64,000 bases of DNA. It comes from a virus. The stretch covers positions 1 through 64,000 of the IMG/VR virus record IMGVR_UViG_3300048834_001178. One strand, written 5' to 3'. Of this stretch, positions 1-64,000 are shown piece by piece. A program made the translations under genes and the position numbers. A model generated the notes under the pieces. That model was given only the letters and a program-made list of their open reading frames with translations, was not told where the DNA came from and ran no database searches. The number at the start of each line of letters is the position of its first letter. Position 1 is the stretch's first letter.

Positions 1-55
1 GCGGGACTGGATAGTCTTTTGGCCTGTGCCGCCCGGCTGGGTGGCGACAACCCGA

Positions 56-127
56 TCCCCGATAGCTCAATGGTAGAGCGACCGGCTGTTAACCGGTAGG
101 TTCTAGGTTCGAGTCCTAGTCGGGGAG
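56..127 (+). tRNA. trnN: tRNA-Asn (GTT)
   Basis: Complete cloverleaf. The acceptor stem pairs TCCCCGA (56-62) with TCGGGGA (120-126), with discriminator G at 127. The anticodon stem ACCGG/CCGGT encloses loop CTGTTAA, placing anticodon GTT at 88-90, which decodes Asn. The T-loop GTTCGAG is intact. No CCA is encoded. tRNA genes are common insertion targets for mobile DNA, but I found no second copy of the tRNA 3' end downstream, so there is no direct sign that it served as an attachment site here. Confidence 0.96.
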
Positions 128-135
128 CTTCCTTC

Positions 136-168
136 CGACCCCGCCTCACGGCGGGGTCGTTTGGTTTA
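136..168 (+). terminator. intrinsic terminator after tRNA-Asn
   Basis: A 9-bp GC-rich stem CGACCCCGC / GCGGGGTCG with a six-base loop is followed by tttggttt. It lies nine bases past the tRNA 3' end, so it most likely ends the tRNA transcript. Confidence 0.8.
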
Positions 169-330
169 CAGGCGGCCCGTTTCGCCCTTCGCGGCGGGTT
201 GGCCAGAAAGCCCGCAGAATCCCGGCGTTTTGGCGATTTCGGGGCTTGGCCCGCCGCGCTCTCGGTTCGAGACCGATTCAGAGCCAACCGGTCAGGACAC
301 CGGGTGTCTCGTCATGGGTGCGTCGAAATC

Positions 331-360
331 CTCTCGAACTCTCGGAGTCTCGGGTTGACG
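331..360. repeat. left copy of a dispersed ~32-bp repeat
   Basis: The 15-mer CTCTCGAACTCTCGG at 331-345 recurs exactly at 62018-62032. Aligning the surrounding 32 bases gives about 26 matches by eye. The sequence is itself built of TCTCG units. It lies in the 250-bp gap between the tRNA terminator and the first gene, where I see nothing else. It could be a genome-wide intergenic repeat or an old junction; the window alone cannot decide. Confidence 0.45.
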
Positions 361-411
361 GGCGGAGGGGTTAACGGGGGCAGCACCGCATGTCAAAGGT
401 GGAAGGCCGAT

Positions 412-990
412 TCACTGGCGACGCCGCACCCCGTGGTGCTGGGCACCGTATCGCGGTAGCCGCGACGCCAGAACAGCCATCGCTTGCTCAACGGAGTCCG
501 CTCCGAACACCTGGTCGTCTGGCTCGTCCGCATACCGGATTCGGTCGTCGATCCGTTGACCGGCAACACGGCCACTCCACCCGTCAACCCTCATGGCGAT
601 GATGAGCCGTTTGTAGATCCAGGCGAGACAGATCTCCGACATCGTGCCCGCTCCCCCGCCGATCGCGATCATGGCGTCCGCGTGGGCCACCACCGAGTTG
701 CGGACGTGATCGAGACCGGAGGGGATGACGATGTCGACATGCGCATTGGCCTCGGCGGGATCATGCCCTGGCAGTACCCCGATGGTGTCGCCTTGAGCAT
801 ATCGGCTCGACGACTTCGCCCCACGGCACGCAGATTCCATGACGCCGCCCAGTCCACCGGTCATCACGCGGTAGCCCGCGTCAACGAGTGCGCGCCCGAT
901 CTCTTCGGCGAGCATGTCCTGCGGTGAACCGGCAGAAACCACGGCGTCGCCAACCACTGCGATCACCTTTCGACGGGATTGGGATCTCAT
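412..990 (-). CDS. LOG-family / TIGR00725-type Rossmann protein
   Basis: A 192-residue protein of the SLOG/LOG superfamily, whose characterised members bind nucleotides or remove the base from nucleoside monophosphates (cytokinin activation in some). It opens with a Rossmann strand (VIAVVGDAVVSAG) and carries the glycine-rich GYRVMTGGLGGVMESACRGA. It has GGGAGTMSEI where lysine decarboxylase-like LOG proteins have PGGxGTxxE. The bacterial TIGR00725 subgroup typically has this divergent form. The start codon overlaps the upstream methyltransferase stop as ATGA and has an AGGAG ribosome site. It is the last gene of the minus-strand operon headed by the giant glycosyltransferase fusion. Substrate unknown; a link to sugar nucleotides is only inference from context. 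Confidence 0.75.
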   Translation of the reverse strand: MRSQSRRKVIAVVGDAVVSAGSPQDMLAEEIGRALVDAGYRVMTGGLGGVMESACRGAKSSSRYAQGDTIGVLPGHDPAEANAHVDIVIPSGLDHVRNSVVAHADAMIAIGGGAGTMSEICLAWIYKRLIIAMRVDGWSGRVAGQRIDDRIRYADEPDDQVFGADSVEQAMAVLASRLPRYGAQHHGVRRRQ

Positions 991-1676
991 TGACGCGGCT
1001 CCTGTTGCAACGGTTTGGTGCCCGAGAGTCGGAGTGTGCCCTCTTCACGTTCCGCTCGGTCGATGGTCTGATCAAATGGTGCTGACGCGATGCCAGTGAA
1101 TCCTGCGCGGGAGAGAAGGCGTGACAGACTCTGGCAGTCATACGCGAACAGATGCTCGCCGAAACGATCCCGGAAGTGGTAGTTCAGGTGCTCGATCGGC
1201 AACTGGACCTCCGGTGGATGCCATCGTTCCCGAGCCATGCGAAAGTAGTGCGCGTGCTCGCCTTCGACATACGCCCGAATGGCTTTCTCTGTATCCGGCA
1301 CCCCGACTCGGACAGTGCCACCCGGGTTCAGCACGCGGTAGCACTCTGCGAGGACGTGCAGCGCCTCGTCCGGATAGGCGACGTGCTCCAAGACATGCTC
1401 AAGGCGGACGCTGACTAACTGCCCGTCGGAAATGGGCCAGCGGGCACGGATGTCGAACATCACGTCGGCCTGTCGATACAGGTCAGCGTTGATCCATCCA
1501 GGAATGAGGTACTTGCCGCACCCCAGATTCAGCCTCTTGCCTTGGAAGGCCACGCGACGCGCTCTCCAACGACCGAGGCAGTGACGAACCGAGTATCGGA
1601 CCTCGCGCAGGAGTCCACGGAGTGACCGATCAAGGGGCGATCGATGAGTGGGGATCGTGCTTGTGGCAGGCTTCAC
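987..1676 (-). CDS. SAM-dependent class I methyltransferase
   Basis: A 229-residue protein with a class I methyltransferase fold. The SAM-binding motif reads LNLGCGKYLIPGWINAD, followed by an acidic strand (VMFDIRARWP), LEHVLEHV and LNPGGTVRVGVPD. This pattern is common in methyltransferases of polysaccharide gene clusters. I chose a GTG start overlapping the upstream stop as GTGA, preceded by GGAGGTGCGAGC. An ATG 33 codons upstream would lie inside the previous gene. Its own stop overlaps the next gene. Coupling to the glycosyltransferase fusion suggests it methylates a glycan or a glycan-bearing molecule. Substrate not determinable. Confidence 0.82.
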   Translation of the reverse strand: MKPATSTIPTHRSPLDRSLRGLLREVRYSVRHCLGRWRARRVAFQGKRLNLGCGKYLIPGWINADLYRQADVMFDIRARWPISDGQLVSVRLEHVLEHVAYPDEALHVLAECYRVLNPGGTVRVGVPDTEKAIRAYVEGEHAHYFRMARERWHPPEVQLPIEHLNYHFRDRFGEHLFAYDCQSLSRLLSRAGFTGIASAPFDQTIDRAEREEGTLRLSGTKPLQQEPRQ

Positions 1677-4600
1677 GCTCGCACCTCCGCGCACGTCCAA
1701 TGGTCGACCTCGTCGCACGGCACAAACACGCCGCCAAGGTACGGCACCGCAGTGACACGGACACCTCTCAGGCAAGCCAGCGCTGCCATGATGAAGAAGT
1801 CGTGCGTCACGGCCACAGCGCGATGAGCGCCCGTCCGACGAGCAGCGGAGGACACATCACGGATGGCTCGCTGAACCAACTGGTCGCAGGGGACGAGGAC
1901 TCCAGGCATGAGCGAGCCGTCCATCCACGCCCCCATGAGTCCCGCCCACCCCAATCGGGCTTTGACGAGTTCATAGAGATCACGATCGGCAACGCGGAAG
2001 TCGACAAGCGAATCGAGAGCTATCAGCGACTGCTCATCGCTGCCTGCTCCGCGAGCAATCGCCCTGGCCGTCTGCATGGCCCGCAACACAGGACTCGACA
2101 TGAACGCGACACCACCACCCAGCCTGGAGCCGAGTGACTCGGCCTCTTTGTGGCCGTTCGCGGTGAGGTGCACCGCGTCCTTCTGCTCGGCGCTCAATCC
2201 GGCGAAAGACGGCCGTTCACCATGCCGCAGGAACAGGATTCCGCCGCCGTGCCCCCAGATCTCGCTCGTGATCCGCTCCGGTGGAAGGGCCACAAGAACA
2301 TCGCTGGAGAGACGGGGGCGACGGGGACTCTTGGCAACCAACGCCGCGATCTGAGACTCTCGTTTTGGCCGATCGGCCCCCTTGCCCATTCCGGACGGTT
2401 CGTAGAGGTACAGCGGCTCGCGGATCCAGACCCGTCGCTCGGCCATCTCGACGATCGGCAGCATGAAGCTCCAATCGACCGCGATGTCAGCGTAACGGTT
2501 GCCGACACGCAGATCGTGATCCGGGATCGCGTCGAACAGGTACTTGCGGAAGGTGCGCAAGTGCTGCCACACGTTGCCACCGCGAGCCTGGCGTGGCGAG
2601 TCAAAAGTGACCGGATACTCCACATGCTTGTCGGTGCGGAGCATCGAGCCGACCGTAACCTGTGCTCCATCGGCGTAGGCGTCGGCGACTCGATCGAGCA
2701 CCTTGGGACCGATGAGCGCATCATCCATGTCCAGAGTGACGATCACGCTGTTGGCATCGGTGCACACATGCCGGATCGCGAGCGTCATGTTCGCGAGCTG
2801 CCCTCGGCGCTCTCTCGGTTGGATCAACGTCACCCGATCACTCCAAGGCCCAACCGCCAGTTGCAGTGCCTCGCGAGACAGGCCATCGGAGCCGTCGTCA
2901 ATGACCACGGCACCCCAATGCGAGCTCTGCTGAGCTCCGATGGACTCAAGACACCGCGCCATGCGGCCGGGCGGCACATTGCGACCGGTGATCACGAAGA
3001 TGAACGGCTCCGAGCGATTGCGAGGCACCCAGTCCAAGGGGCCGCCCGCGAGATCCACTCTGCCGACCTGAGCCGCGGGCACCGGGAACTTCTCCATGAG
3101 ATCGAGCAGCAACATCCAGTCCTCACGGCTCCGTTTGAGCTCGTTTGGGGGATGCACGAATGCGGTCTGAGCCGAACCTCCGCGGAGCGAGGCAATACGA
3201 CCGGTCATCGCGGCTTGATCCATCGCCCTGTGCCAGGATGCCGACGGTTGCCCGTCAGCCAACGGGTTGAGGAAGGGCCGCGCCGCCAGGAGTCTCTCGC
3301 GGTGAAGCAGGCACGCGCGAACCTCCACACGCCAAGGCGCTCCGTCGTTGCACCCGGTGAATCTGGTGCCGGCTGCTTGAGGAACGCTGAGCGATGCGGT
3401 CACGGCCTTCGGATCGCCTTCTATCGCCTGGATCATCTCGGAGAGGTAGTCGTCGGTGTGGGAAGTCCGTTGAACGAGAATGTCTGAGTCCACCTGCAGT
3501 ATGTACTCGCCTACGCACTGCTCGAAGGCCAGAAGTGGAGCGACAAGCGGAGCTCCGTGAACGCTGTGGGTTCCTTGGTAGTCAACATCGAACCACTCCC
3601 GCATCACCACACTGGCGGACGCTCCCGGGCCTGGACTCACGATGACGCGGTCGACGACACCACGGGAACGCAGTCTTTCCGTCGCTTGCATGAGTTCGTC
3701 AAGGTTGGCTGATGAGTGCTGGCGCACGAAGCCGTCGCGAAGAGAGTCGACAACGAGAACGCGCTCGCAGAAGACGCGTGGTCCTTCGAGCTGGCGTACA
3801 AGGTGCGTCACCTGCCTCTCGATCGTGGCGGCCTCCATCGCGCAGGTCTTGATCACGAGGGACACTCGCGGGGCGGATCGCTCAACCTGCACAGGTCGAC
3901 ACACGAGCGTCAGGAAGTCGGAGGCGGGCTCGAAGCGTTCCGTATCGACGGTCTCACTCGCGATGCGGCGTTCCACCCGCAGTCCATGCCTCAAGAGATC
4001 TCGCTCGATCTTCGCCAGCGGACGGTGGAACTCCCTGCGTCCAGCCCCGGTCTCGGCGTTCTCGACGTACCAGAAGGAGTCGTCGTAGCACTTGCCCGCC
4101 GGGAGGTCTCGCCTGCGATGGAGATTGGTGGGCCCCCCGAATGTCGCAATCGGATTGCAGAGCGTGATCACGACCAGGCCATCAGGCTTCACTGCGGCGC
4201 GAAGGTCGGCGAGAACCTGCTCGTACGCCGCGTCGTCACCGAGTTCGCAGAGGACAAGCGACGAGAGGACAGCGTCATACGGGGCCGCGTTCAACGCGGC
4301 GAGTCGATCCGATGTCAGCGTCAGACACGGCGGCGTGACTCCGAGGGACTGCCACCGGCTTGGCATGTCTACACCGGGATCGAAGCCGACGGTTCGGAGC
4401 CCGGCTTCAGCGAGATGGCGAGCACTCCGGGCCTTCTTCCCACATCCGTAGTCCAAGACGCTCTGCGCGCCAGATTCCAGGATGATCGGGTCAACGATTG
4501 CCGACACGATGCGAGTCGCGGAAGGCCGCTCTTCATTTAGCGATTTCCAGAACCGCTCAAATCCATCGAGTTCCGGCATCGATTTGTCCACGAGAGCTCG

Positions 4601-7567
4601 TCGCATGAGTTCATCGAGATCGGCGCGGTGCGGCCAACGCCAAGTCAGCCACGCCCGCTCCGCCATCGCTCGATAGTCCGCATCGCTGAACGGGCGAATG
4701 TCCGACCCGTAGTCGATGAGCTTCAGCCCGCTTGGGGTCACGCGGAGGTTCTTTGGATGCATGTTCCTGAACGTGATCCCGTACGACTTGCACTCTCGGA
4801 GGAGTGCCAGCAGTTCCGCGCCGTGGCCACCCGAGTAAGGAGTTGAGGCCTCAAAGGGATACACCAAGAGCAGCGTCTCGTCTCGTACCTCGACTCGGGT
4901 GAGCGGGTACAGGTGCGTTGGAGTCTCGATGCGTGCAGCAAGGCCCTTCAGAGTTGCGAGCGTGTCGTGATTCGGTCGCCGCTTGAGCAGATCGAAGACC
5001 TTGAACACCCGCTGCTCGTCGGTGAAGACGATCCCCTCTCCGCCAGCACCAAGCAGACGCAGATCCCGAGTGCCATACACCCTTTTCAGCAACGCCCTGG
5101 CCCGTTGCTCGCGGGAAGCGGCAAGCGCCGTATCTGCAGGAGATGGTGTCTGCCTCGTCGCTCGGTACTCGCTGATTAGCCCGTCCATCGACGCGAATGC
5201 GTCTCGAACATTGCTCTCCGAGGCTGCTCTTCGCACCTTCTCGGCGAACTGGGTCACGGCGGTGGGCTTGAAAAGGCTGCAGATCAGATCCATCTCGCCA
5301 GCGATTCGACCGAGCGCATCGCGTGCAGGGCCTTCGGCCCACGGAGACCGGGTGGTCAGCAGGCGTCGTGCTCGGCTGCGAATGCTGTCAGCAAGGCCCA
5401 GCACGCGCCATGCGCTGAGCGTGAACGCGGCGAGGCGCTCCTCCGTGTACTTCCGAACGAGACGAGCACCACGCTTGAGCTCTTCAGATGACCAAGCCAG
5501 CAGAGGCTCGCGTCGGCGAGACTCGGTTCTGATCTGCATCAGATCGCTCGTCGCCCGATAGAGCGCGTATCCGAGAATGTCCGCCAGAAGAGTCGCATCG
5601 TCCAGCCGGCTGGGCGTGGTGAAGGAGCGGTCGTGACGCACCCCGGCAGATGCGTGCATCACGATGTTGAGTCCCATCTGTTCACGCTTGAGCATGGCGG
5701 TGAGCATGTCCGAGCGACGGACGTAGAGATCGCCGAGACGAGCGAGCGTTTGTGGATAAGCCAGCAGATGTTCCGGCGTGAAGAAGATCGTCGATCCCCC
5801 GCGCTGCACTGATGGCATGGCGGACTCGATCTTCAGCGAGTCGGCCTCTGTCGCAAGCGGGCGGAACACGGGCTCCCCTGCCAGCAGTCGCCCCACTCGG
5901 CCTGCGATCAGGGTCAGTGCATCCGCGTGGGTCGCGCTGCCGCTCGATGGCTTGAGTGAGAGCGGAGTCTCAAGGTGATCCGTGTGCCGCGACAGGTCGT
6001 AGTAGATGTCCTGAAGCGAGCGTCGTGTCGCGGCGTCGTCTGCAGCCGCGTCGATCCAAGGACTGTCCGGAGTCTGGCTCTCCCACACAGCCACATGGTG
6101 AGCCAGATCGAGCAGTTGCATGCGCAGCGTTGCCGTAAAGGGGAGGGGAGCCGCGCCTGTGTCGGGCCCAATCACAATGTCCACGCCTTGGTCGCGGAGC
6201 GCAAGGAGCGCACCGATGTCGGGGCTCGCTCTCACCGCTGTGAAGCCAGCGACCTCGACCGACACCGATAGCCGCTTATCGTCGTCGAGGATCCAAGCCG
6301 CCGCACCTGGGTGACGTGTCGCCAACCGACCGACGTACGTGTTGAGCACGGTGCGTGATACCGCGATCGGCATCCGCTGGCGTGACGGATCTGGCGTGTC
6401 AACGAGAGTTCCCTGGGCCCAGTCCTCACGCTGGCGTTCAGTCGAGATGAGCTCGATGGCAAGGCCCTCGGTCTGGAAGCGACAGAGGATGTCATGAAGC
6501 GGGCGCGTGCCATCCTTCGGGAGCGGGCCGTTCTCGACGACGACCACAGTCACGCCGGAGACATCGGGACGGGACTTCAAGCCGAGAATGTCTGACAGCA
6601 GGCCCTCGACGTGAGGCTTTGGATTGGCGTCCGTGACGAACCCGATGACAAGCTCGAGCGATCGTGTCGATGGCACGAGGGGCGGGATGTTCGCCTCTGG
6701 CAGCCCAACGGGCTCTGGCGGCCGCCAACCAAACAGTTCGAAAGCCCTCGCGGCTGCAGCGTCTCTCGCGGCAGCGTCGAAGCGGCGCGCGTACTTCCGC
6801 CAGAAACGAGTGAGCCCGTCGTGCTTTGCCGAGGAAGCCGCGGAGGTGAGGCGGTCTGGACGTGGGTCCGCGTAGTGATGCACGGTGTGTACGGACGTCG
6901 CACCGAATCGCAGGGACGGCAAGTCCGCCAGCCGGATGCACAGATCGCGATCTGTGCAGCTCGGGAGGTGCTCGTCGAAAGCGCCTGCCAAGAGCAGCAT
7001 GTCGAGCCGAACGAACAGGTTCGAGCCCTGCACGTGCTGGCCCCTAATGAACTGTTCGCGGGCGCAGAGCGCGTCGGGAATGGAGTGTGGATGTCCAGGG
7101 CTGTCAAGCGACTCGTGCCGGATGAGGCCCGACGCGACCATGCTCAGATCGCGAGAGATCGCGGCTTCGAGGCATGACTCGATGTGCGTGGGGGTCCAGG
7201 CATCATCATCGTCGAGGATGGCGACAAACCAGAGATCGGCGGAACGAGCGATGCCCGCATCGCGGTGCAGTTGGTCGATTCCGGTGTTCCATGCGCCGGC
7301 GGCTCGTGCCGGGGTGCGCCGGTTGCGCATCACGGTCACGCGAAGCCGATCACCACACTGTGTCTCAAGCTGTTGCCTCAGACGTGCGAGATCCTGATCA
7401 GGCATCTCTTCCTTGGTCCGATCCACCACGATCACGAGCCGGTCAGGCGTTCGCGTCTGGGTGAGAACCGAAGGGATTGCCCGCTCACGAAGCAGGTCGA
7501 ATCTGCCACGGGTGGCAATGAGCGCAACGACAGCGTGGCCGCTTACGGACTGTGGACGTGTGTCCAT
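1673..7567 (-). CDS. giant fusion: GT2 glycosyltransferases + kinase-like + methyltransferase + histidine phosphatase
   Basis: A 1964-residue multidomain protein. Residues 10-250 form a GT2-like fold with ILDDDDA at 117-123. Residues 305-650 form a second nucleotide-sugar fold (VVVVENG at 341-347, WILDDDKRLS at 425-434). Residues 825-980 are kinase-like: a glycine loop GAGGEGIVF (840-848), Lys856, and IDYG (951-954) in the DFG place, but MHPKN (936-940) where DxxxxN is expected, so the catalytic Asp appears to be Met. Residues 1030-1200 are a methyltransferase (VLDYGCGKK from 1037). Residues 1235-1480 and 1520-1740 are two more GT2 folds (QVDSDI at 1358; VIDDGSDG at 1555; LDMDD at 1612). Residues 1775-1960 are a histidine phosphatase (RHGER at 1781; THDFF at 1921). 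A strong GGAGGT ribosome site precedes the ATG. No signal peptide or membrane segment is seen. Probably a cytoplasmic glycan-assembly protein. Confidence 0.85.
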   Translation of the reverse strand: MDTRPQSVSGHAVVALIATRGRFDLLRERAIPSVLTQTRTPDRLVIVVDRTKEEMPDQDLARLRQQLETQCGDRLRVTVMRNRRTPARAAGAWNTGIDQLHRDAGIARSADLWFVAILDDDDAWTPTHIESCLEAAISRDLSMVASGLIRHESLDSPGHPHSIPDALCAREQFIRGQHVQGSNLFVRLDMLLLAGAFDEHLPSCTDRDLCIRLADLPSLRFGATSVHTVHHYADPRPDRLTSAASSAKHDGLTRFWRKYARRFDAAARDAAAARAFELFGWRPPEPVGLPEANIPPLVPSTRSLELVIGFVTDANPKPHVEGLLSDILGLKSRPDVSGVTVVVVENGPLPKDGTRPLHDILCRFQTEGLAIELISTERQREDWAQGTLVDTPDPSRQRMPIAVSRTVLNTYVGRLATRHPGAAAWILDDDKRLSVSVEVAGFTAVRASPDIGALLALRDQGVDIVIGPDTGAAPLPFTATLRMQLLDLAHHVAVWESQTPDSPWIDAAADDAATRRSLQDIYYDLSRHTDHLETPLSLKPSSGSATHADALTLIAGRVGRLLAGEPVFRPLATEADSLKIESAMPSVQRGGSTIFFTPEHLLAYPQTLARLGDLYVRRSDMLTAMLKREQMGLNIVMHASAGVRHDRSFTTPSRLDDATLLADILGYALYRATSDLMQIRTESRRREPLLAWSSEELKRGARLVRKYTEERLAAFTLSAWRVLGLADSIRSRARRLLTTRSPWAEGPARDALGRIAGEMDLICSLFKPTAVTQFAEKVRRAASESNVRDAFASMDGLISEYRATRQTPSPADTALAASREQRARALLKRVYGTRDLRLLGAGGEGIVFTDEQRVFKVFDLLKRRPNHDTLATLKGLAARIETPTHLYPLTRVEVRDETLLLVYPFEASTPYSGGHGAELLALLRECKSYGITFRNMHPKNLRVTPSGLKLIDYGSDIRPFSDADYRAMAERAWLTWRWPHRADLDELMRRALVDKSMPELDGFERFWKSLNEERPSATRIVSAIVDPIILESGAQSVLDYGCGKKARSARHLAEAGLRTVGFDPGVDMPSRWQSLGVTPPCLTLTSDRLAALNAAPYDAVLSSLVLCELGDDAAYEQVLADLRAAVKPDGLVVITLCNPIATFGGPTNLHRRRDLPAGKCYDDSFWYVENAETGAGRREFHRPLAKIERDLLRHGLRVERRIASETVDTERFEPASDFLTLVCRPVQVERSAPRVSLVIKTCAMEAATIERQVTHLVRQLEGPRVFCERVLVVDSLRDGFVRQHSSANLDELMQATERLRSRGVVDRVIVSPGPGASASVVMREWFDVDYQGTHSVHGAPLVAPLLAFEQCVGEYILQVDSDILVQRTSHTDDYLSEMIQAIEGDPKAVTASLSVPQAAGTRFTGCNDGAPWRVEVRACLLHRERLLAARPFLNPLADGQPSASWHRAMDQAAMTGRIASLRGGSAQTAFVHPPNELKRSREDWMLLLDLMEKFPVPAAQVGRVDLAGGPLDWVPRNRSEPFIFVITGRNVPPGRMARCLESIGAQQSSHWGAVVIDDGSDGLSREALQLAVGPWSDRVTLIQPRERRGQLANMTLAIRHVCTDANSVIVTLDMDDALIGPKVLDRVADAYADGAQVTVGSMLRTDKHVEYPVTFDSPRQARGGNVWQHLRTFRKYLFDAIPDHDLRVGNRYADIAVDWSFMLPIVEMAERRVWIREPLYLYEPSGMGKGADRPKRESQIAALVAKSPRRPRLSSDVLVALPPERITSEIWGHGGGILFLRHGERPSFAGLSAEQKDAVHLTANGHKEAESLGSRLGGGVAFMSSPVLRAMQTARAIARGAGSDEQSLIALDSLVDFRVADRDLYELVKARLGWAGLMGAWMDGSLMPGVLVPCDQLVQRAIRDVSSAARRTGAHRAVAVTHDFFIMAALACLRGVRVTAVPYLGGVFVPCDEVDHWTCAEVRA

Positions 7568-7833
7568 GACGAGACCTCCGATGAGCGAGGTGGGAATCCG
7601 CTGATGCCGCCATGCAGAAACGCGTGGCTATGCCTTTGGGGCACATCCCTCGATCGTCGGACTAGCCGCGTGCAGCTCGCTTGAGCTTGGCCGCAGGAGA
7701 GATCTCGTCGCTCATCGAGTCGAGATCCGAACCTCGCCTCACGCTGCCATCCGGCGAACAGGGAGTCACAGTCAGCGGGTGATACTAGGAAAGTGGTCAT
7801 GTGAACGTCAGAGGGTGGGGCGACAGGCGAACT

Positions 7834-8196
7834 TCACCATTCGCCACGCCAGTGTTTCAGGGGTCGCTTTGCTCGGTAGGCCGTCAAGACGACCCCGTCA
7901 TTGGAGATGACCACCGCCAGGTTCTCGGCCTCAACGACGCGCTGTCCGAGCAGTGCCTTGGCGGCCTTCAGCGCCCGTCGGCTGAGGTACGCGACTTCGC
8001 ATCCCTTCCCGGCGTAGAACCTCTCGCCAAACTCGATCGCGAGTTGGATCGCCCATTCGCCAATGCTGCGTTGCTCGAGCCGTTCGCTCGCGTGGGCGCT
8101 GACCACAAGCGTGGGTTTGCGTGCCCGACGCCTGCTTTCGCGCGAGGACACAAGCGCGACATCGCCGCACTCATCCGACCAGGTTGTCTTAAACAC
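7834..8196 (-). CDS. small DUF4258-like protein
   Basis: A 120-residue protein with GTG start. The core reads VVSAHASERLEQRSI...GKGCEVAYLSRRAL...AVVISNDGVVLTAYR. The H...R..qR.I opening and the final 'd.g.viTvYR' strand match the DUF4258 / RelE-like phage-and-plasmid family as I remember it. No antitoxin partner is visible beside it. It is convergent with nothing and lies between the glycan operon and the prophage integration module, so it could belong to either. About 266 bases between it and the giant gene hold no feature I can support. Confidence 0.6.
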   Translation of the reverse strand: MFKTTWSDECGDVALVSSRESRRRARKPTLVVSAHASERLEQRSIGEWAIQLAIEFGERFYAGKGCEVAYLSRRALKAAKALLGQRVVEAENLAVVISNDGVVLTAYRAKRPLKHWRGEW

Positions 8197-8340
8197 GGGT
8201 TGCCCTGCCGCGATGCCGAATCACCCTGTCGGGGCTCAATCAGGAAGCTCGGCTACACGCCGACTTCGTATGGTCATCGCAGCCCAGATTTGCGTGCGGG
8301 CTGCGAGGGGCGGAGACCACATCCCACTATCGAGACCGGA

Positions 8341-8429
8341 CTGATAGCCGGCGGGCAAAAGCCCAAAGGAGGCGGGCGGGGATGAACCCCGGGGCCGGCG
8401 TATCAGGACGTTCATCGGATTCCTGATCT
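8341..8429 (+). promoter_or_regulatory. structured leader-like element with a 14-codon ORF
   Basis: The arms ctgata + gccggc (8341-8352) can pair with gccggc + tatcag (8394-8406), closing a junction with two internal hairpins, GGGCaaaaGCCC and GGGGatgaaCCCC. The same tatcagga (8401-8408) can instead pair with tcctgat (8421-8427), so two folds exclude each other, as in attenuators. A ribosome site aaaggagg precedes an ATG at 8381, opening a 14-codon ORF (MNPGAGVSGRSSDS, stop at 8423-8425). I do not recognise a known riboswitch class. The rest of the 446-base interval 8197-8642 holds only this and the 20-bp motif. Confidence 0.4.
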
Positions 8430-8590
8430 ACCGGATTTCTCGCCAGCTTTCCCGACGAGGGACGAACTGAGCATCTCTGTATACGGCCGAGTGGGCGAAA
8501 AGTTTCACGCTACGCCATTCGGACTGCTGAAGCCGCTGTTCTTGAAGGACTTGCGCCTTGTTTGCAGCGGCTTCGGGATTCCGTCCTCCG

Positions 8591-8610
8591 ACGGGTTAGT
8601 TGCTCTTTGG
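8591..8610 (+). repeat. recurring 20-bp motif, copy A (18/20)
   Basis: Reads acgggttagttgctctttgg and differs at two positions from the identical copies at 14581 and 28908. It is followed directly by a hairpin GCGGGTC gctgtt GACCCGC (8610-8629) and then a ribosome site (gaaggag) for the GTG at 8643. All three copies sit at the head of a phage transcription unit, so a phage promoter or a leader RNA element is likely. Confidence 0.6.
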
Positions 8611-8642
8611 CGGGTCGCTGTTGACCCGCGAAGGAGCCGTTC

Positions 8643-8921
8643 GTGTCCCAGCAGGACCCTCTGAACTCCGCCGCCCAGCGGCGTGAGGTCGTCATCGCCA
8701 CGCTCGCCGCCGCCGTGCACCGCTGGCACCGGGAGCGGATCCGGGCCGGCGTCCGCGCCAGTCGGGCCGCCAGCATCGCGCCGGCGGAGCATCGAAAACC
8801 CGAGAGTTCTCGACTTGACCCTGCGGAAGATGATCGCCCTGATCGTCCGCTCCCGCTCGAATCCGACACGGCCGCGGGCCATGTCGGAGCCGAGCGCGCA
8901 GGAGGACTTTCATGGCGCTGA
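8643..8921 (+). CDS. small protein opening the recombinase module
   Basis: A 92-residue protein, GTG start with gaaggag upstream. The only notable feature is an Ala-rich helix (RREVVIATLAAAVHRWHR) near residue 13. A similar helix (RRMELASLLAAALRRWL) occurs in the first ORF of the second module at 63388, in the same position before a DUF2924 gene, so the reading frame is probably genuine and conserved. The C-terminal half is charged and disordered in appearance. It overlaps the DUF2924 start by 10 bases. Function unknown. Confidence 0.6.
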   Translation: MSQQDPLNSAAQRREVVIATLAAAVHRWHRERIRAGVRASRAASIAPAEHRKPESSRLDPAEDDRPDRPLPLESDTAAGHVGAERAGGLSWR

Positions 8922-9463
8922 ACATTCACGCGGAACTCAAACGGCTCGGAGCGCTCAAGACGCCGCAGCTCAAGGCCCGCTACGCCGAGCTCTTCGGCGA
9001 GCCTACGCGGTGCAACAACCGTCCGTACCTGATCAAGCGGATCGCGTGGCGGCTCCAGGCCGACGCGGAGGGCGACCTTTCCGAGCGAGCCCGCCAGCGG
9101 GCGGCGGAGTTGGCCGACGACGCAGACCTGCGGCTGCAGGCACCGAGCGGGATCGCGGAGCCCGCGAGGATCAGCGACGCGCCGTCCCCGAAGCACGCCA
9201 TCGCCTCGCTGCGTATCCAGCGGGCCAGCGACGTGCCGTTGGCCGGGTCGACACTGTGGCGCACGTACAAGGGCAAGGCGTACAGCGTGATCGTGCTGCC
9301 CAAGGGCTTTGAGTGCGAGGGCAAGGTCTACCGCTCGCTGTCGGCGGTGGCCAACGCGATCACCGGCAGCCACTGGAACGGCGCGAAGTTCTTCGAGGGC
9401 GCGATGAAGATCGCCTCGAAGGAGCGGGCGTCGGCCGAGGTTGGAGCGGAGGCTGCATCATGA
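8912..9463 (+). CDS. DUF2924 protein
   Basis: A 183-residue protein. The N-terminal part (ELKRLGALKTPQLKARYAEL...YLIKRIAWRLQADAEGDLS) matches the DUF2924 family. The C-terminal part (GSTLWRTYKGKAYSVIVL...YRSLSAVANAITGSHWNG) is the usual family ending, a small DNA-binding-like fold with W, Y and G positions. DUF2924 genes are typically found directly before a large serine recombinase, as here, and are presumed accessory factors for integration or excision; that role is inference. Its stop overlaps the recombinase start as ATGA. Confidence 0.88.
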   Translation: MALNIHAELKRLGALKTPQLKARYAELFGEPTRCNNRPYLIKRIAWRLQADAEGDLSERARQRAAELADDADLRLQAPSGIAEPARISDAPSPKHAIASLRIQRASDVPLAGSTLWRTYKGKAYSVIVLPKGFECEGKVYRSLSAVANAITGSHWNGAKFFEGAMKIASKERASAEVGAEAAS

Positions 9464-10989
9464 ATGGAGCCGCGACCTCCAAAACGCCCGGGCTGATCCG
9501 CTGCGCGATCTACACCCGCAAGAGCAGCGAGGAGGGCCTCGAGCAGGAGTTCAACTCGCTCGACGCCCAGCGCGAGAGCGGCGAGCTCTACGTCAGCAGC
9601 CAGCGGTCCGAAGGGTGGGTGTGTCTGCCCGACCGCTACGACGACGGCGGGTACACCGGCGGCAACATGGAGCGGCCGGGCCTGAAGCAGCTCATGGCCG
9701 ACATCGACGCGGGCAAGGTCGACTGCGTGGTCGTCTACAAGGTCGACCGCCTGAGCCGCTCGCTGCTGGACTTCGCCCGGATCATGGAGGTCTTCGACCG
9801 CAAGAAGGTCTCGTTTGTCAGCGTCACCCAGCAGTTCAACACCACCCACTCGATGGGACGCCTGACGCTAAACATCCTGCTGTCGTTCGCGCAGTTCGAG
9901 CGTGAGATCATCTCGGAGCGCACGCGGGACAAGATCGCGGCCACTCGGCGCAAGGGCAAGTGGTTCGGCGGCAAGCCCATCCTCGGGTACGACGTGGTGG
10001 GCGGGAAGCTCATCGTCAACCGCGACGAGGCCTTCCGGGTGCGGGAGCTCTTCGCGATCTACATCGAGACGCGTTCGGTCCGCGCGACGACCGAGGAGGC
10101 GCTCAAGCGCGGGTGGACGACCAAGAGCTGGACCCAGAAGGACGGGACCAAAGTCGGCGGCCTGCCGCTGACCAACCCCTACGTCCACCGCATTCTGACC
10201 AACGTCTCCTACCTCGGCAAGGTGCAGCACCACGACCAGTTGTTCGAGGGCGAGCACGAGGGAATCATCGAGCCGGCGCTGTGGAAGCGGGCGGCGACGA
10301 TCCTGGAGGCCAACGGGCGCGACAAGGGAAGCGATGTCCGCAACGCCCACCACGGGCTGCTCAAGGGCCTCGTGCGGTGCCGCAATTGCGACAAGCCCAT
10401 GTCGCACACCTTCACGACCAAGGCTGGTAAGCGCACGTACCGCTACTACGCGTGCCACGCGGCCCAGAGCCGGGGCTACCACACCTGCCCGTCCAAGTCG
10501 ATTCCCGCCGAGCCGCTCGAGTCGTTCGTGGTCGAGCGGCTGCGGGCGCTCGGCCGCGACCGGGAACTGGTGGGCGTGATTCTCGAACGCGCCCGGGCCC
10601 ACTCGCGCGAGCTCACGGAGCAGCTCGAGGACAGGCGTGCCACGCTGCAGCGGGAGCTCCGATGGCTCGCGAGCGACGAGCGCCGCGCCGGGGCCTCCAG
10701 CGACACCGACCGACTCGCGGAGGTGGCGGAGCGCTCGCGTCAGATCGGCGAGCAGATCCGTGAGATAGACGAGGAACTGGCCGACGCCGCGAAGAACGAG
10801 CTGCGGCGTGACCAGGTCGACGCGGCGTTCGCGGAGTTCCAGCCGCTGTGGGACCAGCTCAGCACGCGCGAGCGCGCCGAACTGCTCCGCTCGCTGATCA
10901 AGGCCGTCGAGTACGACGGCAAGGCCGGCGAGGTGACGCTGGTCTTCCATCCCGAATCGTCCCGCCTCGCCGTGGAGTGCAAGCCATGA
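9460..10989 (+). CDS. large serine recombinase (integrase)
   Basis: A 509-residue site-specific recombinase. The N-terminal resolvase domain (about 12-160) carries AIYTRKSSEEG with Ser22 as the likely nucleophile, plus YKVDRLSRSLLDF and QFEREIISERTRDKI. The recombinase domain follows (about 175-300), then a zinc ribbon (RCRNCDKPM...YYACHAA...CPSK, about 305-350) and a long coiled coil (about 370-450). The ATG overlapping the DUF2924 stop was chosen because the upstream in-frame 49 codons are DUF2924 shadow. It integrates and, with a directionality factor, excises the element at short att sites. It is co-transcribed with its neighbours. Confidence 0.95.
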   Translation: MNGAATSKTPGLIRCAIYTRKSSEEGLEQEFNSLDAQRESGELYVSSQRSEGWVCLPDRYDDGGYTGGNMERPGLKQLMADIDAGKVDCVVVYKVDRLSRSLLDFARIMEVFDRKKVSFVSVTQQFNTTHSMGRLTLNILLSFAQFEREIISERTRDKIAATRRKGKWFGGKPILGYDVVGGKLIVNRDEAFRVRELFAIYIETRSVRATTEEALKRGWTTKSWTQKDGTKVGGLPLTNPYVHRILTNVSYLGKVQHHDQLFEGEHEGIIEPALWKRAATILEANGRDKGSDVRNAHHGLLKGLVRCRNCDKPMSHTFTTKAGKRTYRYYACHAAQSRGYHTCPSKSIPAEPLESFVVERLRALGRDRELVGVILERARAHSRELTEQLEDRRATLQRELRWLASDERRAGASSDTDRLAEVAERSRQIGEQIREIDEELADAAKNELRRDQVDAAFAEFQPLWDQLSTRERAELLRSLIKAVEYDGKAGEVTLVFHPESSRLAVECKP

Positions 10990-11477
10990 GCCTTCCGGAT
11001 CGCGCCACGTTCAAGGTCCGCTTCGAGACCGGCGTCAACACGAGCCGCACGATGCGCGTCGGCAACCCACCGATCCCAGTTTCGAAGCCCGCCACGATCC
11101 GGTCGCCTCGGCGGGTGCCGCGCGTGGCCAAGCTCATGGCGCTGGCGCTCCGCTTTGACTGGCTCGTGCGGAGCGGGCAGGTGAAGGACTTCGCCGAGAT
11201 CGCGCGGCTCGGCCACGTCACCCGCGGGCGGCTCAGCCAGATCATGGACCTGGTCAATCTCGCGCCCGACATCCAGGAGCAACTGCTCTTCCTCGCGCCA
11301 CCCGAGATCGGCAAGGATCGGATCACCGAGAAGCAGCTGCGGCCAGTCACCCGGCAGCCGGACTGGGCTACCCAGCGGCGGCTCTGGCGGGCGCTCAATC
11401 GGACTGACGACATGGTGTCAGGCCCTGCGCCGGACGGCGTGGTGGCGATGCGGGCGAAGGCCGCGCAAGCCAAGTAA
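10986..11477 (+). CDS. small helix-turn-helix protein of the recombinase operon
   Basis: A 163-residue protein starting in an ATGA overlap with the recombinase. The middle (FAEIARLGHVTRGRLSQIMDL) reads as a helix-turn-helix like that of ParB/KorB proteins, followed by APDIQEQLLFL. Such a gene regularly follows recombinase-DUF2924 modules. It could be a directionality factor or regulator of the recombinase; this is inference from position only. The N-terminal 40 residues are basic and without known motif. Confidence 0.72.
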   Translation: MSLPDRATFKVRFETGVNTSRTMRVGNPPIPVSKPATIRSPRRVPRVAKLMALALRFDWLVRSGQVKDFAEIARLGHVTRGRLSQIMDLVNLAPDIQEQLLFLAPPEIGKDRITEKQLRPVTRQPDWATQRRLWRALNRTDDMVSGPAPDGVVAMRAKAAQAK

Positions 11478-11569
11478 CTGTCGGATGTTGTGGACGCGTT
11501 CAGGATTCTCTGTCGGACCCTGACAAATACCGGCCTTGCCACATCGTTTGGGATACACTCGGGTTAACT

Positions 11570-11596
11570 GCCCCGGGTGGAGACCGGGGCTTTCTC
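11570..11596 (+). terminator. intrinsic terminator after the recombinase operon
   Basis: GCCCCGG / CCGGGGC stem with a seven-base loop followed by tttct. It sits about 90 bases past the HTH gene and 20 bases before the next gene, so it may also act as an attenuator for the latter. Confidence 0.6.
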
Positions 11597-11615
11597 GTAG
11601 GCGGAGGCCCGGTAC

Positions 11616-12791
11616 ATGAGCAGCCTGTTGTTCCGAAGGTTCACAAGCGCGTACGCGCTGCGGGAGGTCGACCCCGCCGTCCTGATCGACTTCCTGCGGC
11701 CGCACGCCGCCTTCCTCGCCGCGAGCGGCGTGATGCTGCCGACCGACCCCGCGCACCTCGACGTCGAGCGTGTTGAGATCGCGCTGCTCAGCAACATCGG
11801 CGGACTGCCGGTGGAGTTGGTCGACGCCCTTTGGCATCTGCACGAGATGGCCACGCCCTTGGGCATGGAGTCGCTGCAGGCCGCCGCCGAGGTTGCGGGC
11901 ATCGCGCTTCCGGACGACCACGCGTCGCCGGCGGACATCGCGGCGCGCGTCTGGGTCGAGAACCCCGATCTGGTCCGACGTTGCCACACCGAGATCTCGG
12001 TTTCGCGCCGGCGCTCCTTCGAGACGTTTGTCCCCGCTGCCGGCGCATCGCTAGTATGGGCCACGCCGGGCGACGAGCGGCTCGCGGCGCTGGAGGCGGG
12101 CGTCGTCGCCTGGTACGCGGCCCGTCGTCGCGGGCCGGGGGCGCGGGTGCTCTTCTTCGACCACGGGGACGAGGTGCGCTTCCTCGTGCGGCACGGCGGC
12201 CCCTACCGCCGCGAAGGCAGCCTCGACGACGGCAAGCCGGGGTGCGTGCGCTACCGGCCTATGGCCCACGGGCTGATCGTCTTCGACCGCCGGACGTGGG
12301 AGCTGCGAATCAATGCGGCGACCAAAGGCGAGTGCGCCGCGTACCGCCAACTCGTCGGCCAGCACATCTTCGGCCGGGCCGACTTCTTCCCCGCCGACCA
12401 GGAGCGGTACGACCTCGAGCCGCTCCGAGCCCGCGGCCGGAATAGTCTCGCGTGCAAGCACATCACCGGGCTGGCGTCGGTGCGACTGATCGAGCTGGTC
12501 ATGTACGTGGGCGGCCCGTTCCACCGGCGGAAAGTCGAGAAGGCCGACGACGTTCTGCTGGCGCTGGAGCACGCCCGCGAGTCGATCCCCGATGACGCGA
12601 TGCTCAGCGCCGCCACGTTCGAAGTGCGATTCACCGACGGCCGCAAGCCCAGGCCGGTCACAATCCGGCACGGCAACCGCGCGACGTACACCCGGGACAC
12701 CGATGCCGATCTCATCGAGGCGTTCCTGCGTGGCGCGGGCTTCGTGTTGGGGGGGAAGGGAGGCGACCATGCGCGTGTGGCAGTCGCTTGA
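11616..12791 (+). CDS. unknown protein, first of a two-gene pair
   Basis: A 391-residue protein, ATG preceded by gcggaggcc. I do not recognise a family. Residues 1-130 are helical (FRRFTSAYALREVDPAVLIDFLRPH). The middle contains a strand-rich stretch (ARVLFFDHGDEVRFLVRHGGPYRREGSLDDG) and the end another (FEVRFTDGRKPRPVTIRHGN). Similar 'rFtDg...vtir' wording occurs near the end of the next gene, hinting at a related C-terminal fold. No membrane segments. It overlaps the following gene by 23 bases. The pair sits between the integration operon and the sigma factor, a place where phages often carry cargo genes. Confidence 0.7.
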   Translation: MSSLLFRRFTSAYALREVDPAVLIDFLRPHAAFLAASGVMLPTDPAHLDVERVEIALLSNIGGLPVELVDALWHLHEMATPLGMESLQAAAEVAGIALPDDHASPADIAARVWVENPDLVRRCHTEISVSRRRSFETFVPAAGASLVWATPGDERLAALEAGVVAWYAARRRGPGARVLFFDHGDEVRFLVRHGGPYRREGSLDDGKPGCVRYRPMAHGLIVFDRRTWELRINAATKGECAAYRQLVGQHIFGRADFFPADQERYDLEPLRARGRNSLACKHITGLASVRLIELVMYVGGPFHRRKVEKADDVLLALEHARESIPDDAMLSAATFEVRFTDGRKPRPVTIRHGNRATYTRDTDADLIEAFLRGAGFVLGGKGGDHARVAVA

Positions 12792-13794
12792 GCGGGTGCA
12801 GGGCTGGGCCGGCGTGCGCTCGGTCTGGCGCGAGCACATGGGAGACGAGCTCCAGTTCCTCCAGCCGCTGCTGCGGCCGATGGAGGAGCTGGCCATGTCC
12901 GTGCCGTGGCCGGGTACGATCGAAGGGCGGAAGATCGTGGTCCACGACGAGGACGACATCGTCGCGGTCGACCCCGAGACGTGCGAGTCCGCGCCGATCC
13001 GCCGCGAGGACATCGTGCTGTGGCAGCTCGACGCGGACACGCTTTTCCGGGGCGTAGCAACGGCGCTGGGGCTGACGGGAACGCCATCCTCAGTCGGCAT
13101 GGGCAACAGGCTGTGGTGGCTGGGCGACTACGTGCCAGTCGAGGGCGAGCGGTTCCCGGTGTACCTCGCGACAACCCGGGACGCGCAGTCGTTGCTCCGC
13201 AGCGCCGGACACATCTCAGCGCTCTCGCAGCGGCCGTTTGTTCTCGTCACGCCCACGCGGGCCGGCGCGAGCGAAGAACTCAACCGTGTTGTCGAGGGGC
13301 GGTCATCGGCGTGGATCACGCTCGTCGAATCGCTGACGTGGCAGGGCGAGGGCGTGTTCGAGCCCAAGCCATCGCTCGAGCAAGCGATGGCCACCTTCGC
13401 GGGTCGCCACATCAAGGTTGCTGCTGCGCGGTCCGACACACCGAGGTTCGCCACGCCCGCGGGGGCGCGATGGTCCGATGTGCGGATCCGATTCACTGAT
13501 GCGCACACGGTGTCCGTGAGCGTCAAGACTCAGACCGGGGTCTTTGATTTTGCCTCGATGGGTATGGGCGTGGCCAGAACCCGCAAGCCTGACGTCCAGT
13601 GGGCGTTGCTCTACGCGTTCGCCAAGGGCCGGGGAACCCTGGACTGGCGGAGCCCGGAGGCGTCTCCGAAGAACCAGAAACGCCGCGAACGGCTCGCCGA
13701 GAAGCTTCAGGCGTTCTTCGGCATCGCCGGCGACCCGATCCGGATCGAAGGCAACGGTTGGGCGACGCTGTTCCACACCGAGACCGACCACTGA
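12769..13794 (+). CDS. unknown protein, second of a two-gene pair
   Basis: A 341-residue protein. The ATG at the head (MRVWQSLERVQGW) is chosen because gggaagggagg precedes it and the in-frame stretch upstream is shadow of the previous gene. No family recognised. It contains YVPVEGERFPVYLATTRD, RPFVLVTPTRAGAS and a C-terminal VRIRFTDAHTVSVSVKTQTG that parallels the end of its partner. The last 60 residues (KNQKRRERLAEKLQAFFGI...RIEGNGWATLF) look helical. No catalytic signature is evident. Confidence 0.7.
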   Translation: MRVWQSLERVQGWAGVRSVWREHMGDELQFLQPLLRPMEELAMSVPWPGTIEGRKIVVHDEDDIVAVDPETCESAPIRREDIVLWQLDADTLFRGVATALGLTGTPSSVGMGNRLWWLGDYVPVEGERFPVYLATTRDAQSLLRSAGHISALSQRPFVLVTPTRAGASEELNRVVEGRSSAWITLVESLTWQGEGVFEPKPSLEQAMATFAGRHIKVAAARSDTPRFATPAGARWSDVRIRFTDAHTVSVSVKTQTGVFDFASMGMGVARTRKPDVQWALLYAFAKGRGTLDWRSPEASPKNQKRRERLAEKLQAFFGIAGDPIRIEGNGWATLFHTETDH

Positions 13795-13797
13795 CGC

Positions 13798-13813
13798 CAT
13801 CGACATGTCGATG
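13798..13813. promoter_or_regulatory. 16-bp perfect palindrome, possible operator
   Basis: CATCGACA-TGTCGATG is a perfect inverted repeat just after the stop of the preceding gene and before the terminator. Such a site would suit a dimeric repressor, but no promoter is evident and it may be chance. Confidence 0.3.
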
Positions 13814-13859
13814 ACGCCCTGGCGGTTTTCTCAAGATTCTTTCCGCTGCCCACGAACGC

Positions 13860-13896
13860 GCAACCCGCTGATTCTCAGCGGGTTGCTTCGCTTTGT
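13860..13896 (+). terminator. intrinsic terminator after the unknown pair
   Basis: A perfect 12-bp stem GCAACCCGCTGA / TCAGCGGGTTGC with a three-base loop, followed by ttcgctttgt. It separates the unknown pair from the sigma-like gene. Confidence 0.85.
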
Positions 13897-14046
13897 AGGG
13901 GAGCCAGCGACCTGAATCTCCCGTCGCCATCGACAAGTCGCCAGTCGGGGACGACAGGCCCGCATCCCACGAAACCGCCCCGGTGAGCTCAACGCCGGAC
14001 CTGTCGCTCCCCGGGGCCTTCTGGCCATGCCAGGAAGGTCCGGCCC

Positions 14047-14568
14047 ATGTCCACCCGCGCCATCGATCCATCCACCCTCAAGTTCGCCAAGACGCTCGTT
14101 CGCATCAAGGCCAAGCAACTCCTCCGCGTCATCCGCGACGCCGCGACCGGCAGCCAGCAGGACCTGGAGCAGGATCTCCTGCTGGAGGTGGTTGTCCGCT
14201 GGCCCGGCTTTGATCCCAATCGCGGCAACGCCGAAGCGTTTGTCGAGAGCGTCGTCCGCGCCAAGCTCTGCAAGATGCTCCGCGATGCCAAGCGGGCCAA
14301 GCGGGTTCCGGGCCCGACCGTCAGCGCCGACGGCAGCAACGCGATCGATCCCGCCGACGATCTCCGCGTTCTGTGCATCCGCATGGATGTCGAGACCGTC
14401 ATCGGCACGCTCGACGCCGTGAAGCGCAGCGTGTGCGATCAGCTGCTCCGCGAGTCGGTGACCGAGGCCGCGCGCCAGCTTCGCACGCCCCGATCCACGC
14501 TGGAGTACGCGGTGAACAGCGTCCGCGATCGCTTCGAGAAATCAGATGTTGATCAGTATTTCTCGTGA
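14047..14568 (+). CDS. phage sigma-70-like factor
   Basis: A 173-residue protein resembling a minimal sigma factor. Residues 35-85 (QDLEQDLLLEVVVRWPGFDP...AKLCKMLRDAKRAKR) look like region 2. Residues 130-165 (SVTEAARQLRTPRSTLEYAVNSVRDRF) look like the region 4 helix-turn-helix. It is shorter than host ECF factors but of the size of phage-encoded ones. The ATG follows aggaaggtc. Immediately after it comes the second copy of the 20-bp motif, heading the replication operon, so it may direct RNA polymerase to phage promoters of that type (inference). It could alternatively be a non-sigma regulator of the same fold. Confidence 0.7.
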   Translation: MSTRAIDPSTLKFAKTLVRIKAKQLLRVIRDAATGSQQDLEQDLLLEVVVRWPGFDPNRGNAEAFVESVVRAKLCKMLRDAKRAKRVPGPTVSADGSNAIDPADDLRVLCIRMDVETVIGTLDAVKRSVCDQLLRESVTEAARQLRTPRSTLEYAVNSVRDRFEKSDVDQYFS

Positions 14569-14580
14569 ACACGCCCCGCG

Positions 14581-14600
14581 ACGGGTTAGGTGCTCTATGG
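14581..14600 (+). repeat. recurring 20-bp motif, copy B
   Basis: Exactly acgggttaggtgctctatgg, identical to the copy at 28908. It can fold as GGTGCT ctatggc AGCACC (14589-14607). It lies 13 bases past the sigma-like gene and 40 bases before the next start, at the head of the recombination and replication block. Confidence 0.7.
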
Positions 14601-14639
14601 CAGCACCGCGTTCCTTGCCGCCCCACCTCGGAGATCACC

Positions 14640-14972
14640 GTGAACACCACGCCCCGCACTGTCTACCGATTCGAGTTCGTGCACCGCGTCGACATCGACG
14701 AGGTCGAGCAGACCCTCGCTCTGTCCATTCTGGCCGTCGGGTGCCTGCAGGGCGAGGCCGCCGTTCGCCTGGACGCGGGCTACGCCATCGACCGCGACCG
14801 CCGCGTGATCGTCGTTGACGGCGACACGGAGACCGGGCGGGCGGTGACCCGCGTCTTCACCGGCTTCTGCATCCACGAGTACGGCGACGACGCCTTCAGC
14901 GTGCGACGGCCCGGCGACAAGAGCCCGCGCGGCGGAGCGGCAGCCCAAGTGGCCGCGAGCGCCGTCGCGTGA
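14640..14972 (+). CDS. small phage protein of unknown function
   Basis: A 110-residue protein, GTG start with a cggagat ribosome site, chosen over an in-frame GTG 25 codons upstream that would read through the 20-bp motif. The sequence (YRFEFVHRVDIDEVEQTLALSILAVGCLQGEAAVR...DRDRRVIVVDGDTETGRAVTRVFTGF) has the alternating beta/alpha look of a small ferredoxin-like fold. No motif recognised. It overlaps the next open frame by four bases. Confidence 0.65.
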   Translation: MNTTPRTVYRFEFVHRVDIDEVEQTLALSILAVGCLQGEAAVRLDAGYAIDRDRRVIVVDGDTETGRAVTRVFTGFCIHEYGDDAFSVRRPGDKSPRGGAAAQVAASAVA

Positions 14973-15070
14973 CTCGCTACCTCCCGCTCATCCGCCTTGG
15001 CCAGGGCGCGTTCACCCGCGAGATCTGGCCCCACGACCTCGATCCCTCACTCCCAAAACACGGAGAACCC

Positions 15071-15895
15071 ATGCCCGTAACCGCAACCGCCAATCCCCAC
15101 ACCCTCATGAACCAGATCAGCAAGGGCCGCAAGGCCCGCCCCCGCCGCGTCATGTTGTACGGAACACACGGCATTGGCAAGAGCACCTTCGGCGCGATGG
15201 CCGAGAAGCCCATCTTCGTTCCGACCGAGGACGGCCTGGCCGACATCGACTGCGAGTCGTTCCCGCTGGCCCGCAGCCTCGGCGAAGTCATGGCGGCTCT
15301 TGAGTCGCTGTACTCGGGTGACCACGACTACCGCACCGTCGTCATCGACAGTCTGGACTGGCTCGAGCGCCTGATCTGGACCGAGGTGTGCGCCGACGAG
15401 AACGTCGAGAACATCGAGAAGATCGGCTACGCCAAGGGCTTCTCGTTCGCCATCGACAAGTGGCGTTCGGTGCTCGGCGCGCTCGACGCGCTTCGCAGTG
15501 ATCGAGGCATGACCGTCGTGCTCATCGCCCACGCGAAGATCGAGAAGTTCGAGAACCCCGAGACCGTGCCGTACGACCGCTACTCGCCGCGACTGCACAA
15601 GCTCGCGTCCGCGCTTGTGCAGGAGTGGGCCGACGAGGTGCTCTTCGCCACATACAAGGTCCACACCGTCAAGGTCGACGAAGGTTTCAACAAGGCCAAG
15701 CACAACGGCGTCTCCACCGGCGAGCGGATCATCCGCACCGTCGAGCGGCCGGCGCACGTCGCCAAGAACCGGCTGGGTCTGCCCGAGGAGATCCCGCTCG
15801 ACTACCGCGTCTACGGCGCGTTTGCCCGGGGCGAGAACCCGTTCGCCGAGGCGTCTGCACCTGCCCCCACCTCCGACACCGCCGGCGCGGCCTGA
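15071..15895 (+). CDS. phage ATP-binding protein, Sak4-like (AAA_24)
   Basis: A 274-residue RecA-fold ATPase. Walker A is GTHGIGKS (31-38), Walker B-like TVVIDSLDW (89-97), and IAHAK (152-156) resembles the sensor region. In many phages this AAA_24 family sits beside DUF669, as here. Sak4-type members promote single-strand annealing recombination and are thought to act with an SSB. The ATG was chosen because ggagaaccc precedes it and the conserved part begins soon after; an upstream GTG at 14969 overlapping the previous stop would add 34 residues without family resemblance. Confidence 0.82.
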   Translation: MPVTATANPHTLMNQISKGRKARPRRVMLYGTHGIGKSTFGAMAEKPIFVPTEDGLADIDCESFPLARSLGEVMAALESLYSGDHDYRTVVIDSLDWLERLIWTEVCADENVENIEKIGYAKGFSFAIDKWRSVLGALDALRSDRGMTVVLIAHAKIEKFENPETVPYDRYSPRLHKLASALVQEWADEVLFATYKVHTVKVDEGFNKAKHNGVSTGERIIRTVERPAHVAKNRLGLPEEIPLDYRVYGAFARGENPFAEASAPAPTSDTAGAA

Positions 15896-15954
15896 GCGCC
15901 GTTGCCGTTGTCCATCCCTCATCCGTCCATCACCACTCGCAAAGGAACTGACTC

Positions 15955-16425
15955 ATGGCCACGCTGAACAACTTCGACGCCAACCAGGTCGACCCGTCCG
16001 TCGCGCTCGATCCACTCCCCGCGGGCAAGTACCTCGCCGTCATCTCCGAGTCGGAGCTCAAGCCGACGAAGACCGGGGGCGGCAAGTACCTGCAGCTGAC
16101 CTTCCAGATCATCGACGGCGAGTTCAAGGGCCGCCTGGTCTGGGCCCGTCTGAACCTCGAGAACAAGAGCGAGATGACGGTCAAGATCGCGCGCGGCGAG
16201 CTCTCGGCCATCTGCCGCGCCATCGGCGTGATGCAGCCGAAGGACTCGGTCGAGCTGCACAACGTCCCGCTGGAGATCAACGTCGGGCTGAAGAAGCGCG
16301 ACGACAACGGCGAGTTCACCAACGTCATCAAGGGCTACGCCAAGAAGGGCGGGAGCGGGTCGCCGGTGAGCGGTCGCGCTCCTGTCGGCGTCGGGCCGGG
16401 AGGGACGCCCCCCTGGAAGCGCTAA
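15955..16425 (+). CDS. DUF669 protein, SSB-like partner
   Basis: A 156-residue protein typical of DUF669: an N-terminal ANQVDPSVALDPLPAGKY, then AVISESELKPTKTGGGKYL, IIDGEFKGRLVWARLNLENKS and a Gly/Pro/Arg-rich tail ending GGTPPWKR. Structures and genomic context known for the family suggest an OB-fold single-strand DNA-binding role next to Sak4-like ATPases. The acidic tip usual in bacterial SSB tails is absent. It is preceded by the ribosome site aaaggaa. Confidence 0.82.
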   Translation: MATLNNFDANQVDPSVALDPLPAGKYLAVISESELKPTKTGGGKYLQLTFQIIDGEFKGRLVWARLNLENKSEMTVKIARGELSAICRAIGVMQPKDSVELHNVPLEINVGLKKRDDNGEFTNVIKGYAKKGGSGSPVSGRAPVGVGPGGTPPWKR

Positions 16426-16829
16426 GCCACCCAAGCCCACATGGTCGTGTCCTCGAGCTCCCGTACCCGCCCAGCGTGAACCACATCTGGCGGCGGATGG
16501 GCTCCAGGACCGTGCTGAGCCGCGAAGGGCGGCGCTACCGCGTACGCGTGTGCGCCGCCCTCGCGGTGATGGCGGGTGGGCGGGTGGTGCGGATGAACGG
16601 GCGGCTGGAGGTGCGTGTCACCGTCTGCCCGCCCGACAACCGCCGACGCGACCTGGACAACGTGCAAAAGGCCCTACTGGACGCGCTGGCCAAGGGCGGG
16701 GCGTACCGCGACGACTCGCAGATCGATCGGCTGGTGGTGGAACGCGGCCCGGTGACGCCGGGCGGCAAGGTGCTGGTGGTGATCGGGCCCATCGCTCACC
16801 CGGGATTGGAGACCGAGCATGAGCATTGA
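16413..16829 (+). CDS. rusA: RusA-family Holliday junction resolvase
   Basis: A 138-residue protein with the RusA hallmark LELPYPPSVNHIWRR near the N terminus, CPPDNRRRDLDNVQKALLDAL in the centre (the Asp residues of this motif bind metal in E. coli RusA) and GAYRDDSQIDRLVVERGP. RusA dimers cut four-way junctions. No ATG, GTG or TTG lies between the preceding in-frame shadow and the conserved part. The best start is a CTG at 16413, behind gggaggg and overlapping the DUF669 end by 13 bases; this is unusual and uncertain. It overlaps the next gene by 11 bases. Confidence 0.82.
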   Translation: MEALSHPSPHGRVLELPYPPSVNHIWRRMGSRTVLSREGRRYRVRVCAALAVMAGGRVVRMNGRLEVRVTVCPPDNRRRDLDNVQKALLDALAKGGAYRDDSQIDRLVVERGPVTPGGKVLVVIGPIAHPGLETEHEH

Positions 16830-17574
16830 AGAACTGAGCCTTACGAGCCTCAAGATCAACGGCGGCACGCAGCTGCGGGAAGCGATCTCGGAGGAGACAG
16901 TGTCCGAGTACGCCGACGCACTGCGCGATGGCGCGGTCTTCCCGCCCGTGGTGGTGGTCCGTGACGGCGCGAGTCTGTGGCTGGTCGACGGCTTCCACCG
17001 GTTCCACGCCCACCGGCGCTGCGGGCGAGAGACGATCGCCGCGGACGTGCGCGAGGGCACGCTGCGCGACGCGGTGCTGCACTCGCTGTCGGCAAACGTC
17101 GAGCACGGGCTGCGACGGACCAACGCCGACAAGCGCAAGGCCGTGCTGACCATGCTGACCAACAAGCTGGTCGCGACGGACGACCGCGGGAACCCGTGGT
17201 CCAATCGAGAAGTCGCGCGGAGGTGCAGTGTCAGTCTTGATCTCGTGAACCGCGTTCGAGACTCACTGAACGAATCGTTCAGTGAGCCAATGCAGACCGA
17301 CCGCGCGTACACCACCAAGCACGGCACCACCGCCGTCATGAAGACCCGGAACATTGGTCGCCGTGACGCTGCTGTCCCCAAGCCGCGCGGCGGCCTCGCT
17401 CCGACCGCGATGACGCCCGTCCGCGGGCACTCCACCCCGACCAAGAAGACGGCCATCGAGCTGCCCCACGACCCGCGGTGGGCGGCCCGCAGCCTGCTGA
17501 GCACGTTGGGCGCGGCGTTCGTCCGCGCCCTGATCCCCGAACTCACCCAATGCCTTGAAGGAGACGCCGAATGA
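16819..17574 (+). CDS. ParB-domain protein
   Basis: A 251-residue protein. Residues 1-100 form a ParB/Srx N-terminal domain: EYADALRDGAVFPPVVVVRDG, then LWLVDGFHRFHAHRRCG with the GxHRxxA signature. A helix-turn-helix follows (SNREVARRCSVSLDLVNRVRDS, about 130-150). The C-terminal 100 residues are basic and probably flexible. In phage replication blocks such proteins usually bind DNA or act as CTP-dependent clamps; partner ParA is absent. It is coupled to both neighbours by overlaps. Confidence 0.8.
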   Translation: MSIEELSLTSLKINGGTQLREAISEETVSEYADALRDGAVFPPVVVVRDGASLWLVDGFHRFHAHRRCGRETIAADVREGTLRDAVLHSLSANVEHGLRRTNADKRKAVLTMLTNKLVATDDRGNPWSNREVARRCSVSLDLVNRVRDSLNESFSEPMQTDRAYTTKHGTTAVMKTRNIGRRDAAVPKPRGGLAPTAMTPVRGHSTPTKKTAIELPHDPRWAARSLLSTLGAAFVRALIPELTQCLEGDAE

Positions 17575-18470
17575 CCACGATGACCCCGCGATTCACCCTG
17601 AACGGTACCGCCGTCGCTGACACCGCTGTCGAGCGGGCCCGGCGCGCCTCACGCAACGCCACGCTTCCCCCTTCCGGCCCCGGGCCGACGGTCACCCGCG
17701 TGCTGGTGACCCCCGCGATGGCGATGGACTGGCTCGACAACGCCAACACCAGCAACCGCAAGGTCAGCGATGCGCACGTCCAGCGACTCGCCCGCGACAT
17801 GTCTAGCGGCGAGTGGAAGCTGACGCACGAGGGCATCGCCTTCGACCCCAGCGGCATCCTGCTCGACGGCCAGCACCGGCTCTGGGCGGTGGTGATGTCC
17901 GAGACGTCCGTCGAGATGCACGTGTGGCGCAACGTCACCCGCGAGGCGCTGATGGCGATCGACTGCGGGAAGCCCCGCACGCTCTGCGACGTCCTGCGCC
18001 TCAGCGGTGGTCACGGTGATGTGGGCACGACCGACATGGCGGTGCTCCGCGCCATGCTCGGCGGGCTCGCCGGGCCCGTCGCCCTCACGTCCTCCCAGGC
18101 GGCCGACGCGCTGGGCAAGCACGCCGCTGCGGTCAAGTTCGCGGTCGAGGCGCTGCCGCGCGTGCGCGCGATTGCGTGTGCCTCGACCCGGGCCGTCATC
18201 GGACGGGCGTACTACTCGTGCGATCACGACCGGCTCCGCGACTTTGCGCGGATGCTCGGCACGGGCGTGGTGCCCGAGGGCGGGTCTGTGGCCGTGGTGC
18301 TGCTCCGCCAGTTCCTGTGCGAGAAGGCGGGACACTCGCGGCAGGCCGGGCACGAGCGGTACACCAAGACGCAGCGGGCCCTCGTCGCGTTCCTCAAGGG
18401 TGAGCCGATCTCCCGTCTGTACGCGGCGACCCAAGAGCACTTCCCCCTGCCCGAGGAGGTGGCGCGCTGA
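17571..18470 (+). CDS. second ParB-like protein (DGQHRLWA type)
   Basis: A 299-residue protein with an N-terminal ParB-like fold: NTSNRKVSDAHVQRLARDMSSGEW, then GILLDGQHRLWAVV, the equivalent of the GxHRxxA motif. The remaining 170 residues are helical with no motif I know. This type is widespread in actinobacterial and planctomycete phages. It starts four bases before the end of the first ParB gene and ends one base into the helicase gene (TGATG), so all are one transcript. Function unknown; a sequence-specific DNA-binding role is inferred. Confidence 0.75.
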   Translation: MTTMTPRFTLNGTAVADTAVERARRASRNATLPPSGPGPTVTRVLVTPAMAMDWLDNANTSNRKVSDAHVQRLARDMSSGEWKLTHEGIAFDPSGILLDGQHRLWAVVMSETSVEMHVWRNVTREALMAIDCGKPRTLCDVLRLSGGHGDVGTTDMAVLRAMLGGLAGPVALTSSQAADALGKHAAAVKFAVEALPRVRAIACASTRAVIGRAYYSCDHDRLRDFARMLGTGVVPEGGSVAVVLLRQFLCEKAGHSRQAGHERYTKTQRALVAFLKGEPISRLYAATQEHFPLPEEVAR

Positions 18471-20197
18471 TGATCGCCCCGACGACCTCCGGGCCCCGCA
18501 TGGAGCTCCGCCCCTACCAGCGCGAAGCGGTGGACCGGGTCTACGCGCACCTCCGGGAGCGGGATGACAACCCCTGCGTTGTCATCCCGACCGGCGGGGG
18601 CAAGACGCCGATCATCGCCACGATCTGCCGCGACGCGGTCGGCCAATGGAACGGCCGCGTCGTCATCCTTGCCCACGTCAAGGAGCTGCTCGAGCAGACC
18701 GCCGAGAAGCTCCGGCTCATCGCCCCCGACCTGCCCGTGGGCATCTATTCGGCGGGCCTCAAGCGCAAGGACCTTGGCTACAGCGCCACCGTCGCTGGCA
18801 TCCAGAGCATCTGGAAGAAGGCGTGCGAACTGGGCTCCGTCGATCTGATCATCGTCGATGAGGCGCACATGGTCCCCGCCGAGGACGACGGGATCTACCG
18901 CCAGTTCATCGCCGACGCCAAGGTGGTCAACCCCAACGTCCGCGTCATCGGGCTGACCGCCACGCCCTACCGCCTCAAGTCCGGCGCGATCTGCGCCCCC
19001 GCCCCCCACAACATCCTCAACCACGTCTGCTACGAGGTCGGCGTCCGCGAGCTGATCGTGCAGGGTTTCCTCTCGCCCCTGAAGACCAAGGCGGGCCTGC
19101 AGAAGATCAGCACCGACGACCTGCACGTCCGCGCCGGCGAGTTCGTCGCCAGCGAGGTCGAGGACCTGATGGACGAGGAGGGGCTGGTCGAAGGCGCGTG
19201 CGCCGAGATCGCTGCGCACACCAAGGACCGCAGCGCCACCCTGATCTTCTCTTCGGGTATCCGCCACGGCCAGCACATCGTCGATGTGCTCAAGGCCAAG
19301 CACAGCATCGAGTGCGGGTTCGTGACCGGTGACACGCCGGACGGAGTGCGTGCGGCGATCCTCGGCAAATTCCGCTCGGGCGAGCTCAAGTACCTCTGCA
19401 ACGTCAACGTTCTCACCACCGGGTTCGACGCGCCGCACATCGACTGCGTGGCGCTGGTCCGGCCGACCATGTCGCCCGGCCTGTACTACCAGATGGTGGG
19501 CCGGGGCTTCCGGCTCCACCCCGGCAAGAACGACTGCCTGGTGCTCGACTTTGGCGGCAACGTGCTCCGGCACGGGCCGGTTGATGCGATCCGCATCGCC
19601 ACCGACGACCGGGGCGACGGCGAGGCTCCGGCGAAGGAGTGTCCCAACTGCCAGGCCCTGATCGCGGCGGGCTACCAGACCTGCCCGCAGTGCGGCCACC
19701 AGTTCCCCGAGCCGAATCGACAGCAGCACGAGGCGAAGGCCAGCACCGAGGGCATCCTCTCCGGCCAGACCACGCGCGAAGAGCACCGAGTCAGCGAGAC
19801 GACGTACCACGTGCACTCCAAGCGCAGCGACCCGTCCGCGCCGCTGACCATGCGCGTCGAGTACCGAGTCGGCTTCAACCGCTACTTCCGCGAGTGGGTC
19901 TGCTTCGACCACACCGGGTACGCGCGGACCAAGGCCGAAGCCTGGTGGCGGGCACGCTCGGTCGAGCCCGTGCCCGGTAGCACGGAAGAGGCGGTCGAGA
20001 TGGCCAAGGCCGGGGCGCTCGCCCCGACGCTCTCGATCACCGTCGAGAAGAAGGCCGGCGACCAGTTCGAGCGTGTCACACAGCACGTGCTCGGCGACAA
20101 GCCGCCGCGACTGGACGGCGAAGAAGGCCTGCCGGACCGGCCGCCGGAGCCCGCGGGCATGACGTACGGCATCCCCGAAGACGAGATCCCCTTCTGA
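18470..20197 (+). CDS. SF2 DEAD/DEAH helicase with C-terminal zinc ribbon
   Basis: A 575-residue helicase. PYQREAVDRV precedes Walker A TGGGKT (41-46). DEAH lies at 130-133 after IIVDEAH and VIGLTATPYR is motif III. Motif V/VI is NVNVLTTGFDAPHID...YYQMVGRGFRLHPGK. A zinc ribbon CPNC...CPQCG lies at about 391-409. This layout is the Res/SSL2-like phage helicase found beside PrimPol proteins, where it probably opens the origin or serves as the replicative helicase. The start is in a TGATG overlap. Confidence 0.88.
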   Translation: MIAPTTSGPRMELRPYQREAVDRVYAHLRERDDNPCVVIPTGGGKTPIIATICRDAVGQWNGRVVILAHVKELLEQTAEKLRLIAPDLPVGIYSAGLKRKDLGYSATVAGIQSIWKKACELGSVDLIIVDEAHMVPAEDDGIYRQFIADAKVVNPNVRVIGLTATPYRLKSGAICAPAPHNILNHVCYEVGVRELIVQGFLSPLKTKAGLQKISTDDLHVRAGEFVASEVEDLMDEEGLVEGACAEIAAHTKDRSATLIFSSGIRHGQHIVDVLKAKHSIECGFVTGDTPDGVRAAILGKFRSGELKYLCNVNVLTTGFDAPHIDCVALVRPTMSPGLYYQMVGRGFRLHPGKNDCLVLDFGGNVLRHGPVDAIRIATDDRGDGEAPAKECPNCQALIAAGYQTCPQCGHQFPEPNRQQHEAKASTEGILSGQTTREEHRVSETTYHVHSKRSDPSAPLTMRVEYRVGFNRYFREWVCFDHTGYARTKAEAWWRARSVEPVPGSTEEAVEMAKAGALAPTLSITVEKKAGDQFERVTQHVLGDKPPRLDGEEGLPDRPPEPAGMTYGIPEDEIPF

Positions 20198-22434
20198 TGA
20201 GCGATGGATCCTCCATCCTGCTCGAGTCGGCGCGCACGTACCTCGCCCGCGGGTACGCGGTCATCCCTGTGCCGGCGCGGAAGAAGATCCCCGTGCTCAA
20301 GGGGTGGACGGACCTGCGCCTCGCCGCGAGCGATCTGCCGGCGCACTTCAACGGCACCGGCAACATTGGCGTGCTGCTGGGCGAACCGAGCGGCTGGCTC
20401 GTTGATGTGGACCTCGACTGCGAGGAGGCGGTGGCGCTCGCGCCCAAGTTCCTGCCGCCGACGGGCGCGATGTCCGGACGGCCGGGCAAGCCCGCGTCGC
20501 ACTGGTGGTACATCTGCGCGGGGATCAAGACCCGCAAGCACCAGGACCCGGTGTCCAAGAAGATGATCGTCGAACTCCGGAGCACCGGGGCTCAGACGGT
20601 CGTCGGCCCGAGCATCCATCCCAGCGGAGAGCCCTACGATCCGCTCGACGGAGAGCCCGCCGTGGTCGACGCTGGCGAACTGGCTGCCGCCGTCGCGGCG
20701 CTCGCCGACGCCGTGACCGAAGCCCGGCACGGGCGCAAGGAAGCGATCGCTTCACAGCCGCGATCACTAGGAAGCGATCGTTTCCTAGCGGGCGACGCCC
20801 TGCTCCGCCGCGCCGCGGCGTACCTCGACCGCATCCCGCCGGCGATCTCCGGCTCGGGCGGGCACAGTCAGACCTACACGGCCGCGACGGCGATGGTGCA
20901 CGGGTTCGGCCTCGATCCGGAGGCGGCGTTCTCGCTGCTGTGGGACCGGTACAACCCGCGGTGCGAGCCGCCGTGGTCGGAGAAGGAACTGCGGCACAAG
21001 GTCAGCGATGCCGCGAGCAAGCCGCACGATCGGCCGCACGGATGGCTGCGCGACGCCGATCGAACCGAGGACCTCGGCGGCGTTGATCTTTCGCGCTTGG
21101 TCGTGCGGGCTCGCCCTGCGGTGGTGGATACGCCGACGCCGCCGCCGCTGGACGACCCGGGCTTGCTCCCGCCAGAGGCACTCCGCGTGCCCGGGTTCGT
21201 CGGGGAGGTGATGGACTACTGCCTCGCCACCGCGCCCTACCCAAGCCAGACGCTGGCGTTCTGCGGAGCCCTAGCTCTCCAGGCGTTTCTCGCGGGCCGT
21301 AAGGTCCGTGACCCCGGCGACAACCGCACCAACATGTACCTGCTCGGGCTGGCGCACTCGTCCTCGGGCAAGGACTGGCCCCGCAAGATCAACGCCCGCG
21401 TGCTCCGGGAGGTCGGCCTCGGCACGGGGCTGGGCGACCGGCTCGCGTCCGGCGAAGGCGTGCAGGACGCGCTCCGCGGCACGCCGTCGATGCTCTTCCA
21501 GACCGACGAGATCGACGGGCTGCTGCAGTCGATCAACCGTGCCCGCGACGCGCGGTTCGAATCGATCATGGGCACGCTGCTGACGATGTACTCGGCCTCC
21601 AACTCGGTCTTCCCGATGCGCCGCAAGGCCGGGCAGAGCGAGCCGGGCGTGATCAACCAGCCGTGCCTGGTGCTCTTCGGAACGGCGATCCCGAACCACT
21701 ACTACGCGGCGCTGTCCGAGCGCATGCTCACCAACGGCCTGTTCGCACGCATGCTGATCCTGGAATCCGGCCCGCGCGGCCCCGGCCAGGAGCCGACGGT
21801 CAGCGACCTGCCCGAGCGCGTGCTCGCGACGGCCAAGTGGTGGTCGGACCTGCGGCCGGGCCCGGGCAACCTCGCCAACGACCATCCCACGCCGCGCGTC
21901 GTGCCGCACACCGACGAAGCCCGGGCGCTGCTCGTCGAGCTTCGCCGGGCAGCCGAGGACGCGTACGGCGAGGCCGAAGCCGGGCGCGACGCGGTCGCGA
22001 CCACGGTGTGGGGGCGGGCCAGCGAGCAGACCCGCAAGCTGGCGCTGCTTTACGCCGTCAGCGAGAACCACGCGGAGCCCGCGATTGGCGTCGAGGCGGT
22101 GCGGTGGGCATCGCGGCTCGTCATGCACCAGACCAGGCGGATGCTGTTCATGGCCGCCAACCACGCCGCCGAGACGCCGTTCGATGAGCTCGCCCTCCGC
22201 GCGATGCGGAAGATCCGCGAAGCGCCGGGCGGCGCGCTGCCGCACAGCGTGCTTCTCAAGCGGATGAAGATGGACTCCCGCTCGTTCCACGACCTTGTCG
22301 ACACGCTCGTCCAGCGCGGGGACTTGCTCGTGGATTCGGAGTCGACGGCGGGCCGGTCGGCGCTGATCTACCGCTTGGCGGAGAAAGAAGGTGAAGGAAG
22401 GGTGAAAGAAGAGGGGGCAAAATGCGGGCTGTAG
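20197..22434 (+). CDS. PrimPol (bifunctional primase-polymerase) fused to DUF3987 helicase-like domain
   Basis: A 745-residue replication protein. The N-terminal Prim-Pol domain has YAVIPVPARKKIPVLKGWTD and the catalytic VDVDLD (69-74), followed by GRPGKPASHWWY and EPYDPLDG. A short linker region (about 185-290) contains the PriCT-like SEKELRHKV. The C-terminal DUF3987 domain includes LLGLAHSSSGKDWPRKI with a P-loop-like SSGKD, LFQTDEIDGLLQSI and QTRKLALLYAVSEN. It primes and probably unwinds phage DNA. The start is in a TGATG overlap with the helicase, and the iteron-like repeats begin at its 3' end. Confidence 0.87.
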   Translation: MSDGSSILLESARTYLARGYAVIPVPARKKIPVLKGWTDLRLAASDLPAHFNGTGNIGVLLGEPSGWLVDVDLDCEEAVALAPKFLPPTGAMSGRPGKPASHWWYICAGIKTRKHQDPVSKKMIVELRSTGAQTVVGPSIHPSGEPYDPLDGEPAVVDAGELAAAVAALADAVTEARHGRKEAIASQPRSLGSDRFLAGDALLRRAAAYLDRIPPAISGSGGHSQTYTAATAMVHGFGLDPEAAFSLLWDRYNPRCEPPWSEKELRHKVSDAASKPHDRPHGWLRDADRTEDLGGVDLSRLVVRARPAVVDTPTPPPLDDPGLLPPEALRVPGFVGEVMDYCLATAPYPSQTLAFCGALALQAFLAGRKVRDPGDNRTNMYLLGLAHSSSGKDWPRKINARVLREVGLGTGLGDRLASGEGVQDALRGTPSMLFQTDEIDGLLQSINRARDARFESIMGTLLTMYSASNSVFPMRRKAGQSEPGVINQPCLVLFGTAIPNHYYAALSERMLTNGLFARMLILESGPRGPGQEPTVSDLPERVLATAKWWSDLRPGPGNLANDHPTPRVVPHTDEARALLVELRRAAEDAYGEAEAGRDAVATTVWGRASEQTRKLALLYAVSENHAEPAIGVEAVRWASRLVMHQTRRMLFMAANHAAETPFDELALRAMRKIREAPGGALPHSVLLKRMKMDSRSFHDLVDTLVQRGDLLVDSESTAGRSALIYRLAEKEGEGRVKEEGAKCGL

Positions 22435-22546
22435 ACACATACACACACTTCTTTCCCTCTTTCACCTTCTTTCCCCCACCCCCGCGTGCGCGTCTGTGTG
22501 TGTCTGCGCGAGGGGGGGGTGAAATGGTGAAAGAAGGTGAAAGAAG
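22383..22546. repeat. iteron-like direct and inverted repeats, possible replication origin
   Basis: Units of GGTGAAAGAAG occur twice near 22390-22411 and again in tandem at 22518-22546 (ggtgaaatggtgaaagaagg...). The same unit lies in opposite orientation at 22447-22475 (cttctttccctctttcacc...). The two outer arms can pair over about 28 bases around a GC- and GT-rich centre. The site directly follows the PrimPol and helicase genes. Tandem sites next to replication genes are typical of phage origins; no initiator is identified. Confidence 0.5.
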
Positions 22547-22986
22547 CCCCCCGACGAGTTCGCCCATGCAGGTCGTGTGCCAGGCCGCGCCTAGCGGGAG
22601 CCTTACAGCCGGAAGCCTACCAAGGGGGAAGCCTGGGGGGCATGGTTCCTTCCCGCCAGGAAGTGCGTGGCTTGGCCCGCGGGAACAGCCGCGCTTGGCG
22701 ACAGAGTTTGTTTGGGCCGTCCGAGCGCGGGGCGGCCCCGTGGCGGGGTTGGTACGCCGCCCCGCCAAGGACGCGACGTGGGCCAACGTGAGCGGACCCG
22801 TGGCCAACGGGCGGGGCCAGTAGCGGGCGGGAATCGGGGCGTTGAGCGCCCCCGGACGGGACCGTCAGCCCGAGCGAACCAGCCAACCAGCGATCCAGCC
22901 ATCCCCGGACCCGCCGCATGTGCGGCGGGCCACCACGACGCCCCACGCGCTTGCGCTTGCCGCCGCGCGTCCGAACGGAGATCGCT
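22547..22986. other. gap with no confident gene
   Basis: All three plus-strand frames are open for part of this 440-base stretch, but none has a convincing start, ribosome site or recognisable protein. A candidate 49-codon frame begins with ATG at 22642 after gggggg. A hairpin CCCGCCGC atgt GCGGCGGG lies at 22911-22930, just upstream of the methyltransferase, without a T-run. Short tandem words (aaccagcc, gatccagcc) occur near 22878-22903. Confidence 0.5.
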
Positions 22987-24363
22987 GTGAACATCGAGAC
23001 GCTTCCCATCGACGCGGTCAAGGAATACGACCGCAACCCCCGCACGATCAGCGACGCCGCCATCGACGCGGTCGCTAAGAGCATCGAGGCCTTTGGCTTC
23101 AAGATCCCGATCCTGATCGACGCCGACAACATCATCATCGCCGGGCACACGCGACTCCGCGCCGCGCGGAAGCTCGGGCTGAAGGACGTGCCGACGATCC
23201 GCGCCGACGACCTCACGCCCGACCAGGTCAAGGCGCTGCGCATCGCCGACAACAAGGTCGCGTCGCTGACCTCGTGGGACATGGAACTGCTGCCCATCGA
23301 ACTGGCCGACCTCAAGGGCGTGGACTTCGATCTCGCGCTGCTGGGCTTCAGCGCCGAGGACCTCGCGGCGATCATGGCTCCCGCCGGCAACGAGGGGCTT
23401 GTCGACCCCGACGACGTGCCCGCGCCGCCCGACGCCGCGACAACGGTCCCCGGCGACATCTGGGTGCTGGGCAACCACCGCTTGATGTGCGGCGACTCGT
23501 CCAAGCCCGAGGACCTGGACCGACTGCTCGACGGCCAGCCGATCCATCTGGTCAACACCGATCCGCCGTACAACGTGAAGGTCGAGCCGCGGAGCAACAA
23601 CGCGATCGCGGCCGGGCTGTCGTCGTTCACGGCCACGCAGCGCAAGGACGCGAGCGCCGGCGACCAGCAGTCAGCGGACCTGCACCGCTACCCCGAGAAG
23701 TCCAAGCCGACGCACAAGAAGCTCCGGGCCAAGGACCGCCCCCTAGCCAACGATTTCGTCTCCGACCAGGAGTTCGATCGCCTGCTCGCGGCGTGGTTCG
23801 GGAACATCGCCCGTCTGCTCATCCCCGGTGGCGGCTTCTACATCTGGGGCGGCTACGCCAACTGCGCCAACTACCCGCCGGTGCTCAAGGCGATGGAGTT
23901 GTACTTCAGCCAGGCGGTGATCTGGATCAAGGAGCACCCGGTCCTGACGCGCAAGGACTTCATGGGCAACCACGAATGGTGCTTCTACGGCTGGAAGGAG
24001 GGCGCTGCACACCGTTTCTTCGGCCCCAACAACGTGCCGGACACCTGGAGCATCAAGAAGGTGAACCCGCAGAGCATGGTTCACTTGACGGAGAAGCCCG
24101 TCGAGCTCGCGCGGCGGGCGATCGAGTTCTCGTCGCGGCCGGGCGAGAACGTGCTCGACCTCTTCGGCGGCAGCGGGAGCACGCTCATCGGCGCGGAGAT
24201 GACGGGGCGGCGGGCGTACCTGATGGAACTCGACCCGCTCTACTGCGACGTCATCGTGCAGCGCTGGGAAAAGTTCACGGGCCGCAAGGCGGAGCGACTG
24301 CCTGCGAAGGGTGTGGCCGAAGAGAAAGCCGCGACCCGTGTCGCGGCTGGGAGCAAGGCGTGA
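22987..24363 (+). CDS. ParB-domain / adenine-specific DNA methyltransferase fusion
   Basis: A 458-residue protein, GTG start behind acggagat. Residues 1-100 are a ParB-like domain (LPIDAVKEYDRNPRTI, IIIAGHTRLRAARKLG). Residues 150-445 are a beta-class DNA amino-methyltransferase: motif IV is NTDPPYNV (DPPY at 192-195), and LDLFGGSGSTLIGAE near 392 binds SAM. DPPY usually indicates N6-adenine. Phages carry such fusions widely, probably to protect their DNA from host restriction or to time packaging. No cognate nuclease lies beside it. It is convergent with the minus-strand operon that follows, with eight bases between stops. Confidence 0.88.
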   Translation: MNIETLPIDAVKEYDRNPRTISDAAIDAVAKSIEAFGFKIPILIDADNIIIAGHTRLRAARKLGLKDVPTIRADDLTPDQVKALRIADNKVASLTSWDMELLPIELADLKGVDFDLALLGFSAEDLAAIMAPAGNEGLVDPDDVPAPPDAATTVPGDIWVLGNHRLMCGDSSKPEDLDRLLDGQPIHLVNTDPPYNVKVEPRSNNAIAAGLSSFTATQRKDASAGDQQSADLHRYPEKSKPTHKKLRAKDRPLANDFVSDQEFDRLLAAWFGNIARLLIPGGGFYIWGGYANCANYPPVLKAMELYFSQAVIWIKEHPVLTRKDFMGNHEWCFYGWKEGAAHRFFGPNNVPDTWSIKKVNPQSMVHLTEKPVELARRAIEFSSRPGENVLDLFGGSGSTLIGAEMTGRRAYLMELDPLYCDVIVQRWEKFTGRKAERLPAKGVAEEKAATRVAAGSKA

Positions 24364-24371
24364 TGCTCGCC

Positions 24372-24629
24372 TCACTCGTCCAGGGTCGGCAGCGGGCCGT
24401 CGACCGCTTCGTCCCATTCGAGGGCGTAGCGCTCGGCGATGTCCTCGAGGTCATGCTCGGTCAGGTAGTCGGCGGTCTTCCGCTCCTGGCAGGCGGCGAC
24501 GGCCCTCGCGAGGTCCGTCCATTCCTCGATGGTGAGCATTTGGTCCTGGCGTGCGCCGACCAGGTGGAGCGCGGCCTGCAGGACGGCTTCGAGTTGCGCT
24601 TCGCGGTTTGGGGCGGGCGTCGCGGTCAT
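24372..24629 (-). CDS. small acidic phage protein
   Basis: An 85-residue protein (AQLEAVLQAALHLVGARQDQMLTIEEWTDLARAVAAC...EHDLEDIAERYALEWDEA). It is acidic and mostly helical, with no recognised family. It is the last gene of a four-gene minus-strand operon and lies three bases after the HARE-HTH gene. The frame is supported by codon-position GC preference and tight spacing rather than by similarity. Confidence 0.6.
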   Translation of the reverse strand: MTATPAPNREAQLEAVLQAALHLVGARQDQMLTIEEWTDLARAVAACQERKTADYLTEHDLEDIAERYALEWDEAVDGPLPTLDE

Positions 24630-24632
24630 GGC

Positions 24633-25178
24633 TCAGGCTCCCTTCCCGGCGACGAAGACGCCGCGCTCGTGCTTCTTGAACCTCGCGGCCGTTCCCTTGG
24701 CAGCGATCTCGCGGATGATGGCGGCGTAGAGCGTGGCCTCGGGCGTCTTACCGCCGGGGGAGCGCCACAGGTCCTTGGACTCCATCGCGGCGATCATCTC
24801 CTTGGCCCGCATGGGCACCTCGCTCGCGGCGAGCACCTGTGCGGCAGCGTCGAGGGCGCTGACCCGCTTGGGCTTTGGGGCCTTCGGCGTCTTCGGGGCC
24901 TTGGCCGTCTTGGGTGCCTTCTCGCTCTTGGCCTTCTTCCCCTTGGCAGCCGCATCCACGTTCGCGATGTTGGCCACCTCCTTTTCGCTGGGGACCTCGT
25001 GGTCCTGCTTGCCGCCCGCCAACCGGCCGTTGATCTCGGCCAGCGCCGCCTTGCGGAGGCGCTCCGTGCTGGAGGCTTTGGCGTCCGGGGCGGCCTTCGC
25101 CGCCGCGCGGGCCTTGCGGGCGTCGCCCATCTCGCGCTGGACCTTGCCCATGTTCTTGATCGTGCCTTTGCGTGCCAT
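24633..25178 (-). CDS. HARE-HTH domain protein with a histone H1-like Lys/Ala linker
   Basis: A 181-residue protein. The C-terminal 75 residues ([24 protein letters not shown]...ALWRSP-like [23 protein letters not shown]...RGVFVAGKG) form a HARE-HTH winged helix, the fold shared by RNA polymerase delta subunit and eukaryotic ASXL/HB1 proteins. Residues 80-105 are a Lys/Ala/Pro repeat ([18 protein letters not shown]) like a histone H1 tail. The family has been proposed to read DNA modification. Here it lies 270 bases from a phage DNA methyltransferase, which fits that idea but does not prove it. Confidence 0.82.
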
Positions 25179-25268
25179 GTCGAACTCCTTCTGTCTCGTG
25201 CGGAATCCCGCCGCACGCTGCGGCGGGGAAGCGTGGTCGTCGCGGTTCCCCGCGAGGCCGCGTGGTGG

Positions 25269-25529
25269 TCACTCGTCGTCCAGGAATCGCTCAACCTCCG
25301 GCCGCTCCATCCCGCTTGTGAAGGCGATGATGTCGATCAGGTCGCTGCGGACCTTGCCGAGGTTGCCCGCGAAGCCCCAGTCGGACGGGTGGGTCTTTGC
25401 AACCTGGTCGTGGCGGTTCAACTCCATGTCGAGGACGTCGAGCAGGCGAGCGATGTCGTTGCGGCGTGCTGCGTAGGTCTCCGCGGCGGTCGGCTCGGGC
25501 TTGGTGGTCTGAGGGGTGCGCTTCGTCAT
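25269..25529 (-). CDS. small phage protein of unknown function
   Basis: An 86-residue protein (AAETYAARRNDIARLLDVLDMELNRHDQVAKTHPSDWGFAGNLGKVRSDLIDIIAFTSG...VERFLDDE). The sequence is helical with a conserved-looking PSDWGFAGNLGKVR segment. I recognise it only as a type common in planctomycete prophages. Ribosome site aaaggag precedes the ATG. Confidence 0.65.
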   Translation of the reverse strand: MTKRTPQTTKPEPTAAETYAARRNDIARLLDVLDMELNRHDQVAKTHPSDWGFAGNLGKVRSDLIDIIAFTSGMERPEVERFLDDE

Positions 25530-25568
25530 GGTCGTGCTCCTTTGGGTTGGTGGTCTCTCGTGAACAGC

Positions 25569-25591
25569 GAAGCCCGCGTGTCGCGGGCTTC
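25569..25591. other. 10-bp hairpin between minus-strand genes
   Basis: GAAGCCCGCG tgt CGCGGGCTTC is a perfect stem in the gap between two minus-strand genes. It lacks a T-run on either side, so it is a possible processing or attenuation site rather than a clear terminator. Its left arm covers the final bases before the upstream gene's stop region. Confidence 0.4.
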
Positions 25592-25943
25592 AGGTCGTCG
25601 GGCGGTTGTCGCTGGGGCGGTCCCAACTCGTCGTGTCTTTGGGCTGGCCGACCGCCCGGAGGTAGTCGATCAGTTCGTCAGCGGTCCAGGTATCGCCGTC
25701 GATCGCGTCGTGCTCGTTGGGGGCGTCGTCGTTCTCGCGGTCGATCTCGAAGAGGCGGAAGCCACCGAGCGCTCCGGGGCGTGGTCCCCAGTGGCCGTCG
25801 AGGTGGCGTCCGCGACCGGCGGGGACCGTGGCGATGTTCCAGCAGCGTCCGTCGGGCGTGTGGAGTTCGATCGCGGGGATTCGAAACCCGGCCTTGGCAA
25901 GGGTCTTGGTGAGGTCGATCGTGGTCTTCGTGGTCGCGTCCAT
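25590..25943 (-). CDS. small phage protein, first gene of the minus operon
   Basis: A 117-residue protein. The start is set at the ATG opening MDATTKTTIDLTKTLAKAGF, since the in-frame upstream part crosses the divergent promoter region. The body (FRIPAIELHTPDGRCWNIATVPAGRGRHLDGHWGPRPG...FRLFEID...TWTADELIDYLRAVG) is a compact mixed fold of unknown function. It faces the small terminase-like gene across the divergent control region. Confidence 0.62.
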   Translation of the reverse strand: MDATTKTTIDLTKTLAKAGFRIPAIELHTPDGRCWNIATVPAGRGRHLDGHWGPRPGALGGFRLFEIDRENDDAPNEHDAIDGDTWTADELIDYLRAVGQPKDTTSWDRPSDNRPTT

Positions 25944-26062
25944 GTTCGTGGTCTCCGTCGCGTGCGGGGGGTTTGTTCTTCCCGCTCGCGTGTGACACAC
26001 ATTGGCCGGCTGATGGGGAACAGGCAAGGCGTTCGGCCTGCATTTCTCGATGATTCTGCGAC

Positions 26063-26096
26063 ATGTGGGCAACTGCGTCCGCGATGTGGGCAACTG
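26063..26096. promoter_or_regulatory. tandem 21-bp repeat in the divergent control region
   Basis: ATGTGGGCAACTG occurs at 26063-26075 and 26084-26096, exactly 21 bases apart, i.e. two helical turns on the same DNA face. It lies between the minus-strand operon and the packaging genes and ends 17 bases before the ATG at 26114. This is a plausible binding site for a phage regulator or for the small terminase itself (a pac/cos-like site), both inferred. Confidence 0.5.
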
Positions 26097-26113
26097 TGCG
26101 CGGGAGGTCCGCG

Positions 26114-26374
26114 ATGACTCCCGAACACGCGCCTAGTTCCGGGCCCCACGGCGCATCGGGACAGGGAACCTCCCGGCTCAACCCCGCCGCGCTTGGCGTC
26201 GCGGACGCCGCGCGCGTGCTCTCGCGGATCGGGGGCAAGCCCGTCACCGAGGAAATGCTCCGTGCCGACATCGACGCGGGCGCGCCGACGAACGCGAACG
26301 GCACGATCAACCTCGTGCACTACGCCGCGTGGCTCGTGAAGGAGATGTCTGTGGGGGGTGCTGGTGGCGATTGA
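26114..26374 (+). CDS. small terminase subunit-like protein
   Basis: An 86-residue protein, ATG behind gggaggt. The core (LGVADAARVLSRIGGKPVTEEMLRADIDAGAPTNANGTINLVHYAAWLVKEM) reads as a winged helix. The following gene begins with a related sequence (LLNSTPLGEVISERQLHRHRTRAGFRV...DLFRYVAWLVTTR), so a DNA-recognition module seems duplicated across the two proteins. Position directly before TerL suggests it is the small terminase, but size and sequence are not diagnostic. Confidence 0.5.
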   Translation: MTPEHAPSSGPHGASGQGTSRLNPAALGVADAARVLSRIGGKPVTEEMLRADIDAGAPTNANGTINLVHYAAWLVKEMSVGGAGGD

Positions 26375-28649
26375 CCCGCGCCAACTCAAGCCCGGCGAAC
26401 TCGCGCGGCTGCTCAACAGCACGCCGCTGGGCGAGGTGATCAGCGAGCGGCAGCTCCATAGGCATCGCACGCGCGCGGGGTTCCGTGTCGCGGCCGACGG
26501 CGACGGGGGCAAGGTCGATCTCTTTCGTTACGTGGCGTGGCTGGTGACGACGCGGCACGAGGCCCTGGCCGAGGCGGCCCGCACGCCCGAGGGGCTCACG
26601 GGCTACGAGGCGATGAAGGAGCGGGCCCGGCTCCGCAACGCCATGCTCTCGCTGTCGGGCCGCGACATCGGCGACCTGCCTCCCGTCGGTGACCCCGCGC
26701 GGCGTGCCCGGGCCGCGAAGGACTTCCGGTACTTCTGCGAGACGTACTTCGGGCAGACCTTCCATCTCAAGTGGTCCGACGACCACCTCAAGGTCATCGC
26801 CAAGATCGAGCAGGCGGTGCTGGACGGCGGGCTGTTCGCGATGGCGATGCCGCGCGGGTCGGGCAAGACGAGCCTGTGCGAGGTGGCTTGCCTGTGGGCG
26901 CTGCTGTACGGGCACCGCGAGTTCGTCGCCCTCATCGGCTCGGACGAGGAGCACGCGGCGGGGATGCTCGAGTCGATCAAGGCGGAGCTGGAGAACAGCG
27001 AAATCCTTGGGGCCGACTTCCCGGAGGTCTGTCATCCCATCCGCTCCCTCGAAGGCATCCACCAGCGCGCCTCGGGCCAGCTCTACCAGGGCAAGCAAAC
27101 ACACATCGGGTGGACAGCCCGGGAGATCGTGCTGCCGACCATCCCGGGCTCGGCGGCGTCGGGCGCGATCATCCGCGTCGCCGGGATCACCGGCCGCATC
27201 CGGGGCATGAAGCACAAGCGCGTTGACGGCGTAAGCGTCCGTCCGTCGCTCGTGCTGATCGACGATCCGCAAACCGACGAGAGCGCCCGCTCGCCGTCGC
27301 AGTGCGCCACCCGCGAGCGGATCCTCGCCGGCGCGATCCTGGGCCTGGCCGGCCCGGGCCGGAAGATCGCCGGGCTCATGACGCTGACGGTTGTACGCCC
27401 CGACGACCTGGCCGATCGCATCCTCGACCGGGACAAGCACCCGCAGTGGCAGGGCGAGCGGACCAAGATGGTGTACTCGTTCCCCGCCGCAGACCGCTTG
27501 TGGGCCGAGTACGCCCGGCTGCGAGCCGAGGGACTCAAGGCCGACCGGGGCGGAGCGGAGGCGACCGCCTTCTACAAGGCGCATCGCGCTGAGATGGATG
27601 CCGGCGCGGTCATCGCCTGGCCCGAGCGGTTCAACCACGACGAACTCTCCGCTGTGCAGCACGCGATGAACCTGCGGCTGCAGAACGAGGCGGCGTTCTT
27701 CGCGGAGTACCAGAACGAGCCGCTCCCGGAGATCGAAGTCGCGGACGACCTGCTGAGCGCCGATCAGATCGCCGCCAAGGTGAACGGCCACGCCCGCGGG
27801 CTGGTCCCCCTGGCGTGCTCGCACCTGACGATGTTCGTGGACGTGCAGGGCAAGGCCCTGTTCTACCTCGTGGCCGCCTGGGAGGACGACTTCACGGGGC
27901 ACGTCATCGACTACGGCACTGAACCGGACCAGAAGCAGGCGTACTTCACGCTCCGCGACATCAAGCGGACGCTCGGGGCCGCTTCTCCCCGTGCCGGCGT
28001 CGAGGGTGCGATCTACGGCGGGCTTGAGCGTCTCATCGAACAAACCGTTGCCCGCGAGTGGCGGCGCGACGACGGCGCGATGGTGCGAATCGACCGTTGC
28101 TTGATCGACGCCAACTGGGGATCGTCCACGGATGTGGTCTACCAGTTCTGCCGCCAGAGCCCGCACGCCAGCGTTCTGACGCCCAGCCACGGCCGCTACG
28201 TCGGCGCGAGCAGCCTGCCTTTCAGCGACTACAAGCGCAAGCGGGGCGAGCGGGTCGGGCTGAACTGGCGCGTCCCGGTGGTCACCGGCAAACGCGCTGT
28301 GCGGCATGTGCTCTTCGACACGAACTTCTGGAAGTCGTTCGTGCATGCACGGCTGGCGGTGCCCATGGGTGACCCGGGAGGGCTGTCACTGTTCGGCCAC
28401 AAGCCGGAGCACCACCGCCTGTTGGCGGAACACCTGACCAGCGAGTACCGGGTGCGGACCGAGGGACGTGGCCGCACCGTCGACGAGTGGAAGCTCCGCA
28501 TCGAGGGCCTTGACAACCACTGGCTGGACTGCCTGGTCGGCTGCGCCGTGGCGGCGTCGATGGAGGGGGCGGTGCTATTCGGGACGGACGCGAAGGTGGT
28601 CGCGCGGCCACGGCTGAAGCTCTCGCAATTGAGGAGAGGCAAGTCGTGA
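26358..28649 (+). CDS. terL: large terminase subunit (packaging ATPase/nuclease)
   Basis: A 763-residue protein, GTG start overlapping the previous gene by 17 bases. An N-terminal winged-helix-like region (1-80) is followed by the packaging ATPase: KWSDDHLKVIAKIEQAV, Walker A MPRGSGKTS (near 164-172) and Walker B LVLIDDPQ (near 297-304). The C-terminal nuclease fold includes TMFVDVQGKALFYLVAAWE, CLIDANWGSSTDVVYQF and the final HWLDCLVGCAVAASM. It most resembles the GpA-like terminases. It moves phage DNA into the prohead and cuts it. Confidence 0.88.
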   Translation: MLVAIDPRQLKPGELARLLNSTPLGEVISERQLHRHRTRAGFRVAADGDGGKVDLFRYVAWLVTTRHEALAEAARTPEGLTGYEAMKERARLRNAMLSLSGRDIGDLPPVGDPARRARAAKDFRYFCETYFGQTFHLKWSDDHLKVIAKIEQAVLDGGLFAMAMPRGSGKTSLCEVACLWALLYGHREFVALIGSDEEHAAGMLESIKAELENSEILGADFPEVCHPIRSLEGIHQRASGQLYQGKQTHIGWTAREIVLPTIPGSAASGAIIRVAGITGRIRGMKHKRVDGVSVRPSLVLIDDPQTDESARSPSQCATRERILAGAILGLAGPGRKIAGLMTLTVVRPDDLADRILDRDKHPQWQGERTKMVYSFPAADRLWAEYARLRAEGLKADRGGAEATAFYKAHRAEMDAGAVIAWPERFNHDELSAVQHAMNLRLQNEAAFFAEYQNEPLPEIEVADDLLSADQIAAKVNGHARGLVPLACSHLTMFVDVQGKALFYLVAAWEDDFTGHVIDYGTEPDQKQAYFTLRDIKRTLGAASPRAGVEGAIYGGLERLIEQTVAREWRRDDGAMVRIDRCLIDANWGSSTDVVYQFCRQSPHASVLTPSHGRYVGASSLPFSDYKRKRGERVGLNWRVPVVTGKRAVRHVLFDTNFWKSFVHARLAVPMGDPGGLSLFGHKPEHHRLLAEHLTSEYRVRTEGRGRTVDEWKLRIEGLDNHWLDCLVGCAVAASMEGAVLFGTDAKVVARPRLKLSQLRRGKS

Positions 28650-28834
28650 ACGAGCCTAAGCCATCACCACGACCGAGCGGGGTCCAGGCCAAGGGGCTGG
28701 CGTGTCCGAAGTGCGGGTGTCGTCACTTCGAGGTGCTCTACACCCGTGCGGCGCTTGGAGGCGTGATCCGCCGCCGTCGCGCGTGCCGGAACTGCGGCCG
28801 GCGCGTGACGACCACCGAGCGGCTCGGAGCCTAA
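28646..28834 (+). CDS. small zinc-ribbon protein
   Basis: A 62-residue protein starting with GTG in a GTGA overlap with terL. Two CxxC pairs (CPKCGCRHFEVLYTR and CRNCGRRVTTTER) form a zinc ribbon very like that of the NrdR N terminus, including the basic RRRACRNCGRR stretch. The ATP-cone of NrdR is absent. Such short ribbons accompany packaging genes in many prophages; function unknown. Confidence 0.75.
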   Translation: MNEPKPSPRPSGVQAKGLACPKCGCRHFEVLYTRAALGGVIRRRRACRNCGRRVTTTERLGA

Positions 28835-28907
28835 GCGAGCCAGCGGGTTCTACCGGTGGAACAACTTCGCGCATTCGGGACACGCAGTTCGGGATCAGAG
28901 TGTGCAA

Positions 28908-28927
28908 CGGGTTAGGTGCTCTATGGA
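28908..28927 (+). repeat. recurring 20-bp motif, copy C
   Basis: Exactly acgggttaggtgctctatgg. Flanking bases allow AGGTGC ... GCACCT pairing across the motif. Unlike copies A and B, the ATG inside the motif (28924) is the probable start of the next gene. It heads the portal-capsid block. Confidence 0.7.
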
Positions 28928-29144
28928 GAACTGCACCTTGCCGGAGCCCGCCCCCAACCTCGACCAGGCCATCCGCGACAACGCGTCGCAGCCCGCGAAG
29001 GCGTCGGTTGACGGGCAGTCGGTCGAGCAGCACCCGCTGAAGGACCAGATCGAGGCCGACCGCTACCTCGCGTCCAAGGACGCCGCGAGGAAGCCCGGCC
29101 TCGGCATCAAGTTCGCCAAGATCGTGCCCCCCGGTTCTGTCTGA
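28924..29144 (+). CDS. small protein before the portal
   Basis: A 73-residue protein (MENCTLPEPAPNLDQAIRDNASQPAKASVDGQ...IEADRYLASKDAARKPGLGIKFAKIVPPGSV, quoted in part). The ATG lies in the recurring motif with agg six bases upstream; an in-frame upstream start would add seven unlikely residues. The position between terL and portal is that of lambda gpW, but the sequence does not resemble gpW. The end (ASKDAARKPGLGIKF) looks conserved among similar prophages. Confidence 0.6.
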
Positions 29145-29151
29145 CCCATTC

Positions 29152-30720
29152 ATGCTCACAGCCATCGCCAACATCATGAGCCGGGTCGGCCGCGGTACTT
29201 CCGCCGCCTCTCCCTCCCCGGCGGCGTCGCGCCCCCCCGACTCGCACGGACGCGGGTCGCGCGGCGGCCGTCGGTTGGTCGTCGCCAAGTTCGACTCGGC
29301 ACAGACCACCGCGGACAGCCGCAAGCACTGGGCGAATGCCGACGGCCTGTCGCCCAACGCCGCGATCAATCCCGAGGTCCGTCGCGTCCTGCGCAACCGG
29401 GCCCGCTACGAGGTCGCCAACAACAGCTACGCCAAAGGCATCGTCCTCACGCTCGCCAATGACACCATTGGCACCGGTCCCCGGCTGCAGATGCTCACCG
29501 GCGACGCCGAGGCCAACGCCCGCATCGAGGACGCGTTCGAGCAGTGGTCGCGGGCGGTTGACCTGCCCGGCAAGCTCCGCACCATGCGGATGGCCCGCGC
29601 CGAGACCGGCGAAGCGTTCGCGCTGCTCGTGAACAACCCCGGAGTGCTGTCCCAGGTCTCGCTCGACGTGAAGCTCATCGAGGCGGACCAGGTCTGTTCT
29701 CCGCTCATGCGTCGTGGCCGGAGCGATGAGATCGACGGCATCCTGCTGGACCAGTGGGGCAACCCTTCCGCGTACCGCGTGCTCAAGCGGCACCCCGGCG
29801 ACAACAGCGCTCTGCGTGCCCCTGTTGACGACCTGCTGGCGTACGACACGCTCCCCGCCGCGTCGGTGGTGCACTACTACCGGGCCGATCGGCCGGGCCA
29901 GCTCCGAGGCATCCCCGATATCACGCCGGCGCTCCCGCTGTTCGCGCAGCTCCGCCGGTACACGCTTGCGACCATCGCGGCTGCCGAGACCGCCGCCAAC
30001 TTCGCCGCCGTGATCTACACCGACGCGCCGGCCAACGGCGAGGCCGATCCTCTGGAGCCGATGGACGAAGTCGAGCTCGAGCAGCGACTCGCGACCGTCC
30101 TCCCTGGCGGCTGGAAGCTCGGGCAGGTCCACGCCGAGCAGCCGACCACGACGTTTGGGGAGTTCAAGCGCGAGATCCTCAACGAGATCGCCCGCTGTCT
30201 GAACATGCCGTTCAACGTCGCGGCGGGCAACTCCTCGGGGTACAACTACGCCAGCGGCCGCCTGGACCACCAGGTGTACTTCAAGAGCATCCGCGTCGAG
30301 CAGCACCAGATGCAGCTCGCCGTGCTCGACCGCATCCTTAAGGCGTGGCTCAACGAGGCGGTGCTGGTCGAGGGGCTGCTCCCGCAGTCACTCCGCACGA
30401 TCGCACGCACGCTGCCGGAGCACGCGTGGTTCTGGGATGGCGTCGAGCACGTCGATCCCGCCAAGGAAGCGAGCGCCCAGGCGACGCGCCTGGCCAACCA
30501 CACCACCACGCTCGCCGTGGAGTTCGCCCGGCAGGGTCGCGACTGGGAGCAAGAGCTCCGCCAGCGGGCCAAGGAAATCTCGCTCATGAACGAGCTGGGG
30601 CTCTCGCCCGCCACCGCGTCACCAGCGACGAGCACGCCCGCGGAGCCGCCAGCCCCGGCCGACGACGCCGACCCCGCAGACACCGTTGACGAGGAGACCG
30701 CCAGTGCCAGTGCCAACTGA
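29152..30720 (+). CDS. phage portal protein (lambda B family)
   Basis: A 522-residue portal. A basic Ser/Pro-rich N terminus (1-45) is followed by HWANADGLSPNAAINPEVRRVLRNRARYEVANNSYAKGIVLTLANDTIGTGPRLQ (quoted in pieces: NPEVRRVLRNRARYE, NSYAKGIV), typical of lambda-type portals. The wing and clip continue with GIPDITPALPLFAQLRRYTLA and LNMPFNVAAGNSSGYNYASGRLD. The tail is Ala/Pro/Asp-rich. Twelve copies form the DNA entry channel of the head and dock the terminase. Confidence 0.9.
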   Translation: MLTAIANIMSRVGRGTSAASPSPAASRPPDSHGRGSRGGRRLVVAKFDSAQTTADSRKHWANADGLSPNAAINPEVRRVLRNRARYEVANNSYAKGIVLTLANDTIGTGPRLQMLTGDAEANARIEDAFEQWSRAVDLPGKLRTMRMARAETGEAFALLVNNPGVLSQVSLDVKLIEADQVCSPLMRRGRSDEIDGILLDQWGNPSAYRVLKRHPGDNSALRAPVDDLLAYDTLPAASVVHYYRADRPGQLRGIPDITPALPLFAQLRRYTLATIAAAETAANFAAVIYTDAPANGEADPLEPMDEVELEQRLATVLPGGWKLGQVHAEQPTTTFGEFKREILNEIARCLNMPFNVAAGNSSGYNYASGRLDHQVYFKSIRVEQHQMQLAVLDRILKAWLNEAVLVEGLLPQSLRTIARTLPEHAWFWDGVEHVDPAKEASAQATRLANHTTTLAVEFARQGRDWEQELRQRAKEISLMNELGLSPATASPATSTPAEPPAPADDADPADTVDEETASASAN

Positions 30721-30724
30721 TTCC

Positions 30725-32653
30725 ATGAAGATCCTCCCCGCGCTCACGTTCACCGCGACGGCGGACATCACTTTCTCCGCCGCGGCGGATGGTCAGAGCG
30801 CGCCGCTGCCCCGGTTCAAGATGGTCGCGTACACCGGCGGCGCGATGCGCGTCGCGGGGTGGCGAGCCCCGGTCGTGATCGATCTCGCGGGCCTGGCTGT
30901 CCCCTCGCAGGCACGTCCCATCCGCTTCGGGCACGACCCGCTCTCGGGCGTCGGCCATACGGACGCGATCCGCGTTGAGGCCGGGCAGCTGGTCGCGACT
31001 GGAGTCATCTCCCGCGACACGCCCGCCGCCAAGGAGGTCGTTGCCTCCAGCCGGAACGGATTCCCTTGGCAGGCCTCCGTCGGCGCGAGCGTCGAGGAGT
31101 TCGAGTTCATCAAGGACAACCAGAAGGCGACGGTCAACGGCCAGGAGATCTCCGGCCCGGTGAACGTCGTCCGCAAGGCCACACTCGGCGAGATCAGTTT
31201 CGTGGATCTCGGCGCAGACGGCCGCACCAGCGCGAGCATCGCCGCGCGTCTTCTCAAGGAGCCCAGCGTCATGGCCGACGATTCCAATCCCATCTCCTCA
31301 CCGTCCTCGACCCCTGCCGTCACCGGCACCGAGCAGACGCCCGAGCAGGTTCGTGCCGCGGCGCTCGCCGAGACGGCGCGCATCGAGTCGATCCGCAAGG
31401 TCTGCGGCAGCAAGCACACGAGCATCGAGGCCCAGGCCATCCGCGACAACTGGGATGCCACGCGCACCGAGCTCGAGGTCCTGCGTGCCAGCCGCCCCAA
31501 GGCCCCAAGTGGTCCACCCGCGGACTACGGCGTGACCAGCGAGGTGCTGGAAGCGGCCTGCTTCCAGAGCGCCAAGCTCGAAGGCATCGAGAAGGTTTGT
31601 TCGGAGCAGGCGATGGATATTGCCGCCAAGCGATTCAAGGGCGGCCTGGGTCTGCAGGAGCTGCTGTTCGAGGCCGCGATCGCCAACGGCTACACGGGCC
31701 GCACGTTCCGCGACAGCCGCCGCGTGCTCGAGGCCGCGTTCGGACGCGGCATCGAGGCGGGCATGACCACCATCGATGTGGGCGGCATCCTCTCCAACGT
31801 CGCCAACAAGTTCCTGCTCGAGGGCTTCTTCAGCGTCGAGCGCGTGTGGCGGAGCATCTGCGCCGTCCGCAACGTCAGCGACTTCAAGACCGTCACCAGC
31901 TACCGCCTGGTCGGCAAGGACCAGTACGAGCAGGTCGCCCCCGGCGGCGAGCTCAAGCAGGGCACGCTCGGCGAGGAGACCTACACCAACAAGGCCGACA
32001 CCTACGGCCTGATGCTCTCGATCGACCGCCGCGACATCATCAACGACGATCTCGGCGCGATCACCACGGTCCCCCGCAAGCTCGGCCGTGGCTCGGGCCT
32101 GAAGATCAACGACGTCTTCTGGACGGCGTTCATGAACAACGCCGCGTTCTTCAGCGCCGGCAACAAGAACTTCATCTCGGGCGCGGACACCGCCCTCGGC
32201 ATCGACGGCCTTACCAAGGGCGAGGTCGCCTTCATGGACCTCGTGGACTCCGACGGCAAGCCCACGGGCGTGATGCCAGCGATCCTGCTGGTGCCTACGG
32301 CGCTCTCGGCGATGGGCACGCAGCTCTACAAGAGCGTCGAGCTCCGGGACACGACCGCGAACACCAAGTTTCCCGTCGCCAACCCGCACCAGGGCAAGTT
32401 CCGCATCGAGGTCAGCCGCTACCTCTCCAACGCCCTCTACACGGGCAACTCGGCCAAGGCGTGGTACCTGCTCGCCGACCCCAGCGACCTGCCGGTCATC
32501 GAGATGGCGTTCCTCAACGGCCAGGAAGCCCCGACCGTCGAGACCTCGGACGCGGACTTCAACATGCTCGGCATCCGGATGCGTGGGTACCACGACTTCG
32601 GCGTCAACCTGCAGGACCCGCGCGGCGGCGTCAAGAGCAAGGGCGAGGTGTAA
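30725..32653 (+). CDS. prohead protease fused to major capsid protein
   Basis: A 642-residue polyprotein. Residues 1-185 resemble HK97-type prohead proteases: RFGHDPLSGVGHTDA with candidate His70, and FPWQASVGASVEEF with candidate Ser118. Residues 190-330 are helical and charged (EQTPEQVRAAALAETARIESI), suited to a scaffold or delta-domain. Residues 340-642 match Mu-like gpT/HK97-fold capsids: TIDVGGILSNVANKFLLEGF, YEQVAPGGELKQGTLGEETY and NLQDPRGGVKSK. So protease, scaffold and shell seem encoded in one chain, probably self-cleaved during assembly. ATG chosen; an upstream TTG at 30686 is possible. Confidence 0.85.
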   Translation: MKILPALTFTATADITFSAAADGQSAPLPRFKMVAYTGGAMRVAGWRAPVVIDLAGLAVPSQARPIRFGHDPLSGVGHTDAIRVEAGQLVATGVISRDTPAAKEVVASSRNGFPWQASVGASVEEFEFIKDNQKATVNGQEISGPVNVVRKATLGEISFVDLGADGRTSASIAARLLKEPSVMADDSNPISSPSSTPAVTGTEQTPEQVRAAALAETARIESIRKVCGSKHTSIEAQAIRDNWDATRTELEVLRASRPKAPSGPPADYGVTSEVLEAACFQSAKLEGIEKVCSEQAMDIAAKRFKGGLGLQELLFEAAIANGYTGRTFRDSRRVLEAAFGRGIEAGMTTIDVGGILSNVANKFLLEGFFSVERVWRSICAVRNVSDFKTVTSYRLVGKDQYEQVAPGGELKQGTLGEETYTNKADTYGLMLSIDRRDIINDDLGAITTVPRKLGRGSGLKINDVFWTAFMNNAAFFSAGNKNFISGADTALGIDGLTKGEVAFMDLVDSDGKPTGVMPAILLVPTALSAMGTQLYKSVELRDTTANTKFPVANPHQGKFRIEVSRYLSNALYTGNSAKAWYLLADPSDLPVIEMAFLNGQEAPTVETSDADFNMLGIRMRGYHDFGVNLQDPRGGVKSKGEV

Positions 32654-32656
32654 GCC

Positions 32657-33130
32657 ATGCCCGGGCAGGTCAGCACAGGCGCTGGGGGGCTCGGCGAAGA
32701 GCTCCCCGGCGACCTTCAGAGCGGCATCGATCAGCAATCGGGCATCGACACCGATGGCCCACCAACAGATGGAGGTTCAGGCATGGCTTCAGGACCAGCG
32801 AAGTTCGTTCAGGAAGGCGGCTCGATCGACTACACCCCCGGCGCTGACGTGCTCGTCGGCGCGGTGGTGGTGCAGGCCGACCTCATCGGCGTCACTCAGG
32901 CACCGATCAAGGCGGGCCAGTTGGGATCGCTCGCCGTCACCGGCGTGTTCGATTTCAACAAAGCGGTCGGCGCTGGCAGCGCCATTCCCATCGGGACGTT
33001 GACGTACTGGGACGCCGGGGCACAGGTCGCCACCAAGAACGCGGCGGCCGGGGCCAACAAGCTGATCGGCAAGTGCATCAAGGCCACTGTGGACGCGGAC
33101 ACCATCGTTCGCGTGCGCCTGCAGCAATAA
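32657..33130 (+). CDS. DUF2190 head decoration protein with possible dual start
   Basis: The full frame is 157 residues. The DUF2190-type part (GPAKFVQEGGSIDYTPGADVLVGAVVVQADLIGVT) starts at an internal ATG, 32783, which has a much stronger ribosome site (ggaggttcaggc) than the first ATG (gaggtgtaagcc). The N-terminal 42 residues are Gly/Asp-rich. Either the true start is 32783 (115 residues, the usual family length) or two forms are made. DUF2190 proteins stabilise capsids by binding their surface. Confidence 0.75.
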   Translation: MPGQVSTGAGGLGEELPGDLQSGIDQQSGIDTDGPPTDGGSGMASGPAKFVQEGGSIDYTPGADVLVGAVVVQADLIGVTQAPIKAGQLGSLAVTGVFDFNKAVGAGSAIPIGTLTYWDAGAQVATKNAAAGANKLIGKCIKATVDADTIVRVRLQQ

Positions 33131-33139
33131 GGAGCACCT

Positions 33140-33520
33140 GTGGGCGACCTGCTCGATCGCGGCGCGGCGTTCCTCGACGCCCAGCGTCATCAGCACCTCT
33201 CACGCCCGGTCGTCTACCGGCGTGGCACGGACGAGAAGGAAGTCCAGGCCACCATCGGCACGACCCAGTTCGAGCAGGCGGACGAGGCTGGACTCATTCA
33301 CCGGGTGGAGTCGCGGGACTTCCTGGTGCGGGCCTCGGAACTGGATCTGGGCGCTGGCCCGATCCTCCCGCGGGCGGGCGACCAGGTGCGAGAGACGGTT
33401 GGCACGAGCGTGTTCGTGTACGAGGTCAATGCCCCCGGTGGACAACCGCCCTGGCGCTACAGCGACCCGTACCGCAGGGTTCTTCGGATTCACACCAAGC
33501 ACATCGGCACGGAGACGTGA
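33140..33520 (+). CDS. head-tail connector protein
   Basis: A 126-residue protein, GTG behind aaggagcacct. The sequence (LLDRGAAFLDAQRHQHLSRPVVYRRGTDEKEVQATIG...VRASELDLGAGPILPRAGDQVRE...PWRYSDPYRRVLRIHTKH) is beta-rich. The 'YRRG...' and 'DpyRrvlRihtkhiG' segments recur in stoppers of planctomycete siphophages as I recall. Placement after the decoration gene and before the tail terminator fits a head-completion (FII-like) role. Confidence 0.6.
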   Translation: MGDLLDRGAAFLDAQRHQHLSRPVVYRRGTDEKEVQATIGTTQFEQADEAGLIHRVESRDFLVRASELDLGAGPILPRAGDQVRETVGTSVFVYEVNAPGGQPPWRYSDPYRRVLRIHTKHIGTET

Positions 33521-33825
33521 TGGCGGACTCAGGCAACAACTCCAACGGACAGAACGGCAGCGCCCGTTGGGCCGGCGTGGTCGTCACGGTCGTGCTCGCG
33601 GCGGGCGCGATGACCATCCAATGGGGCGTGGTGACCACCAAGCTCCAGCAGGTGGAGAAGCGGCTCGATGAGTTCATCGGCGAGGCCCGCAGCATCCGCG
33701 CGCAGTACGCCGAGATGGAGCGCAAAATCTGGTTCCTCGAGGGCAAGCTCTCCGGGCTGACGTCCAACTCGCCACGCCAGACTGTGCCAACGACCGGAAC
33801 GCCCATGATCGGCGGTGGCCCGTGA
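33520..33825 (+). CDS. small membrane protein with coiled coil
   Basis: A 101-residue protein. One membrane helix (about 17-39, ARWAGVVVTVVLAAGAMTIQ) is followed by a heptad-patterned coil (KLQQVEKRLDEFIGEARSIRAQYAEMERKIWFLEGKL, in part) and a flexible tail. The start ATG overlaps the previous stop (TGATG). This topology suits a holin or inner-membrane spanin partner, which would be out of place among connectors but is otherwise missing from this prophage. No family assignment. Confidence 0.6.
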   Translation: MADSGNNSNGQNGSARWAGVVVTVVLAAGAMTIQWGVVTTKLQQVEKRLDEFIGEARSIRAQYAEMERKIWFLEGKLSGLTSNSPRQTVPTTGTPMIGGGP

Positions 33826-34253
33826 GCACCATCGCCGCCCTCGCCGATGCCGTCGCGGCGCACGTGAGCGCCGGGTCCTACGGACAGCCCGTCACGGCCG
33901 TCCGGATGTACCAGCCCGCGTTCACGCTGGAGGACCTCAAGGACCTGCGGGTCTCGGTGGTGCCGCGTACGGTGCAGATGACCCCGGTGACGCGGGACAG
34001 CCTGGCCATCGAGTACGTCATCGACGTGGGCGTGCAGAAGAAGCTCCCCGCCGAAGGGGCGGACGCGGCGATCGATGAGTTGCTCGTGCTGGTCGAGGCG
34101 ATCGCGGACCACCTGCGGTTCCAAAGACTGCCGGGCTTCCCCGACGCGGCGTGGGTCGGGATCAACAACGAGCCGGTGGTGTCGAGCGAAGCGCTCGAGC
34201 AGCACCGGGTGTTCACCAGCGTGCTGAGCGTCACCTACCGGGAGCGGAGGTAG
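33822..34253 (+). CDS. tail terminator-like protein
   Basis: A 143-residue protein, GTG start in a four-base overlap. It begins STIAALADAVAAHVSAG, continues YQPAFTLEDLKDLRVSVVPR and closes EALEQHRVFTSVLSVTYRERR. The helix-then-strand order and closing 'hrvFtsvlsvtYre' strand match tail-completion (lambda U-like) proteins that cap the tube and join it to the head. Position right before the tube gene agrees. Confidence 0.65.
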   Translation: MSTIAALADAVAAHVSAGSYGQPVTAVRMYQPAFTLEDLKDLRVSVVPRTVQMTPVTRDSLAIEYVIDVGVQKKLPAEGADAAIDELLVLVEAIADHLRFQRLPGFPDAAWVGINNEPVVSSEALEQHRVFTSVLSVTYRERR

Positions 34254-34255
34254 CC

Positions 34256-34513
34256 ATGCGCAACACGATCATCTTCGGTGTGGCAATGACGGACGAGCTC
34301 AAGCCGCTGGCGACCCAGAAGACCATCGCCACCTTCACGCTCACCGCGTCGCACAAGAACACGCAGGACCTGCTGCTCTCGGACGGGAAGACGGACCCAA
34401 TCGAGGTCGCCCCGGGCACGCAGTACTACTTCGAACGGGTCAACCTGGCGGACATTCTGGTCAAGAGCAAGGCGGGCGAGATGGTCTTTGTGGTCGGCCA
34501 CAGCGCCGAGTGA
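34256..34513 (+). CDS. small unknown structural-block protein
   Basis: An 85-residue protein (MRNTIIFGVAMTDELKPL, then TLTASHKNTQDLLLSDG, EVAPGTQYYFERVNLADILVKSKAGEMVFVVG in part). It appears all-beta, perhaps a small Ig-like or tail-tip accessory domain. The ATG directly follows the previous stop with ggagcggagg upstream. No family recognised. Confidence 0.6.
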   Translation: MRNTIIFGVAMTDELKPLATQKTIATFTLTASHKNTQDLLLSDGKTDPIEVAPGTQYYFERVNLADILVKSKAGEMVFVVGHSAE

Positions 34514-34525
34514 AAGGAGTCAGCG

Positions 34526-34954
34526 ATGGCAATCAAGCTCGGCATGGAGGCCGCCCTCAAGTACAAGGTCGGCGGTCAGGGCGGCGCGGGTGCGTGGACG
34601 GCGCTCGGCAACACCCGCGACGTGACGCTCAACCTCGAGGCGGGCGAGGCGGACGTGACCACCCGCGCCAACAGCGGCTGGCGGGCGACGGTCGCCACGC
34701 TCAAGGAGGCGAGCGTCGAGTTCGAGATGGTCTGGGACACAGCGGACGCCGGGTTCACCGCCATCAAGAACGCGTTCTTCGGCAACGACCCGATCGGATT
34801 CCAGATCCTCGATGAGACGAGCGGCCAGGGCCTGCAGGCGGACTTCTCCATCACGAACTTCTCGCGGAACGAGGCGCTGGAAGAGGCGATCACGGTGTCC
34901 GTCACGGCGAAGGTGACGTACTCGGCGACGGCGCCCTCATGGATCGGCGGCTGA
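34526..34954 (+). CDS. major tail tube protein
   Basis: A 142-residue protein (KLGMEAALKYKVGGQGGAGAWTALGNTRDVTLNLEAGEADVTTRA...GWRATVATLKEASVEFEMVWDTADAGF in pieces). This is the familiar pattern of siphovirus tube proteins: an early 'lgntrDvtl.leageaDvTtR', then 'w.a..atlkeasve'. The C-terminal SITNFSRNEALEEAITVSVTAKV closes the beta sandwich. Hexameric rings stack along the tape measure. Ribosome site aaaggag. Confidence 0.8.
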   Translation: MAIKLGMEAALKYKVGGQGGAGAWTALGNTRDVTLNLEAGEADVTTRANSGWRATVATLKEASVEFEMVWDTADAGFTAIKNAFFGNDPIGFQILDETSGQGLQADFSITNFSRNEALEEAITVSVTAKVTYSATAPSWIGG

Positions 34955-34956
34955 GC

Positions 34957-35003
34957 CCGTCGGATTGCTGTCGGATCTGCGTCGGATTCCTGTCGGTTCC
35001 TGA
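34957..35003 (+). repeat. short GTCGGATT repeats before the chaperone gene
   Basis: Four irregular copies of gtcggat/gtcggtt follow one another about every 13 bases in the gap between the tail tube gene and the tail chaperone. Two of the same words (ctgtcgga) also appear at 11480-11520 after the recombinase operon. Possibly a regulatory site or chance. Confidence 0.3.
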
Positions 35004-35018
35004 TTGACGGAGGCACGG

Positions 35019-35534
35019 ATGCGATCGTTCAAGGACAACCAGGGGCGGCAGTGGTCGGTGGAGATCAACGTCACCGCCATCAAGCGTGTGCGCGGGCTTA
35101 CCGGCGAGGACCTGATGCAGGTCATCGAGGGGACGCTGATCGAGAAGCTGATCCGCGACCCCGTCCTGCTCTGCGATGTGGTGTACGCAATCTGCAAGCC
35201 CGAGGCGGACACCCGCAGCGTCTCCGACGAGGAGTTCGGCAAGGCGATGGCGGGCGACGCCATCGAGGCCGCGACGACGGCGGTGCTGGAGGAGCTCGTG
35301 GGTTTCTGCCCGAGCCCGAGGGACCGGGCCAACCTCGGGCGGGTGCTCCAGGCCACGAGCCGCGTGCTGGACAAGGCCCGCGACCTGACGGAGAAGCGGA
35401 TCCAGACGCTGACCAGCGAGAGCGAGCTGGACAAGCTCGTGAACCGGATGGTCCCACCGCTCCAAGAGCCGCAGACGCCTGGAAGTTCATCTACCAGTGT
35501 GCCGGAGCCCTTGGCGTCGATCCCGGGCCCCTGA
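35019..35534 (+). CDS. tail assembly chaperone (G-like, zero frame)
   Basis: A 171-residue protein, ATG behind gacggaggca. It contains WSVEINVTAIKRVRGLTGEDLMQVIEG, YAICKPEADTRSVSDEEFGKAMAGD and EELVGFCPSPRDRANLGRV, typical of the G product of GT-type chaperones that hold the tape measure during tail assembly. The last 20 residues (EPQTPGSSSTSVPEPLASIP) are Pro/Ser-rich and look unlike coding family sequence, while the -1 frame over the same bases looks conserved, which supports frameshifting. Confidence 0.75.
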   Translation: MRSFKDNQGRQWSVEINVTAIKRVRGLTGEDLMQVIEGTLIEKLIRDPVLLCDVVYAICKPEADTRSVSDEEFGKAMAGDAIEAATTAVLEELVGFCPSPRDRANLGRVLQATSRVLDKARDLTEKRIQTLTSESELDKLVNRMVPPLQEPQTPGSSSTSVPEPLASIPGP

Positions 35535-35776
35535 AGCTGCGCGAGCTGGTCGCCATGCTCGACGGTCGACAACGCCACGACTGGTCGATCGCCGCCGCCG
35601 TCATGTCCGTGGTGGCCAACACCGCCCGCGATCCCAAGCGATCCCGCCTGCTCAAGCCCGCCGACTTCGACCCCTTCAACAAGCCCCAGCGACCCGTCAA
35701 GGTTGACGTGTCGGTCCTCAAAGACGTGTTCATCGACCGCCGCATGCCGGAGGTCCCCAAGGAGACTCGCGCATGA
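35019..35776 (+). CDS. predicted -1 frameshift product (GT-like chaperone)
   Basis: The -1 frame is open to 35776 and has no usable start codon near its conserved part (AWKFIYQCAGALGVDPGPL, LRELVAMLDGRQRHDW, VVANTARDPKRSRLLKPADF). A canonical slippery heptamer G_GGC_CCC lies at 35525-35531, directly before the zero-frame TGA. Slipping there gives a 252-residue fusion. A caveat is that the conserved-looking -1 sequence begins about 15 codons upstream of this heptamer, so the real switch could be earlier or the second protein could use a rare start. Confidence 0.6.
35525..35531 (+). promoter_or_regulatory. GGGCCCC slippery heptamer for -1 frameshifting
   Basis: In the zero frame it reads CCG GGC CCC TGA, i.e. 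X_XXY_YYZ with the stop codon immediately following, which can stall the ribosome. Both tRNAs can re-pair after a one-base backward slip. The position, at the end of a tail chaperone gene, is where lambda-like phages frameshift. Confidence 0.55.
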
Positions 35777-36267
35777 AGAGCCTTTCGACCCGCCACTACG
35801 TCTACATCGGTGCTCTGATCCTGCTGGCGCTCGTGCTTGCGTCGTGCGCCGGCCTCGACCTCGGCGACATCGTCAAGGTCAAGACGCCCAACACGATCCA
35901 GCAGACCACCGGCCTGCCATCGACGCTCAGCCTCAATGAGGCCGAGGTTGAGTACCAGAACTGGTTCAACCTCACGCAGATGACCGGCGCGCAATGGAAA
36001 GGCAACATCGAGAAGGCGGGCGAGATCCGCGGGTTGCTCGGGCAGCTCACGCTCTCGGCCCTCGACACCGTTGGCCCGACCGTCGCGGGCCTGCCCGTGC
36101 TCGGACCGGCGCTGCCCGCGCTCACCGGCATCGTTGGTCTGTTCATCGGGTCCGGCCGTCTCCGCAAGGAGAAGGAGGCGTCGTTCAACAAGGGCCTGGA
36201 GAAGGGCAGCACCATCGCCGGCACCGGCGGTGGTCAGGTCGGGGGCGCTGGGAGCAGCGGCGCATGA
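35773..36267 (+). CDS. phage lipoprotein
   Basis: A 164-residue protein with a lipoprotein signal: positive MKSLSTRHYV, hydrophobic YIGALILLALVLASCAG, lipobox LASC with Cys25. Mature part: NEAEVEYQNWFNLTQMTGAQWKGNIEKAGEIRG, then a hydrophobic Gly/Pro stretch (VAGLPVLGPALPALTGIVGLFIGSG, about 100-130) that may cross or enter a membrane, and a Gly-rich end. It lies inside the tail operon between the chaperone and a tail-completion gene. Expressed from a prophage it might block superinfection; from a virion it might aid DNA ejection. Neither is shown by sequence. Confidence 0.75.
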   Translation: MKSLSTRHYVYIGALILLALVLASCAGLDLGDIVKVKTPNTIQQTTGLPSTLSLNEAEVEYQNWFNLTQMTGAQWKGNIEKAGEIRGLLGQLTLSALDTVGPTVAGLPVLGPALPALTGIVGLFIGSGRLRKEKEASFNKGLEKGSTIAGTGGGQVGGAGSSGA

Positions 36268-36710
36268 TCACCATGCGGATCAAGGACATGTTCTTCGACC
36301 GCCACGTCGTCATGGCGGCGGTCGACAACGCCAAGCGGAAGGTGCTCAGCAAGGCCGGCGCGTTCATCCGCACGGCGGCCAAGACGAGCATCCGCAAACG
36401 CAAGGGGTCGGCTCCTCCCGGGGCCCCGCCCCATTCGCACGAGGGCAGCCTGCGTCGGCTGATCCTCTTCGGGTACGACAAGCCGAACGACTCGGTGGTC
36501 GTCGGGCCGGTGGGATTCAAGAAGAGCGAGGCACCGAACGTGCTCGAGCACGGCGGCGACACCGTCGTGTTCCGCAGGTTGGGGGGGCGGGGCGGCAAGC
36601 TCACCTCGCGGAAGGTCAAGATCGCGCCGCGGCCGTACATGGCTCCGGCGCTGGAGAAAGAGCGGCCGAAGCTGCCGCTGTTGTGGCGGAACTCCGTCAG
36701 GAAGGGCTAA
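36264..36710 (+). CDS. tail completion / HK97 gp10-like protein
   Basis: A 148-residue basic protein in an ATGA overlap. It contains AKRKVLSKAGAFIRTAAKTSIRKRKGSAPPGAPPHSHEGSLRRLILFGYD (in pieces) and APNVLEHGGDTVVFRR...KIAPRPYMAPALEKERPKLP. The 'appG.pP.shtG.LR..I' and 'aprPymaPAl' words are characteristic of HK97 gp10-type neck or tail-completion proteins. Its position after the chaperone rather than before the tube is shifted relative to HK97. Confidence 0.75.
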   Translation: MITMRIKDMFFDRHVVMAAVDNAKRKVLSKAGAFIRTAAKTSIRKRKGSAPPGAPPHSHEGSLRRLILFGYDKPNDSVVVGPVGFKKSEAPNVLEHGGDTVVFRRLGGRGGKLTSRKVKIAPRPYMAPALEKERPKLPLLWRNSVRKG

Positions 36711-36716
36711 GTCACC

Positions 36717-38711
36717 GTGGCCGACACCCGTGGCATCCGAGCAGGCCGAGCCTTCGTTGAGCTGGGCGTCAGCGACAAGCTGTCGGCCGGGCTGAAGGCG
36801 GCCCAGAAGAAGCTCGAAGCCTTCGGCGCGGGGCTGCGGTCCATCGGCACCAAGATGGCAGGCATCGGCGTCGCGGCGATCACCGCGCTGCTTGGCACCG
36901 CGAAGGCCTTCTCCGACTCCGGCGATGCGCTCGACAAGATGAGCGCCCGCACGAGCGTGAGTGTCGAGGCCCTCAGCGAGCTCGGTTACGCGGCCGACCT
37001 CTCCGGCACGGACATGGAGACGCTGGAGAACGGCCTCCGCGTCATGCAGAAGACGCTTACGGAGGCGTCGCAAGGCTCCAAGGGGGCGAACGAGGCTCTC
37101 GCGCGGCTCGGGCTGACGGTGCAGGACCTGGCCAAGCTCTCCCCCGACGAGCAGTTCAAGCTCCTGGCCGATCGCATCTCCCGCATCCAGGACCCCGCAG
37201 CCCGCGCCGCGATGGCGATGGAACTCTTCGGCAAGGCGGGGACGAAGCTCCTGCCGCTCATGGCCGACGGAGCAGCGGGCATCAACGAGATGCAGGAGCA
37301 GGCCCGCAAACTCGGGCTGACGGTGAGCACGGAGACGGCCAGGGATGCCGCCGAGCTCAACGACGCGCTGGGCACGCTCTGGAAGGTCCTCAAGCAGGGT
37401 GTCTTCACGATTGGCGGGGCGCTCGCACCCACCATCAAGGACCTCACAGAGCGGATCACACGCATCGTTGTGAGCGCCACGGCGTGGGTGAAGGCGAACA
37501 AGGAAGCGGTGGTCTGGGCGCTCAAAGTCGCGGCGGCGGTCGCGGTCGCGGGGATTGCCATCGTCGGCCTGGGCTACATCATCTCCGGCATCGGCGCGGC
37601 GCTTAGCATCGTGGCCGCCGTCATCGGCGGGATCGGGACGGCATTCAGCCTGATCGGGGCCGCCATCGGCGCGATCCTCACGCCCGTCGGCCTGACCATC
37701 GCCGCGATCGTGGCGCTGGGCGGCACATTGCTGGTCGTCACCGGTGCGGGCGGCGAGGCCCTTTCGTGGCTGGCGGAGAAGTTCACCGAGCTGCGTGACT
37801 GGGTCGGCAAGGTGGTGGGCGGCATCTCCGATGCTCTTGCCGCCGGCGACATCGCACTCGCAGCCGAGATCCTGTGGCTGTCGCTCAAGGTCATCTGGCA
37901 GCAGGGTGTGGCGGCGCTCAACAATGCGTGGCTCGGCGCGAAGGAGTTCTTCGTCTCCACGGCCTACTCGATGTGGTACGGCGCTCTGGCTGCGGCCGAG
38001 ATCGTGTTCCACGCACTCGAGGTCGCGTGGATCGAGACGACCGCCTTCCTGTCAAAGACCTGGACCAACTTCGCCACCGGCTTCCAGATGATCTGGGAGG
38101 AGGCGTCGAGCTGGGTCGCCAAGCGGATGCTGGAGATCCAGGGGCTGTTCGATGACGGGCTGGATGTTGAAGCCGCCAAGAAGGCGGTGGACCAGCAGCT
38201 CGAGTCCCGCCTCATCGAACTGGAGAACGCTGCTCAGCAGTCGGTGACCGCACGCGAGGGGCAGCGCGAACAGCAGCGCCGCGATGCGGCGGCGATGCAC
38301 GAAGCGACGCTGTCCGCGATCGGCCAGGACTTCGAGAACGCACAGGAAGCCCTGCGCAAGGACACCGAGGCCGGGTTCGCCGAGTCACAGGCGGCGCTCG
38401 ACGCCGCGAAACAGAAACTCGCCGCCGCGATCGAGGAGGCCCGCAAGAAGCGCGAGGCCGCCGACGCGGAGAAGGGACCTGGTCGTCCCCAACGCGACCT
38501 CCTCGCGGACTTCGAGGAGCGGCTGTCCGGCCTCGGGGCGGCCATCGGCAAGGGCATCAGCGTCACCGGGACGTTCAGTGCGGTGGCCGTCTCCGGTCTG
38601 GGCACGGGTGGCGACGCCGCCGAGCGCACCGCCAGCGCCACCGAGCAGACCGCCCGCAACACCAAGCGTCTGCTGGATGCCAGCGTCGACAACGGGCTGC
38701 GGTTTGCCTGA
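36717..38711 (+). CDS. tail tape measure protein
   Basis: A 664-residue protein, GTG start. It opens with AFVELGVSDKLSAGLKAAQKKLEAFGAGLRSIGTKM (in pieces), a common tape-measure beginning. Helical coiled regions flank hydrophobic segments at about 260-345 (AAVAVAGIAIVGLGYIISGI, AIVALGGTLLVVTGAGG). A second coil (480-590, QREQQRRDAAAMHEATLSAI) precedes a short C-terminal region. It sets tail length; at roughly 0.15 nm per residue this implies a tail near 100 nm, a textbook estimate. The membrane-like segments may act in DNA injection. Confidence 0.88.
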   Translation: MADTRGIRAGRAFVELGVSDKLSAGLKAAQKKLEAFGAGLRSIGTKMAGIGVAAITALLGTAKAFSDSGDALDKMSARTSVSVEALSELGYAADLSGTDMETLENGLRVMQKTLTEASQGSKGANEALARLGLTVQDLAKLSPDEQFKLLADRISRIQDPAARAAMAMELFGKAGTKLLPLMADGAAGINEMQEQARKLGLTVSTETARDAAELNDALGTLWKVLKQGVFTIGGALAPTIKDLTERITRIVVSATAWVKANKEAVVWALKVAAAVAVAGIAIVGLGYIISGIGAALSIVAAVIGGIGTAFSLIGAAIGAILTPVGLTIAAIVALGGTLLVVTGAGGEALSWLAEKFTELRDWVGKVVGGISDALAAGDIALAAEILWLSLKVIWQQGVAALNNAWLGAKEFFVSTAYSMWYGALAAAEIVFHALEVAWIETTAFLSKTWTNFATGFQMIWEEASSWVAKRMLEIQGLFDDGLDVEAAKKAVDQQLESRLIELENAAQQSVTAREGQREQQRRDAAAMHEATLSAIGQDFENAQEALRKDTEAGFAESQAALDAAKQKLAAAIEEARKKREAADAEKGPGRPQRDLLADFEERLSGLGAAIGKGISVTGTFSAVAVSGLGTGGDAAERTASATEQTARNTKRLLDASVDNGLRFA

Positions 38712-38740
38712 CCCCATCAGACAGAAGGAGTTCATCGCTC

Positions 38741-39559
38741 GTGCCGGTCGAGGTGTTTGAGAAGTTCGAGAGCCGCCGCTCCACCAAGGCGAACCAAGCC
38801 TCGCAGTCGTCTGCGGAGCTCGGCTACATCGTGCGCGGCACCGCCGACGACCTCGCGGCCCGCACCGCAGCGCAGGCGGCCTCCCCGGCAACCTACGACA
38901 CGCTCCCTCGCCAGACCATCCAGATCGAGCCCATCGGCCCGCAGCTGTGGGACGTCACTGTCCGCTACAGCCAGAACGCCTCCACCGGCACGAGCACCCC
39001 GAGCGAGTCCTCGTTCACCTTCGAGACCGGCGGCGGGACGCAGCACATCACCCAGAGCCTGCAGACCATGCAGCGCCGCCCCGCCCCCGGCACCACCGCG
39101 CCGGACTTCGGCGGAGCGATCGGCGTCACCGCCGACGGCGTTGAGGGCGTCGACATCACCATCCCGGTCTACCAGTTCTCCGAGACGCACTACTTCACCG
39201 ATGCCCAGGTCACCGCTTCGTACAAAGGCGCGATCTTCTCCTGCACGGGCAAGACCAACGCCGGCTCATTCCGCGGGTTCGCGGCCGGCGAGGTGCTCTT
39301 CCTCGGCGCGACGGGCTCCAAGCGCGGCGACGGCCCGGATGACGACTGGGAGATCACGTTCCGCTTCGCGGCGAGCCCCAACCAGACCAACCTGACCGTC
39401 GGTCCCGTCACCGGAATCAACAAGAAAGGCTGGGAGTACCTGTGGGTCCGCTACGCCGACGCGGAGGACTCGGGCTCGGGCGCGATCATCAAGAAACCCA
39501 TCGCCGCGTACGTCGAGCGCGTGTACGACCAGGCCAACTTCGGAGCACTCGGAATCTAA
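38741..39559 (+). CDS. distal tail / baseplate protein, unknown type
   Basis: A 272-residue protein, GTG behind gaaggag. The beginning VEVFEKFESRRSTKANQASQSSAELGYIVRGTADD (in part) and PRQTIQIEPIGPQLWDVTVRY suggest a virion protein. The middle (SSFTFETGGGTQHITQS, GVTADGVEGVDITIPVYQFSETHYF) and end (WEITFRFAASPNQTNLTVGPVTGINKKGWEYLWVRY in part) are beta-rich. Position after the tape measure corresponds to the distal tail or hub protein. No named family. Confidence 0.65.
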   Translation: MPVEVFEKFESRRSTKANQASQSSAELGYIVRGTADDLAARTAAQAASPATYDTLPRQTIQIEPIGPQLWDVTVRYSQNASTGTSTPSESSFTFETGGGTQHITQSLQTMQRRPAPGTTAPDFGGAIGVTADGVEGVDITIPVYQFSETHYFTDAQVTASYKGAIFSCTGKTNAGSFRGFAAGEVLFLGATGSKRGDGPDDDWEITFRFAASPNQTNLTVGPVTGINKKGWEYLWVRYADAEDSGSGAIIKKPIAAYVERVYDQANFGALGI

Positions 39560-39562
39560 AGC

Positions 39563-40603
39563 ATGCCCGACGACCTCCGCAAAGTCCGCTCCGGTCAGCC
39601 GCTCCGCATCCCCGCGGGCGCGTACAACGCGTTCGTCGATGCGGCGGTCGATCTGCGCGCGCGACAGGGGCGGGGCCAAGCCGTCGCCGGTCCTCTCGTC
39701 GAATCCGCCCAGCGTGGTATCGGCGTGGTGCTGGTCCGCAACGATTCGGACGAGCTGATCGAGCCGCACCACGCGCTGGCGATCACCGGCGTGCTGGTCG
39801 AGCCCGGTGAGGACGATCAGGAGCGAACCTTCCACAGCCGCACGCCTCTGACGGGCGATGTGGCGACCGAGGTGTCCGACATGCTCGCCTTCGCGGTGGC
39901 GCTCCAGCCGATCAAGCCCAATGCCCTCGGTCCCTGCGTGCTCACCGGCGTGACGACCGCCCGGGTCTACATCACCAATGAGACCGACACCACCTGCGAA
40001 CTCGCGGCCGACGAGACGGTCCTGGCGAGCACGCCCATGAGCGGCATTCCGATCCTGTGGAAGGAGGATGGCACCGGCGAGAAGTGGGCGGTGATCGAAC
40101 TCGGCCGCCCCTCGCCGGGACGCATTACCGCGATCCTCGGCGCGGCCCAGCCGATCCCCACCGAGCGCAACCGCTGGCGCTACCCGTGGGTCGAGGCTCA
40201 GATCGACGGCAACCCGGGCAGCCCGGACTACCTGCGCTACGTGCCGGTCGAGAACGGCCTGACCTCGCAGGCCCCCAGCGGCGGCGAGGACCCCACGCGC
40301 CTGGCGATCAACCGCCTCGAGGCCCACCACATGAACGACTCCGAGCCCGGCTCGGGGTTCGGCGGCCTGCTGGGGCTGGGCCCGGTGTGCGAGCTCCCGG
40401 GCGTGCTCCCCAAGTGCCCGCCCGCGCGATCGCTCAAGCCCAAGCTCGTGCCGATCCCCGAAGGCGTGTGCGTGCAGATGACTTGCGAGCGCAACAGCCG
40501 GGGCAAGCCGGTGTGGGTCTTCGTGGCGATGAGCTTGATCGAGATCGCCGACCCCGCCGACGAGGACCGCAAGTTCAACCTCTACATCGGAGGTGCTGAA
40601 TGA
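39563..40603 (+). CDS. virion protein of the tail tip, unknown type
   Basis: A 346-residue protein (RKVRSGQPLRIPAGAYNAFVDAAVDLRAR at the N terminus). This beginning, 'irsGqplripA.tyNafvdaa', is common in planctomycete prophage proteins next to tail genes. Beta-rich repeats follow, then a Pro/Gly linker (GSGFGGLLGLGPVCELPG) and a small C-terminal domain with CVQMTCERNSRGKPVWVFVAM. Probably a tail-tip or fibre-associated structural protein. It overlaps the next gene as ATGA. Confidence 0.62.
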   Translation: MPDDLRKVRSGQPLRIPAGAYNAFVDAAVDLRARQGRGQAVAGPLVESAQRGIGVVLVRNDSDELIEPHHALAITGVLVEPGEDDQERTFHSRTPLTGDVATEVSDMLAFAVALQPIKPNALGPCVLTGVTTARVYITNETDTTCELAADETVLASTPMSGIPILWKEDGTGEKWAVIELGRPSPGRITAILGAAQPIPTERNRWRYPWVEAQIDGNPGSPDYLRYVPVENGLTSQAPSGGEDPTRLAINRLEAHHMNDSEPGSGFGGLLGLGPVCELPGVLPKCPPARSLKPKLVPIPEGVCVQMTCERNSRGKPVWVFVAMSLIEIADPADEDRKFNLYIGGAE

Positions 40604-41193
40604 CAACGACCACACCGGCACAGGCAACGCCGCTGGATGCCAAGCGTGCCAAGGAACGGGCCAAGTACCTGGCGCTGGCGAACAAGCCCGGCTCGAAGTA
40701 CGGCTCGTCCAACCACGGCCAGGCGGCGATCCCGCTCATCCAGGAGAGCAAGCCGAGGTTCGTGGTGGACTTCGGCTGCGGCCGCAACGACCTTGTCCGC
40801 GAGCTGCGGCGCCTCGGCATCGACGGGCTGGGCGTCGACTTTGCCTTCCCCGAGGCGGACCTCGTGCGCCCCATGCACGCGACCACCCTCCAGGCGGGCA
40901 TCGCCGACGTGGTGACGAGCTTCGACGCTCTCGAGCACCTCCTGCCCGAGGATGTTGACCTGACGCTCGCGGAGATGCGCCGCGTCGCGGTGCCGCGCGG
41001 ACGGTTCATCCTCTCGATCTGCACGCGGCCGAGCACGACCACCGTCGCCGGAGAAGGTCTGCACCCGACGGTGCGTCCGCGGGACTGGTGGCTCGACCGC
41101 ATCGCCCGCGTCGGCGTCGCGAGCAAGCCCAGGGCGGGGTCCCGCTACATCGTCGGGCGGTTCAAAAGTGATGGGGGGTGCTGCGGTGCGTGA
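40600..41193 (+). CDS. SAM methyltransferase of the tail-end cassette
   Basis: A 197-residue class I methyltransferase: VVDFGCGRNDLVRELRRLG (SAM motif), GVDFAFPEADL, VVTSFDALEHLLPEDVDLTL and VPRGRFILSICT. The short N-terminal region contains AKERAKYLALANKPGSKYGSSNHG. It starts the group of DUF115-like, Hint and glycosyltransferase genes. Neighbouring sugar genes suggest a small molecule or glycan substrate rather than DNA; no DNA target-recognition domain is present. Confidence 0.8.
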   Translation: MTTTTPAQATPLDAKRAKERAKYLALANKPGSKYGSSNHGQAAIPLIQESKPRFVVDFGCGRNDLVRELRRLGIDGLGVDFAFPEADLVRPMHATTLQAGIADVVTSFDALEHLLPEDVDLTLAEMRRVAVPRGRFILSICTRPSTTTVAGEGLHPTVRPRDWWLDRIARVGVASKPRAGSRYIVGRFKSDGGCCGA

Positions 41194-42100
41194 GAACCAG
41201 TCCGACATCGCGGCGCTTCAGTCCGGGCTCAAGGCGCGCAAGCCCGCCCGTGATGGCCTGCGCCTCTACACCGCCCCGCCGACGTTCGAGTCGGTGTCGC
41301 TGAGCGGGTTCTACCGGGGCCGGTCCGCGTTCCTGATGCTCTCCGGTCCGTCGCTCAAGCAGATCGACCTGTCGCTGCTGGACGCCCGCGGCATCGTCAC
41401 GATGGCCGTCAACAACGCATGGTCCGTGCGGCGTCCGACGCTCTGGACCTGCGTTGATGACCCCGGGCGCTTCATCGATGTGGGCTGGAAGGACCCGGGC
41501 ATCCTGAAGTTCGTGCCCACGTGCATGTGGGAAAAGCGGCTGAAGGTGATGAACCCCGACGGCACGCTCCGCAACAGCGCCTTCAAGGTCCACCAGATGC
41601 CCGGCGTGCTGTTCTTCCGGCGCAGCGATCACTTCGACCACGAGCGATTCCTCACGGGAGACACGGTCTCATGGGGCAACGACGCGAAGAACCCCGACTC
41701 GCTGGGCATCACCGGCAAGCGCTCGGTCATGCTCGTCGCCCTCCGGCTGCTTTACTACCTCGGCTTCTCGACGGTGTACCTGCTCGGCTGCGACTTCAAG
41801 ATGGACGCGGAGCGCAAGTACGCCTTCGACGAGCACCGCGCGACCAACGCGATCCGGCACAACAACGTGCTGTATGACTCGCTGTCGCGCCGGTTCGAGG
41901 CGCTCAAGCCCCACTTCGAGAAGCACCGCTTCCGCGTGGTCAACTGCTCGCCCGGAAGCGCCCTGGAGGTCTTCGAGAAGATGGCCTTTGAGGACGCGGT
42001 GAAGGCAGCCGCTTCCGAGTGCGGCAAGCCGATCCGCACCGACGGGTGGTACGAGCCCAATCCCAAGGCGAGCGCCCCGCCACAGGAGGCCGCACGATGA
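41168..42100 (+). CDS. DUF115 / MptE-like Rossmann protein
   Basis: A 310-residue protein. The N-terminal part (FLMLSGPSLKQIDLSLLDARGIVTMAVNNAW...TLWTCVDDP) and YLLGCDFKM match the DUF115 family, whose fold is shared by 6-hydroxymethylpterin diphosphokinase-like proteins and glycosyltransferases such as sialyl- or flagellin-modifying enzymes. The GPSL loop and late 'llGcD' are typical. It overlaps the methyltransferase; starts at 41168 (GTG), 41171 (ATG) or 41186 (GTG) are all possible. Together with the GT32 genes it suggests virion or receptor-binding-protein glycosylation. Confidence 0.7.
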   Translation: MMGGAAVRENQSDIAALQSGLKARKPARDGLRLYTAPPTFESVSLSGFYRGRSAFLMLSGPSLKQIDLSLLDARGIVTMAVNNAWSVRRPTLWTCVDDPGRFIDVGWKDPGILKFVPTCMWEKRLKVMNPDGTLRNSAFKVHQMPGVLFFRRSDHFDHERFLTGDTVSWGNDAKNPDSLGITGKRSVMLVALRLLYYLGFSTVYLLGCDFKMDAERKYAFDEHRATNAIRHNNVLYDSLSRRFEALKPHFEKHRFRVVNCSPGSALEVFEKMAFEDAVKAAASECGKPIRTDGWYEPNPKASAPPQEAAR

Positions 42101-43611
42101 GCGACGGCCCCACGCGGTACTACCTCTACATCCCCGTCTGGGCGACGGGACGCGCTCCCCAGGGCGGCGGGTCGAGCAACTACTCGACGCCGTCGGGCTC
42201 GACACCCGAGAGCACGTACTCGACCCCGACCAGCACGCCGAGCATGCCGCCGAGCTACTCGACGACGGGCGATGTGATCTACACGACCGGCCCGGGCGGC
42301 ACGCCCACGCTCACGTTCTACACCACCGGCGCGTTCACGAGCAACACGCCGGGGACGACGCACACGCCGTCGAGCAGCGGGCCGATGTCATCCAGCGGGA
42401 TGACCACCGACTCGTCGCAGACGCCGACGAGTTCGCAGACCCCGTCGAGCACGGGCTCGTCGGGCATGAGCAGTTCCGGTGGCGGGAGTTCCTCGGGGGC
42501 GTCGAGTGGCATGTCCTCGGGTGCGAGTTCGGGGGCGTCGTCGGGCATGTCCACCGGTGGCAGTTCCGGTATGTCCTCGGGCATGTCGTCGGGTGGGTCG
42601 TCCGGTGGTTCATCGGGCGGCGGTTCGTCCGGTGGCGGGTCGTCGGGCGGCGGCGGATCCAGCGGCGGCGGCAGCGGCCCCGGTGGGTCGGGTCCGGGCG
42701 GATCCGGGCCTGGCGGCTCGGGGCCGGGTGGTTCTGGCCCGGGCGGCAGCGGTCCCGGCGGCTCAGGTCCCGGCTCCAACTGCGTGCTCGCGGGCACACC
42801 CGTGATGCTGGCCGACGGATCGACTAAGCCCGTCGAGGCGCTCCAACCGGGCGACCGTGTCGCGGCGCTCGACGTGGCGGGCCTGGACCGCGACGTGCCG
42901 TGGCGAGCCCAGTACCAGTGGCTCCGTCCGTGGGCGGAGGCGGCGCTCACGCCCGTCACGGGCACCGTCGGCAGCGTGAAGATCGGATCGCACGACGGGT
43001 TCGTCACCATCAACGGCCGCCTACGCCTGACGCCCGAGCACCCGGTGCTGCTGAAGCGCAACGAGGAGATCGGCTTCGCGTCGGCGGAGTTCGTGCAGGT
43101 CGGCGATGCGCTCGTGCGCCAGGGCCTGAGCGAGGAACTCGTCGCGTCAGTTGATCGGTCGGGCGAGCGCGTGACGACAGTGGCCGTGCATGTGCCCGGA
43201 CTCAACGTGTTCCTGGCGGGCGGCGTGTGGATTCACAACGACATGCCCGCCACCCAGCAGAGCGGGTCCGGATCGTCGTCGGGTTCGGGGTCGAGTTCAG
43301 GCTCCGGGTCCGGGTCGTCGAGCGGGAGCGGCTCCGGCAGCGGAAAGTCCAGCGGCTCGTCCATGTCGAGCTCGGGGTCCAGTTCTGGGTCGAGTTCCGG
43401 CAGTTCGTCAGGCTCATCGAGCGGCAGCGACAGCGGCTCCGGCCCGCCCGGCTCCGGATCGGGCTCCGGCAGCGTCCAGCAGTCAGTGGCGCTGGGCGAG
43501 GGCGCATCGTCCTTCATCGAGGGTGGCATGGAGGGTGTGCCTCCGGCGAAGTGGCAGCAGAGCGGTTTGGGCAGTCTCAGCAGCGGCATCGAAGAGGAGG
43601 CAAAGGCGTGA
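42097..43611 (+). CDS. Ser/Gly low-complexity protein with a Hint (intein-like) domain
   Basis: A 504-residue protein in an ATGA overlap. Residues 1-228 are Thr/Ser/Gly/Pro-rich, ending in about seven SGPGG repeats. Residues 229-381 are a Hint domain: Cys229 in NCVLAGTPVMLADGSTKPVE, DRVAALD, the block B-like RLRLTPEHPVLL, AEFVQVGDALV and a C-terminal FLAGGVWIHND with His380-Asn381. The residue after Asn is Asp, not Cys, Ser or Thr, so this fits bacterial intein-like (BIL) or A-type Hint domains that cleave or splice unconventionally. Residues 382-470 are another Ser/Gly tract. The ordered C terminus is EGASSFIEGGMEGVPPAKW. Probably a self-processing tail appendage. Confidence 0.8.
   Translation: MSDGPTRYYLYIPVWATGRAPQGGGSSNYSTPSGSTPESTYSTPTSTPSMPPSYSTTGDVIYTTGPGGTPTLTFYTTGAFTSNTPGTTHTPSSSGPMSSSGMTTDSSQTPTSSQTPSSTGSSGMSSSGGGSSSGASSGMSSGASSGASSGMSTGGSSGMSSGMSSGGSSGGSSGGGSSGGGSSGGGGSSGGGSGPGGSGPGGSGPGGSGPGGSGPGGSGPGGSGPGSNCVLAGTPVMLADGSTKPVEALQPGDRVAALDVAGLDRDVPWRAQYQWLRPWAEAALTPVTGTVGSVKIGSHDGFVTINGRLRLTPEHPVLLKRNEEIGFASAEFVQVGDALVRQGLSEELVASVDRSGERVTTVAVHVPGLNVFLAGGVWIHNDMPATQQSGSGSSSGSGSSSGSGSGSSSGSGSGSGKSSGSSMSSSGSSSGSSSGSSSGSSSGSDSGSGPPGSGSGSGSVQQSVALGEGASSFIEGGMEGVPPAKWQQSGLGSLSSGIEEEAKA
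42674..42774 (+). repeat. tandem repeat coding SGPGG
   Basis: About seven consecutive 15-bp units encode Ser-Gly-Pro-Gly-Gly immediately before the Hint domain. Third-position changes between units (ggc/ggg/ggt, tcg/agc) show the amino-acid pattern has been kept while the DNA drifted. Confidence 0.8.
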
Positions 43612-44231
43612 TTCCGAAGGTCATCTACACGGCGGACCTCATTGAGACTCCCGACAAGCAGCGGCTCACGGCGTGGCGGCACGCGTGGCAAACCATGCAC
43701 CCCGAGTGGGATGTGGTGACGCTCACGCTAGACACCAAGCCGCCGATCCTGAACTACGACCAGTGGCAGCAGACCTTCGGGCTCGCCGAGCCCGCGGCGT
43801 CCGCCGCACGGCTGAACCTGCTCCGCTACGAAGTGCTGGCCCGCGAGGGCGGCGTCTTCGTCGATCCGGACCGACTGCCGCTGCGCCCGCTCGACGAACT
43901 CGTCGCCGGGGTTGGCGCGTTCTGTTCCACGATCGCCAGCCACGGCGCGAGCAGGCCGCACATGCTCTCGCCGTCGGTGCTCGGCGCGACGCGGAATCAT
44001 CCGATGCTCTGGCACGCGATCCGCGATCTGCCGCACTCAGTGCTGGTCTATCGCGGTGTGTGGGACCAGAGCGGGCCGGGCTTCCTCACCCGCGTGGTCC
44101 GCGACCACGGGCACTTCCGCGACGTGGTGCCGTTCCACTGGGCGATCTTCGAGCAGGGCGAGGACGCCGCCAAGGCCCACGGCGGCGCGTTCGCCTTCGT
44201 GCAGGCGAAGGCTGCGGAGGTGGTGGCGTGA
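43608..44231 (+). CDS. GT32-type glycosyltransferase (first)
   Basis: A 207-residue protein, GTG behind gaggaggcaaaggc, overlapping the Hint gene as GTGA. It begins IPKVIYTADLIETPDKQRLTAWRHAW, with SAARLNLLRYEVLAREGGVFVDPDRLPLRPLDEL. The DxD metal site is DPD (near 86-88), and the 'aRlnLLRYevLareGGvfvDpD' phrase is that of sugar-binding DXD (Gly_transf_sug, GT32) enzymes such as Och1-like transferases. Later: MLSPSVLGATRNHPMLWHAI and GPGFLTRVV. It lies in a cassette with a close relative and a possible glycan methyltransferase. Confidence 0.82.
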   Translation: MIPKVIYTADLIETPDKQRLTAWRHAWQTMHPEWDVVTLTLDTKPPILNYDQWQQTFGLAEPAASAARLNLLRYEVLAREGGVFVDPDRLPLRPLDELVAGVGAFCSTIASHGASRPHMLSPSVLGATRNHPMLWHAIRDLPHSVLVYRGVWDQSGPGFLTRVVRDHGHFRDVVPFHWAIFEQGEDAAKAHGGAFAFVQAKAAEVVA

Positions 44232-44932
44232 GCACGGCCGCACGCACCACCTCAATCCCGCGGGTCCTGCACCAGATCTGGCTGGGCAAGGGCGAAATGC
44301 CGCTCAATCAGCGGCGCTGGCGGCGGCGCTTTGCCGAGATGAACCCGCACTGGGAGATGCGGCTGTGGACCGACGGCAACCTGCCGCCGATCCTCAACCG
44401 CAACGCCTGGGACGCCTGCGGCAACGTCGGCGGCACGCCCGGCTGCGTGATGCGGTCGGACATCCTGCGGCTGGAGGTACTGGCCCGGTTCGGAGGGGTC
44501 TATCTCGACACCGACGTGAAGCCGATCCGCCCGCTCGACGAGATGTGTCCGCCCGAAGTACGAGCGTGGGCTGCCTGCGAGCAACTCGACATCGTGTCCA
44601 ACGCGGCGATGGGGTTCCCGCCCACCCACCCGGCGATGTGGCACGCGGTGGCGATGATCGAAGAGTCGTTCTTCGAGCGCCGGTACGTCGGTGATCAGGC
44701 GGGGCCGGGCCTGATCGCGCGGGTGGTCACCCAGTACGACGACGTGGTGCTCTATCCGCCGACGTACTTCCACCCGACGGTCGGAGAGTCGAAGTCCAAT
44801 CCCGACGCAGCGAGGTTCCTTCTGGGCGCGCACCTGTTTGCCGGGACTTGGGTTGAGGCCAATCGATGGCGGTACGCGAGCGCGTGGGACGCCAACGCAC
44901 TCTCTGAGAATCCGCAAAGTCTCAGCGAATAG
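44228..44932 (+). CDS. GT32-type glycosyltransferase (second)
   Basis: A 234-residue paralogue of the previous protein, GTG start in a GTGA overlap. It carries IPRVLHQIWLGKGEMPLNQRRWRRRF, the standard GT32 opening 'IPrviHqiWlg', and MRSDILRLEVLARFGGVYLDTDVKPIRPLDE with DxD as Asp94-Thr-Asp96. Later FPPTHPAMWHAVAM and GPGLIARVV parallel its neighbour. Probably adds a different sugar to the same acceptor. Last phage-like gene; about 200 bases without a gene follow. Confidence 0.85.
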   Translation: MSTAARTTSIPRVLHQIWLGKGEMPLNQRRWRRRFAEMNPHWEMRLWTDGNLPPILNRNAWDACGNVGGTPGCVMRSDILRLEVLARFGGVYLDTDVKPIRPLDEMCPPEVRAWAACEQLDIVSNAAMGFPPTHPAMWHAVAMIEESFFERRYVGDQAGPGLIARVVTQYDDVVLYPPTYFHPTVGESKSNPDAARFLLGAHLFAGTWVEANRWRYASAWDANALSENPQSLSE

Positions 44933-45082
44933 CACCCCCTGGTGATCGCTGCTGATGCGCCTGTGGCTGGCACAGATCCAAGTCTAGTGAAAAGCAGGCT
45001 CGTGGTGCGGAGGGCAAACGACTCCCACGGGCCTCGCTCAAGCGCTCTACCCTTCAATCCTATCCACTCGGCGGCAGGCATG

Positions 45083-45112
45083 TTCGCATGCTGATCGGGT
45101 TGGTAGTACAAT
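45083..45112 (+). promoter_or_regulatory. sigma-70-like promoter of the methyltransferase-McrBC operon
   Basis: TTCGCA and TACAAT hexamers are separated by 18 bases. Transcription would begin about 15 bases before the ATG at 45133, giving a nearly leaderless mRNA. It lies in the first clearly lower-GC stretch after the phage genes. Confidence 0.4.
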
Positions 45113-45132
45113 GGCCAGCGAGCATCTCCCGC

Positions 45133-46146
45133 ATGACACCCCCGGCAACCAAGAAACCGCGAGCAAAGACACCCAAGTCATCCCAGACTGGCACTGTTGG
45201 CCCCCGATGGCCGACCGTGGCACTGAACCCAGTTGCCACGCCAGACTCGGCATTCATGAACCGCGAGTTGCGCCGGCACGCATTCTACAGCGACGACCGG
45301 ACTCTCATCTTCTGTGCGGATGCAGCGAAAGCGATTGGCTGGCTGGTCTCCGCAGGTGTGACCGTGGATACCACCGTCACTTCACCGCCCTTCTACGGCC
45401 AGCGGGACTACGGCGTCGATGGGCAAATCGGTTTGGAGTTGCACCCGTCAGAGTACCTGTCCCGTCTGGTGTCAGTCTTCCGAAAGTGCCGCGAGGTCTT
45501 CAAGGAGACCAGTAGCCTGTGGGTCAATCTTGGCGATACGTACTGGAGTGGTCGAGGCGAGCACCGCAGTGGAGAGGCCAAACAGGCAGCGAGGCGATTC
45601 GGACTTCGACCCCAGGACCGCAAGGGCGATGGGATTTGGTGCAGGCCGAAGCAACTCCTACTCATCCCACATCGTTTCGCAATCGCCATGCAGGAAGCTG
45701 ACTGGATCCTCCGCAACGACAATGTGTGGGTCAAACCCAATCCGGTCCCAGACCAAGTAAGAGATCGCTGCTCGATGGGGCACGAGTATGTTTTTCACTT
45801 CGTGACCCAACGGTTCTATTACTACCGTCGCGATAGAGTCGGTCGGCCAAACCCAGGCAAATCGCCCTTGCCACCGTTGGACGTTTGGGTGGTTCCGCCG
45901 TCCAAAGGTAGTAACGGACATCCTGCTGCGTTCTCTGCCGACTTGGTTGACCTACCGATCCGTGCGACAACTCCGCCGAATGGCGTGGTATTGGACCCGT
46001 TCGCTGGAAGCGGTACAACGGTCTTGCATGCCCGCAGGCTCGGCTTCCGCGCGATCGGCATCGACATAAAGCCGGAATACTGTAAGGCGATGGCCGCAGC
46101 CTGCCAAAAGGACCCACCGATTCTGCTGCCGCTCTCTGAGAAGTGA
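45133..46146 (+). CDS. DNA N4-cytosine-type methyltransferase
   Basis: A 337-residue beta-class DNA amino-methyltransferase. Motif IV is TSPPFYGQRDYG (SPPF at 84-87), the form seen in PvuII- and BamHI-like N4-cytosine enzymes. Motif I is LDPFAGSGTT (287-296), preceded by TPPNGVV. The middle region (45-75% of length) holds target-recognition residues I cannot assign. The ATG after the TACAAT box is preferred to one 15 codons upstream inside the promoter. It is followed by McrB- and McrC-like genes, so it probably marks self DNA that those proteins would otherwise restrict. Confidence 0.85.
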   Translation: MTPPATKKPRAKTPKSSQTGTVGPRWPTVALNPVATPDSAFMNRELRRHAFYSDDRTLIFCADAAKAIGWLVSAGVTVDTTVTSPPFYGQRDYGVDGQIGLELHPSEYLSRLVSVFRKCREVFKETSSLWVNLGDTYWSGRGEHRSGEAKQAARRFGLRPQDRKGDGIWCRPKQLLLIPHRFAIAMQEADWILRNDNVWVKPNPVPDQVRDRCSMGHEYVFHFVTQRFYYYRRDRVGRPNPGKSPLPPLDVWVVPPSKGSNGHPAAFSADLVDLPIRATTPPNGVVLDPFAGSGTTVLHARRLGFRAIGIDIKPEYCKAMAAACQKDPPILLPLSEK

Positions 46147-46167
46147 TGCGACTGGAGACAATTGACC

Positions 46168-48186
46168 ATGGGCACGTTTCTCAATGCGGACACTATCAGA
46201 ATCGCGGTTCGTCGGCTCGGCGACTCGCTCGCGCAGACGGGAATGCATGATTTCCTCGTGCTCAAGCGCGCTTCGGTGCTCAGCAAGTCACCGAAGGTGG
46301 TTCTCTCGGAACGAAACCAGCCATTCATGCAGGCGATTGAGCAATTGACTTCGTGCAATGAACCATTGGGCGCCGCTCTCGACGCCTCATGGAATCTGCC
46401 ACCATTCATAAATGTGTTCGGTACGGCTAAGCACAGCAAAGGACCGTTCCGTTCCGCCAAGTTCACTTCGAACGGACCGGCTGACACCGTGAGCAAGTCG
46501 CGTCCGTGGCAAGCCCTGGTGGAAGTGCACGACGAGCGCCCGAGATCCGTTACGTTTCGTCGCGACTATCTACAGCACGCTAAGTCCGTCCTGCTCAAGG
46601 CACAGTCACCGAGTGATGAACTCCCGCGACTCTCCGATGCGGCGATCTGGTTCTTCCGTGCATCCGACATCTCTGCGCTCGCAGCATCGAAGGATCGGAA
46701 CAGCATTCTCGGTGGCATGGTACGCGCATTCGTGGATGCCCTGCACCTCACCAAAGAAGAAGTAGCACTCCTCTTTGTTGATGCTAACGCTCTGGACGCG
46801 TCGGTCTATCCCGAAGTGCTTACCTCCGACTCCGTCGCGTCGCCGATCTCGTACCTTACCCTAGGTAGCGTCGAAGCAACTCCCGTGACCGAGACTGCTG
46901 GCAAGGTGTCATGGGATCTCGCCGTCTCCCTTGCCGCCAAAGAGTTCATAATTCTGACGGGCCTCTCGGGCACTGGAAAAACCCGCGGAGCAATCCGGCT
47001 CAGCGCGGCAGTTACCGCTGGAGCCGCCCAACCGGTCGAGTTGATCCCAGTTGCCGCGGACTGGAACGACTCCCGTCCTCTCCTTGGGTATCGCCATCCA
47101 TTCGGTCGTACGATAAATGAGGCTGGCCAAAGCGCCCTGGCAGACACCTACGAGATCACGCCCGCGCTGCGCCTTGTTTTGCGAGCGAGTCACCCGGACA
47201 GTGAGCGGATTCCACACTTTCTGATTCTGGACGAGATGAACCTCTCGCACGTCGAGCGCTACTTCAGTCCAGTACTTTCCCTTCTCGAAGCGGCGCGAAG
47301 CACGTCGAGGGCGAGCACTATCCCGCTGATTCCAGCAGCCGATACCCAGTTAATCGCTTCGGTGTTGCAGCGTGAGAATCCGAACTCTCTTGAAGCAAAG
47401 GCCGCCTCAATCCAAGCCGCACAGGGGGCCGGGATTGGCATTCCGGGCAATCTGTTCATCGTTGGCACAGTGAATGTGGACGAAACTACCTACATGTTTT
47501 CGCCCAAGGTGCTGGACCGTGCCCATGTAATCGAGGTGGCTTCGATATCGCCGCTCGAGTTTGTGACAGGAACAGGATCCGCCGAGGAGTTGGTTTCGGC
47601 ATCCGCCGCGCTGGAACTGCTCCAGTGGTCAATCGAGCGGCGAGACGAGTCGGAGCGGACAGACGGCGCGGTGGATCTGCTGGAGTCAGTTCATACGGAT
47701 TCTGGACTAGATCCAGCGGTACTCGATGCCATCAAGAATGCTTTGAAGTGCGCGCTCGAAGGATCGCATGTTCTGCTTGGTCCGATCGGCTTCGGCTTGG
47801 GATATAGAGTGGTTCGCGAGTGCTTTGACTACGTCGCAACGTGCCTTCGACTGGCGGTGATCGCAGAGTGGACTCCAGAGCAGATTCAAGCCGCCTGGCA
47901 CCATTGGATAGACCGGGCGATTCTGCAGAAAGTGTTGCCAAAGCTCCACGGCAACCGGCTTCAGTTGACCGGGCCCCTCACTGCCACAATAGCCTTCTTT
48001 TCTGGCGGAACGGCCATCACGGAACCTCGCGCGGCATATCAGATGGCTGGTGGCAATGAGGTGGGCGTAGACGAATCGCTCAAGCTCACCTTCGGTTCGC
48101 CTACCGCTCTTCCTCTCTGTATCAAGAAGCTGTCTCGCATGCTGTGGCGTGTTGAAACCACCGGATACGCGGGGTTTATAGAGTGA
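46168..48186 (+). CDS. McrB-like AAA+ restriction subunit
   Basis: A 672-residue protein. The N-terminal 250 residues are a variable, presumably DNA-reading region with FGTAKHSKGPFRSAKF and WFFRASDISAL. The AAA+ motor follows: TGLSGTGKTRGA (Walker A, 264-275), VELIPVAADWNDSRPLLGYRHPF, FLILDEMNLSHVERYFSPVL (Walker B near 351), and FIVGTVNVDETTYMFSPKVLDRAHVIEV (in part), the McrB signature with its sensor Asn. McrB motors use GTP in E. coli; the base preference cannot be read here. ATG chosen behind ggagaca. GTGA overlap with the next gene. Confidence 0.87.
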   Translation: MGTFLNADTIRIAVRRLGDSLAQTGMHDFLVLKRASVLSKSPKVVLSERNQPFMQAIEQLTSCNEPLGAALDASWNLPPFINVFGTAKHSKGPFRSAKFTSNGPADTVSKSRPWQALVEVHDERPRSVTFRRDYLQHAKSVLLKAQSPSDELPRLSDAAIWFFRASDISALAASKDRNSILGGMVRAFVDALHLTKEEVALLFVDANALDASVYPEVLTSDSVASPISYLTLGSVEATPVTETAGKVSWDLAVSLAAKEFIILTGLSGTGKTRGAIRLSAAVTAGAAQPVELIPVAADWNDSRPLLGYRHPFGRTINEAGQSALADTYEITPALRLVLRASHPDSERIPHFLILDEMNLSHVERYFSPVLSLLEAARSTSRASTIPLIPAADTQLIASVLQRENPNSLEAKAASIQAAQGAGIGIPGNLFIVGTVNVDETTYMFSPKVLDRAHVIEVASISPLEFVTGTGSAEELVSASAALELLQWSIERRDESERTDGAVDLLESVHTDSGLDPAVLDAIKNALKCALEGSHVLLGPIGFGLGYRVVRECFDYVATCLRLAVIAEWTPEQIQAAWHHWIDRAILQKVLPKLHGNRLQLTGPLTATIAFFSGGTAITEPRAAYQMAGGNEVGVDESLKLTFGSPTALPLCIKKLSRMLWRVETTGYAGFIE

Positions 48187-50126
48187 CCGCAGTCACGTGC
48201 CTTCATCGTGTGCGATTTGGCTGGCCCAACGGCACGTCTCTTGACATCGAGTGGGCCTCGGGTGATGAGGGCCCGGCTCATCCGCTGTCGGCACTATCTC
48301 ATTCGATCACGGGTTGGATCGAACGCCTGCCCGATCAGCTCAGTATTGCGGGTATTCCGGCACTGTCTGTCGATCAGGGGCAGCCATCGAGCCTCTTCGA
48401 GCCAGTGCGGCTTCGCGAACAGACCGACTACACGTTAGACTTTCGTATTCGCGCGAGTCTTCCAGAGGCCACGACTGCGTGGCAGGCCAATCCGTCGTGG
48501 CCGTTGCCTGCTCGGTTCAATGGCGTTTATCGAACGCAGGCACCTCGTCGGTGGATGGTTGACGGCGAGTTTCTTCGAGTCGGTGGCGCCTTAAACTTCG
48601 GGTCATTCGTAGGCGTGGCGCACTTGGAGCTGCCAGACGGAGCGTGCGTTCCGGTCGAAGTCATCTGTACTAAGATCGGATATGTAGACGACTTTCGAGC
48701 ATTGCTTGAGCAGGTGGGGCACGAGGTTGTCGAGCTGCTCTTGACTGTGGGAACTCCCACGGGAATACCGCTTGCGACGTCCGGCGAGCTGAGCGCATCG
48801 CCACTCGCATTTTTGTTTCACTTGCGTTCTCTCCTCGCTTCCCGAGAACTGCCTGATGCGATCGAGTCGATTCTCAGGCGGCCGCATGAGCGCATAGTTG
48901 AAGACCGCAAGGAAGCGTTTGTGTGGGAATTCCGACATCCCGATGTGGCGGCGATGTCCCGTGCGGCTGAGTATCTTCCAGATGTCAGTTTCAGTGCGAG
49001 TAGGCCGGTCTGTCTCCCAGTGCCGCTCAGGTATCACGGTCGCAGCCGCTCGGTGTCGAGGGACACGCAAGAGAATCGATACGTTAAGGCACTTCTGCAG
49101 GATATTGTGAGGCGAGCGGACATCTGTGTTGGCCAGCTTCGCGAGGCAGGCAGCCTAACAGCCATGCGCGAGCTTGTTAGTCATGTGGATCGCATGCGAG
49201 AATGGTTGTCGCGCCCCCTGTGGAGGGAGGTGGGCCCTTTTAGGCAGATGCCGACAAACTCGCAAGTACTGCAACGTCGATCCGACTATCGACGTGTCTT
49301 TGACGCAGACATGCGCTTACACCTTGGACTTAGATTGCCGTGGCTTCCAACCACAAATGACGCGGATAGCATCTTGGGCGACATGCGGCCGATTGACGTT
49401 CTGTATGAATATTGGTGCTTCCTGGTGATTCGGAGACTTGTGGCGTCGATCTGCGGAGCGACGATCGAGCCCCTGGACAGTCTCCTTGTACGCTCAATGA
49501 ATGGCCTTAGCCTTCAACTGGTGCGCGGCAAGCAAAGCAAGACTGTGTTTCGGTTGGCAATCGCAGGGAAGGCTCCATTCCAAGTGGAGCTGTACTTCAA
49601 TCGGCACTTTGCAGGTGTCGCCGGCGCAGTTGAGGGAAGGTCTTACTCCGTTGGCTTGCGGCCCGACATCAGCCTTTGTGTGGAACGCATTCAGGCGGGT
49701 ACGATTGGTGCACGGCACTGGCTTCACTTCGACGCAAAGTACCGGCGAGAGATCGATGTGGCGGCATTAGTAAGCGCGACGCAGGAGTCCTCGGGTGGGC
49801 CCGAGTCGTGCATAAAGATCGAAGAGACCTACAAGCGGGCCGACTTGTACAAGATGCACGCGTACCGTGATGCGATTCTCTCGACTCGAGGCGCGTATGC
49901 GCTGTTCCCTTCGCTAGGTGGAGGCGAGGCTCTGTTTGTCCGAGGTGCATCCATCGCAGGCGCAAAGTTGCCGAGCGTAGGGATGTTCCCATTGAGTCCT
50001 GCGCGGGCAGTGGACCAAGAGCAACCCTTGCGGAGATTTCTATCGGCGGTGTTGTCTCAGATCTCCGATGCGTCGCGAGTGGTTGATGAATACCTTGGCC
50101 CATGCCCGCCAATGACCTCAACGTAG
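48183..50126 (+). CDS. McrC-like nuclease subunit (DUF2357 type)
   Basis: A 647-residue protein. The DUF2357-like region has GVAHLELPDGACVPVEVI...SPLAFLFHLRSLLASRELPDAIESIL, and the central SRPVCLPVPLRYHGRSRSVSRDTQENRYVKALL is the typical 'etre..ntpENrfvk' block. LYEYWCFLVIRRL precedes a PD-(D/E)XK nuclease: SVGLRPDISL (Asp), HWLHFDAKYRRE (DAK) and DLYKMHAYRDAI. It would be activated by the McrB-like motor. Its 3' end overlaps the convergent helicase gene by 70 bases. Confidence 0.85.
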   Translation: MTAVTCLHRVRFGWPNGTSLDIEWASGDEGPAHPLSALSHSITGWIERLPDQLSIAGIPALSVDQGQPSSLFEPVRLREQTDYTLDFRIRASLPEATTAWQANPSWPLPARFNGVYRTQAPRRWMVDGEFLRVGGALNFGSFVGVAHLELPDGACVPVEVICTKIGYVDDFRALLEQVGHEVVELLLTVGTPTGIPLATSGELSASPLAFLFHLRSLLASRELPDAIESILRRPHERIVEDRKEAFVWEFRHPDVAAMSRAAEYLPDVSFSASRPVCLPVPLRYHGRSRSVSRDTQENRYVKALLQDIVRRADICVGQLREAGSLTAMRELVSHVDRMREWLSRPLWREVGPFRQMPTNSQVLQRRSDYRRVFDADMRLHLGLRLPWLPTTNDADSILGDMRPIDVLYEYWCFLVIRRLVASICGATIEPLDSLLVRSMNGLSLQLVRGKQSKTVFRLAIAGKAPFQVELYFNRHFAGVAGAVEGRSYSVGLRPDISLCVERIQAGTIGARHWLHFDAKYRREIDVAALVSATQESSGGPESCIKIEETYKRADLYKMHAYRDAILSTRGAYALFPSLGGGEALFVRGASIAGAKLPSVGMFPLSPARAVDQEQPLRRFLSAVLSQISDASRVVDEYLGPCPPMTST

Positions 50127-52060
50127 TCTCGGCCCTTCGCGATGGCCGTGAGCACACCAGCGGCGTTGCTATGCGGAGACACTTGAAGCACCAGGGTGTC
50201 AATCGCGCGAGTCATCGGAATCATGCCCCATCGCGCGGAAAACCGGTCGGCAACCTCCTGCTGAGTCTCGAACAAATCCTTCGGTCGCCGCAGCCCCTCC
50301 TCAAGCTGTCGCTGCAGCAGACGGTCAAAGTCAAGGCAGACAACAGTCCACCCCTCCAGCCCGCGGCACGATTCGTACTTAACGATTCGAAACTGTTGCA
50401 CATTCTCAGGAAACGTGTCCCTGTTGGCGGCGATCGAGCCGTCCCACACCTGCTCGCCCCATTGCTGAAGGGTTGCTCCGATGCCTGTACTTGTGGAGCC
50501 AGAGCTTCCCGTCACACAGAACAGTGCATCGACCTGCCGATTGCCGGCAGCCTGATGCTCGCCCATGATCCTGCTGTGCACTTGTTGGGTGTACGGTCCC
50601 ACCACCACAATCACGCGGCCACCGAGTACCTCATCGTTTATCGCCATATCCCACTCAAGGTGGGAAGCAGCAACGAACGCCTCAACAAACGCGCAGATAT
50701 TTGCCTTGAGACGTAGCGACTTGCGTAGCGGAACAATCTGCCGGGATTCGGTCGGGGCGAGCAACGTCCAATCACACCGCCCGTCGCGTCGCACGAGCTG
50801 GTCAACTCCATCCGCGACAATGATCCGGTTGGGTCCGAACAGTGCACCCAGAATGTCCCGCTCTTCTGTCGGCCAATCCTGTGCCTCGTCAATGAGCACG
50901 AAGTCCCAGTTGAACAACGACGGATGAGCCTTCCAAGCCTCCTCCTGCTGAAGCGTCTCTCTGGATTCGCCCGCAAATAGCTCTCGAAGTACCAGCTTCT
51001 TCGCTTGAAACTCCTCTGCGGGGAACGGCTCACCCTCTTGGATGGGCGGAGCTTCGCCCCAGGCGGACATCAACTCCCAAAAGAATCTCTCGCTGGTACG
51101 AATGCTGACCGTAGGGTCGTCGAGATTCTCGCGAATTCCCATGAGGTGCATTAGACGGCGCAAGTCCGATGCGAGAGCGCGGTTGTACGTGAGGAACAGG
51201 ACTCGCGCGCCGCGGTCTTCTCTCAGACGGTTGGCGAGCTGCAGAAGTCGCACGGTCTTCCCCGATCCACCTCGCCCGCGGAAGATCAAGAGCTGGCTTC
51301 CCAGCTTCTTCATGTATTCTGGAAGCTCGGGTTCGACGGTGCGCTTGGTAATGCGCTCGATCTTCTGACGGTCTAGAGGCGACGCCTCGATACGTCGTGT
51401 GAAGATGTCAATCGCGTTCTTCACCTCGGTCGCGGCATCATCGCGACCACAGCGAACAAATGAGTTTTGCCAGGGCTTGTGCAGGTCCCGTTTGATGTCC
51501 TCGTGCCGCTGGTTGACGATTGCCCGCAGGAAGTCCTTGGCGGTCACGTCAGCGCCCAGGATATTGCTTTGAACCTTGGGCAATGCTCGAGCTGGGACGT
51601 TCCTCAACCACAGGGCCGAAAGCCAGAAGGGCGACCGAAAGCCCTGGCGCTCGACATACGTCTTGAGAGAGTGCACCTGCTTGAGAGTCTGGTCTGTGGC
51701 ACCGTGCCACTCCACCTGCCCGTTCGCTCGATTGATGTAACGGACAAGTACTTGATTGCCCTCAAACCGGATGGCCTCTGGAGGGTGGCCTTTGACCTCG
51801 ATCGCGATGGCGAAGTTGGACAACCGCGCCGGCCGACTGCGCAGTTCCTCGGCGAGCAGTTCTTCTGGAATGGGGACCACGCCCGTGCAGACCCCGAGGA
51901 CCAGCAAGTCGGTGTCCTGGACCTGGCAGCCGGGCGTAAATGCGCCCACCACAATGCGGACGTCTCCGCGTTCTCCGATCAACTCTTCAAGCGCCGGACG
52001 AAGAGCGAGCGCGGCCTTGTAGTTGTCGCTGGAGGTGTCGCCAAAGATCGAGACGCCCAT
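50057..52060 (-). CDS. NERD-like nuclease fused to SF1 (UvrD/Rep-type) helicase
   Basis: A 667-residue protein. Residues 15-145 resemble a NERD endonuclease: GAFTPGCQVQDTDLLVLG with Asp51, and FAIAIEVKGH with Glu88-x-Lys90. Residues 250-650 are an SF1 helicase: FRGRGGSGKT (259-268), LFLTYNRALASDL, FVLIDEAQDW (DEAQD at 390-394), VPLRKSLRLKANI, ESCRGLEGWTVVCLDFD and MIPMTRAIDTLVLQV. NERD-helicase fusions recur in defence islands. It lies 19 bases after the DUF1998 helicase gene, so it is the last member of that operon. Confidence 0.82.
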   Translation of the reverse strand: MGVSIFGDTSSDNYKAALALRPALEELIGERGDVRIVVGAFTPGCQVQDTDLLVLGVCTGVVPIPEELLAEELRSRPARLSNFAIAIEVKGHPPEAIRFEGNQVLVRYINRANGQVEWHGATDQTLKQVHSLKTYVERQGFRSPFWLSALWLRNVPARALPKVQSNILGADVTAKDFLRAIVNQRHEDIKRDLHKPWQNSFVRCGRDDAATEVKNAIDIFTRRIEASPLDRQKIERITKRTVEPELPEYMKKLGSQLLIFRGRGGSGKTVRLLQLANRLREDRGARVLFLTYNRALASDLRRLMHLMGIRENLDDPTVSIRTSERFFWELMSAWGEAPPIQEGEPFPAEEFQAKKLVLRELFAGESRETLQQEEAWKAHPSLFNWDFVLIDEAQDWPTEERDILGALFGPNRIIVADGVDQLVRRDGRCDWTLLAPTESRQIVPLRKSLRLKANICAFVEAFVAASHLEWDMAINDEVLGGRVIVVVGPYTQQVHSRIMGEHQAAGNRQVDALFCVTGSSGSTSTGIGATLQQWGEQVWDGSIAANRDTFPENVQQFRIVKYESCRGLEGWTVVCLDFDRLLQRQLEEGLRRPKDLFETQQEVADRFSARWGMIPMTRAIDTLVLQVSPHSNAAGVLTAIAKGRDYVEVIGGHGPRYSSTTRDASEI

Positions 52061-52079
52061 GGATGCTCGCCTGTTCCTT

Positions 52080-55000
52080 TCACTGCGCCGCGATGTCTCC
52101 GGGACGCCGGCCGACCCGGTACGGATTTACCGAGCGAACGCCCGGCCCGTACGAAGATCTAGCTGCTTGCAGCACCGGGTGCGACTCGATCCAGAGTGGG
52201 TGCGACTCAATGAGGATCACTCCATCCTTCACAAACCGCCTTCCGCTGCCCTCGTCCGAAGGAGTGAACCCGAAAGCCCGTGCGGGGCCGGCCAACACGT
52301 CACCACCTCCCTCGACCAGGCGCAACCAAGGGTTTTCGAGTCCTTCACGGATGGGCGTCCTCAGATCAACCGTTGTGGCAGCGCCGTCGCGCAAAATGCG
52401 GAGCATGTCGAAGCCCATCCGCCAGTCCAACAGTCCGTGGTACGGAAGATTGCCATACTCCCGAAGGCATCGGGGGCACGATGCACCGCACCCGCCAGCG
52501 TGCTCAGAGGAGACCCACGCCGGCCCGCCGGCCGGAGAGCCCATTGCCATCTCGAACGCGCACTGCAAGAGGGCCTGAAACTGCTGCGGCTCGCCGAGGC
52601 GGGAGCAGTAGCCGGCACCGTTCTCGAGGCAGTCGCACAAAAAGGCCTGCGCGCGGACGGCGCCCGGCTGGCCATATGTCCGGATACCCACGTCGATCTC
52701 ACTCGAGCGAATGTCCAGCAGGATGGCGGCCGCCTTGCGTAACAGGAAGGCGAGGGAGTACCAAGCCGCGCGCCCCTCGGGCCTTCGCGGATCTGCGAGC
52801 ACACCCTCCGGCCAAGCCCCTATGTCGACGAGAAGCACGTCAGTGCGCCGACGGTCGAGCAGGGCCAGCCTGTGGCCGGGGCCGATCTGTTGCCCGAAGT
52901 TGTGGAACCCCGAGTCGTTGCTGGTTGTGTCATCGAACACCGCCCAAGCAGCTCTGCCGTCCTGCTGTACGGGGTTCTGCCAGCGCAGAAGTGTGGAGGG
53001 CTGAAAATCAAAGCCACCCGCGCCACCATTGTCGTTGAGCGTGACAATGCGGTCGCTCACTACGGCCACGTCAGCGTGGGTGCCCGGGATCCTCGTCGTT
53101 TGTGGGACAACACTCAACGAGAGCGACGGCTTGGTCGCTCGGGGAAAGAACTCGAAAAGACCGTCGTAGTCGCGCGGTGAGAAGTTCGAGAAGAAGCCGG
53201 TGGGCTCACGGGCATCAATGAACTGGAACTCCTGCTCACCACAAACGGGGCAGTTCGACTTCGCGGGCGGCGAGCCGGAAGCGGGAGGATCCACTCTTGT
53301 GGGTCCGTAGCCCAAGTGTTGGCAGGCCGCACAGCGACCGATCGTGACGTTTGGCTCGCCGATAGCCGGCACAAAGCCGGGCTTGGCCATTAGCTGATCT
53401 CCGACCGGCACGAGTCGAACAACGCCAGCGGCAGTGTGTACCCGCTTGTCTTTGACGGTTTCGCTTCCGGGTGCAAACTGCCCAATCGCGATGTCCAGTG
53501 CCCGATCGACAGTTCCGTGCTCCGGTGGCCACGGCATCGCGCGAGTGGGCAGTTGGGTATGTAGCAGCCGAATCCTGGTTGGAAATCCGAACATGGGTAG
53601 CACGCCTGCGTGCGCCAACCGCTCACTCAAGGCTTCCTGAGTCAAGGTCGGATCCGCGACAAACCCGTCAATGGCAGGCGGCAATTGGCTTTGAACCCAG
53701 CTGACTTCGGAATCAAGGAATGAAGACAACTCGGTCGGCAGGGTGAGCCGCATCCTCGCAGCAAGCACCTCGGCAGCCGACCGCAGTGCGGCTCCGTGTC
53801 CAGCCATCCAGGCGATGAGGTCTGCTCTCTCGCCGGTCCAGTCCGCCGCGTCACCAAACTCACCGTGAACACTCTCGCCAGCGACAGGAGGTTGGCCGGC
53901 GCGCGCTGCCCGGAAAGCCTGTCGAAGGCACTCTTCCGTCAGAACGCGACGGAAAATGGCGCGATTGGTGGGATCGATGAAGGGAGGCGGCGGCCTGTCG
54001 CCCGTTATCTTCTCCGCGTGCTCAAAGTAGTATGCGTCGTGCGAGCGGCCTCGGCAGAGCGTAACCGCGAGCGAGACTCCAGCACCACGCCTGCCTGCTC
54101 TGCCCACACGCTGCTGGTAGTTGAACCGCTCAGGCGGCATGTTTGCGAGCATGACCGACAAGAGTGCGCCGATGTCAACTCCCGCCTCCATCGTGGTGGT
54201 CACGCTAAGTAGGTCGATTCCGTCAACCTGAGGCAGTTCACCCGGAACAAACACGTCCTGAAACCGGCGTTGGCGGTCGGGCTTGTCTTCCTGGTCTGTT
54301 TGGCCACTGAGCTCCTCAGCGTGGAGTCGAAATGCTTGGCGACGGTCGTCCGCAAGATATGCGAAATAGTCGCTGGCTGATGGACCGTTGCGAGCTGGCT
54401 CCGCCTGCAGCCGGCCTCCGCACTCCACACAGCGACCATTCCCGCGAGCGAAATAGCCAGACCTGCATTGGCTGCACCGGTTGACGATACCGTCCGTCGG
54501 CGGCGTCAGATCAAGCATCAGCTTTTCCGGGTCGAGACCGGGCTTCTTCTCTGTTGGAAGCGCATCGCCGGGGACTAGCACCTGCGATTGCAGCAGAAGA
54601 GCCTCGACGGCAGCGCATTGCGCAGCGTCATTCATGTACGCGGTGGCCCAGGACTTTGGTCCGCTGGGCAGCCCGGGTGCGGCGTTGCCCTGCTCAAAGT
54701 ACGCAGCGCCAACGTAGTTGCGGCGGAGAGCGAGACGCCGGATCACCGATTCGGCACAACCCAGATGCTCGGCACTCTGCCCTGCGATCGACGCGATAGT
54801 CACACGGCCGAGCCCCAACCCCTCAAACGTGCGGGCGCGGTGGGGAAAGAGCACGTACATGATCTCGGCCATGAGACCCCGTCGCATTCTCGTCAGATGC
54901 GCATCGAACAGGCCACTATTCTGGCCCCAACGCTCCCTTGCACGCGGGCCCGACCAATCGAAACACTCGGGCCACGAATAGTCCCGTCTGGACTGTGCGT

Positions 55001-57872
55001 CGCGCCATGACAGAACGTCGCTGCCGCAACCGCCGGGACAGATTCCCATTGCCAACAGACGCTGCCACAGGATCTCGCAGAGCATGTTGATCGGGAACCG
55101 AGTCGGATAATTGCGCAACAGAACGCCACCTTCAGTGCCTGGATCTGAGGCGTCACCGTCGAGCCAATCCCTTAGCTGGTTTGCCGCAACCTGGAACCGT
55201 TCGCGAAACAGGTCTCGAAACGGACGGTCAGCATCCGATCGCGGCAGATCCAGGGCAGTTGCAAAGGCTGGATTCGCTGCCTTTACAAGTGATCGCCGAG
55301 GCTCTTCCTCGCGACACTCAAACCGGACGAAGGACTCGAGTACGGTCCGGAGCTGCCGCGTGCCGCGCACGAGTTCCCCTCGCACAACATCGCGGAAGTG
55401 GTCTTGCTCGATGCCCGCCGAGAGTTTCGCTGCATCGCCGCGGCTGTCAGAGAACACAACCAGCTTCCGAGCACTCTTGCTGGCGATCTGAGCTGGCAGT
55501 TCACGGAGCAATGCCCCTGCAATCACCTGCGCTGCCTTGCTGAAGCCCGTTCGATGGTTGCGTAGCGGACTCTTCAGCCCGTGCTGGCGTTTGCGGAAGT
55601 CCGCATCGCAACGAGGACACTTGTGCGGGAGGGCTTGTGCCGCGAGAGCGACCTGTCCGCCCCGGGTCGCCTGCCAGAGCCAGGCATTGGCCCCACGGGT
55701 GCCGGCTGTGTGGTGCACGTAGCCGCTCCGTTGATCGAAATTCACCTGTCGCCAACTGCACGCAACACCCTGATTTGTCCAGCCGGTATCGAGCGGGGTC
55801 TGATCGCTTGGCCACAGCAACCAATATCGGGCGTGAGTTTGCTGCTGTGCCGCACGGTCAGGAAGTCCTTCCAAGTCGGGTTCGTCCGCAGTAAGGAAGT
55901 CCCGGTCGGCACCATTGACTTGCGTCTTGCGTCGGTGGCCGCCGAGGAGCACATCACCGCACACTTCACAGACAACGACCTCCAACACGCGGCTCCCGCA
56001 GTCCGGACAGGCCAGTGACGGCGCACCGAGCAGCTTTCCGACCCGGGGACGCTCGGGTCCCCGGAACTCTTGAGGTACGCCTGGGCACGCCGCATTGGTA
56101 CACGCCCAAAGGTTGCTGAGGTTGTCGAAGAAGATGTGACCACGGACCGGCTGCAATGATCGACCGGGGTTGGAGGGATCTTCCGCGACCGCAAGCGCAA
56201 GCAGTAGTCCACGAAGCGATCGACTTGGCTCATCGCGATCGGCTCCATCTCGACGGAGCCGCTGCGCGTCTGTGCCAAAGATCCTGTCGTCCACGCGGAG
56301 CACGTCGGTGGCGCGAACATTTGAAAGCGTGCCGGGAGTCTCGAAGTGTTCGTCGCAGGCCGCACGGAGTGCTTCGTGGGCGCCGATGCTACAGAGCGAG
56401 CGACCTAGACGGAGCTTGGCACTTCCAGGTTCCGGTGATGCGCCGGTTAACTCCACCGCGAGCTGCTCTGCGGCGCGAGTGAGTTCATCGGATTGAACCT
56501 CAGGCGGCTCAAGGGTCGCCAATGGATCCGCCTGTACCCGGTCAGCAAAAGTGGCGAGAGCTTCTGCGGCATGACGCACTCTCGATAGTCCTTCGCGCCG
56601 CGGCGAAGTTTGATCAGCAGATATTGGAGCGGCGAATCGATCCGGATCGCGACCGAAGAAGTGCTCCAGGAATCTGTGGGACTCATCTTCCGTTCCAAGG
56701 CTTGCCGAGGTGGCCACGATCCGAAGCTGGTCCGGCCGCCGCGTAAGCCCGAGCCGCTCAAGGAGCAGACGAATCACATACGCCACTTCTGTTCCCGCCG
56801 AACCGCGATATGCATGAAGCTCGTCCACTACGAGAAAGAACGTATGGTCTGGCGATCGCTCAATCCACATCCGCGTCGCATCCCACATATCGTTCTCTGC
56901 TGATCGCATGAGAGCAATATTCAGCATCGAGTAGTTTGTGATAAGCACGTCCGGCGGCGTCGCCTGCATGTCCCAGCGAGACCAAAGCTCCGCTCCTGCG
57001 GCGTCCTGCATGAAGTACCTTAGCTCGGGATCGAGCTTGCGCGCCTCTCCACGCCGAGCGCGATCGTCATCCTGGGATAGCAGCTGGTCGAGTTGATCGC
57101 TCGCGGCAGCCATGCTTCGCAGCCGCGGCCTGAGCTTGTCAGAGAGTTTTCTGGCCTGACTTGCATCGCCGACGCGGTCGGGGCGTGGACCAGCAACTGG
57201 TGTGAGGCCGGTGTAGCGACCGAATGTCACCCGGTTGCCGCCCCGCGCCGTGTCGAGCCAGCGTCGAGTAGTCGGTGCTTCGAGACACTGGCGGAGCCGA
57301 CGCAACTGGTCTTCGACCAGAGCATTTAGTGGATAGAGGATCATCCCACGGACTGCATGTTGGTCGGCAGCAGCCCGTCCCGTCCGTCCCCACTGTTGCT
57401 CCCAGACACCGGCTGAATCAAACCATCGCCGCGGCGCTGCCTCAGGAGTGCTCGCCCGCCACTGGCGGCTCTCCGCGGCGATGGTCGCCAGCAGTGGCAG
57501 AAGGAAGCACTCCGTCTTGCCCGAGCCCGTGCCGGTCGTGACGACGATGTCCTTGCGCTGGAGGATTACGGCTTCGAGCGATTGCCACTGGTGACGATAA
57601 AGCGTCCGACCCTCCCCAAAGATCGGGCTGGCCAAACCCGCAAGGTCCTGCATGCCCGCACCCAAACGTGCACTTGCCTGGGCAAGCGTAAGGCCCGACG
57701 ACTCGTAGACCGGCGTCGGTTCCAGCAGCAGCGGCCGCGATACTGATAGGCGTCCCTGGAGCAAGCGTGCTCGCTCAGCAGCAAGCAGTGGGCTTGAAAG
57801 TGGGAAGGCGGACTGAAGATAGAGTTCATAGACGCGCTTGAGGCGAAGCGCCGAGCCAACGGCGTCGATCAT
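52080..57872 (-). CDS. very large DUF1998 SF2 helicase, DruE-like
   Basis: A 1930-residue helicase starting in an ATGA overlap ([20 protein letters not shown]); the longer frame upstream is shadow. [10 protein letters not shown] (91-100) and [18 protein letters not shown] (Walker A 113-120) precede [20 protein letters not shown] and [20 protein letters not shown] (DELH 350-353). Cys clusters follow near 591-640 and near 1130 ([22 protein letters not shown]). Motifs [17 protein letters not shown] and [13 protein letters not shown], lie near 1220-1270. The DUF1998 end has [20 protein letters not shown] near 1795. This size and layout match DruE of Druantia more closely than DISARM DrmA/DrmB or the shorter MrfA helicases. 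Confidence 0.82.
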
Positions 57873-59230
57873 GACGAGGCCCCCTCTGCAGAGATGTTCT
57901 CGAGTGCGACTTCCAGTTTGGGGGCCAACGAGCGTGCGATGTCGCTCGCAGCAGCGAACAACCTGCCCTTGCCCGGAACCCAGGATGGGAGCTTGCCGGT
58001 CGCGAGCACCAACGGACGCTCGTAAACCCTTGGCCACGGCTGGTCGACCGGAATGATGAAATCGCTGTCGCAACAAAAAGCTCGGAGGCCAGACGATCGC
58101 TGTGCCAAGTAGCTCATGCCATACCAGTCACAACGCGTCCAAGCACCGGCCCCGTCGCAGTAGGCCCGAACGACGGTGGTGTAGCCATGACGGAAGGTCA
58201 GGCGGTAAAGCCCTTCGCCCACCGTCAGTTTGCCGTTGGACATTTCTGGCCGGACAGTCGCTGCTTGACCTTCAACGGCCAATCTCTCGACGGCCTCAGT
58301 CGCGGCAAGATCCGGGTGGTAGCTGTTGCGCACGTTTGCGTACCACAGGTCCCAGGTGGGGAAATGGGCAGCGAGTTGCCTGCATGCATCCCCAATCAGT
58401 GGAATCTGCACGGCACCGATCGTCACTGACCGAGTCGCCAACTGCTCAGTGCTCGGTGAGAGCGTCACAATCGTTGGGCCGCCGCGTTGTGGCAGGCGTT
58501 CCATGGGCAATACTGCAGCGAGCTGCTCGAGCAGACGGTTGCAGCGTTGGCCACACAAGAACCAACCACCGCGAACGTCGCCGACGATCACAGGGGGAGT
58601 CACCGCCCACCGGTTGCCGTCCGCCGATACCTCGATGTGCCCGAGGAGTTGAAGGCGTCCAAGCACATCTCCAGTCTTCGTTGAAGCGTCCAGTCCAAGC
58701 GAGCGGCAGGCATCAGCGAACTGGGTCCAGGTGCCTGACACCTGAACCGAGAGCCATGCCAAGAGGCGATCGAACCTGATCGTGACTGCTTGGTTTTCCA
58801 CCGCTTCGGTCGCCCGAGCCTCTGCATCTCTGGCAGACTCAACGTCCGCGGGATCGGGTGGCGGCGCTCGCTCGATGTGCAGAATTGGATCCCCGCTGAC
58901 GAGCGATTCCTGCGTCCAGTTCACGGCCTGCGCTTCAGGTAAGACCGAGCGGGATACGTCTCCGGGCGAGATGAGCCGAAACCCGAGTCGCTCGACGAAC
59001 GGCTCTGCATCAAATGGGGGTTCCGGCACGGTCGCTCCCCCGTGCGGACGTGGATCCGCAAAGCCGATCGCGCAGTAGACGCCATTGCCAGTCCTAACCC
59101 GTCCCCAGGATTTCTCCAGACGTATTGAGTCAATCTCCTGCAGACATCCGAGGCGGCGCGCAGTCTCTCGAATTCGGGATGGCAGGTCACCACGTTTGGT
59201 CAGTTGCCCCACGAGGTACCAGGTACTCAT
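57869..59230 (-). CDS. unknown protein coupled to the DruE-like helicase
   Basis: A 453-residue protein overlapping both neighbours by ATGA. I recognise no family. Visible: [44 protein letters not shown], a helical centre ([23 protein letters not shown], followed by [21 protein letters not shown], a winged-helix-like pair), [22 protein letters not shown] and a beta-rich C-terminal third ([43 protein letters not shown]). Type II Druantia has two accessory genes beside DruE; by position this could be one, but I cannot confirm similarity. Confidence 0.75.
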
Positions 59231-61056
59231 TGGCCGACCTCCGCTTCAGTGCATGCGGGGGCCGCCTCGCATCTGGGGCCACACAGTCTGAGTGCCTCCG
59301 CTCCGCCGGCAATGGATGTCCAGAGTCCGGGGGACGGTGCTTCGATCGCAAGATCCTTCCATGCGCGCACTACGAGGCGACGCTGACAAAGCTCTCGCTC
59401 GTCGCCAGGCTCTCCGGAGAGCCCTTGGAGCACATAGAGTCCGGGACGCAGCTCCGTAGGCAGGCGGAACAAATGACCTCGCCTACCCTGCAGCTCTCGA
59501 GTGTCTTGGGAAGCAGAACTGTCCAGCGGCGCAATTCGAAGAATGAGCGGGTCGGCTTCCGTGACGATCGAAATATCGGGTAGACAACCTTCCATGAACG
59601 CGCCCCTCTCGTCAGGGGCACGTAGACCCAACTCGAATCGGATGGTGTCGCTGGCTTCAGGGGAGAGCCGGAGGTAGAGCTCTGGGTCCACGCCGGCCGG
59701 GGCTTCTGAGGGCCATGGGCTAAGGAGTATGCGGCAACGCCTGTATTCTCGCCAACCAGGCATCGCTTCCGCAATTCCTTGCCAGTCGAAGAATCCAAGA
59801 TCCTTCAATCGCTGCAGCGACGCAATGACCGCGTCGGACCGTTGGCTATCCAGTCGGACCACGACCATCACACGTTCATCCGGGTCAGGCTTGCGATCGC
59901 TCACGAGGAGCTGGTCGGTTGGTGCGGTGGGATCTGGTGCCAAGACCCAGAACTGACGGTCCGGCAAGTCGAGGCTCACAACTCCTGGATAGTTCTCCAC
60001 TACGTAGCTTGCCGGCGCGAGACTTGGAAGCGGCTCGCCGATCGGTTGAAACCACTGCGGATCCTCGGAAGCCAACAAATCCCACGAGCGATCATGGATC
60101 ACTACTCTGCCGCCAGAGTAGTCCCTTCCGCGCCTCGGACGCGCAGGCCGCAGGCGGTACTCGACGGTGCCGTCGAGCGCGGCCTCTCGAACAAGTCCTG
60201 CGGCGACAGTTGGTCGAACTGAGCGCGTATCGATACCGGTAGCAATGGCGGATGCGTCTGAGCCGGTCACCGCCAGCGTGTAGACCTCGAAGCACTCCGC
60301 AAGGAACGCCTCCCGGAACGCTGCTGGGAATCGATGGCCTCCAACTCGGTCCCGGCCGAGCACGCGATCGGTGATCCCCTGCCAAAGGTGCGGAGCTCTC
60401 TTCACCCGCTGCCTAAGCCAGAAGTCAAACGCATCCTGATCGAGAAACGCGGACAACTGCCTAGCTTCGAGCGCGGGTCCCAGCACATGCTCAATCAAGT
60501 ACACTTTCTCTGATCTGCTAAGCGTTGCCTGACTGATGGGGTACATTCGGAACTTCTCGCGTGGACCCTGTCCACGGCGCGCGGTGGGCGCATACCCCTG
60601 GGTCAACAACCAAGAATTCCACACTTTCCAGAGCGGTTCTTCACACTTCTCGCCCGGGGGCATCTTCAGGTCCTGACGATTCTGCGCCGGCTGCGGTCTC
60701 AGCGGCCATAACAGCTTCGAGAGCGAGAGGTAGAACCTGTCATCGCCGGCTGCCCCTCGTTCGCCCGCTGCAAGCACCAGGAAGGCGAGGAACCCGACGC
60801 CTAGCGGCCGACCAGACACGTCTACGCCTTCGATGGTGCGGACACTGATTCTGCCGTCCACAACGCACCGGTCTCGTACCGCAGCGACGAACTGATCCCG
60901 CGCCGATGGACCATCGCAGAGGCCACAGGAGACCGCGATCTCAGACAGACGCTCGGCGTCGATGGCGAGAAAGACCGGCTCATCGATCATGCAGCCATCG
61001 ATCACCGCGGAGATGATCGCGTCGTTCCATCTGAGGTATTCGTCAGGAGTAGTCAA
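59227..61056 (-). CDS. unknown protein heading the DruE-like operon
   Basis: A 609-residue protein. A TTG start (TTPDEYLRWNDAIISAVIDG) behind ggaagga is preferred; the in-frame ATG 98 codons upstream adds low-complexity residues. No family recognised. It has an N-terminal helical part, MPPGEKCEEPLWKVWNSWLLTQGYAPTARRGQGPREKFRMYPISQATL (in pieces), SEKVYLIEHVLGPALE and DQDAFDFWLRQRVK. The C-terminal third is beta-rich (YLRLSPEASDTIRFELGLRAPDE, LRPGLYVLQGLSG), perhaps Ig-like. The phrase 'WnsWLltqGy...r.Gqgp.ekFrMYPisqatLs' suggests a conserved, specific family. Confidence 0.72.
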   Translation of the reverse strand: MTTPDEYLRWNDAIISAVIDGCMIDEPVFLAIDAERLSEIAVSCGLCDGPSARDQFVAAVRDRCVVDGRISVRTIEGVDVSGRPLGVGFLAFLVLAAGERGAAGDDRFYLSLSKLLWPLRPQPAQNRQDLKMPPGEKCEEPLWKVWNSWLLTQGYAPTARRGQGPREKFRMYPISQATLSRSEKVYLIEHVLGPALEARQLSAFLDQDAFDFWLRQRVKRAPHLWQGITDRVLGRDRVGGHRFPAAFREAFLAECFEVYTLAVTGSDASAIATGIDTRSVRPTVAAGLVREAALDGTVEYRLRPARPRRGRDYSGGRVVIHDRSWDLLASEDPQWFQPIGEPLPSLAPASYVVENYPGVVSLDLPDRQFWVLAPDPTAPTDQLLVSDRKPDPDERVMVVVRLDSQRSDAVIASLQRLKDLGFFDWQGIAEAMPGWREYRRCRILLSPWPSEAPAGVDPELYLRLSPEASDTIRFELGLRAPDERGAFMEGCLPDISIVTEADPLILRIAPLDSSASQDTRELQGRRGHLFRLPTELRPGLYVLQGLSGEPGDERELCQRRLVVRAWKDLAIEAPSPGLWTSIAGGAEALRLCGPRCEAAPACTEAEVGQ

Positions 61057-61789
61057 AGTCCTAGTCCTTCCAGACGAACCCGGGTCTGCCGTGGTGCACA
61101 AAGGAAGTGGCCATCGGCGATGTGGGAGTTTATGGCCTGTTGGGGGGGAGGTGACGCACAGACGATTTCCATTCGCACATCCGAACATCTCCCTTCCGCG
61201 ACTCCCACGTAATCGTCGCCCACTCTTGTGCCGCGTCTCGTACTGTGGACAAAGCGGGGGGACCGGCATTGTGCACTCAACATGGCGGTCGACTCCCTCA
61301 CTTCGCAAAATGGCGCTTCGGGCGGTCGCGAGCACAGCCTCTTCACGCACAGCTTTCGTGAGAGTCTGCAGGGGAAGCTCGAGGGACTTCTGACACGCCC
61401 AACCGTCGCGAAGAGCCGCAGCGTGCGGTGCTCGTGGTCACGCTGTTTAACCCCGTGCGACAGAAGCCCGTACACGACGAGGTTGTGAGAGCGATGCGGA
61501 CGTCTCGGTGGTCCACCTTTGATCTTCAGGTCAGTCCGCGGATTCAGGCTCGGGCACGCGGTTAGTGGTCGATCTTGACGCCCGTGGCCAAGCAGAGCCA
61601 AATCTGGCTCGAGAATGCGGTTGCCGAACTGATCATCCATCACCAGGCCAGATTTCGATGGCTCCGTTTACCCGGAGATCCTCCGGACCGCTTCCCAAAG
61701 CCGCCTCGGACTCTCTCTGGGCAGTCGGAGGCACTAACGACTCCCGAAAGCATGCCGAGTTCGAGACACCCATCCGATCGGAGTTTGCA

Positions 61790-61824
61790 GGGCCCTGCCT
61801 TTCCGGCGGGGCCCTCTTTGTTGT
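61790..61824 (+). terminator. strong intrinsic terminator
   Basis: GGGCCCTGCC tttcc GGCGGGGCCC forms a 10-bp stem with one T.G pair, followed by tctttgttgt. It points along the plus strand although no plus-strand gene ends nearby, so it may be the remnant of a deleted gene or shield the downstream nuclease gene from upstream transcription. Confidence 0.75.
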
Positions 61825-62017
61825 CTGGATCGGCTCGGAACGGCGTGCCCAAGCCGGAGGCGTTGCTCAGACCGAAGTGGCGGTTTCTCGGGGAATTGGG
61901 GGGCGTTCGGGCGTCCCAAGAATTGGCCGACGCAGCGGGATCGATTCTCGGTTCGTGGCGATTGCCGAACCCGTCGGTCGAGACCGCCGACCGTTGGTCT
62001 CGCACCGTCCGCCCGGA

Positions 62018-62049
62018 CTCTCGAACTCTCGGTTTCTCGTGTTGGCGCG
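62018..62049. repeat. right copy of the dispersed ~32-bp repeat
   Basis: CTCTCGAACTCTCGG matches 331-345 exactly, with about 26 of 32 bases matching overall by eye. It lies 70 bases before the nuclease gene. Same orientation as the left copy. Confidence 0.45.
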
Positions 62050-62115
62050 GATTCTGGTGAACAGCCCTGTTCCGAGCGCACCCTCGGACCGGCGCGAACT
62101 CGGTAGCATGGCCCC

Positions 62116-63243
62116 ATGCCGCTCTATCGAATGACCCGCGACGAGATCGCTCAGCTTCCCCCCACGACGTTTGAGGAGCGCCAGCTCCGGGAAACCTCGG
62201 ATCTACAGCGGCTCATCAGAAGCCATATCGAGGTCGTTGCGAGCGATCTACTGGTGATCGCCGAGGAGTTCGCCGAGTGGACCGATTCCCGACGGCGCAT
62301 CGACCTTCTCGCGGTCGATCGCGAGGGTTACCTGGTGGTCATTGAGCTCAAGCGCGGCGAGGAGGGAGGTCACATGGACCTCCAAGCGATCCGCTACGCG
62401 GCCATGGTGTCGAGCATGACCTTTGACAGGGCGAAGGCTGCGTTCCAGTCGTTTCTGGATCGGCACGATCCGGGTCAGGACGCGGAGGCAAGGCTGCTTG
62501 AGTTCCTCCGATGGGATGAGCCGCGGGAAGAGGAGTTCGGGCGAGATGTACGCATCGTGCTCGTCGCGGCGGATTTCTCGAAGGAAGTCTTGACCTCCGT
62601 GCTGTGGCTCAACGAGCGCGACCTTGATATCCGCTGCGTGCGGCTGAAGCCATACTTGCTCGGCTCCGAGATCGTTCTGGATGTGCAACAGATGGTCCCT
62701 CTTCCAGAGGCCGAGGAGTATCAGGTCCGCCTGCGTGAGAAGGCCATCGTTCAGAGGGAGTCGGCCCGACAAGCCGGGCCCACCGGCTTCTGGTTCATGA
62801 ACACGGGAGACGGGTCCGGCGAGGGAAGGGCTTGGGAGGACTGCCAGAGGTACGGATTCATGATGGCAGGCGGCGGTGCACACTGGATCAGCGCGATCAG
62901 GAAGTTGAGGGCTGGTGACAAGCTCTTTGCGTACCTGAGTGGCCACGGGTATGTCGGCTACGGGGTGGTGACACATGAGGCGGTGCCGCAGGCAGAGTTC
63001 GTGCCCACCGGCTTCGAGCAGAAGCTTGTTGACCTTCCGGTCGTTGCGCAGACTCAATTGGATCGGCTGCACGATCCGGATCACTGCGACTGGTGTGTCG
63101 CCATCAGGTGGATCAAGACGTTGGATCGCGACCAAGCGATACTCAAGAGCCGTGCCCGGCGGAGCACGCTCGAGCAGATCCGCAGGCCAGAGTTTGTGAG
63201 CGAGCTGCTCCGTGAGTTCGACCCTGAAGGAGCGACGAGCTAA
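62116..63243 (+). CDS. PD-(D/E)XK nuclease with C-terminal EVE/PUA-like domain
   Basis: A 375-residue protein. The N-terminal nuclease has RRIDLLAVDREGYLVVIELKRG with Asp63, Glu77 and Lys79, and DLQAIRYAAMVS with Gln90, the pattern of NucS/DUF91-like endonucleases. The C-terminal domain (about 222-340) reads GFWFMNTGDGSG...HWISAIRKLRAGDKLFAYLSGHGYVGYG, the look of EVE/ASCH/PUA-fold domains that bind modified bases. A nuclease joined to such a reader suggests cleavage of modified foreign DNA (type IV-like restriction), which is inference. No partner gene; not in an operon. Confidence 0.78.
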   Translation: MPLYRMTRDEIAQLPPTTFEERQLRETSDLQRLIRSHIEVVASDLLVIAEEFAEWTDSRRRIDLLAVDREGYLVVIELKRGEEGGHMDLQAIRYAAMVSSMTFDRAKAAFQSFLDRHDPGQDAEARLLEFLRWDEPREEEFGRDVRIVLVAADFSKEVLTSVLWLNERDLDIRCVRLKPYLLGSEIVLDVQQMVPLPEAEEYQVRLREKAIVQRESARQAGPTGFWFMNTGDGSGEGRAWEDCQRYGFMMAGGGAHWISAIRKLRAGDKLFAYLSGHGYVGYGVVTHEAVPQAEFVPTGFEQKLVDLPVVAQTQLDRLHDPDHCDWCVAIRWIKTLDRDQAILKSRARRSTLEQIRRPEFVSELLREFDPEGATS

Positions 63244-63387
63244 CAGCTCATCGATGGCTCATGATGTTCCACCCGGATCGGCAGGGCGTGCCGCGGACAT
63301 GCGAGACGCTGAAGTTCGTTAACCAGCCAGTATTCCGGTTAGTTGTCCCCTGAAGGCCCCTTGGGTTTGGCCTTCCGAGGACACCAG

Positions 63388-63630
63388 ATGCCATCCCAAG
63401 ACCTAGCACAGCGCGAGGGCGAAGCGTCCGAGTCTTCGGCCCGTCGCATGGAACTTGCTTCGCTCTTGGCTGCGGCTCTCCGGCGCTGGCTGGATGGCCC
63501 AGGACGAAGCAACCCGCCTTCAACCGAAGCGTCGCTACACCCTCTTTCTCCGCTTGACGGCGGCGGATGCTCCCCCATCAGTCCGATCGCGAGCCGCTGC
63601 GATGGCGGAGCGGAAGGAGGCAACTCGTGA
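63388..63630 (+). CDS. small protein opening the second recombinase module
   Basis: An 80-residue protein. Its N-terminal helix SSARRMELASLLAAALRRWL resembles that of the 92-residue protein at 8643, and it stands in the same place before DUF2924. The remainder is Ser/Pro/Gly-rich and probably disordered. The ATG at 63388 was chosen because it aligns with that protein's start. Function unknown. Confidence 0.55.
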   Translation: MPSQDLAQREGEASESSARRMELASLLAAALRRWLDGPGRSNPPSTEASLHPLSPLDGGGCSPISPIASRCDGGAEGGNS

Positions 63631-64000
63631 AGGTTGATGTCCAAGCGGAGATGCACCGGCTTAACGGCATGAACGGGCCAGCGCTCAAGGCGAAATACCT
63701 TGAGGTGTTTGGAGAGGAGAGCCACTCGAACAACGCCCAGTATCTGCGGAAGCGGATCATCTGGCAGATTCAGGCCAATGCGATGGGTGGGCTTTCAGAG
63801 CGGGCGAGGCTTCGGGCGATGGAACTGGCCGACGAGACGTGGCTCAGAACGCGAGCGCACAGGAAGTCCAAGGCCGACCCGGGCCCGGATGCCAACGCTC
63901 CGCACGTGGTCATCACCGGTCTCCGCGCCAATCCAAGGCCCTCGTCGCCATCCCCCGGCACCGTGCTGGTGCGCGACTATCAGGGACGCCGCATCGTGGT
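63627..64000 (+). CDS. DUF2924 protein, partial at window end
   Basis: The first 124 residues are visible, with a GTG start in a GTGA overlap and ggaagga upstream. EMHRLNGMNGPALKAKYLEVFGEE, NAQYLRKRIIWQIQANAMGGLSERARLRAMELAD (in part) and VLVRDYQGRRIVV match the DUF2924 protein at 8912 in order but with clear divergence. The two modules therefore come from different elements, not a recent duplication. Confidence 0.85.
   Translation, partial: MKVDVQAEMHRLNGMNGPALKAKYLEVFGEESHSNNAQYLRKRIIWQIQANAMGGLSERARLRAMELADETWLRTRAHRKSKADPGPDANAPHVVITGLRANPRPSSPSPGTVLVRDYQGRRIV

Follow-up and report, generated by a model that had tools for sequence, protein, structure and literature searches.

A predicted A-type BIL domain and a conserved lysine motif in a Ser/Gly-rich phage tail-module protein

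Introduction

Two decades after BIL domains became known, their natural role is still mostly unclear. The C. thermocellum BIL (2lwy) and the BIL of Neisseria MafB combine the Hint fold with Cys1, a TxxH motif, a C-terminal His-Asn, and the lack of a +1 nucleophile, and both are seated in a variable, repetitive protein region. The domain described here resembles them in all these respects. Unlike them, it lies between the Ser/Gly arms of a phage tail-module protein, is accompanied by a lysine motif in the C-terminal arm (C-arm), and has no toxin domain next to it. Its closest fold is BIL2 of Tetrahymena thermophila BUBL1 (6y75, 6tmm). In the published report, BIL2 splicing is stated to form a K(epsilon-NH2) isopeptide bond, and BIL2 is stated to conjugate ubl4 to ubl5 and to Ras (PMC8616854). 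BUBL1 differs in that it is a eukaryotic polyubiquitin-like gene, in which BIL2 is flanked by folded ubiquitin-like domains and not by Ser/Gly arms, and identity to the phage domain is 17-20%.

In phages, inteins have been described in terminase, helicase, and reductase genes. Canonical phage inteins (terminase, helicase, recombinase, ribonucleotide reductase) share the Hint fold and splice-site residues with our domain, which in contrast has no +1 Cys/Ser/Thr, is not placed at a conserved enzyme site, and shows one gain or loss on the tree. Closer in setting are phages Y3, Alexandra, AD1, Yoloswag, fHe-Yen9-02, and Afa-NA1, whose collagen-like tail or virion proteins carry a BIL domain at the C-terminus. 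An 87-residue Gly-X-Y stretch is present in the BIL-ending protein of these six as well as of SNUABM_5 and SNUABM_16, and phage NCTB has poly-Gly ahead of its BIL domain. A Gly-rich repeat or poly-Gly, a BIL domain, a location in the tail gene cluster, and a His-Asn followed by a non-nucleophile or Thr are common to these proteins and ours, but their BIL domains end 3-12 residues before the C-terminus, without a long C-arm and without KxxGSS, the Hint domains are about 28-31% identical to that of the window, and the phages are unrelated. Two overlapping searches gave 53 and 41 such records, mostly from Erwinia phages. The first-pass annotation of our locus knew of no described phage system of this form. 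Unrelated phages do carry tail proteins annotated with an intein domain (Y3, "contains intein domain"; NCTB, "large intein domain protein"), but the literature searched contained no study of them. From a ciliate, formation of isopeptide bonds by a BIL domain is known; for phages, no description was found in the literature searched.

Results

The analyzed stretch of 64,000 nucleotides (the window) is part of a 77,032-base IMG/VR virus record, which reads as a siphovirus-like prophage with genes for a serine integrase, helicase, primase, terminase, portal, head, major tail protein, and tape measure protein. From the tape measure gene on, the gene order is 272 aa protein, 346 aa protein, methyltransferase, sialyltransferase-like protein, Hint protein, and two DXD glycosyltransferases, GT1 and GT2 (Table 1). 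From this gene order, the Hint protein is a putative tail-end protein, in agreement with the first-pass annotation. Start and stop overlap at both ends of the Hint gene, with the upstream gene at 42097-42100 and with the next gene at its start, 43608, and coupled translation is suggested. A promoter and terminator scan of positions 40000-46000 gave nothing usable above chance.

Table 1. Features of the tail module and of the Hint protein, with window coordinates.
Feature	Position	Strand	Basis
Major tail protein	34526..34954	+	phrog_1407, E 4.8e-16
Tail length tape measure protein	36717..38711	+	phrog_8462, E 1.4e-49
272 aa protein after tape measure	38741..39559	+	no family match; order conserved
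346 aa protein	39563..40603	+	no family match; relatives in other phages fused to poly-Gly and BIL domain
Methyltransferase	40600..41193	+	Pfam Methyltransf_23, E 4e-9
Sialyltransferase-like (GT42-like) protein	41186..42100	+	phrog_4603, E 4.7e-12; CST-I 0.003, below cut-off
Hint/BIL-bearing Ser/Gly-rich protein	42097..43611	+	504 aa ORF, relatives, frame test
Conserved N-terminal region (MSDGPTRYYLYIPVWATG...), aa 1-113	42097..42435	+	alignment; 42 viral loci, 54 genome loci
N-terminal Ser/Gly arm, with GPGGS repeats (aa 193-222) and Asn228 (-1) at its end	42436..42780	+	composition; -1 Asn in 109/111 relatives
Hint/BIL domain, Cys229 to Asn381	42781..43239	+	profile, Pfam, model, fold matches, conservation
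Asp382, +1 residue, non-nucleophile	43240..43242	+	Asp in 105/111 relatives
C-terminal Ser/Gly arm and tail, aa 382-504	43240..43608	+	sequence, composition
Conserved lysine motif KSSGSSM (Lys417), candidate acyl acceptor	43345..43365	+	motif tallies in relatives
C-terminal tail FIEGGMEGVPPAKWQ, goes with downstream glycosyltransferases	43513..43557	+	neighbour-gene tally
Glycosyltransferase 1 (GT1, DXD type)	43608..44231	+	Gly_transf_sug, E 1.6e-5
Glycosyltransferase 2 (GT2, DXD type)	44228..44932	+	Gly_transf_sug, E 1.1e-8

The ORF and layout read at first pass were confirmed, with Cys229, His380, Asn381, and Asp382 all at the places given there and both arms rich in Ser and Gly. The arm of residues 114-227 consists of 45% Gly and 38% Ser and that of residues 382-465 of 27% Gly and 52% Ser, and the Hint domain itself contains 5% Ser and 10% Gly. 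In the Hint region of five relatives, the excess of synonymous over non-synonymous substitutions was strongest in the ORF frame (pS 0.47, pN 0.13), one antisense frame had a weaker synonymous excess (0.38 vs 0.16), and the remaining four frames were reversed. This frame-wise pattern ruled out that 42097-43611 is a frame artefact. A simple codon model favoured an antisense ORF across part of the Hint gene. A match of the whole Hint protein to phrog_15127 (E 0.066) was set aside as chance.

The Pfam family Hint_2 matched the window domain with an E value of 1.7e-5 and 25.7 bits, which is under the curated cut-off of 28.4 bits, and it matched all of the 35 aligned relatives at E <= 0.01. A PDB search with the single sequence returned just designed proteins and one intein with weak E values, and the family profile was needed to reach the BIL structure 2lwy (E 7.7e-6). 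With the AlphaFold model of the domain (pLDDT 86.7), Foldseek found 50 PDB chains at E <= 0.001, all of which were inteins, BIL, or Hedgehog domains. BUBL1 BIL2 was the closest fold (Foldseek E 2.3e-8; VIA Z 19.5, rmsd 1.6, 133 aligned), with ranks 1 to 17 of VIA-align, inteins and 2lwy among them, lying within 2 Z units. As Pfam Hint_2, the family profile, and the fold matches of the model agree, the assignment goes beyond chance, and residues 229-381 are, judged by the model, a Hint domain; the fold search could have pointed to another fold and did not. The viral-protein model matches included uncultured phage proteins named PASTA, fibronectin III, and collagen repeat.

By its sequence, the domain appears to be an A-type BIL and not a canonical intein. 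The relatives have Cys1, TxxH, and the C-terminal His-Asn; the +1 position is Asp382 in the window and Asp, Ala, or Tyr in 108 of 111 relatives (105, 2, and 1, respectively), the other three having Thr; and the domain occurs in variable regions of non-conserved proteins, as the arm lengths vary and nine complete relatives have no such domain. A canonical intein was rejected because of Asp382 at +1, the low-complexity site, and the lack of scatter on the tree. A homing-intein setting was rejected as well, since the domain of about 153 aa is too short for an endonuclease, the site is of low complexity, and a single change is seen on the upstream-gene tree. A Hedgehog Hog domain does not fit because a Ser/Gly arm and not a sterol-recognition region follows the Hint domain. 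The same low-complexity C-arm is found where the toxin domain of a polymorphic toxin with a pre-toxin HINT would be, and scans of Pfam, NCBIfam, and PHROGs gave no toxin family match for the Hint protein.

With the N-terminal 113 residues as the query, we found 42 viral loci and 54 loci in reference genomes, the latter nearly all in MAGs of Phycisphaerales or other Planctomycetota, and the hosts are mostly Phycisphaerales (Planctomycetota). A few of the 54 loci are labelled as other phyla, which may reflect binning errors. Chromosome CP054186.1 has four loci of the N-terminal region and five Hint matches, and 26 of 151 sampled Phycisphaerales genomes match at E <= 0.001, some of these matches being weak and outside the family.

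For residue conservation, we used 111 distinct complete Hint-to-stop ORFs fitting a sequence pattern that allowed Cys/Ser/Ala/Thr/Gly at Cys1 and included an E-H pair in block B and a Trp near the final His; L109-L111, L138-L145, and L195-L200 were left out as lying outside the family. Cys1 and the Thr of TxxH are present in all 111 ORFs, the final Asn in 110 (L094 has His instead), and the -1 Asn in 109; the two His residues, that of TxxH and the penultimate one, were fixed in the search pattern. Relatives as distant as about 41% identity to the window domain still keep the catalytic residues. The dN/dS ratio is 0.10-0.20 among closer relatives, which points to purifying selection on the domain among them, and reaches 0.40-0.55 between distant clades. 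It is in principle conceivable that an inactive Hint fold has been retained as a structural module, in line with the loss of the final Asn in one relative and with the intein block F Asp and His, which by manual alignment reading are apparently replaced (Ala or Ser; Asn). However, the near-complete conservation of Cys1, of the final Asn, and of the Thr of TxxH, together with the low dN/dS among closer relatives, makes this very improbable.

All 111 C-arms contain a lysine. KxxGSS is present in 109 of them, and the two exceptions, KSSSSS in L186 and KSSGAG in L192, both retain the lysine. With 200 shuffles per arm, the motif was expected in 9.6 of the 111 arms on average and in 17 at most; this control ignores relatedness, which is answered in part by counts per Hint-identity cluster, as no cluster lacks the motif at either 90% (24 clusters) or 75% identity (12 clusters; earlier set, n=89). 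In the same earlier set, the motif starts 20-54 positions into the C-arm (median 38, the +1 residue counted as 1) and is encoded by 51 different 18-mers, which indicates selection on the protein. The motif lysine is the sole lysine in 47 of the 111 C-arms, and 64 have additional lysines. The N-parts of the 98 YYLYIPVW-type proteins, 20,673 residues in total, contain 7 Lys, all of them beside the N-terminal YFLY, and 0 Cys. The motif is absent from all nine complete Hint-less relatives. What is new in the observation is this lysine motif, and Lys417 is a candidate acyl acceptor within the same protein. Conservation continues past the lysine with SSGSS, often followed by Phe or Met. As this exceeds the needs of an acceptor, the motif could be a binding or modification signal.

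The short C-tails of the BIL proteins in unrelated phages also contain a lysine, in 15 of 15 cases, but most of these are closely related. As 44-64% of 66 same-locus ORFs used as a control have a Lys in the last 3-12 residues, we give the short-tail lysine little weight.

The nine complete relatives with the conserved N-terminus but without the domain (L043, L044, L045, L048, L049, L096, L097, L106, and L107) were counted after exclusion of ORFs cut by contig ends. In an 88-row tree built from the upstream gene, which excluded 11 loci repeating a contig, L013, and rows with <= 220 matched residues of that gene, the seven Hint-less relatives with context form one clade (support 98/95), and a single change separates Hint-bearing from Hint-less rows. 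Because one change divides the two groups, the domain appears to be inherited vertically with the phage, unlike a homing intein. By their N-terminal sequences, L106 and L107 seem to be a second, separate Hint-less case, and the nine relatives probably represent two events only.

Several of the Hint-less relatives match Hint-bearing ones at the C-terminus as well as at the N-terminus. This would fit splicing without a nucleophile, in which Asn cyclisation is followed by an ordinary peptide bond between the arms and the mature chain resembles that of a Hint-less relative. An alternative splice route is indeed reported for A-type BILs (PMC5874633), and three relatives have Thr at +1. We nevertheless consider such splicing improbable, as Asp predominates at +1, the domain is vertically inherited and not scattered, and the lysine would be unexplained.

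The first-pass annotation had also proposed that the neighbouring glycosyltransferases modify the arms. Among 70 of the 81 complete ORFs, namely those with at least 600 nt downstream, GT1/GT2 follow all 36 with an EGVPPA tail (32 with and 4 without Hint) and 1 of the 34 without this tail. The similar tail of L194, which has a different architecture, is also accompanied by the glycosyltransferases. The GT1/GT2 pair thus seems to go with the C-terminal tail peptide EGVPPAxWQ and not with the Hint domain or the Ser/Gly arms, and we rejected the glycosyltransferases as partners of the Hint domain for this reason. All 88 rows of the tree, chosen for this feature, have the sialyltransferase-like gene directly upstream; the model of its product is of low confidence (pLDDT 54), and the best PDB match of its profile, an alpha-2,3-sialyltransferase, is weak (E 0.05).

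A glycosylated, mucin-like appendage, in which the sialyltransferase-like protein and both glycosyltransferases would act on the Ser/Thr/Gly arms and the Hint domain would be an incidental or length module, has the gene overlaps at both ends of the Hint gene in its favour. There is also a precedent, as mycobacteriophages are reported to encode glycosyltransferases that glycosylate their capsid and tail proteins (PMC12363180). Phage-encoded glycosyltransferases are common to both cases, here near structural genes, but glycosylation at our locus is putative and the glycosyltransferase link is to the C-terminal tail. Moreover, two tandem-BIL prophages have no glycosyltransferase, methyltransferase, or sialyltransferase-like gene within 18-19 kb, and the strictly conserved Hint residues speak against an incidental role. 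We give this explanation little chance, and glycosylation as proposed at first pass is only partly supported.

Discussion

The proposal made at first pass that the domain could cut the protein in two or transfer it to an acceptor is well founded in view of the residues present and of a candidate lysine in the protein itself. As the predicted fold is closest to BIL2 and an invariant C-arm lysine is placed on a flexible tether, we propose that a self-processing BIL domain passes a thioester to this lysine, with a probability of roughly 0.4. Going by residues and fold, Cys229 would first convert the peptide bond that follows Asn228 into a thioester. Lys417, tethered in the same or a neighbouring chain, would then be the main attacking group, its amine turning the thioester into an isopeptide bond, with water as a side reaction; lysine conservation and the BIL2 precedent point to this step. 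Finally, Asn381 would cyclise and free the C-terminal arm at Asp382. This would leave a Ser/Gly-rich appendage, branched or cross-linked and lacking the domain, that most likely sits on the tail. The relative with His in place of the final Asn, the seemingly replaced block F residues, and the additional lysines in many C-arms argue against this lysine model.

Plain self-cleavage at the N and/or C end is a strong rival, although we regard it as somewhat unlikely. It would separate the arms, for appendage maturation or C-arm release, and the lysine motif would be a docking or modification signal outside the chemistry. According to PMC7664689 and PMC7765530, BIL domains without a +1 nucleophile give mainly cleaved products, and the residues for cleavage are all kept across the relatives. 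Cleavage alone, however, leaves unexplained why every C-arm has a lysine, why the N-arm is nearly free of it, and why the motif is missing along with the domain.

The Hint family offers 111 distinct complete sequences, a fixed phage setting, natural domain-less controls, and a single-residue test. Should the lysine prove to be the acceptor, this would be BIL isopeptide ligation in a phage and a compact ATP-free protein-joining tool. If it is not, the family still links BIL domains to tail appendages and is a clean system for learning what purpose their cleavage serves.

Extending the acyl-transfer proposal, one can picture a covalently self-joined tail appendage, in which the BIL domain would pass the Gly-rich N-arm, ending in Asn228, to the tethered lysine and then excise itself, acting as an ATP-free ubiquitin-like isopeptide stapler in the virion. 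The cassette would be mobile between tail proteins, and parallel versions would be possible in the unrelated phages with collagen-like or poly-Gly tail proteins. We consider this whole picture rather unlikely. Six loci (L131, L133, L174, L176, L193, and L194) encode a fusion in which poly-Gly, a BIL domain, and the lysine arm are attached to the 346 aa tail-module protein or to one of its relatives. These fusions support, by inference, a tail role, and the BIL domain with its lysine arm looks like a portable cassette across different tail-module proteins. In three of the loci (L131, L133, and L174), a second BIL protein with a different N-terminus comes next.

The tail peptide of the Hint protein was accompanied by the two DXD-type glycosyltransferase genes GT1 and GT2 in both Hint-bearing and Hint-less phages, and this peptide may be the target or docking site of GT1/GT2.

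At the C-terminal end of the Hint/BIL domain, three loci of relatives (L135, L187, and L192) carry THN followed by Thr at position +1, and they could therefore undergo ordinary splicing. A separate natural variant, located from L094:10688 onward, ends the domain in His-His instead of His-Asn but retains Cys1 and the lysine motif (KxxGSS).

Adjacent pairs of BIL genes with differing N-terminal domains were found in L131, L133, and L174. In L012, a helicase gene resembling window 18500-19784 is joined directly, across a 20-base overlap (8050-8070), to a Hint gene resembling the window from 43118 onward, which reflects either the loss of 23 kb or a fault in the assembly. By eye, the Hint sequence at L016:8664-9134 is apparently mosaic, its first part resembling the window clade and its second part the L005 clade. 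A protein of cellular look, encoded in a Phycisphaerales genome (L139:502-3162), has a Hint domain with a Gly run after it and, as judged by eye, a signal-like segment.

The DNA methylase and the large ORF of the low-G+C region further downstream are perhaps a defence cargo.

Features of the window at and downstream of the tail peptide
Feature	Position	Observation
Tail peptide FIEGGMEGVPPAKWQ	43513-43557	co-occurs with GT1/GT2
Low-G+C region	45217-52000	drop in G+C from about 70% to 58%
DNA methylase	within 45217-52000	Pfam E 3.1e-43
Large ORF	within 45217-52000	Walker A-like GLSGTGKT, motif by eye

Follow-up and report, generated by a model that had tools for sequence, protein, structure and literature searches.

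A predicted nuclease–helicase as a recurrent and optional neighbour of DruE in a Druantia type IV operon

The window analysed here, i.e., a stretch of 64,000 nucleotides belonging to a 77-kb IMG/VR record, carries four intact open reading frames forming one operon on the minus strand (61056–50057; Table 1). Genes 1 and 2 overlap by the four nucleotides ATGA (59227–59230), genes 2 and 3 overlap in the same way (57869–57872), and 19 nucleotides separate genes 3 and 4 (between 52080 and 52060). An earlier note, made from the sequence alone, had described precisely this layout, with two ATGA overlaps and a 19-base gap, and all four frames are indeed open and complete. The frame of gene 1 stays open upstream of its TTG start, as far as 61350; since the identity with a sister copy drops upstream of 61056, the start chosen in that note is favoured. 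No sigma-70-type promoter pattern was found upstream of this first gene. The operon is not part of the prophage-like block (about 9–44 kb) that encodes a serine integrase, a primase, a terminase, a portal, a capsid protease, and a tape measure protein. It is flanked on one side by an N6/N4 methylase-AAA-McrC-like operon and on the other by a PDC-S11 gene. The same note had remarked that the operon contains no methylase, and no cytosine methylase adjoins it; the nearest methylase gene (45088–46146) is of the N6/N4 type and belongs to a convergent McrBC-like operon. The possibility of an overlooked methylase nearby was thus set aside, this gene of a separate operon being the only one found.

Table 1. 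Coordinates of the operon genes, of the domains of the fourth protein, and of the segment shared with a second contig.
Feature	Position	Strand	Remarks
Gene 1, DruF-like	59227..61056	-	609 aa, TTG start, short divergent form
Gene 2, DruL	57869..59230	-	453 aa; DruL4 E=1.1e-14
Gene 3, DruE, YprA-family SF2 helicase, DUF1998/MZB	52080..57872	-	1930 aa; DruE4 1465 bits
Gene 4, H, NERD-like PD-(D/E)xK nuclease (predicted) + UvrD-like SF1 helicase	50057..52060	-	667 aa
H residues 1-155, predicted nuclease domain	51596..52060	-	alpha-beta-beta-beta-alpha-beta order in AlphaFold2 model
H residues 240-652, SF1 helicase core	50105..51343	-	GRGGSGKT, DEAQDW, ADGVDQ, SCRGLEGW, TRAID
Mobile unit	50106..61149	.	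sole segment common to window contig and Phycisphaerae BJHL01000011.1

The 77-kb contig of the window and a 99-kb Phycisphaerae contig (BJHL01000011.1) have a single segment in common, which extends over 11,044 bp with 93.2% identity and comprises the operon and 93 bp of its 5' flank, minus the last 49 bp of the fourth gene, which we call H. The operon therefore moves as a unit, H included. All four genes are under purifying selection (dN/dS 0.07–0.13). That an unrelated contig carries a second copy, 93% identical at the nucleotide level, with all its frames intact and such dN/dS values, indicates that the operon is not a chance assembly. The two copies did not diverge evenly. The DruF and DruL proteins are 87.7% and 89.6% identical (dS 0.55 and 0.47), and DruE and H are 97.9% and 97.8% identical (dS 0.15 and 0.10). 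The identity climbs inside druE, near 56400, which implies that the DruF-DruL side and the start of DruE have a history of exchange or divergence apart from that of the remainder of DruE and of H. This split fits a division into recognition and effector sides, but recombination by itself would also be enough to produce it.

The first two proteins, taken as unrecognised in the earlier note, both match PADLOC profiles. Gene 1 matches DruF2 (E=1.5e-8) and DruF4 (E=4.9e-6), weakly and only through its N-terminal 150–190 residues. It aligns along its length with nine other short DruF proteins encoded in F-L-E operons of several phyla, and its 609 residues compare with about 680–700 in the DruF models. 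Gene 2 matches DruL4 (E=1.1e-14) through residues 154–417, i.e., positions 4–277 of a profile of 309. Their dN/dS values between the sister copies are 0.116 and 0.126, respectively. The DruL domain is also found at the C-terminus of the long DruF of type II, so that part of the difference between types II and IV amounts to a gene split. No Pfam family matches gene 1 or gene 2, searches of the PDB with DruF and DruL profiles gave nothing or chance matches, and the predicted fold of a fused DruF-DruL protein (L024; pLDDT 79) has no PDB match below 1e-3. Hence, Pfam searches and both profile and fold searches of the PDB revealed neither a catalytic motif nor a fold match in DruF or DruL.

Druantia type IV, as defined in PADLOC, consists of DruE, DruF, and DruL, without DruM and DruG (PMC8565338). 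By its profile matches, the DruF-DruL-DruE core of the operon is this known type and not a new system. Indeed, a very large YprA-family DEAD/DUF1998 helicase, common to Druantia systems in general, is present, and a DruL protein is encoded next to it; gene 1 is a divergent candidate for the DruF of type IV, with weak N-terminal matches and a full-length alignment with short DruF proteins. Neither DruM nor DruG, both required for type II, was matched by any operon protein or by the neighbouring ORFs that were scanned, which fits type IV. DruG was not found in the genome of the sister copy either, in a search in which the control genomes also gave no match. The operon proteins match none of DruA-D of type I, and the DruE1 score (624 bits) is far below that of DruE4. 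As for type III, there is no DruH match, the DruE3 score reaches 335 bits at best, and DruE has no PLD domain. Gabija does not apply, the operon being without GajA. The suggestion that the locus may be a Druantia variant was therefore right, the DruE, DruL, and DruF matches placing it in type IV. The comparison with type II correctly pointed to Druantia and proved a near miss, type IV, which that reader did not know, being the nearest type. The absence of a methylase is normal, since type IV has none by definition (PMC8565338). The PADLOC search of all four proteins that the earlier note had proposed thus returns a named type for DruE, DruL, and a divergent DruF, and leaves H matched by no Druantia model. 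That the locus might instead be a distinct defence system, with a DruE-type helicase as its sole feature in common with Druantia, was also raised. The short reach of the DruF match and the lack of H in the PADLOC Druantia models speak for it, but the DruL match covers most of its profile, the DruE match the whole length, and the F-L-E order is that of the type IV relatives, with whose short DruF gene 1 aligns from end to end. We consider this alternative very improbable.

Gene 3 was described as a 1930-residue DUF1998 SF2 helicase, and the DEAD, Helicase_C, and MZB (DUF1998) zinc domains are all found in it by Pfam. Its best PADLOC match is DruE4 (1465 bits over residues 1–1849), followed by DruE2 (1429 bits) and, far behind, by the models of type I (624) and type III (335); its relatives in the PDB include 9wae (E=3e-159) and 9tu7. 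Judging from the sequences, the C-terminal nuclease-like domain of this DruE is degenerate. In the C-termini of type II and IV DruE proteins, HPLW or a like sequence comes after a hydrophobic strand at the position where an active E-x-K would be expected, and no E/D-x-K occurs there in loci with or without H. This agrees with a published report that type I and II DruE carry inactivated Vsr domains at their C-termini (PMC12458937). We also considered that the loss of the DruE nuclease could be tied to the presence of H, and this found no support, the motif being absent in both situations. The structure of type III DruE has been solved; it loads on 3' ssDNA and cuts with its PLD domain (PMC13192584).

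By sequence and predicted structure, H appears to join a divergent NERD-like PD-(D/E)xK nuclease, which looks active, to a UvrD-like SF1 helicase. Its AlphaFold2 model (pLDDT 88) matches UvrD, PcrA, and Rep, with E-values down to 6e-13, and predicts for residues 1–152 the strand and helix order of the PD-(D/E)xK fold. According to this model and to the alignment, E88-x-K90 would cap a core strand and Q128 would lie within the next helix. Across 38 relatives, residues D51, E88, and K90 do not vary, nor do the SF1 motifs, and D49 and Q128 are nearly invariant. The earlier designation of H as a NERD nuclease/SF1 helicase thus holds for the SF1 motifs and for the D51...E88-x-K90...Q128 signature, and the NERD part corresponds to a weak family match. 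Pfam NERD (PF08378) does not match the H of the window at E<=1 and matches 5 of the 38 relatives at E<=0.05 (best 4e-4). In an hhalign comparison with the N-terminal regions of three NERD-SF1 helicases, of which two are Pfam-NERD-positive, the N-terminus of H aligns with a probability of 72% and with the E-x-K strand in register, and so the label seems weak yet reasonable. No Druantia model of PADLOC matches H at E<=1, and its best PADLOC matches are weak and lie on the helicase side; that with GajB reaches only 4e-4, and no GajA accompanies it. DruG, another candidate for H, was ruled out by the lack of any DruG match in PADLOC. Within PADLOC-DB 2.0.0 and the open-access papers, H has no name in the Druantia literature.

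To what extent does H accompany DruE? In 84,980 species genomes, 161 H relatives were found, of which the best 80 were kept. Among these best 80 of 161, a DruE-family gene is present in the same locus in 45 cases of 80. The gene immediately upstream of H, on the same strand and frequently overlapping it by 4 nt, is DruE in 34 of 73 loci, and DruF occupies the immediate downstream position in 7 of 77. The association spans Druantia I (DruD1 and DruE1), II (long DruF), and IV, with H in most cases adjacent to druE, in several arrangements: F-L-E-H in the window and in L009; long F-E-H in type II, in many cases accompanied by a cytosine methylase; H-F-L-E in Chloroflexota, Planctomycetota, Chlorobiota, and others; C3-DruD1-DruE1-H in the type I systems of Alphaproteobacteria; and H-x-DruE. 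In Bacillota, H is found beside MzaA-like and DpdF-like genes. The distances between H proteins and those between DruE proteins are correlated, with Mantel coefficients, in which host descent is not separated, of 0.93 overall, 0.97 for type I, 0.98 for type II, and 0.86 for H-F-L-E. In the H tree, 27 of the 81 proteins come without DruE, some of them on short contigs; type II H proteins form one branch and Mza-linked ones another. The H proteins of Druantia I, II, and H-F-L-E (type IV) form one clade (support 99/98), with the H of the window outside it; a separate recruitment of H in the window may have taken place. A single clade of all type IV H proteins is rejected (p=0.025), the H-F-L-E proteins do not form one clade either, and a position of the window H as sister to the main Druantia-H clade is not rejected (AU p=0.47). 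Neither H nor DruE has a near relative among the viral contigs scanned.

The reverse count starts from DruE. The DruE4 profile, run over sampled genomes (with those carrying our numbered loci included in the tallies), matches in 5 of 337 Alphaproteobacteria, 7 of 343 Planctomycetota, 5 of 321 Gammaproteobacteria, 17 of 244 genomes of the phylum of Leptolyngbya (L015), and 8 of 296 of the phylum of L039. The DruE loci L102-L140 were annotated with purpose-built profiles, and 34 remained after exclusion of the seed (L112) and of four truncated loci. H follows druE in 2 of these 34 (L104 and L134), both of type I, a type under-sampled here because the DruE4 profile was the sole query. A canonical NERD-SF1 helicase distinct from H follows druE in L107, L123, and L128, and a PDDEXK_1 nuclease does so in eight loci (L102, L106, L108, and L135-L139), of which the five scanned all match PADLOC DruK. 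Thus, a PD-(D/E)xK gene of one of three families (DruK, NERD-SF1, H) stands right after druE in 13 of the 34 loci, for which the binomial chance is 8e-12 at an assumed base rate of 3%. H is therefore an optional alternative to DruK, though not a strict one, since one locus (L039) has H as well as a DruK-like gene. The same F-L-E operon is also carried by cyanobacterial plasmids (L004 and L005), and no nuclease gene adjoins druE in the cyanobacterial F-L-E operons. These nuclease-free operons, together with the low count of H among the DruE loci, show that H is not essential to Druantia in general; it is an optional, minority accessory beside DruE and not a universal part. The stress laid earlier on the added nuclease-SF1 helicase was nonetheless well placed, as H is a recurrent Druantia neighbour in tight operons, diverges along with DruE, and stands outside the PADLOC Druantia set.

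These counts bear on whether H belongs functionally to Druantia at all. It could be an independent, stand-alone defence gene that shares islands and a transcript with a Druantia core working alone, as suggested by the members of its family that occur without DruE, by its rarity among the DruE loci, and by the definition of type IV, which does not include it (PMC8565338). Against this stand the immediate, same-strand adjacency of DruE and its frequent overlap with H, the separate branches of type II and Mza-linked H proteins and the well-supported Druantia I/II/IV clade (though it lacks the H of the window), and the transfer of the operon with H included. We regard such independence as unlikely.

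The reading that we prefer, and hold to be fairly likely, is that of a type IV Druantia with a trans-encoded nuclease–helicase, in which DruF and DruL sense, DruE opens DNA, and H cuts. DruF and DruL would form a fast-evolving sensing or activating module that licenses DruE. Once triggered, DruE would load on ssDNA-containing phage replication intermediates, as type III DruE has been shown to do, and open them or translocate along them. Since its own C-terminal nuclease-like domain is degenerate, cutting would pass to an exchangeable PD-(D/E)xK nuclease encoded beside druE; here, H would use its SF1 motor to follow the exposed strand, which it would cleave. H thus probably does the cutting that DruE no longer can. 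The proteins would act as a physical complex and in this order, and we infer that this copy defends against phages. H could alternatively serve regulation or DNA-end processing, in a RecBCD-like or GajB-like manner, the main cut being made by an unrecognised activity of DruF, DruL, or DruE. The cyanobacterial operons do point to a nuclease-free or cryptic-nuclease mode there, and a GajB-like helicase is likewise the last component of ARMADA II (PMC12458937), but the invariance of D51, E88, and K90 and the lack of any catalytic motif or fold match in DruF and DruL make this role unlikely. More broadly, and with a little less than even confidence, we propose that Druantia I, II, and IV possess a modular effector slot beside druE: the DruE nuclease having been lost, DruK, canonical NERD-SF1 helicases, and H would have been repeatedly recruited, and H may be a true subunit that pairs its SF1 motor with the SF2 motor of DruE.

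Druantia I, II, and IV lack an established effector; type III cuts by its PLD domains, and the DruE nuclease of types I and II is reportedly inactive. An intact and recurrent H, together with the other PD-(D/E)xK nucleases at the same site, makes the question of what cuts the DNA testable, and catalogues without H would under-describe these Druantia systems. What is new is an uncatalogued, recurrent nuclease–helicase partner, the core itself being ordinary Druantia type IV.

With Druantia type IV as modelled in PADLOC (DruE4, DruF4, DruL4), the operon of the window shares the F-L-E order and the lack of DruM and DruG, and with the cyanobacterial plasmid copies of that type it shares the operon style; it differs from the type by its short and divergent DruF and by H as a fourth gene after DruE. 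A type II system on an Alisedimentitalea plasmid (L006), in which a cytosine methylase accompanies a long DruF, DruE2, and H, has the same F(L)-E-H order with H right after DruE, whereas in the window F and L are separate, no cytosine methylase stands beside the operon, and H is about 33–35% identical. The DruK of PADLOC is likewise a PD-(D/E)xK nuclease whose gene comes immediately behind druE, but it is a stand-alone, PDDEXK_1/Cas4-like protein without helicase and with no detectable sequence kinship with H. ARMADA type II, with ArmD and a GajB-like helicase, resembles the operon of the window in having a YprA-family helicase and a UvrD-like helicase as its last gene; ArmD, however, has a RelE-like domain instead of a nuclease of the fold seen in H, and the BrxHII-like and PglX-like genes of that system are absent from the operon of the window (PMC12458937). 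Finally, Nhi, C3a187, and RTasNERD-Hel place a nuclease domain ahead of an SF1 helicase, as H does; they are stand-alone and match H weakly and on the helicase side (E 8e-5 or worse), whereas H is part of a Druantia operon.

Running convergent to the Druantia operon, the methylase/McrC-like operon (see the table) shares 70 nt with the nuclease-helicase gene H, the two 3' ends overlapping at the transfer junction, i.e., the edge of the segment common to the window contig and the Phycisphaerae contig BJHL01000011.1. The PDC-S11 gene lies just upstream of the Druantia operon. In the prophage-like block, the third-codon-position GC is about 0.9, versus about 0.65-0.7 in the defence region of the window. 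A tRNA-Asn (56-128) is found close to the gene of the 1964-aa protein. At another DNA locus, L003, the helicase and primase-like pair perhaps belongs to the replication machinery of a second mobile element.

Features of the window and of two other loci (L003, L131)
Feature	Locus	Position	Strand	Basis or context
N6/N4 DNA methylase, PDC-M26A-like AAA protein and DUF2357+PDDEXK_7 McrC-like nuclease	window	45088-50126	+	one operon
PDC-S11 candidate defence nuclease, NucS_C-like	window	62116-63243	+	PADLOC, 398 bits
Prophage-like block	window	8912-44231		serine integrase, helicase, primase, ParB-methylase fusion, terminase, portal, capsid protease, tape measure
1964-aa protein	window	1673-7567	-	glycosyltransferase 2, methyltransferase and histidine phosphatase domains in one chain
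SF2 helicase (ResIII/DEAD), then Prim-Pol/DUF3987 primase-like protein	L003	10064-14094
SIR2-pAgo-associated protein and Piwi-like protein	L131	3900-7051	-	directly 3' of a druE

In the Bacillota loci L031, L054, L063, L074 and L079-L081, the H family has two neighbours, one an MzaA-like protein, the other a DpdF-like DEAD helicase (C3a193), and these loci constitute a second kind of operon employing an H-family nuclease-helicase. In L018, L059 and L057, a TGT/DpdA-like gene and repeated large genes (c14/c17/c18) are located upstream of H, adjoining operons in which H precedes DruF-DruL-DruE; such TGT/DpdA-like neighbours possibly link 7-deazaguanine-type DNA modification to Druantia type IV.
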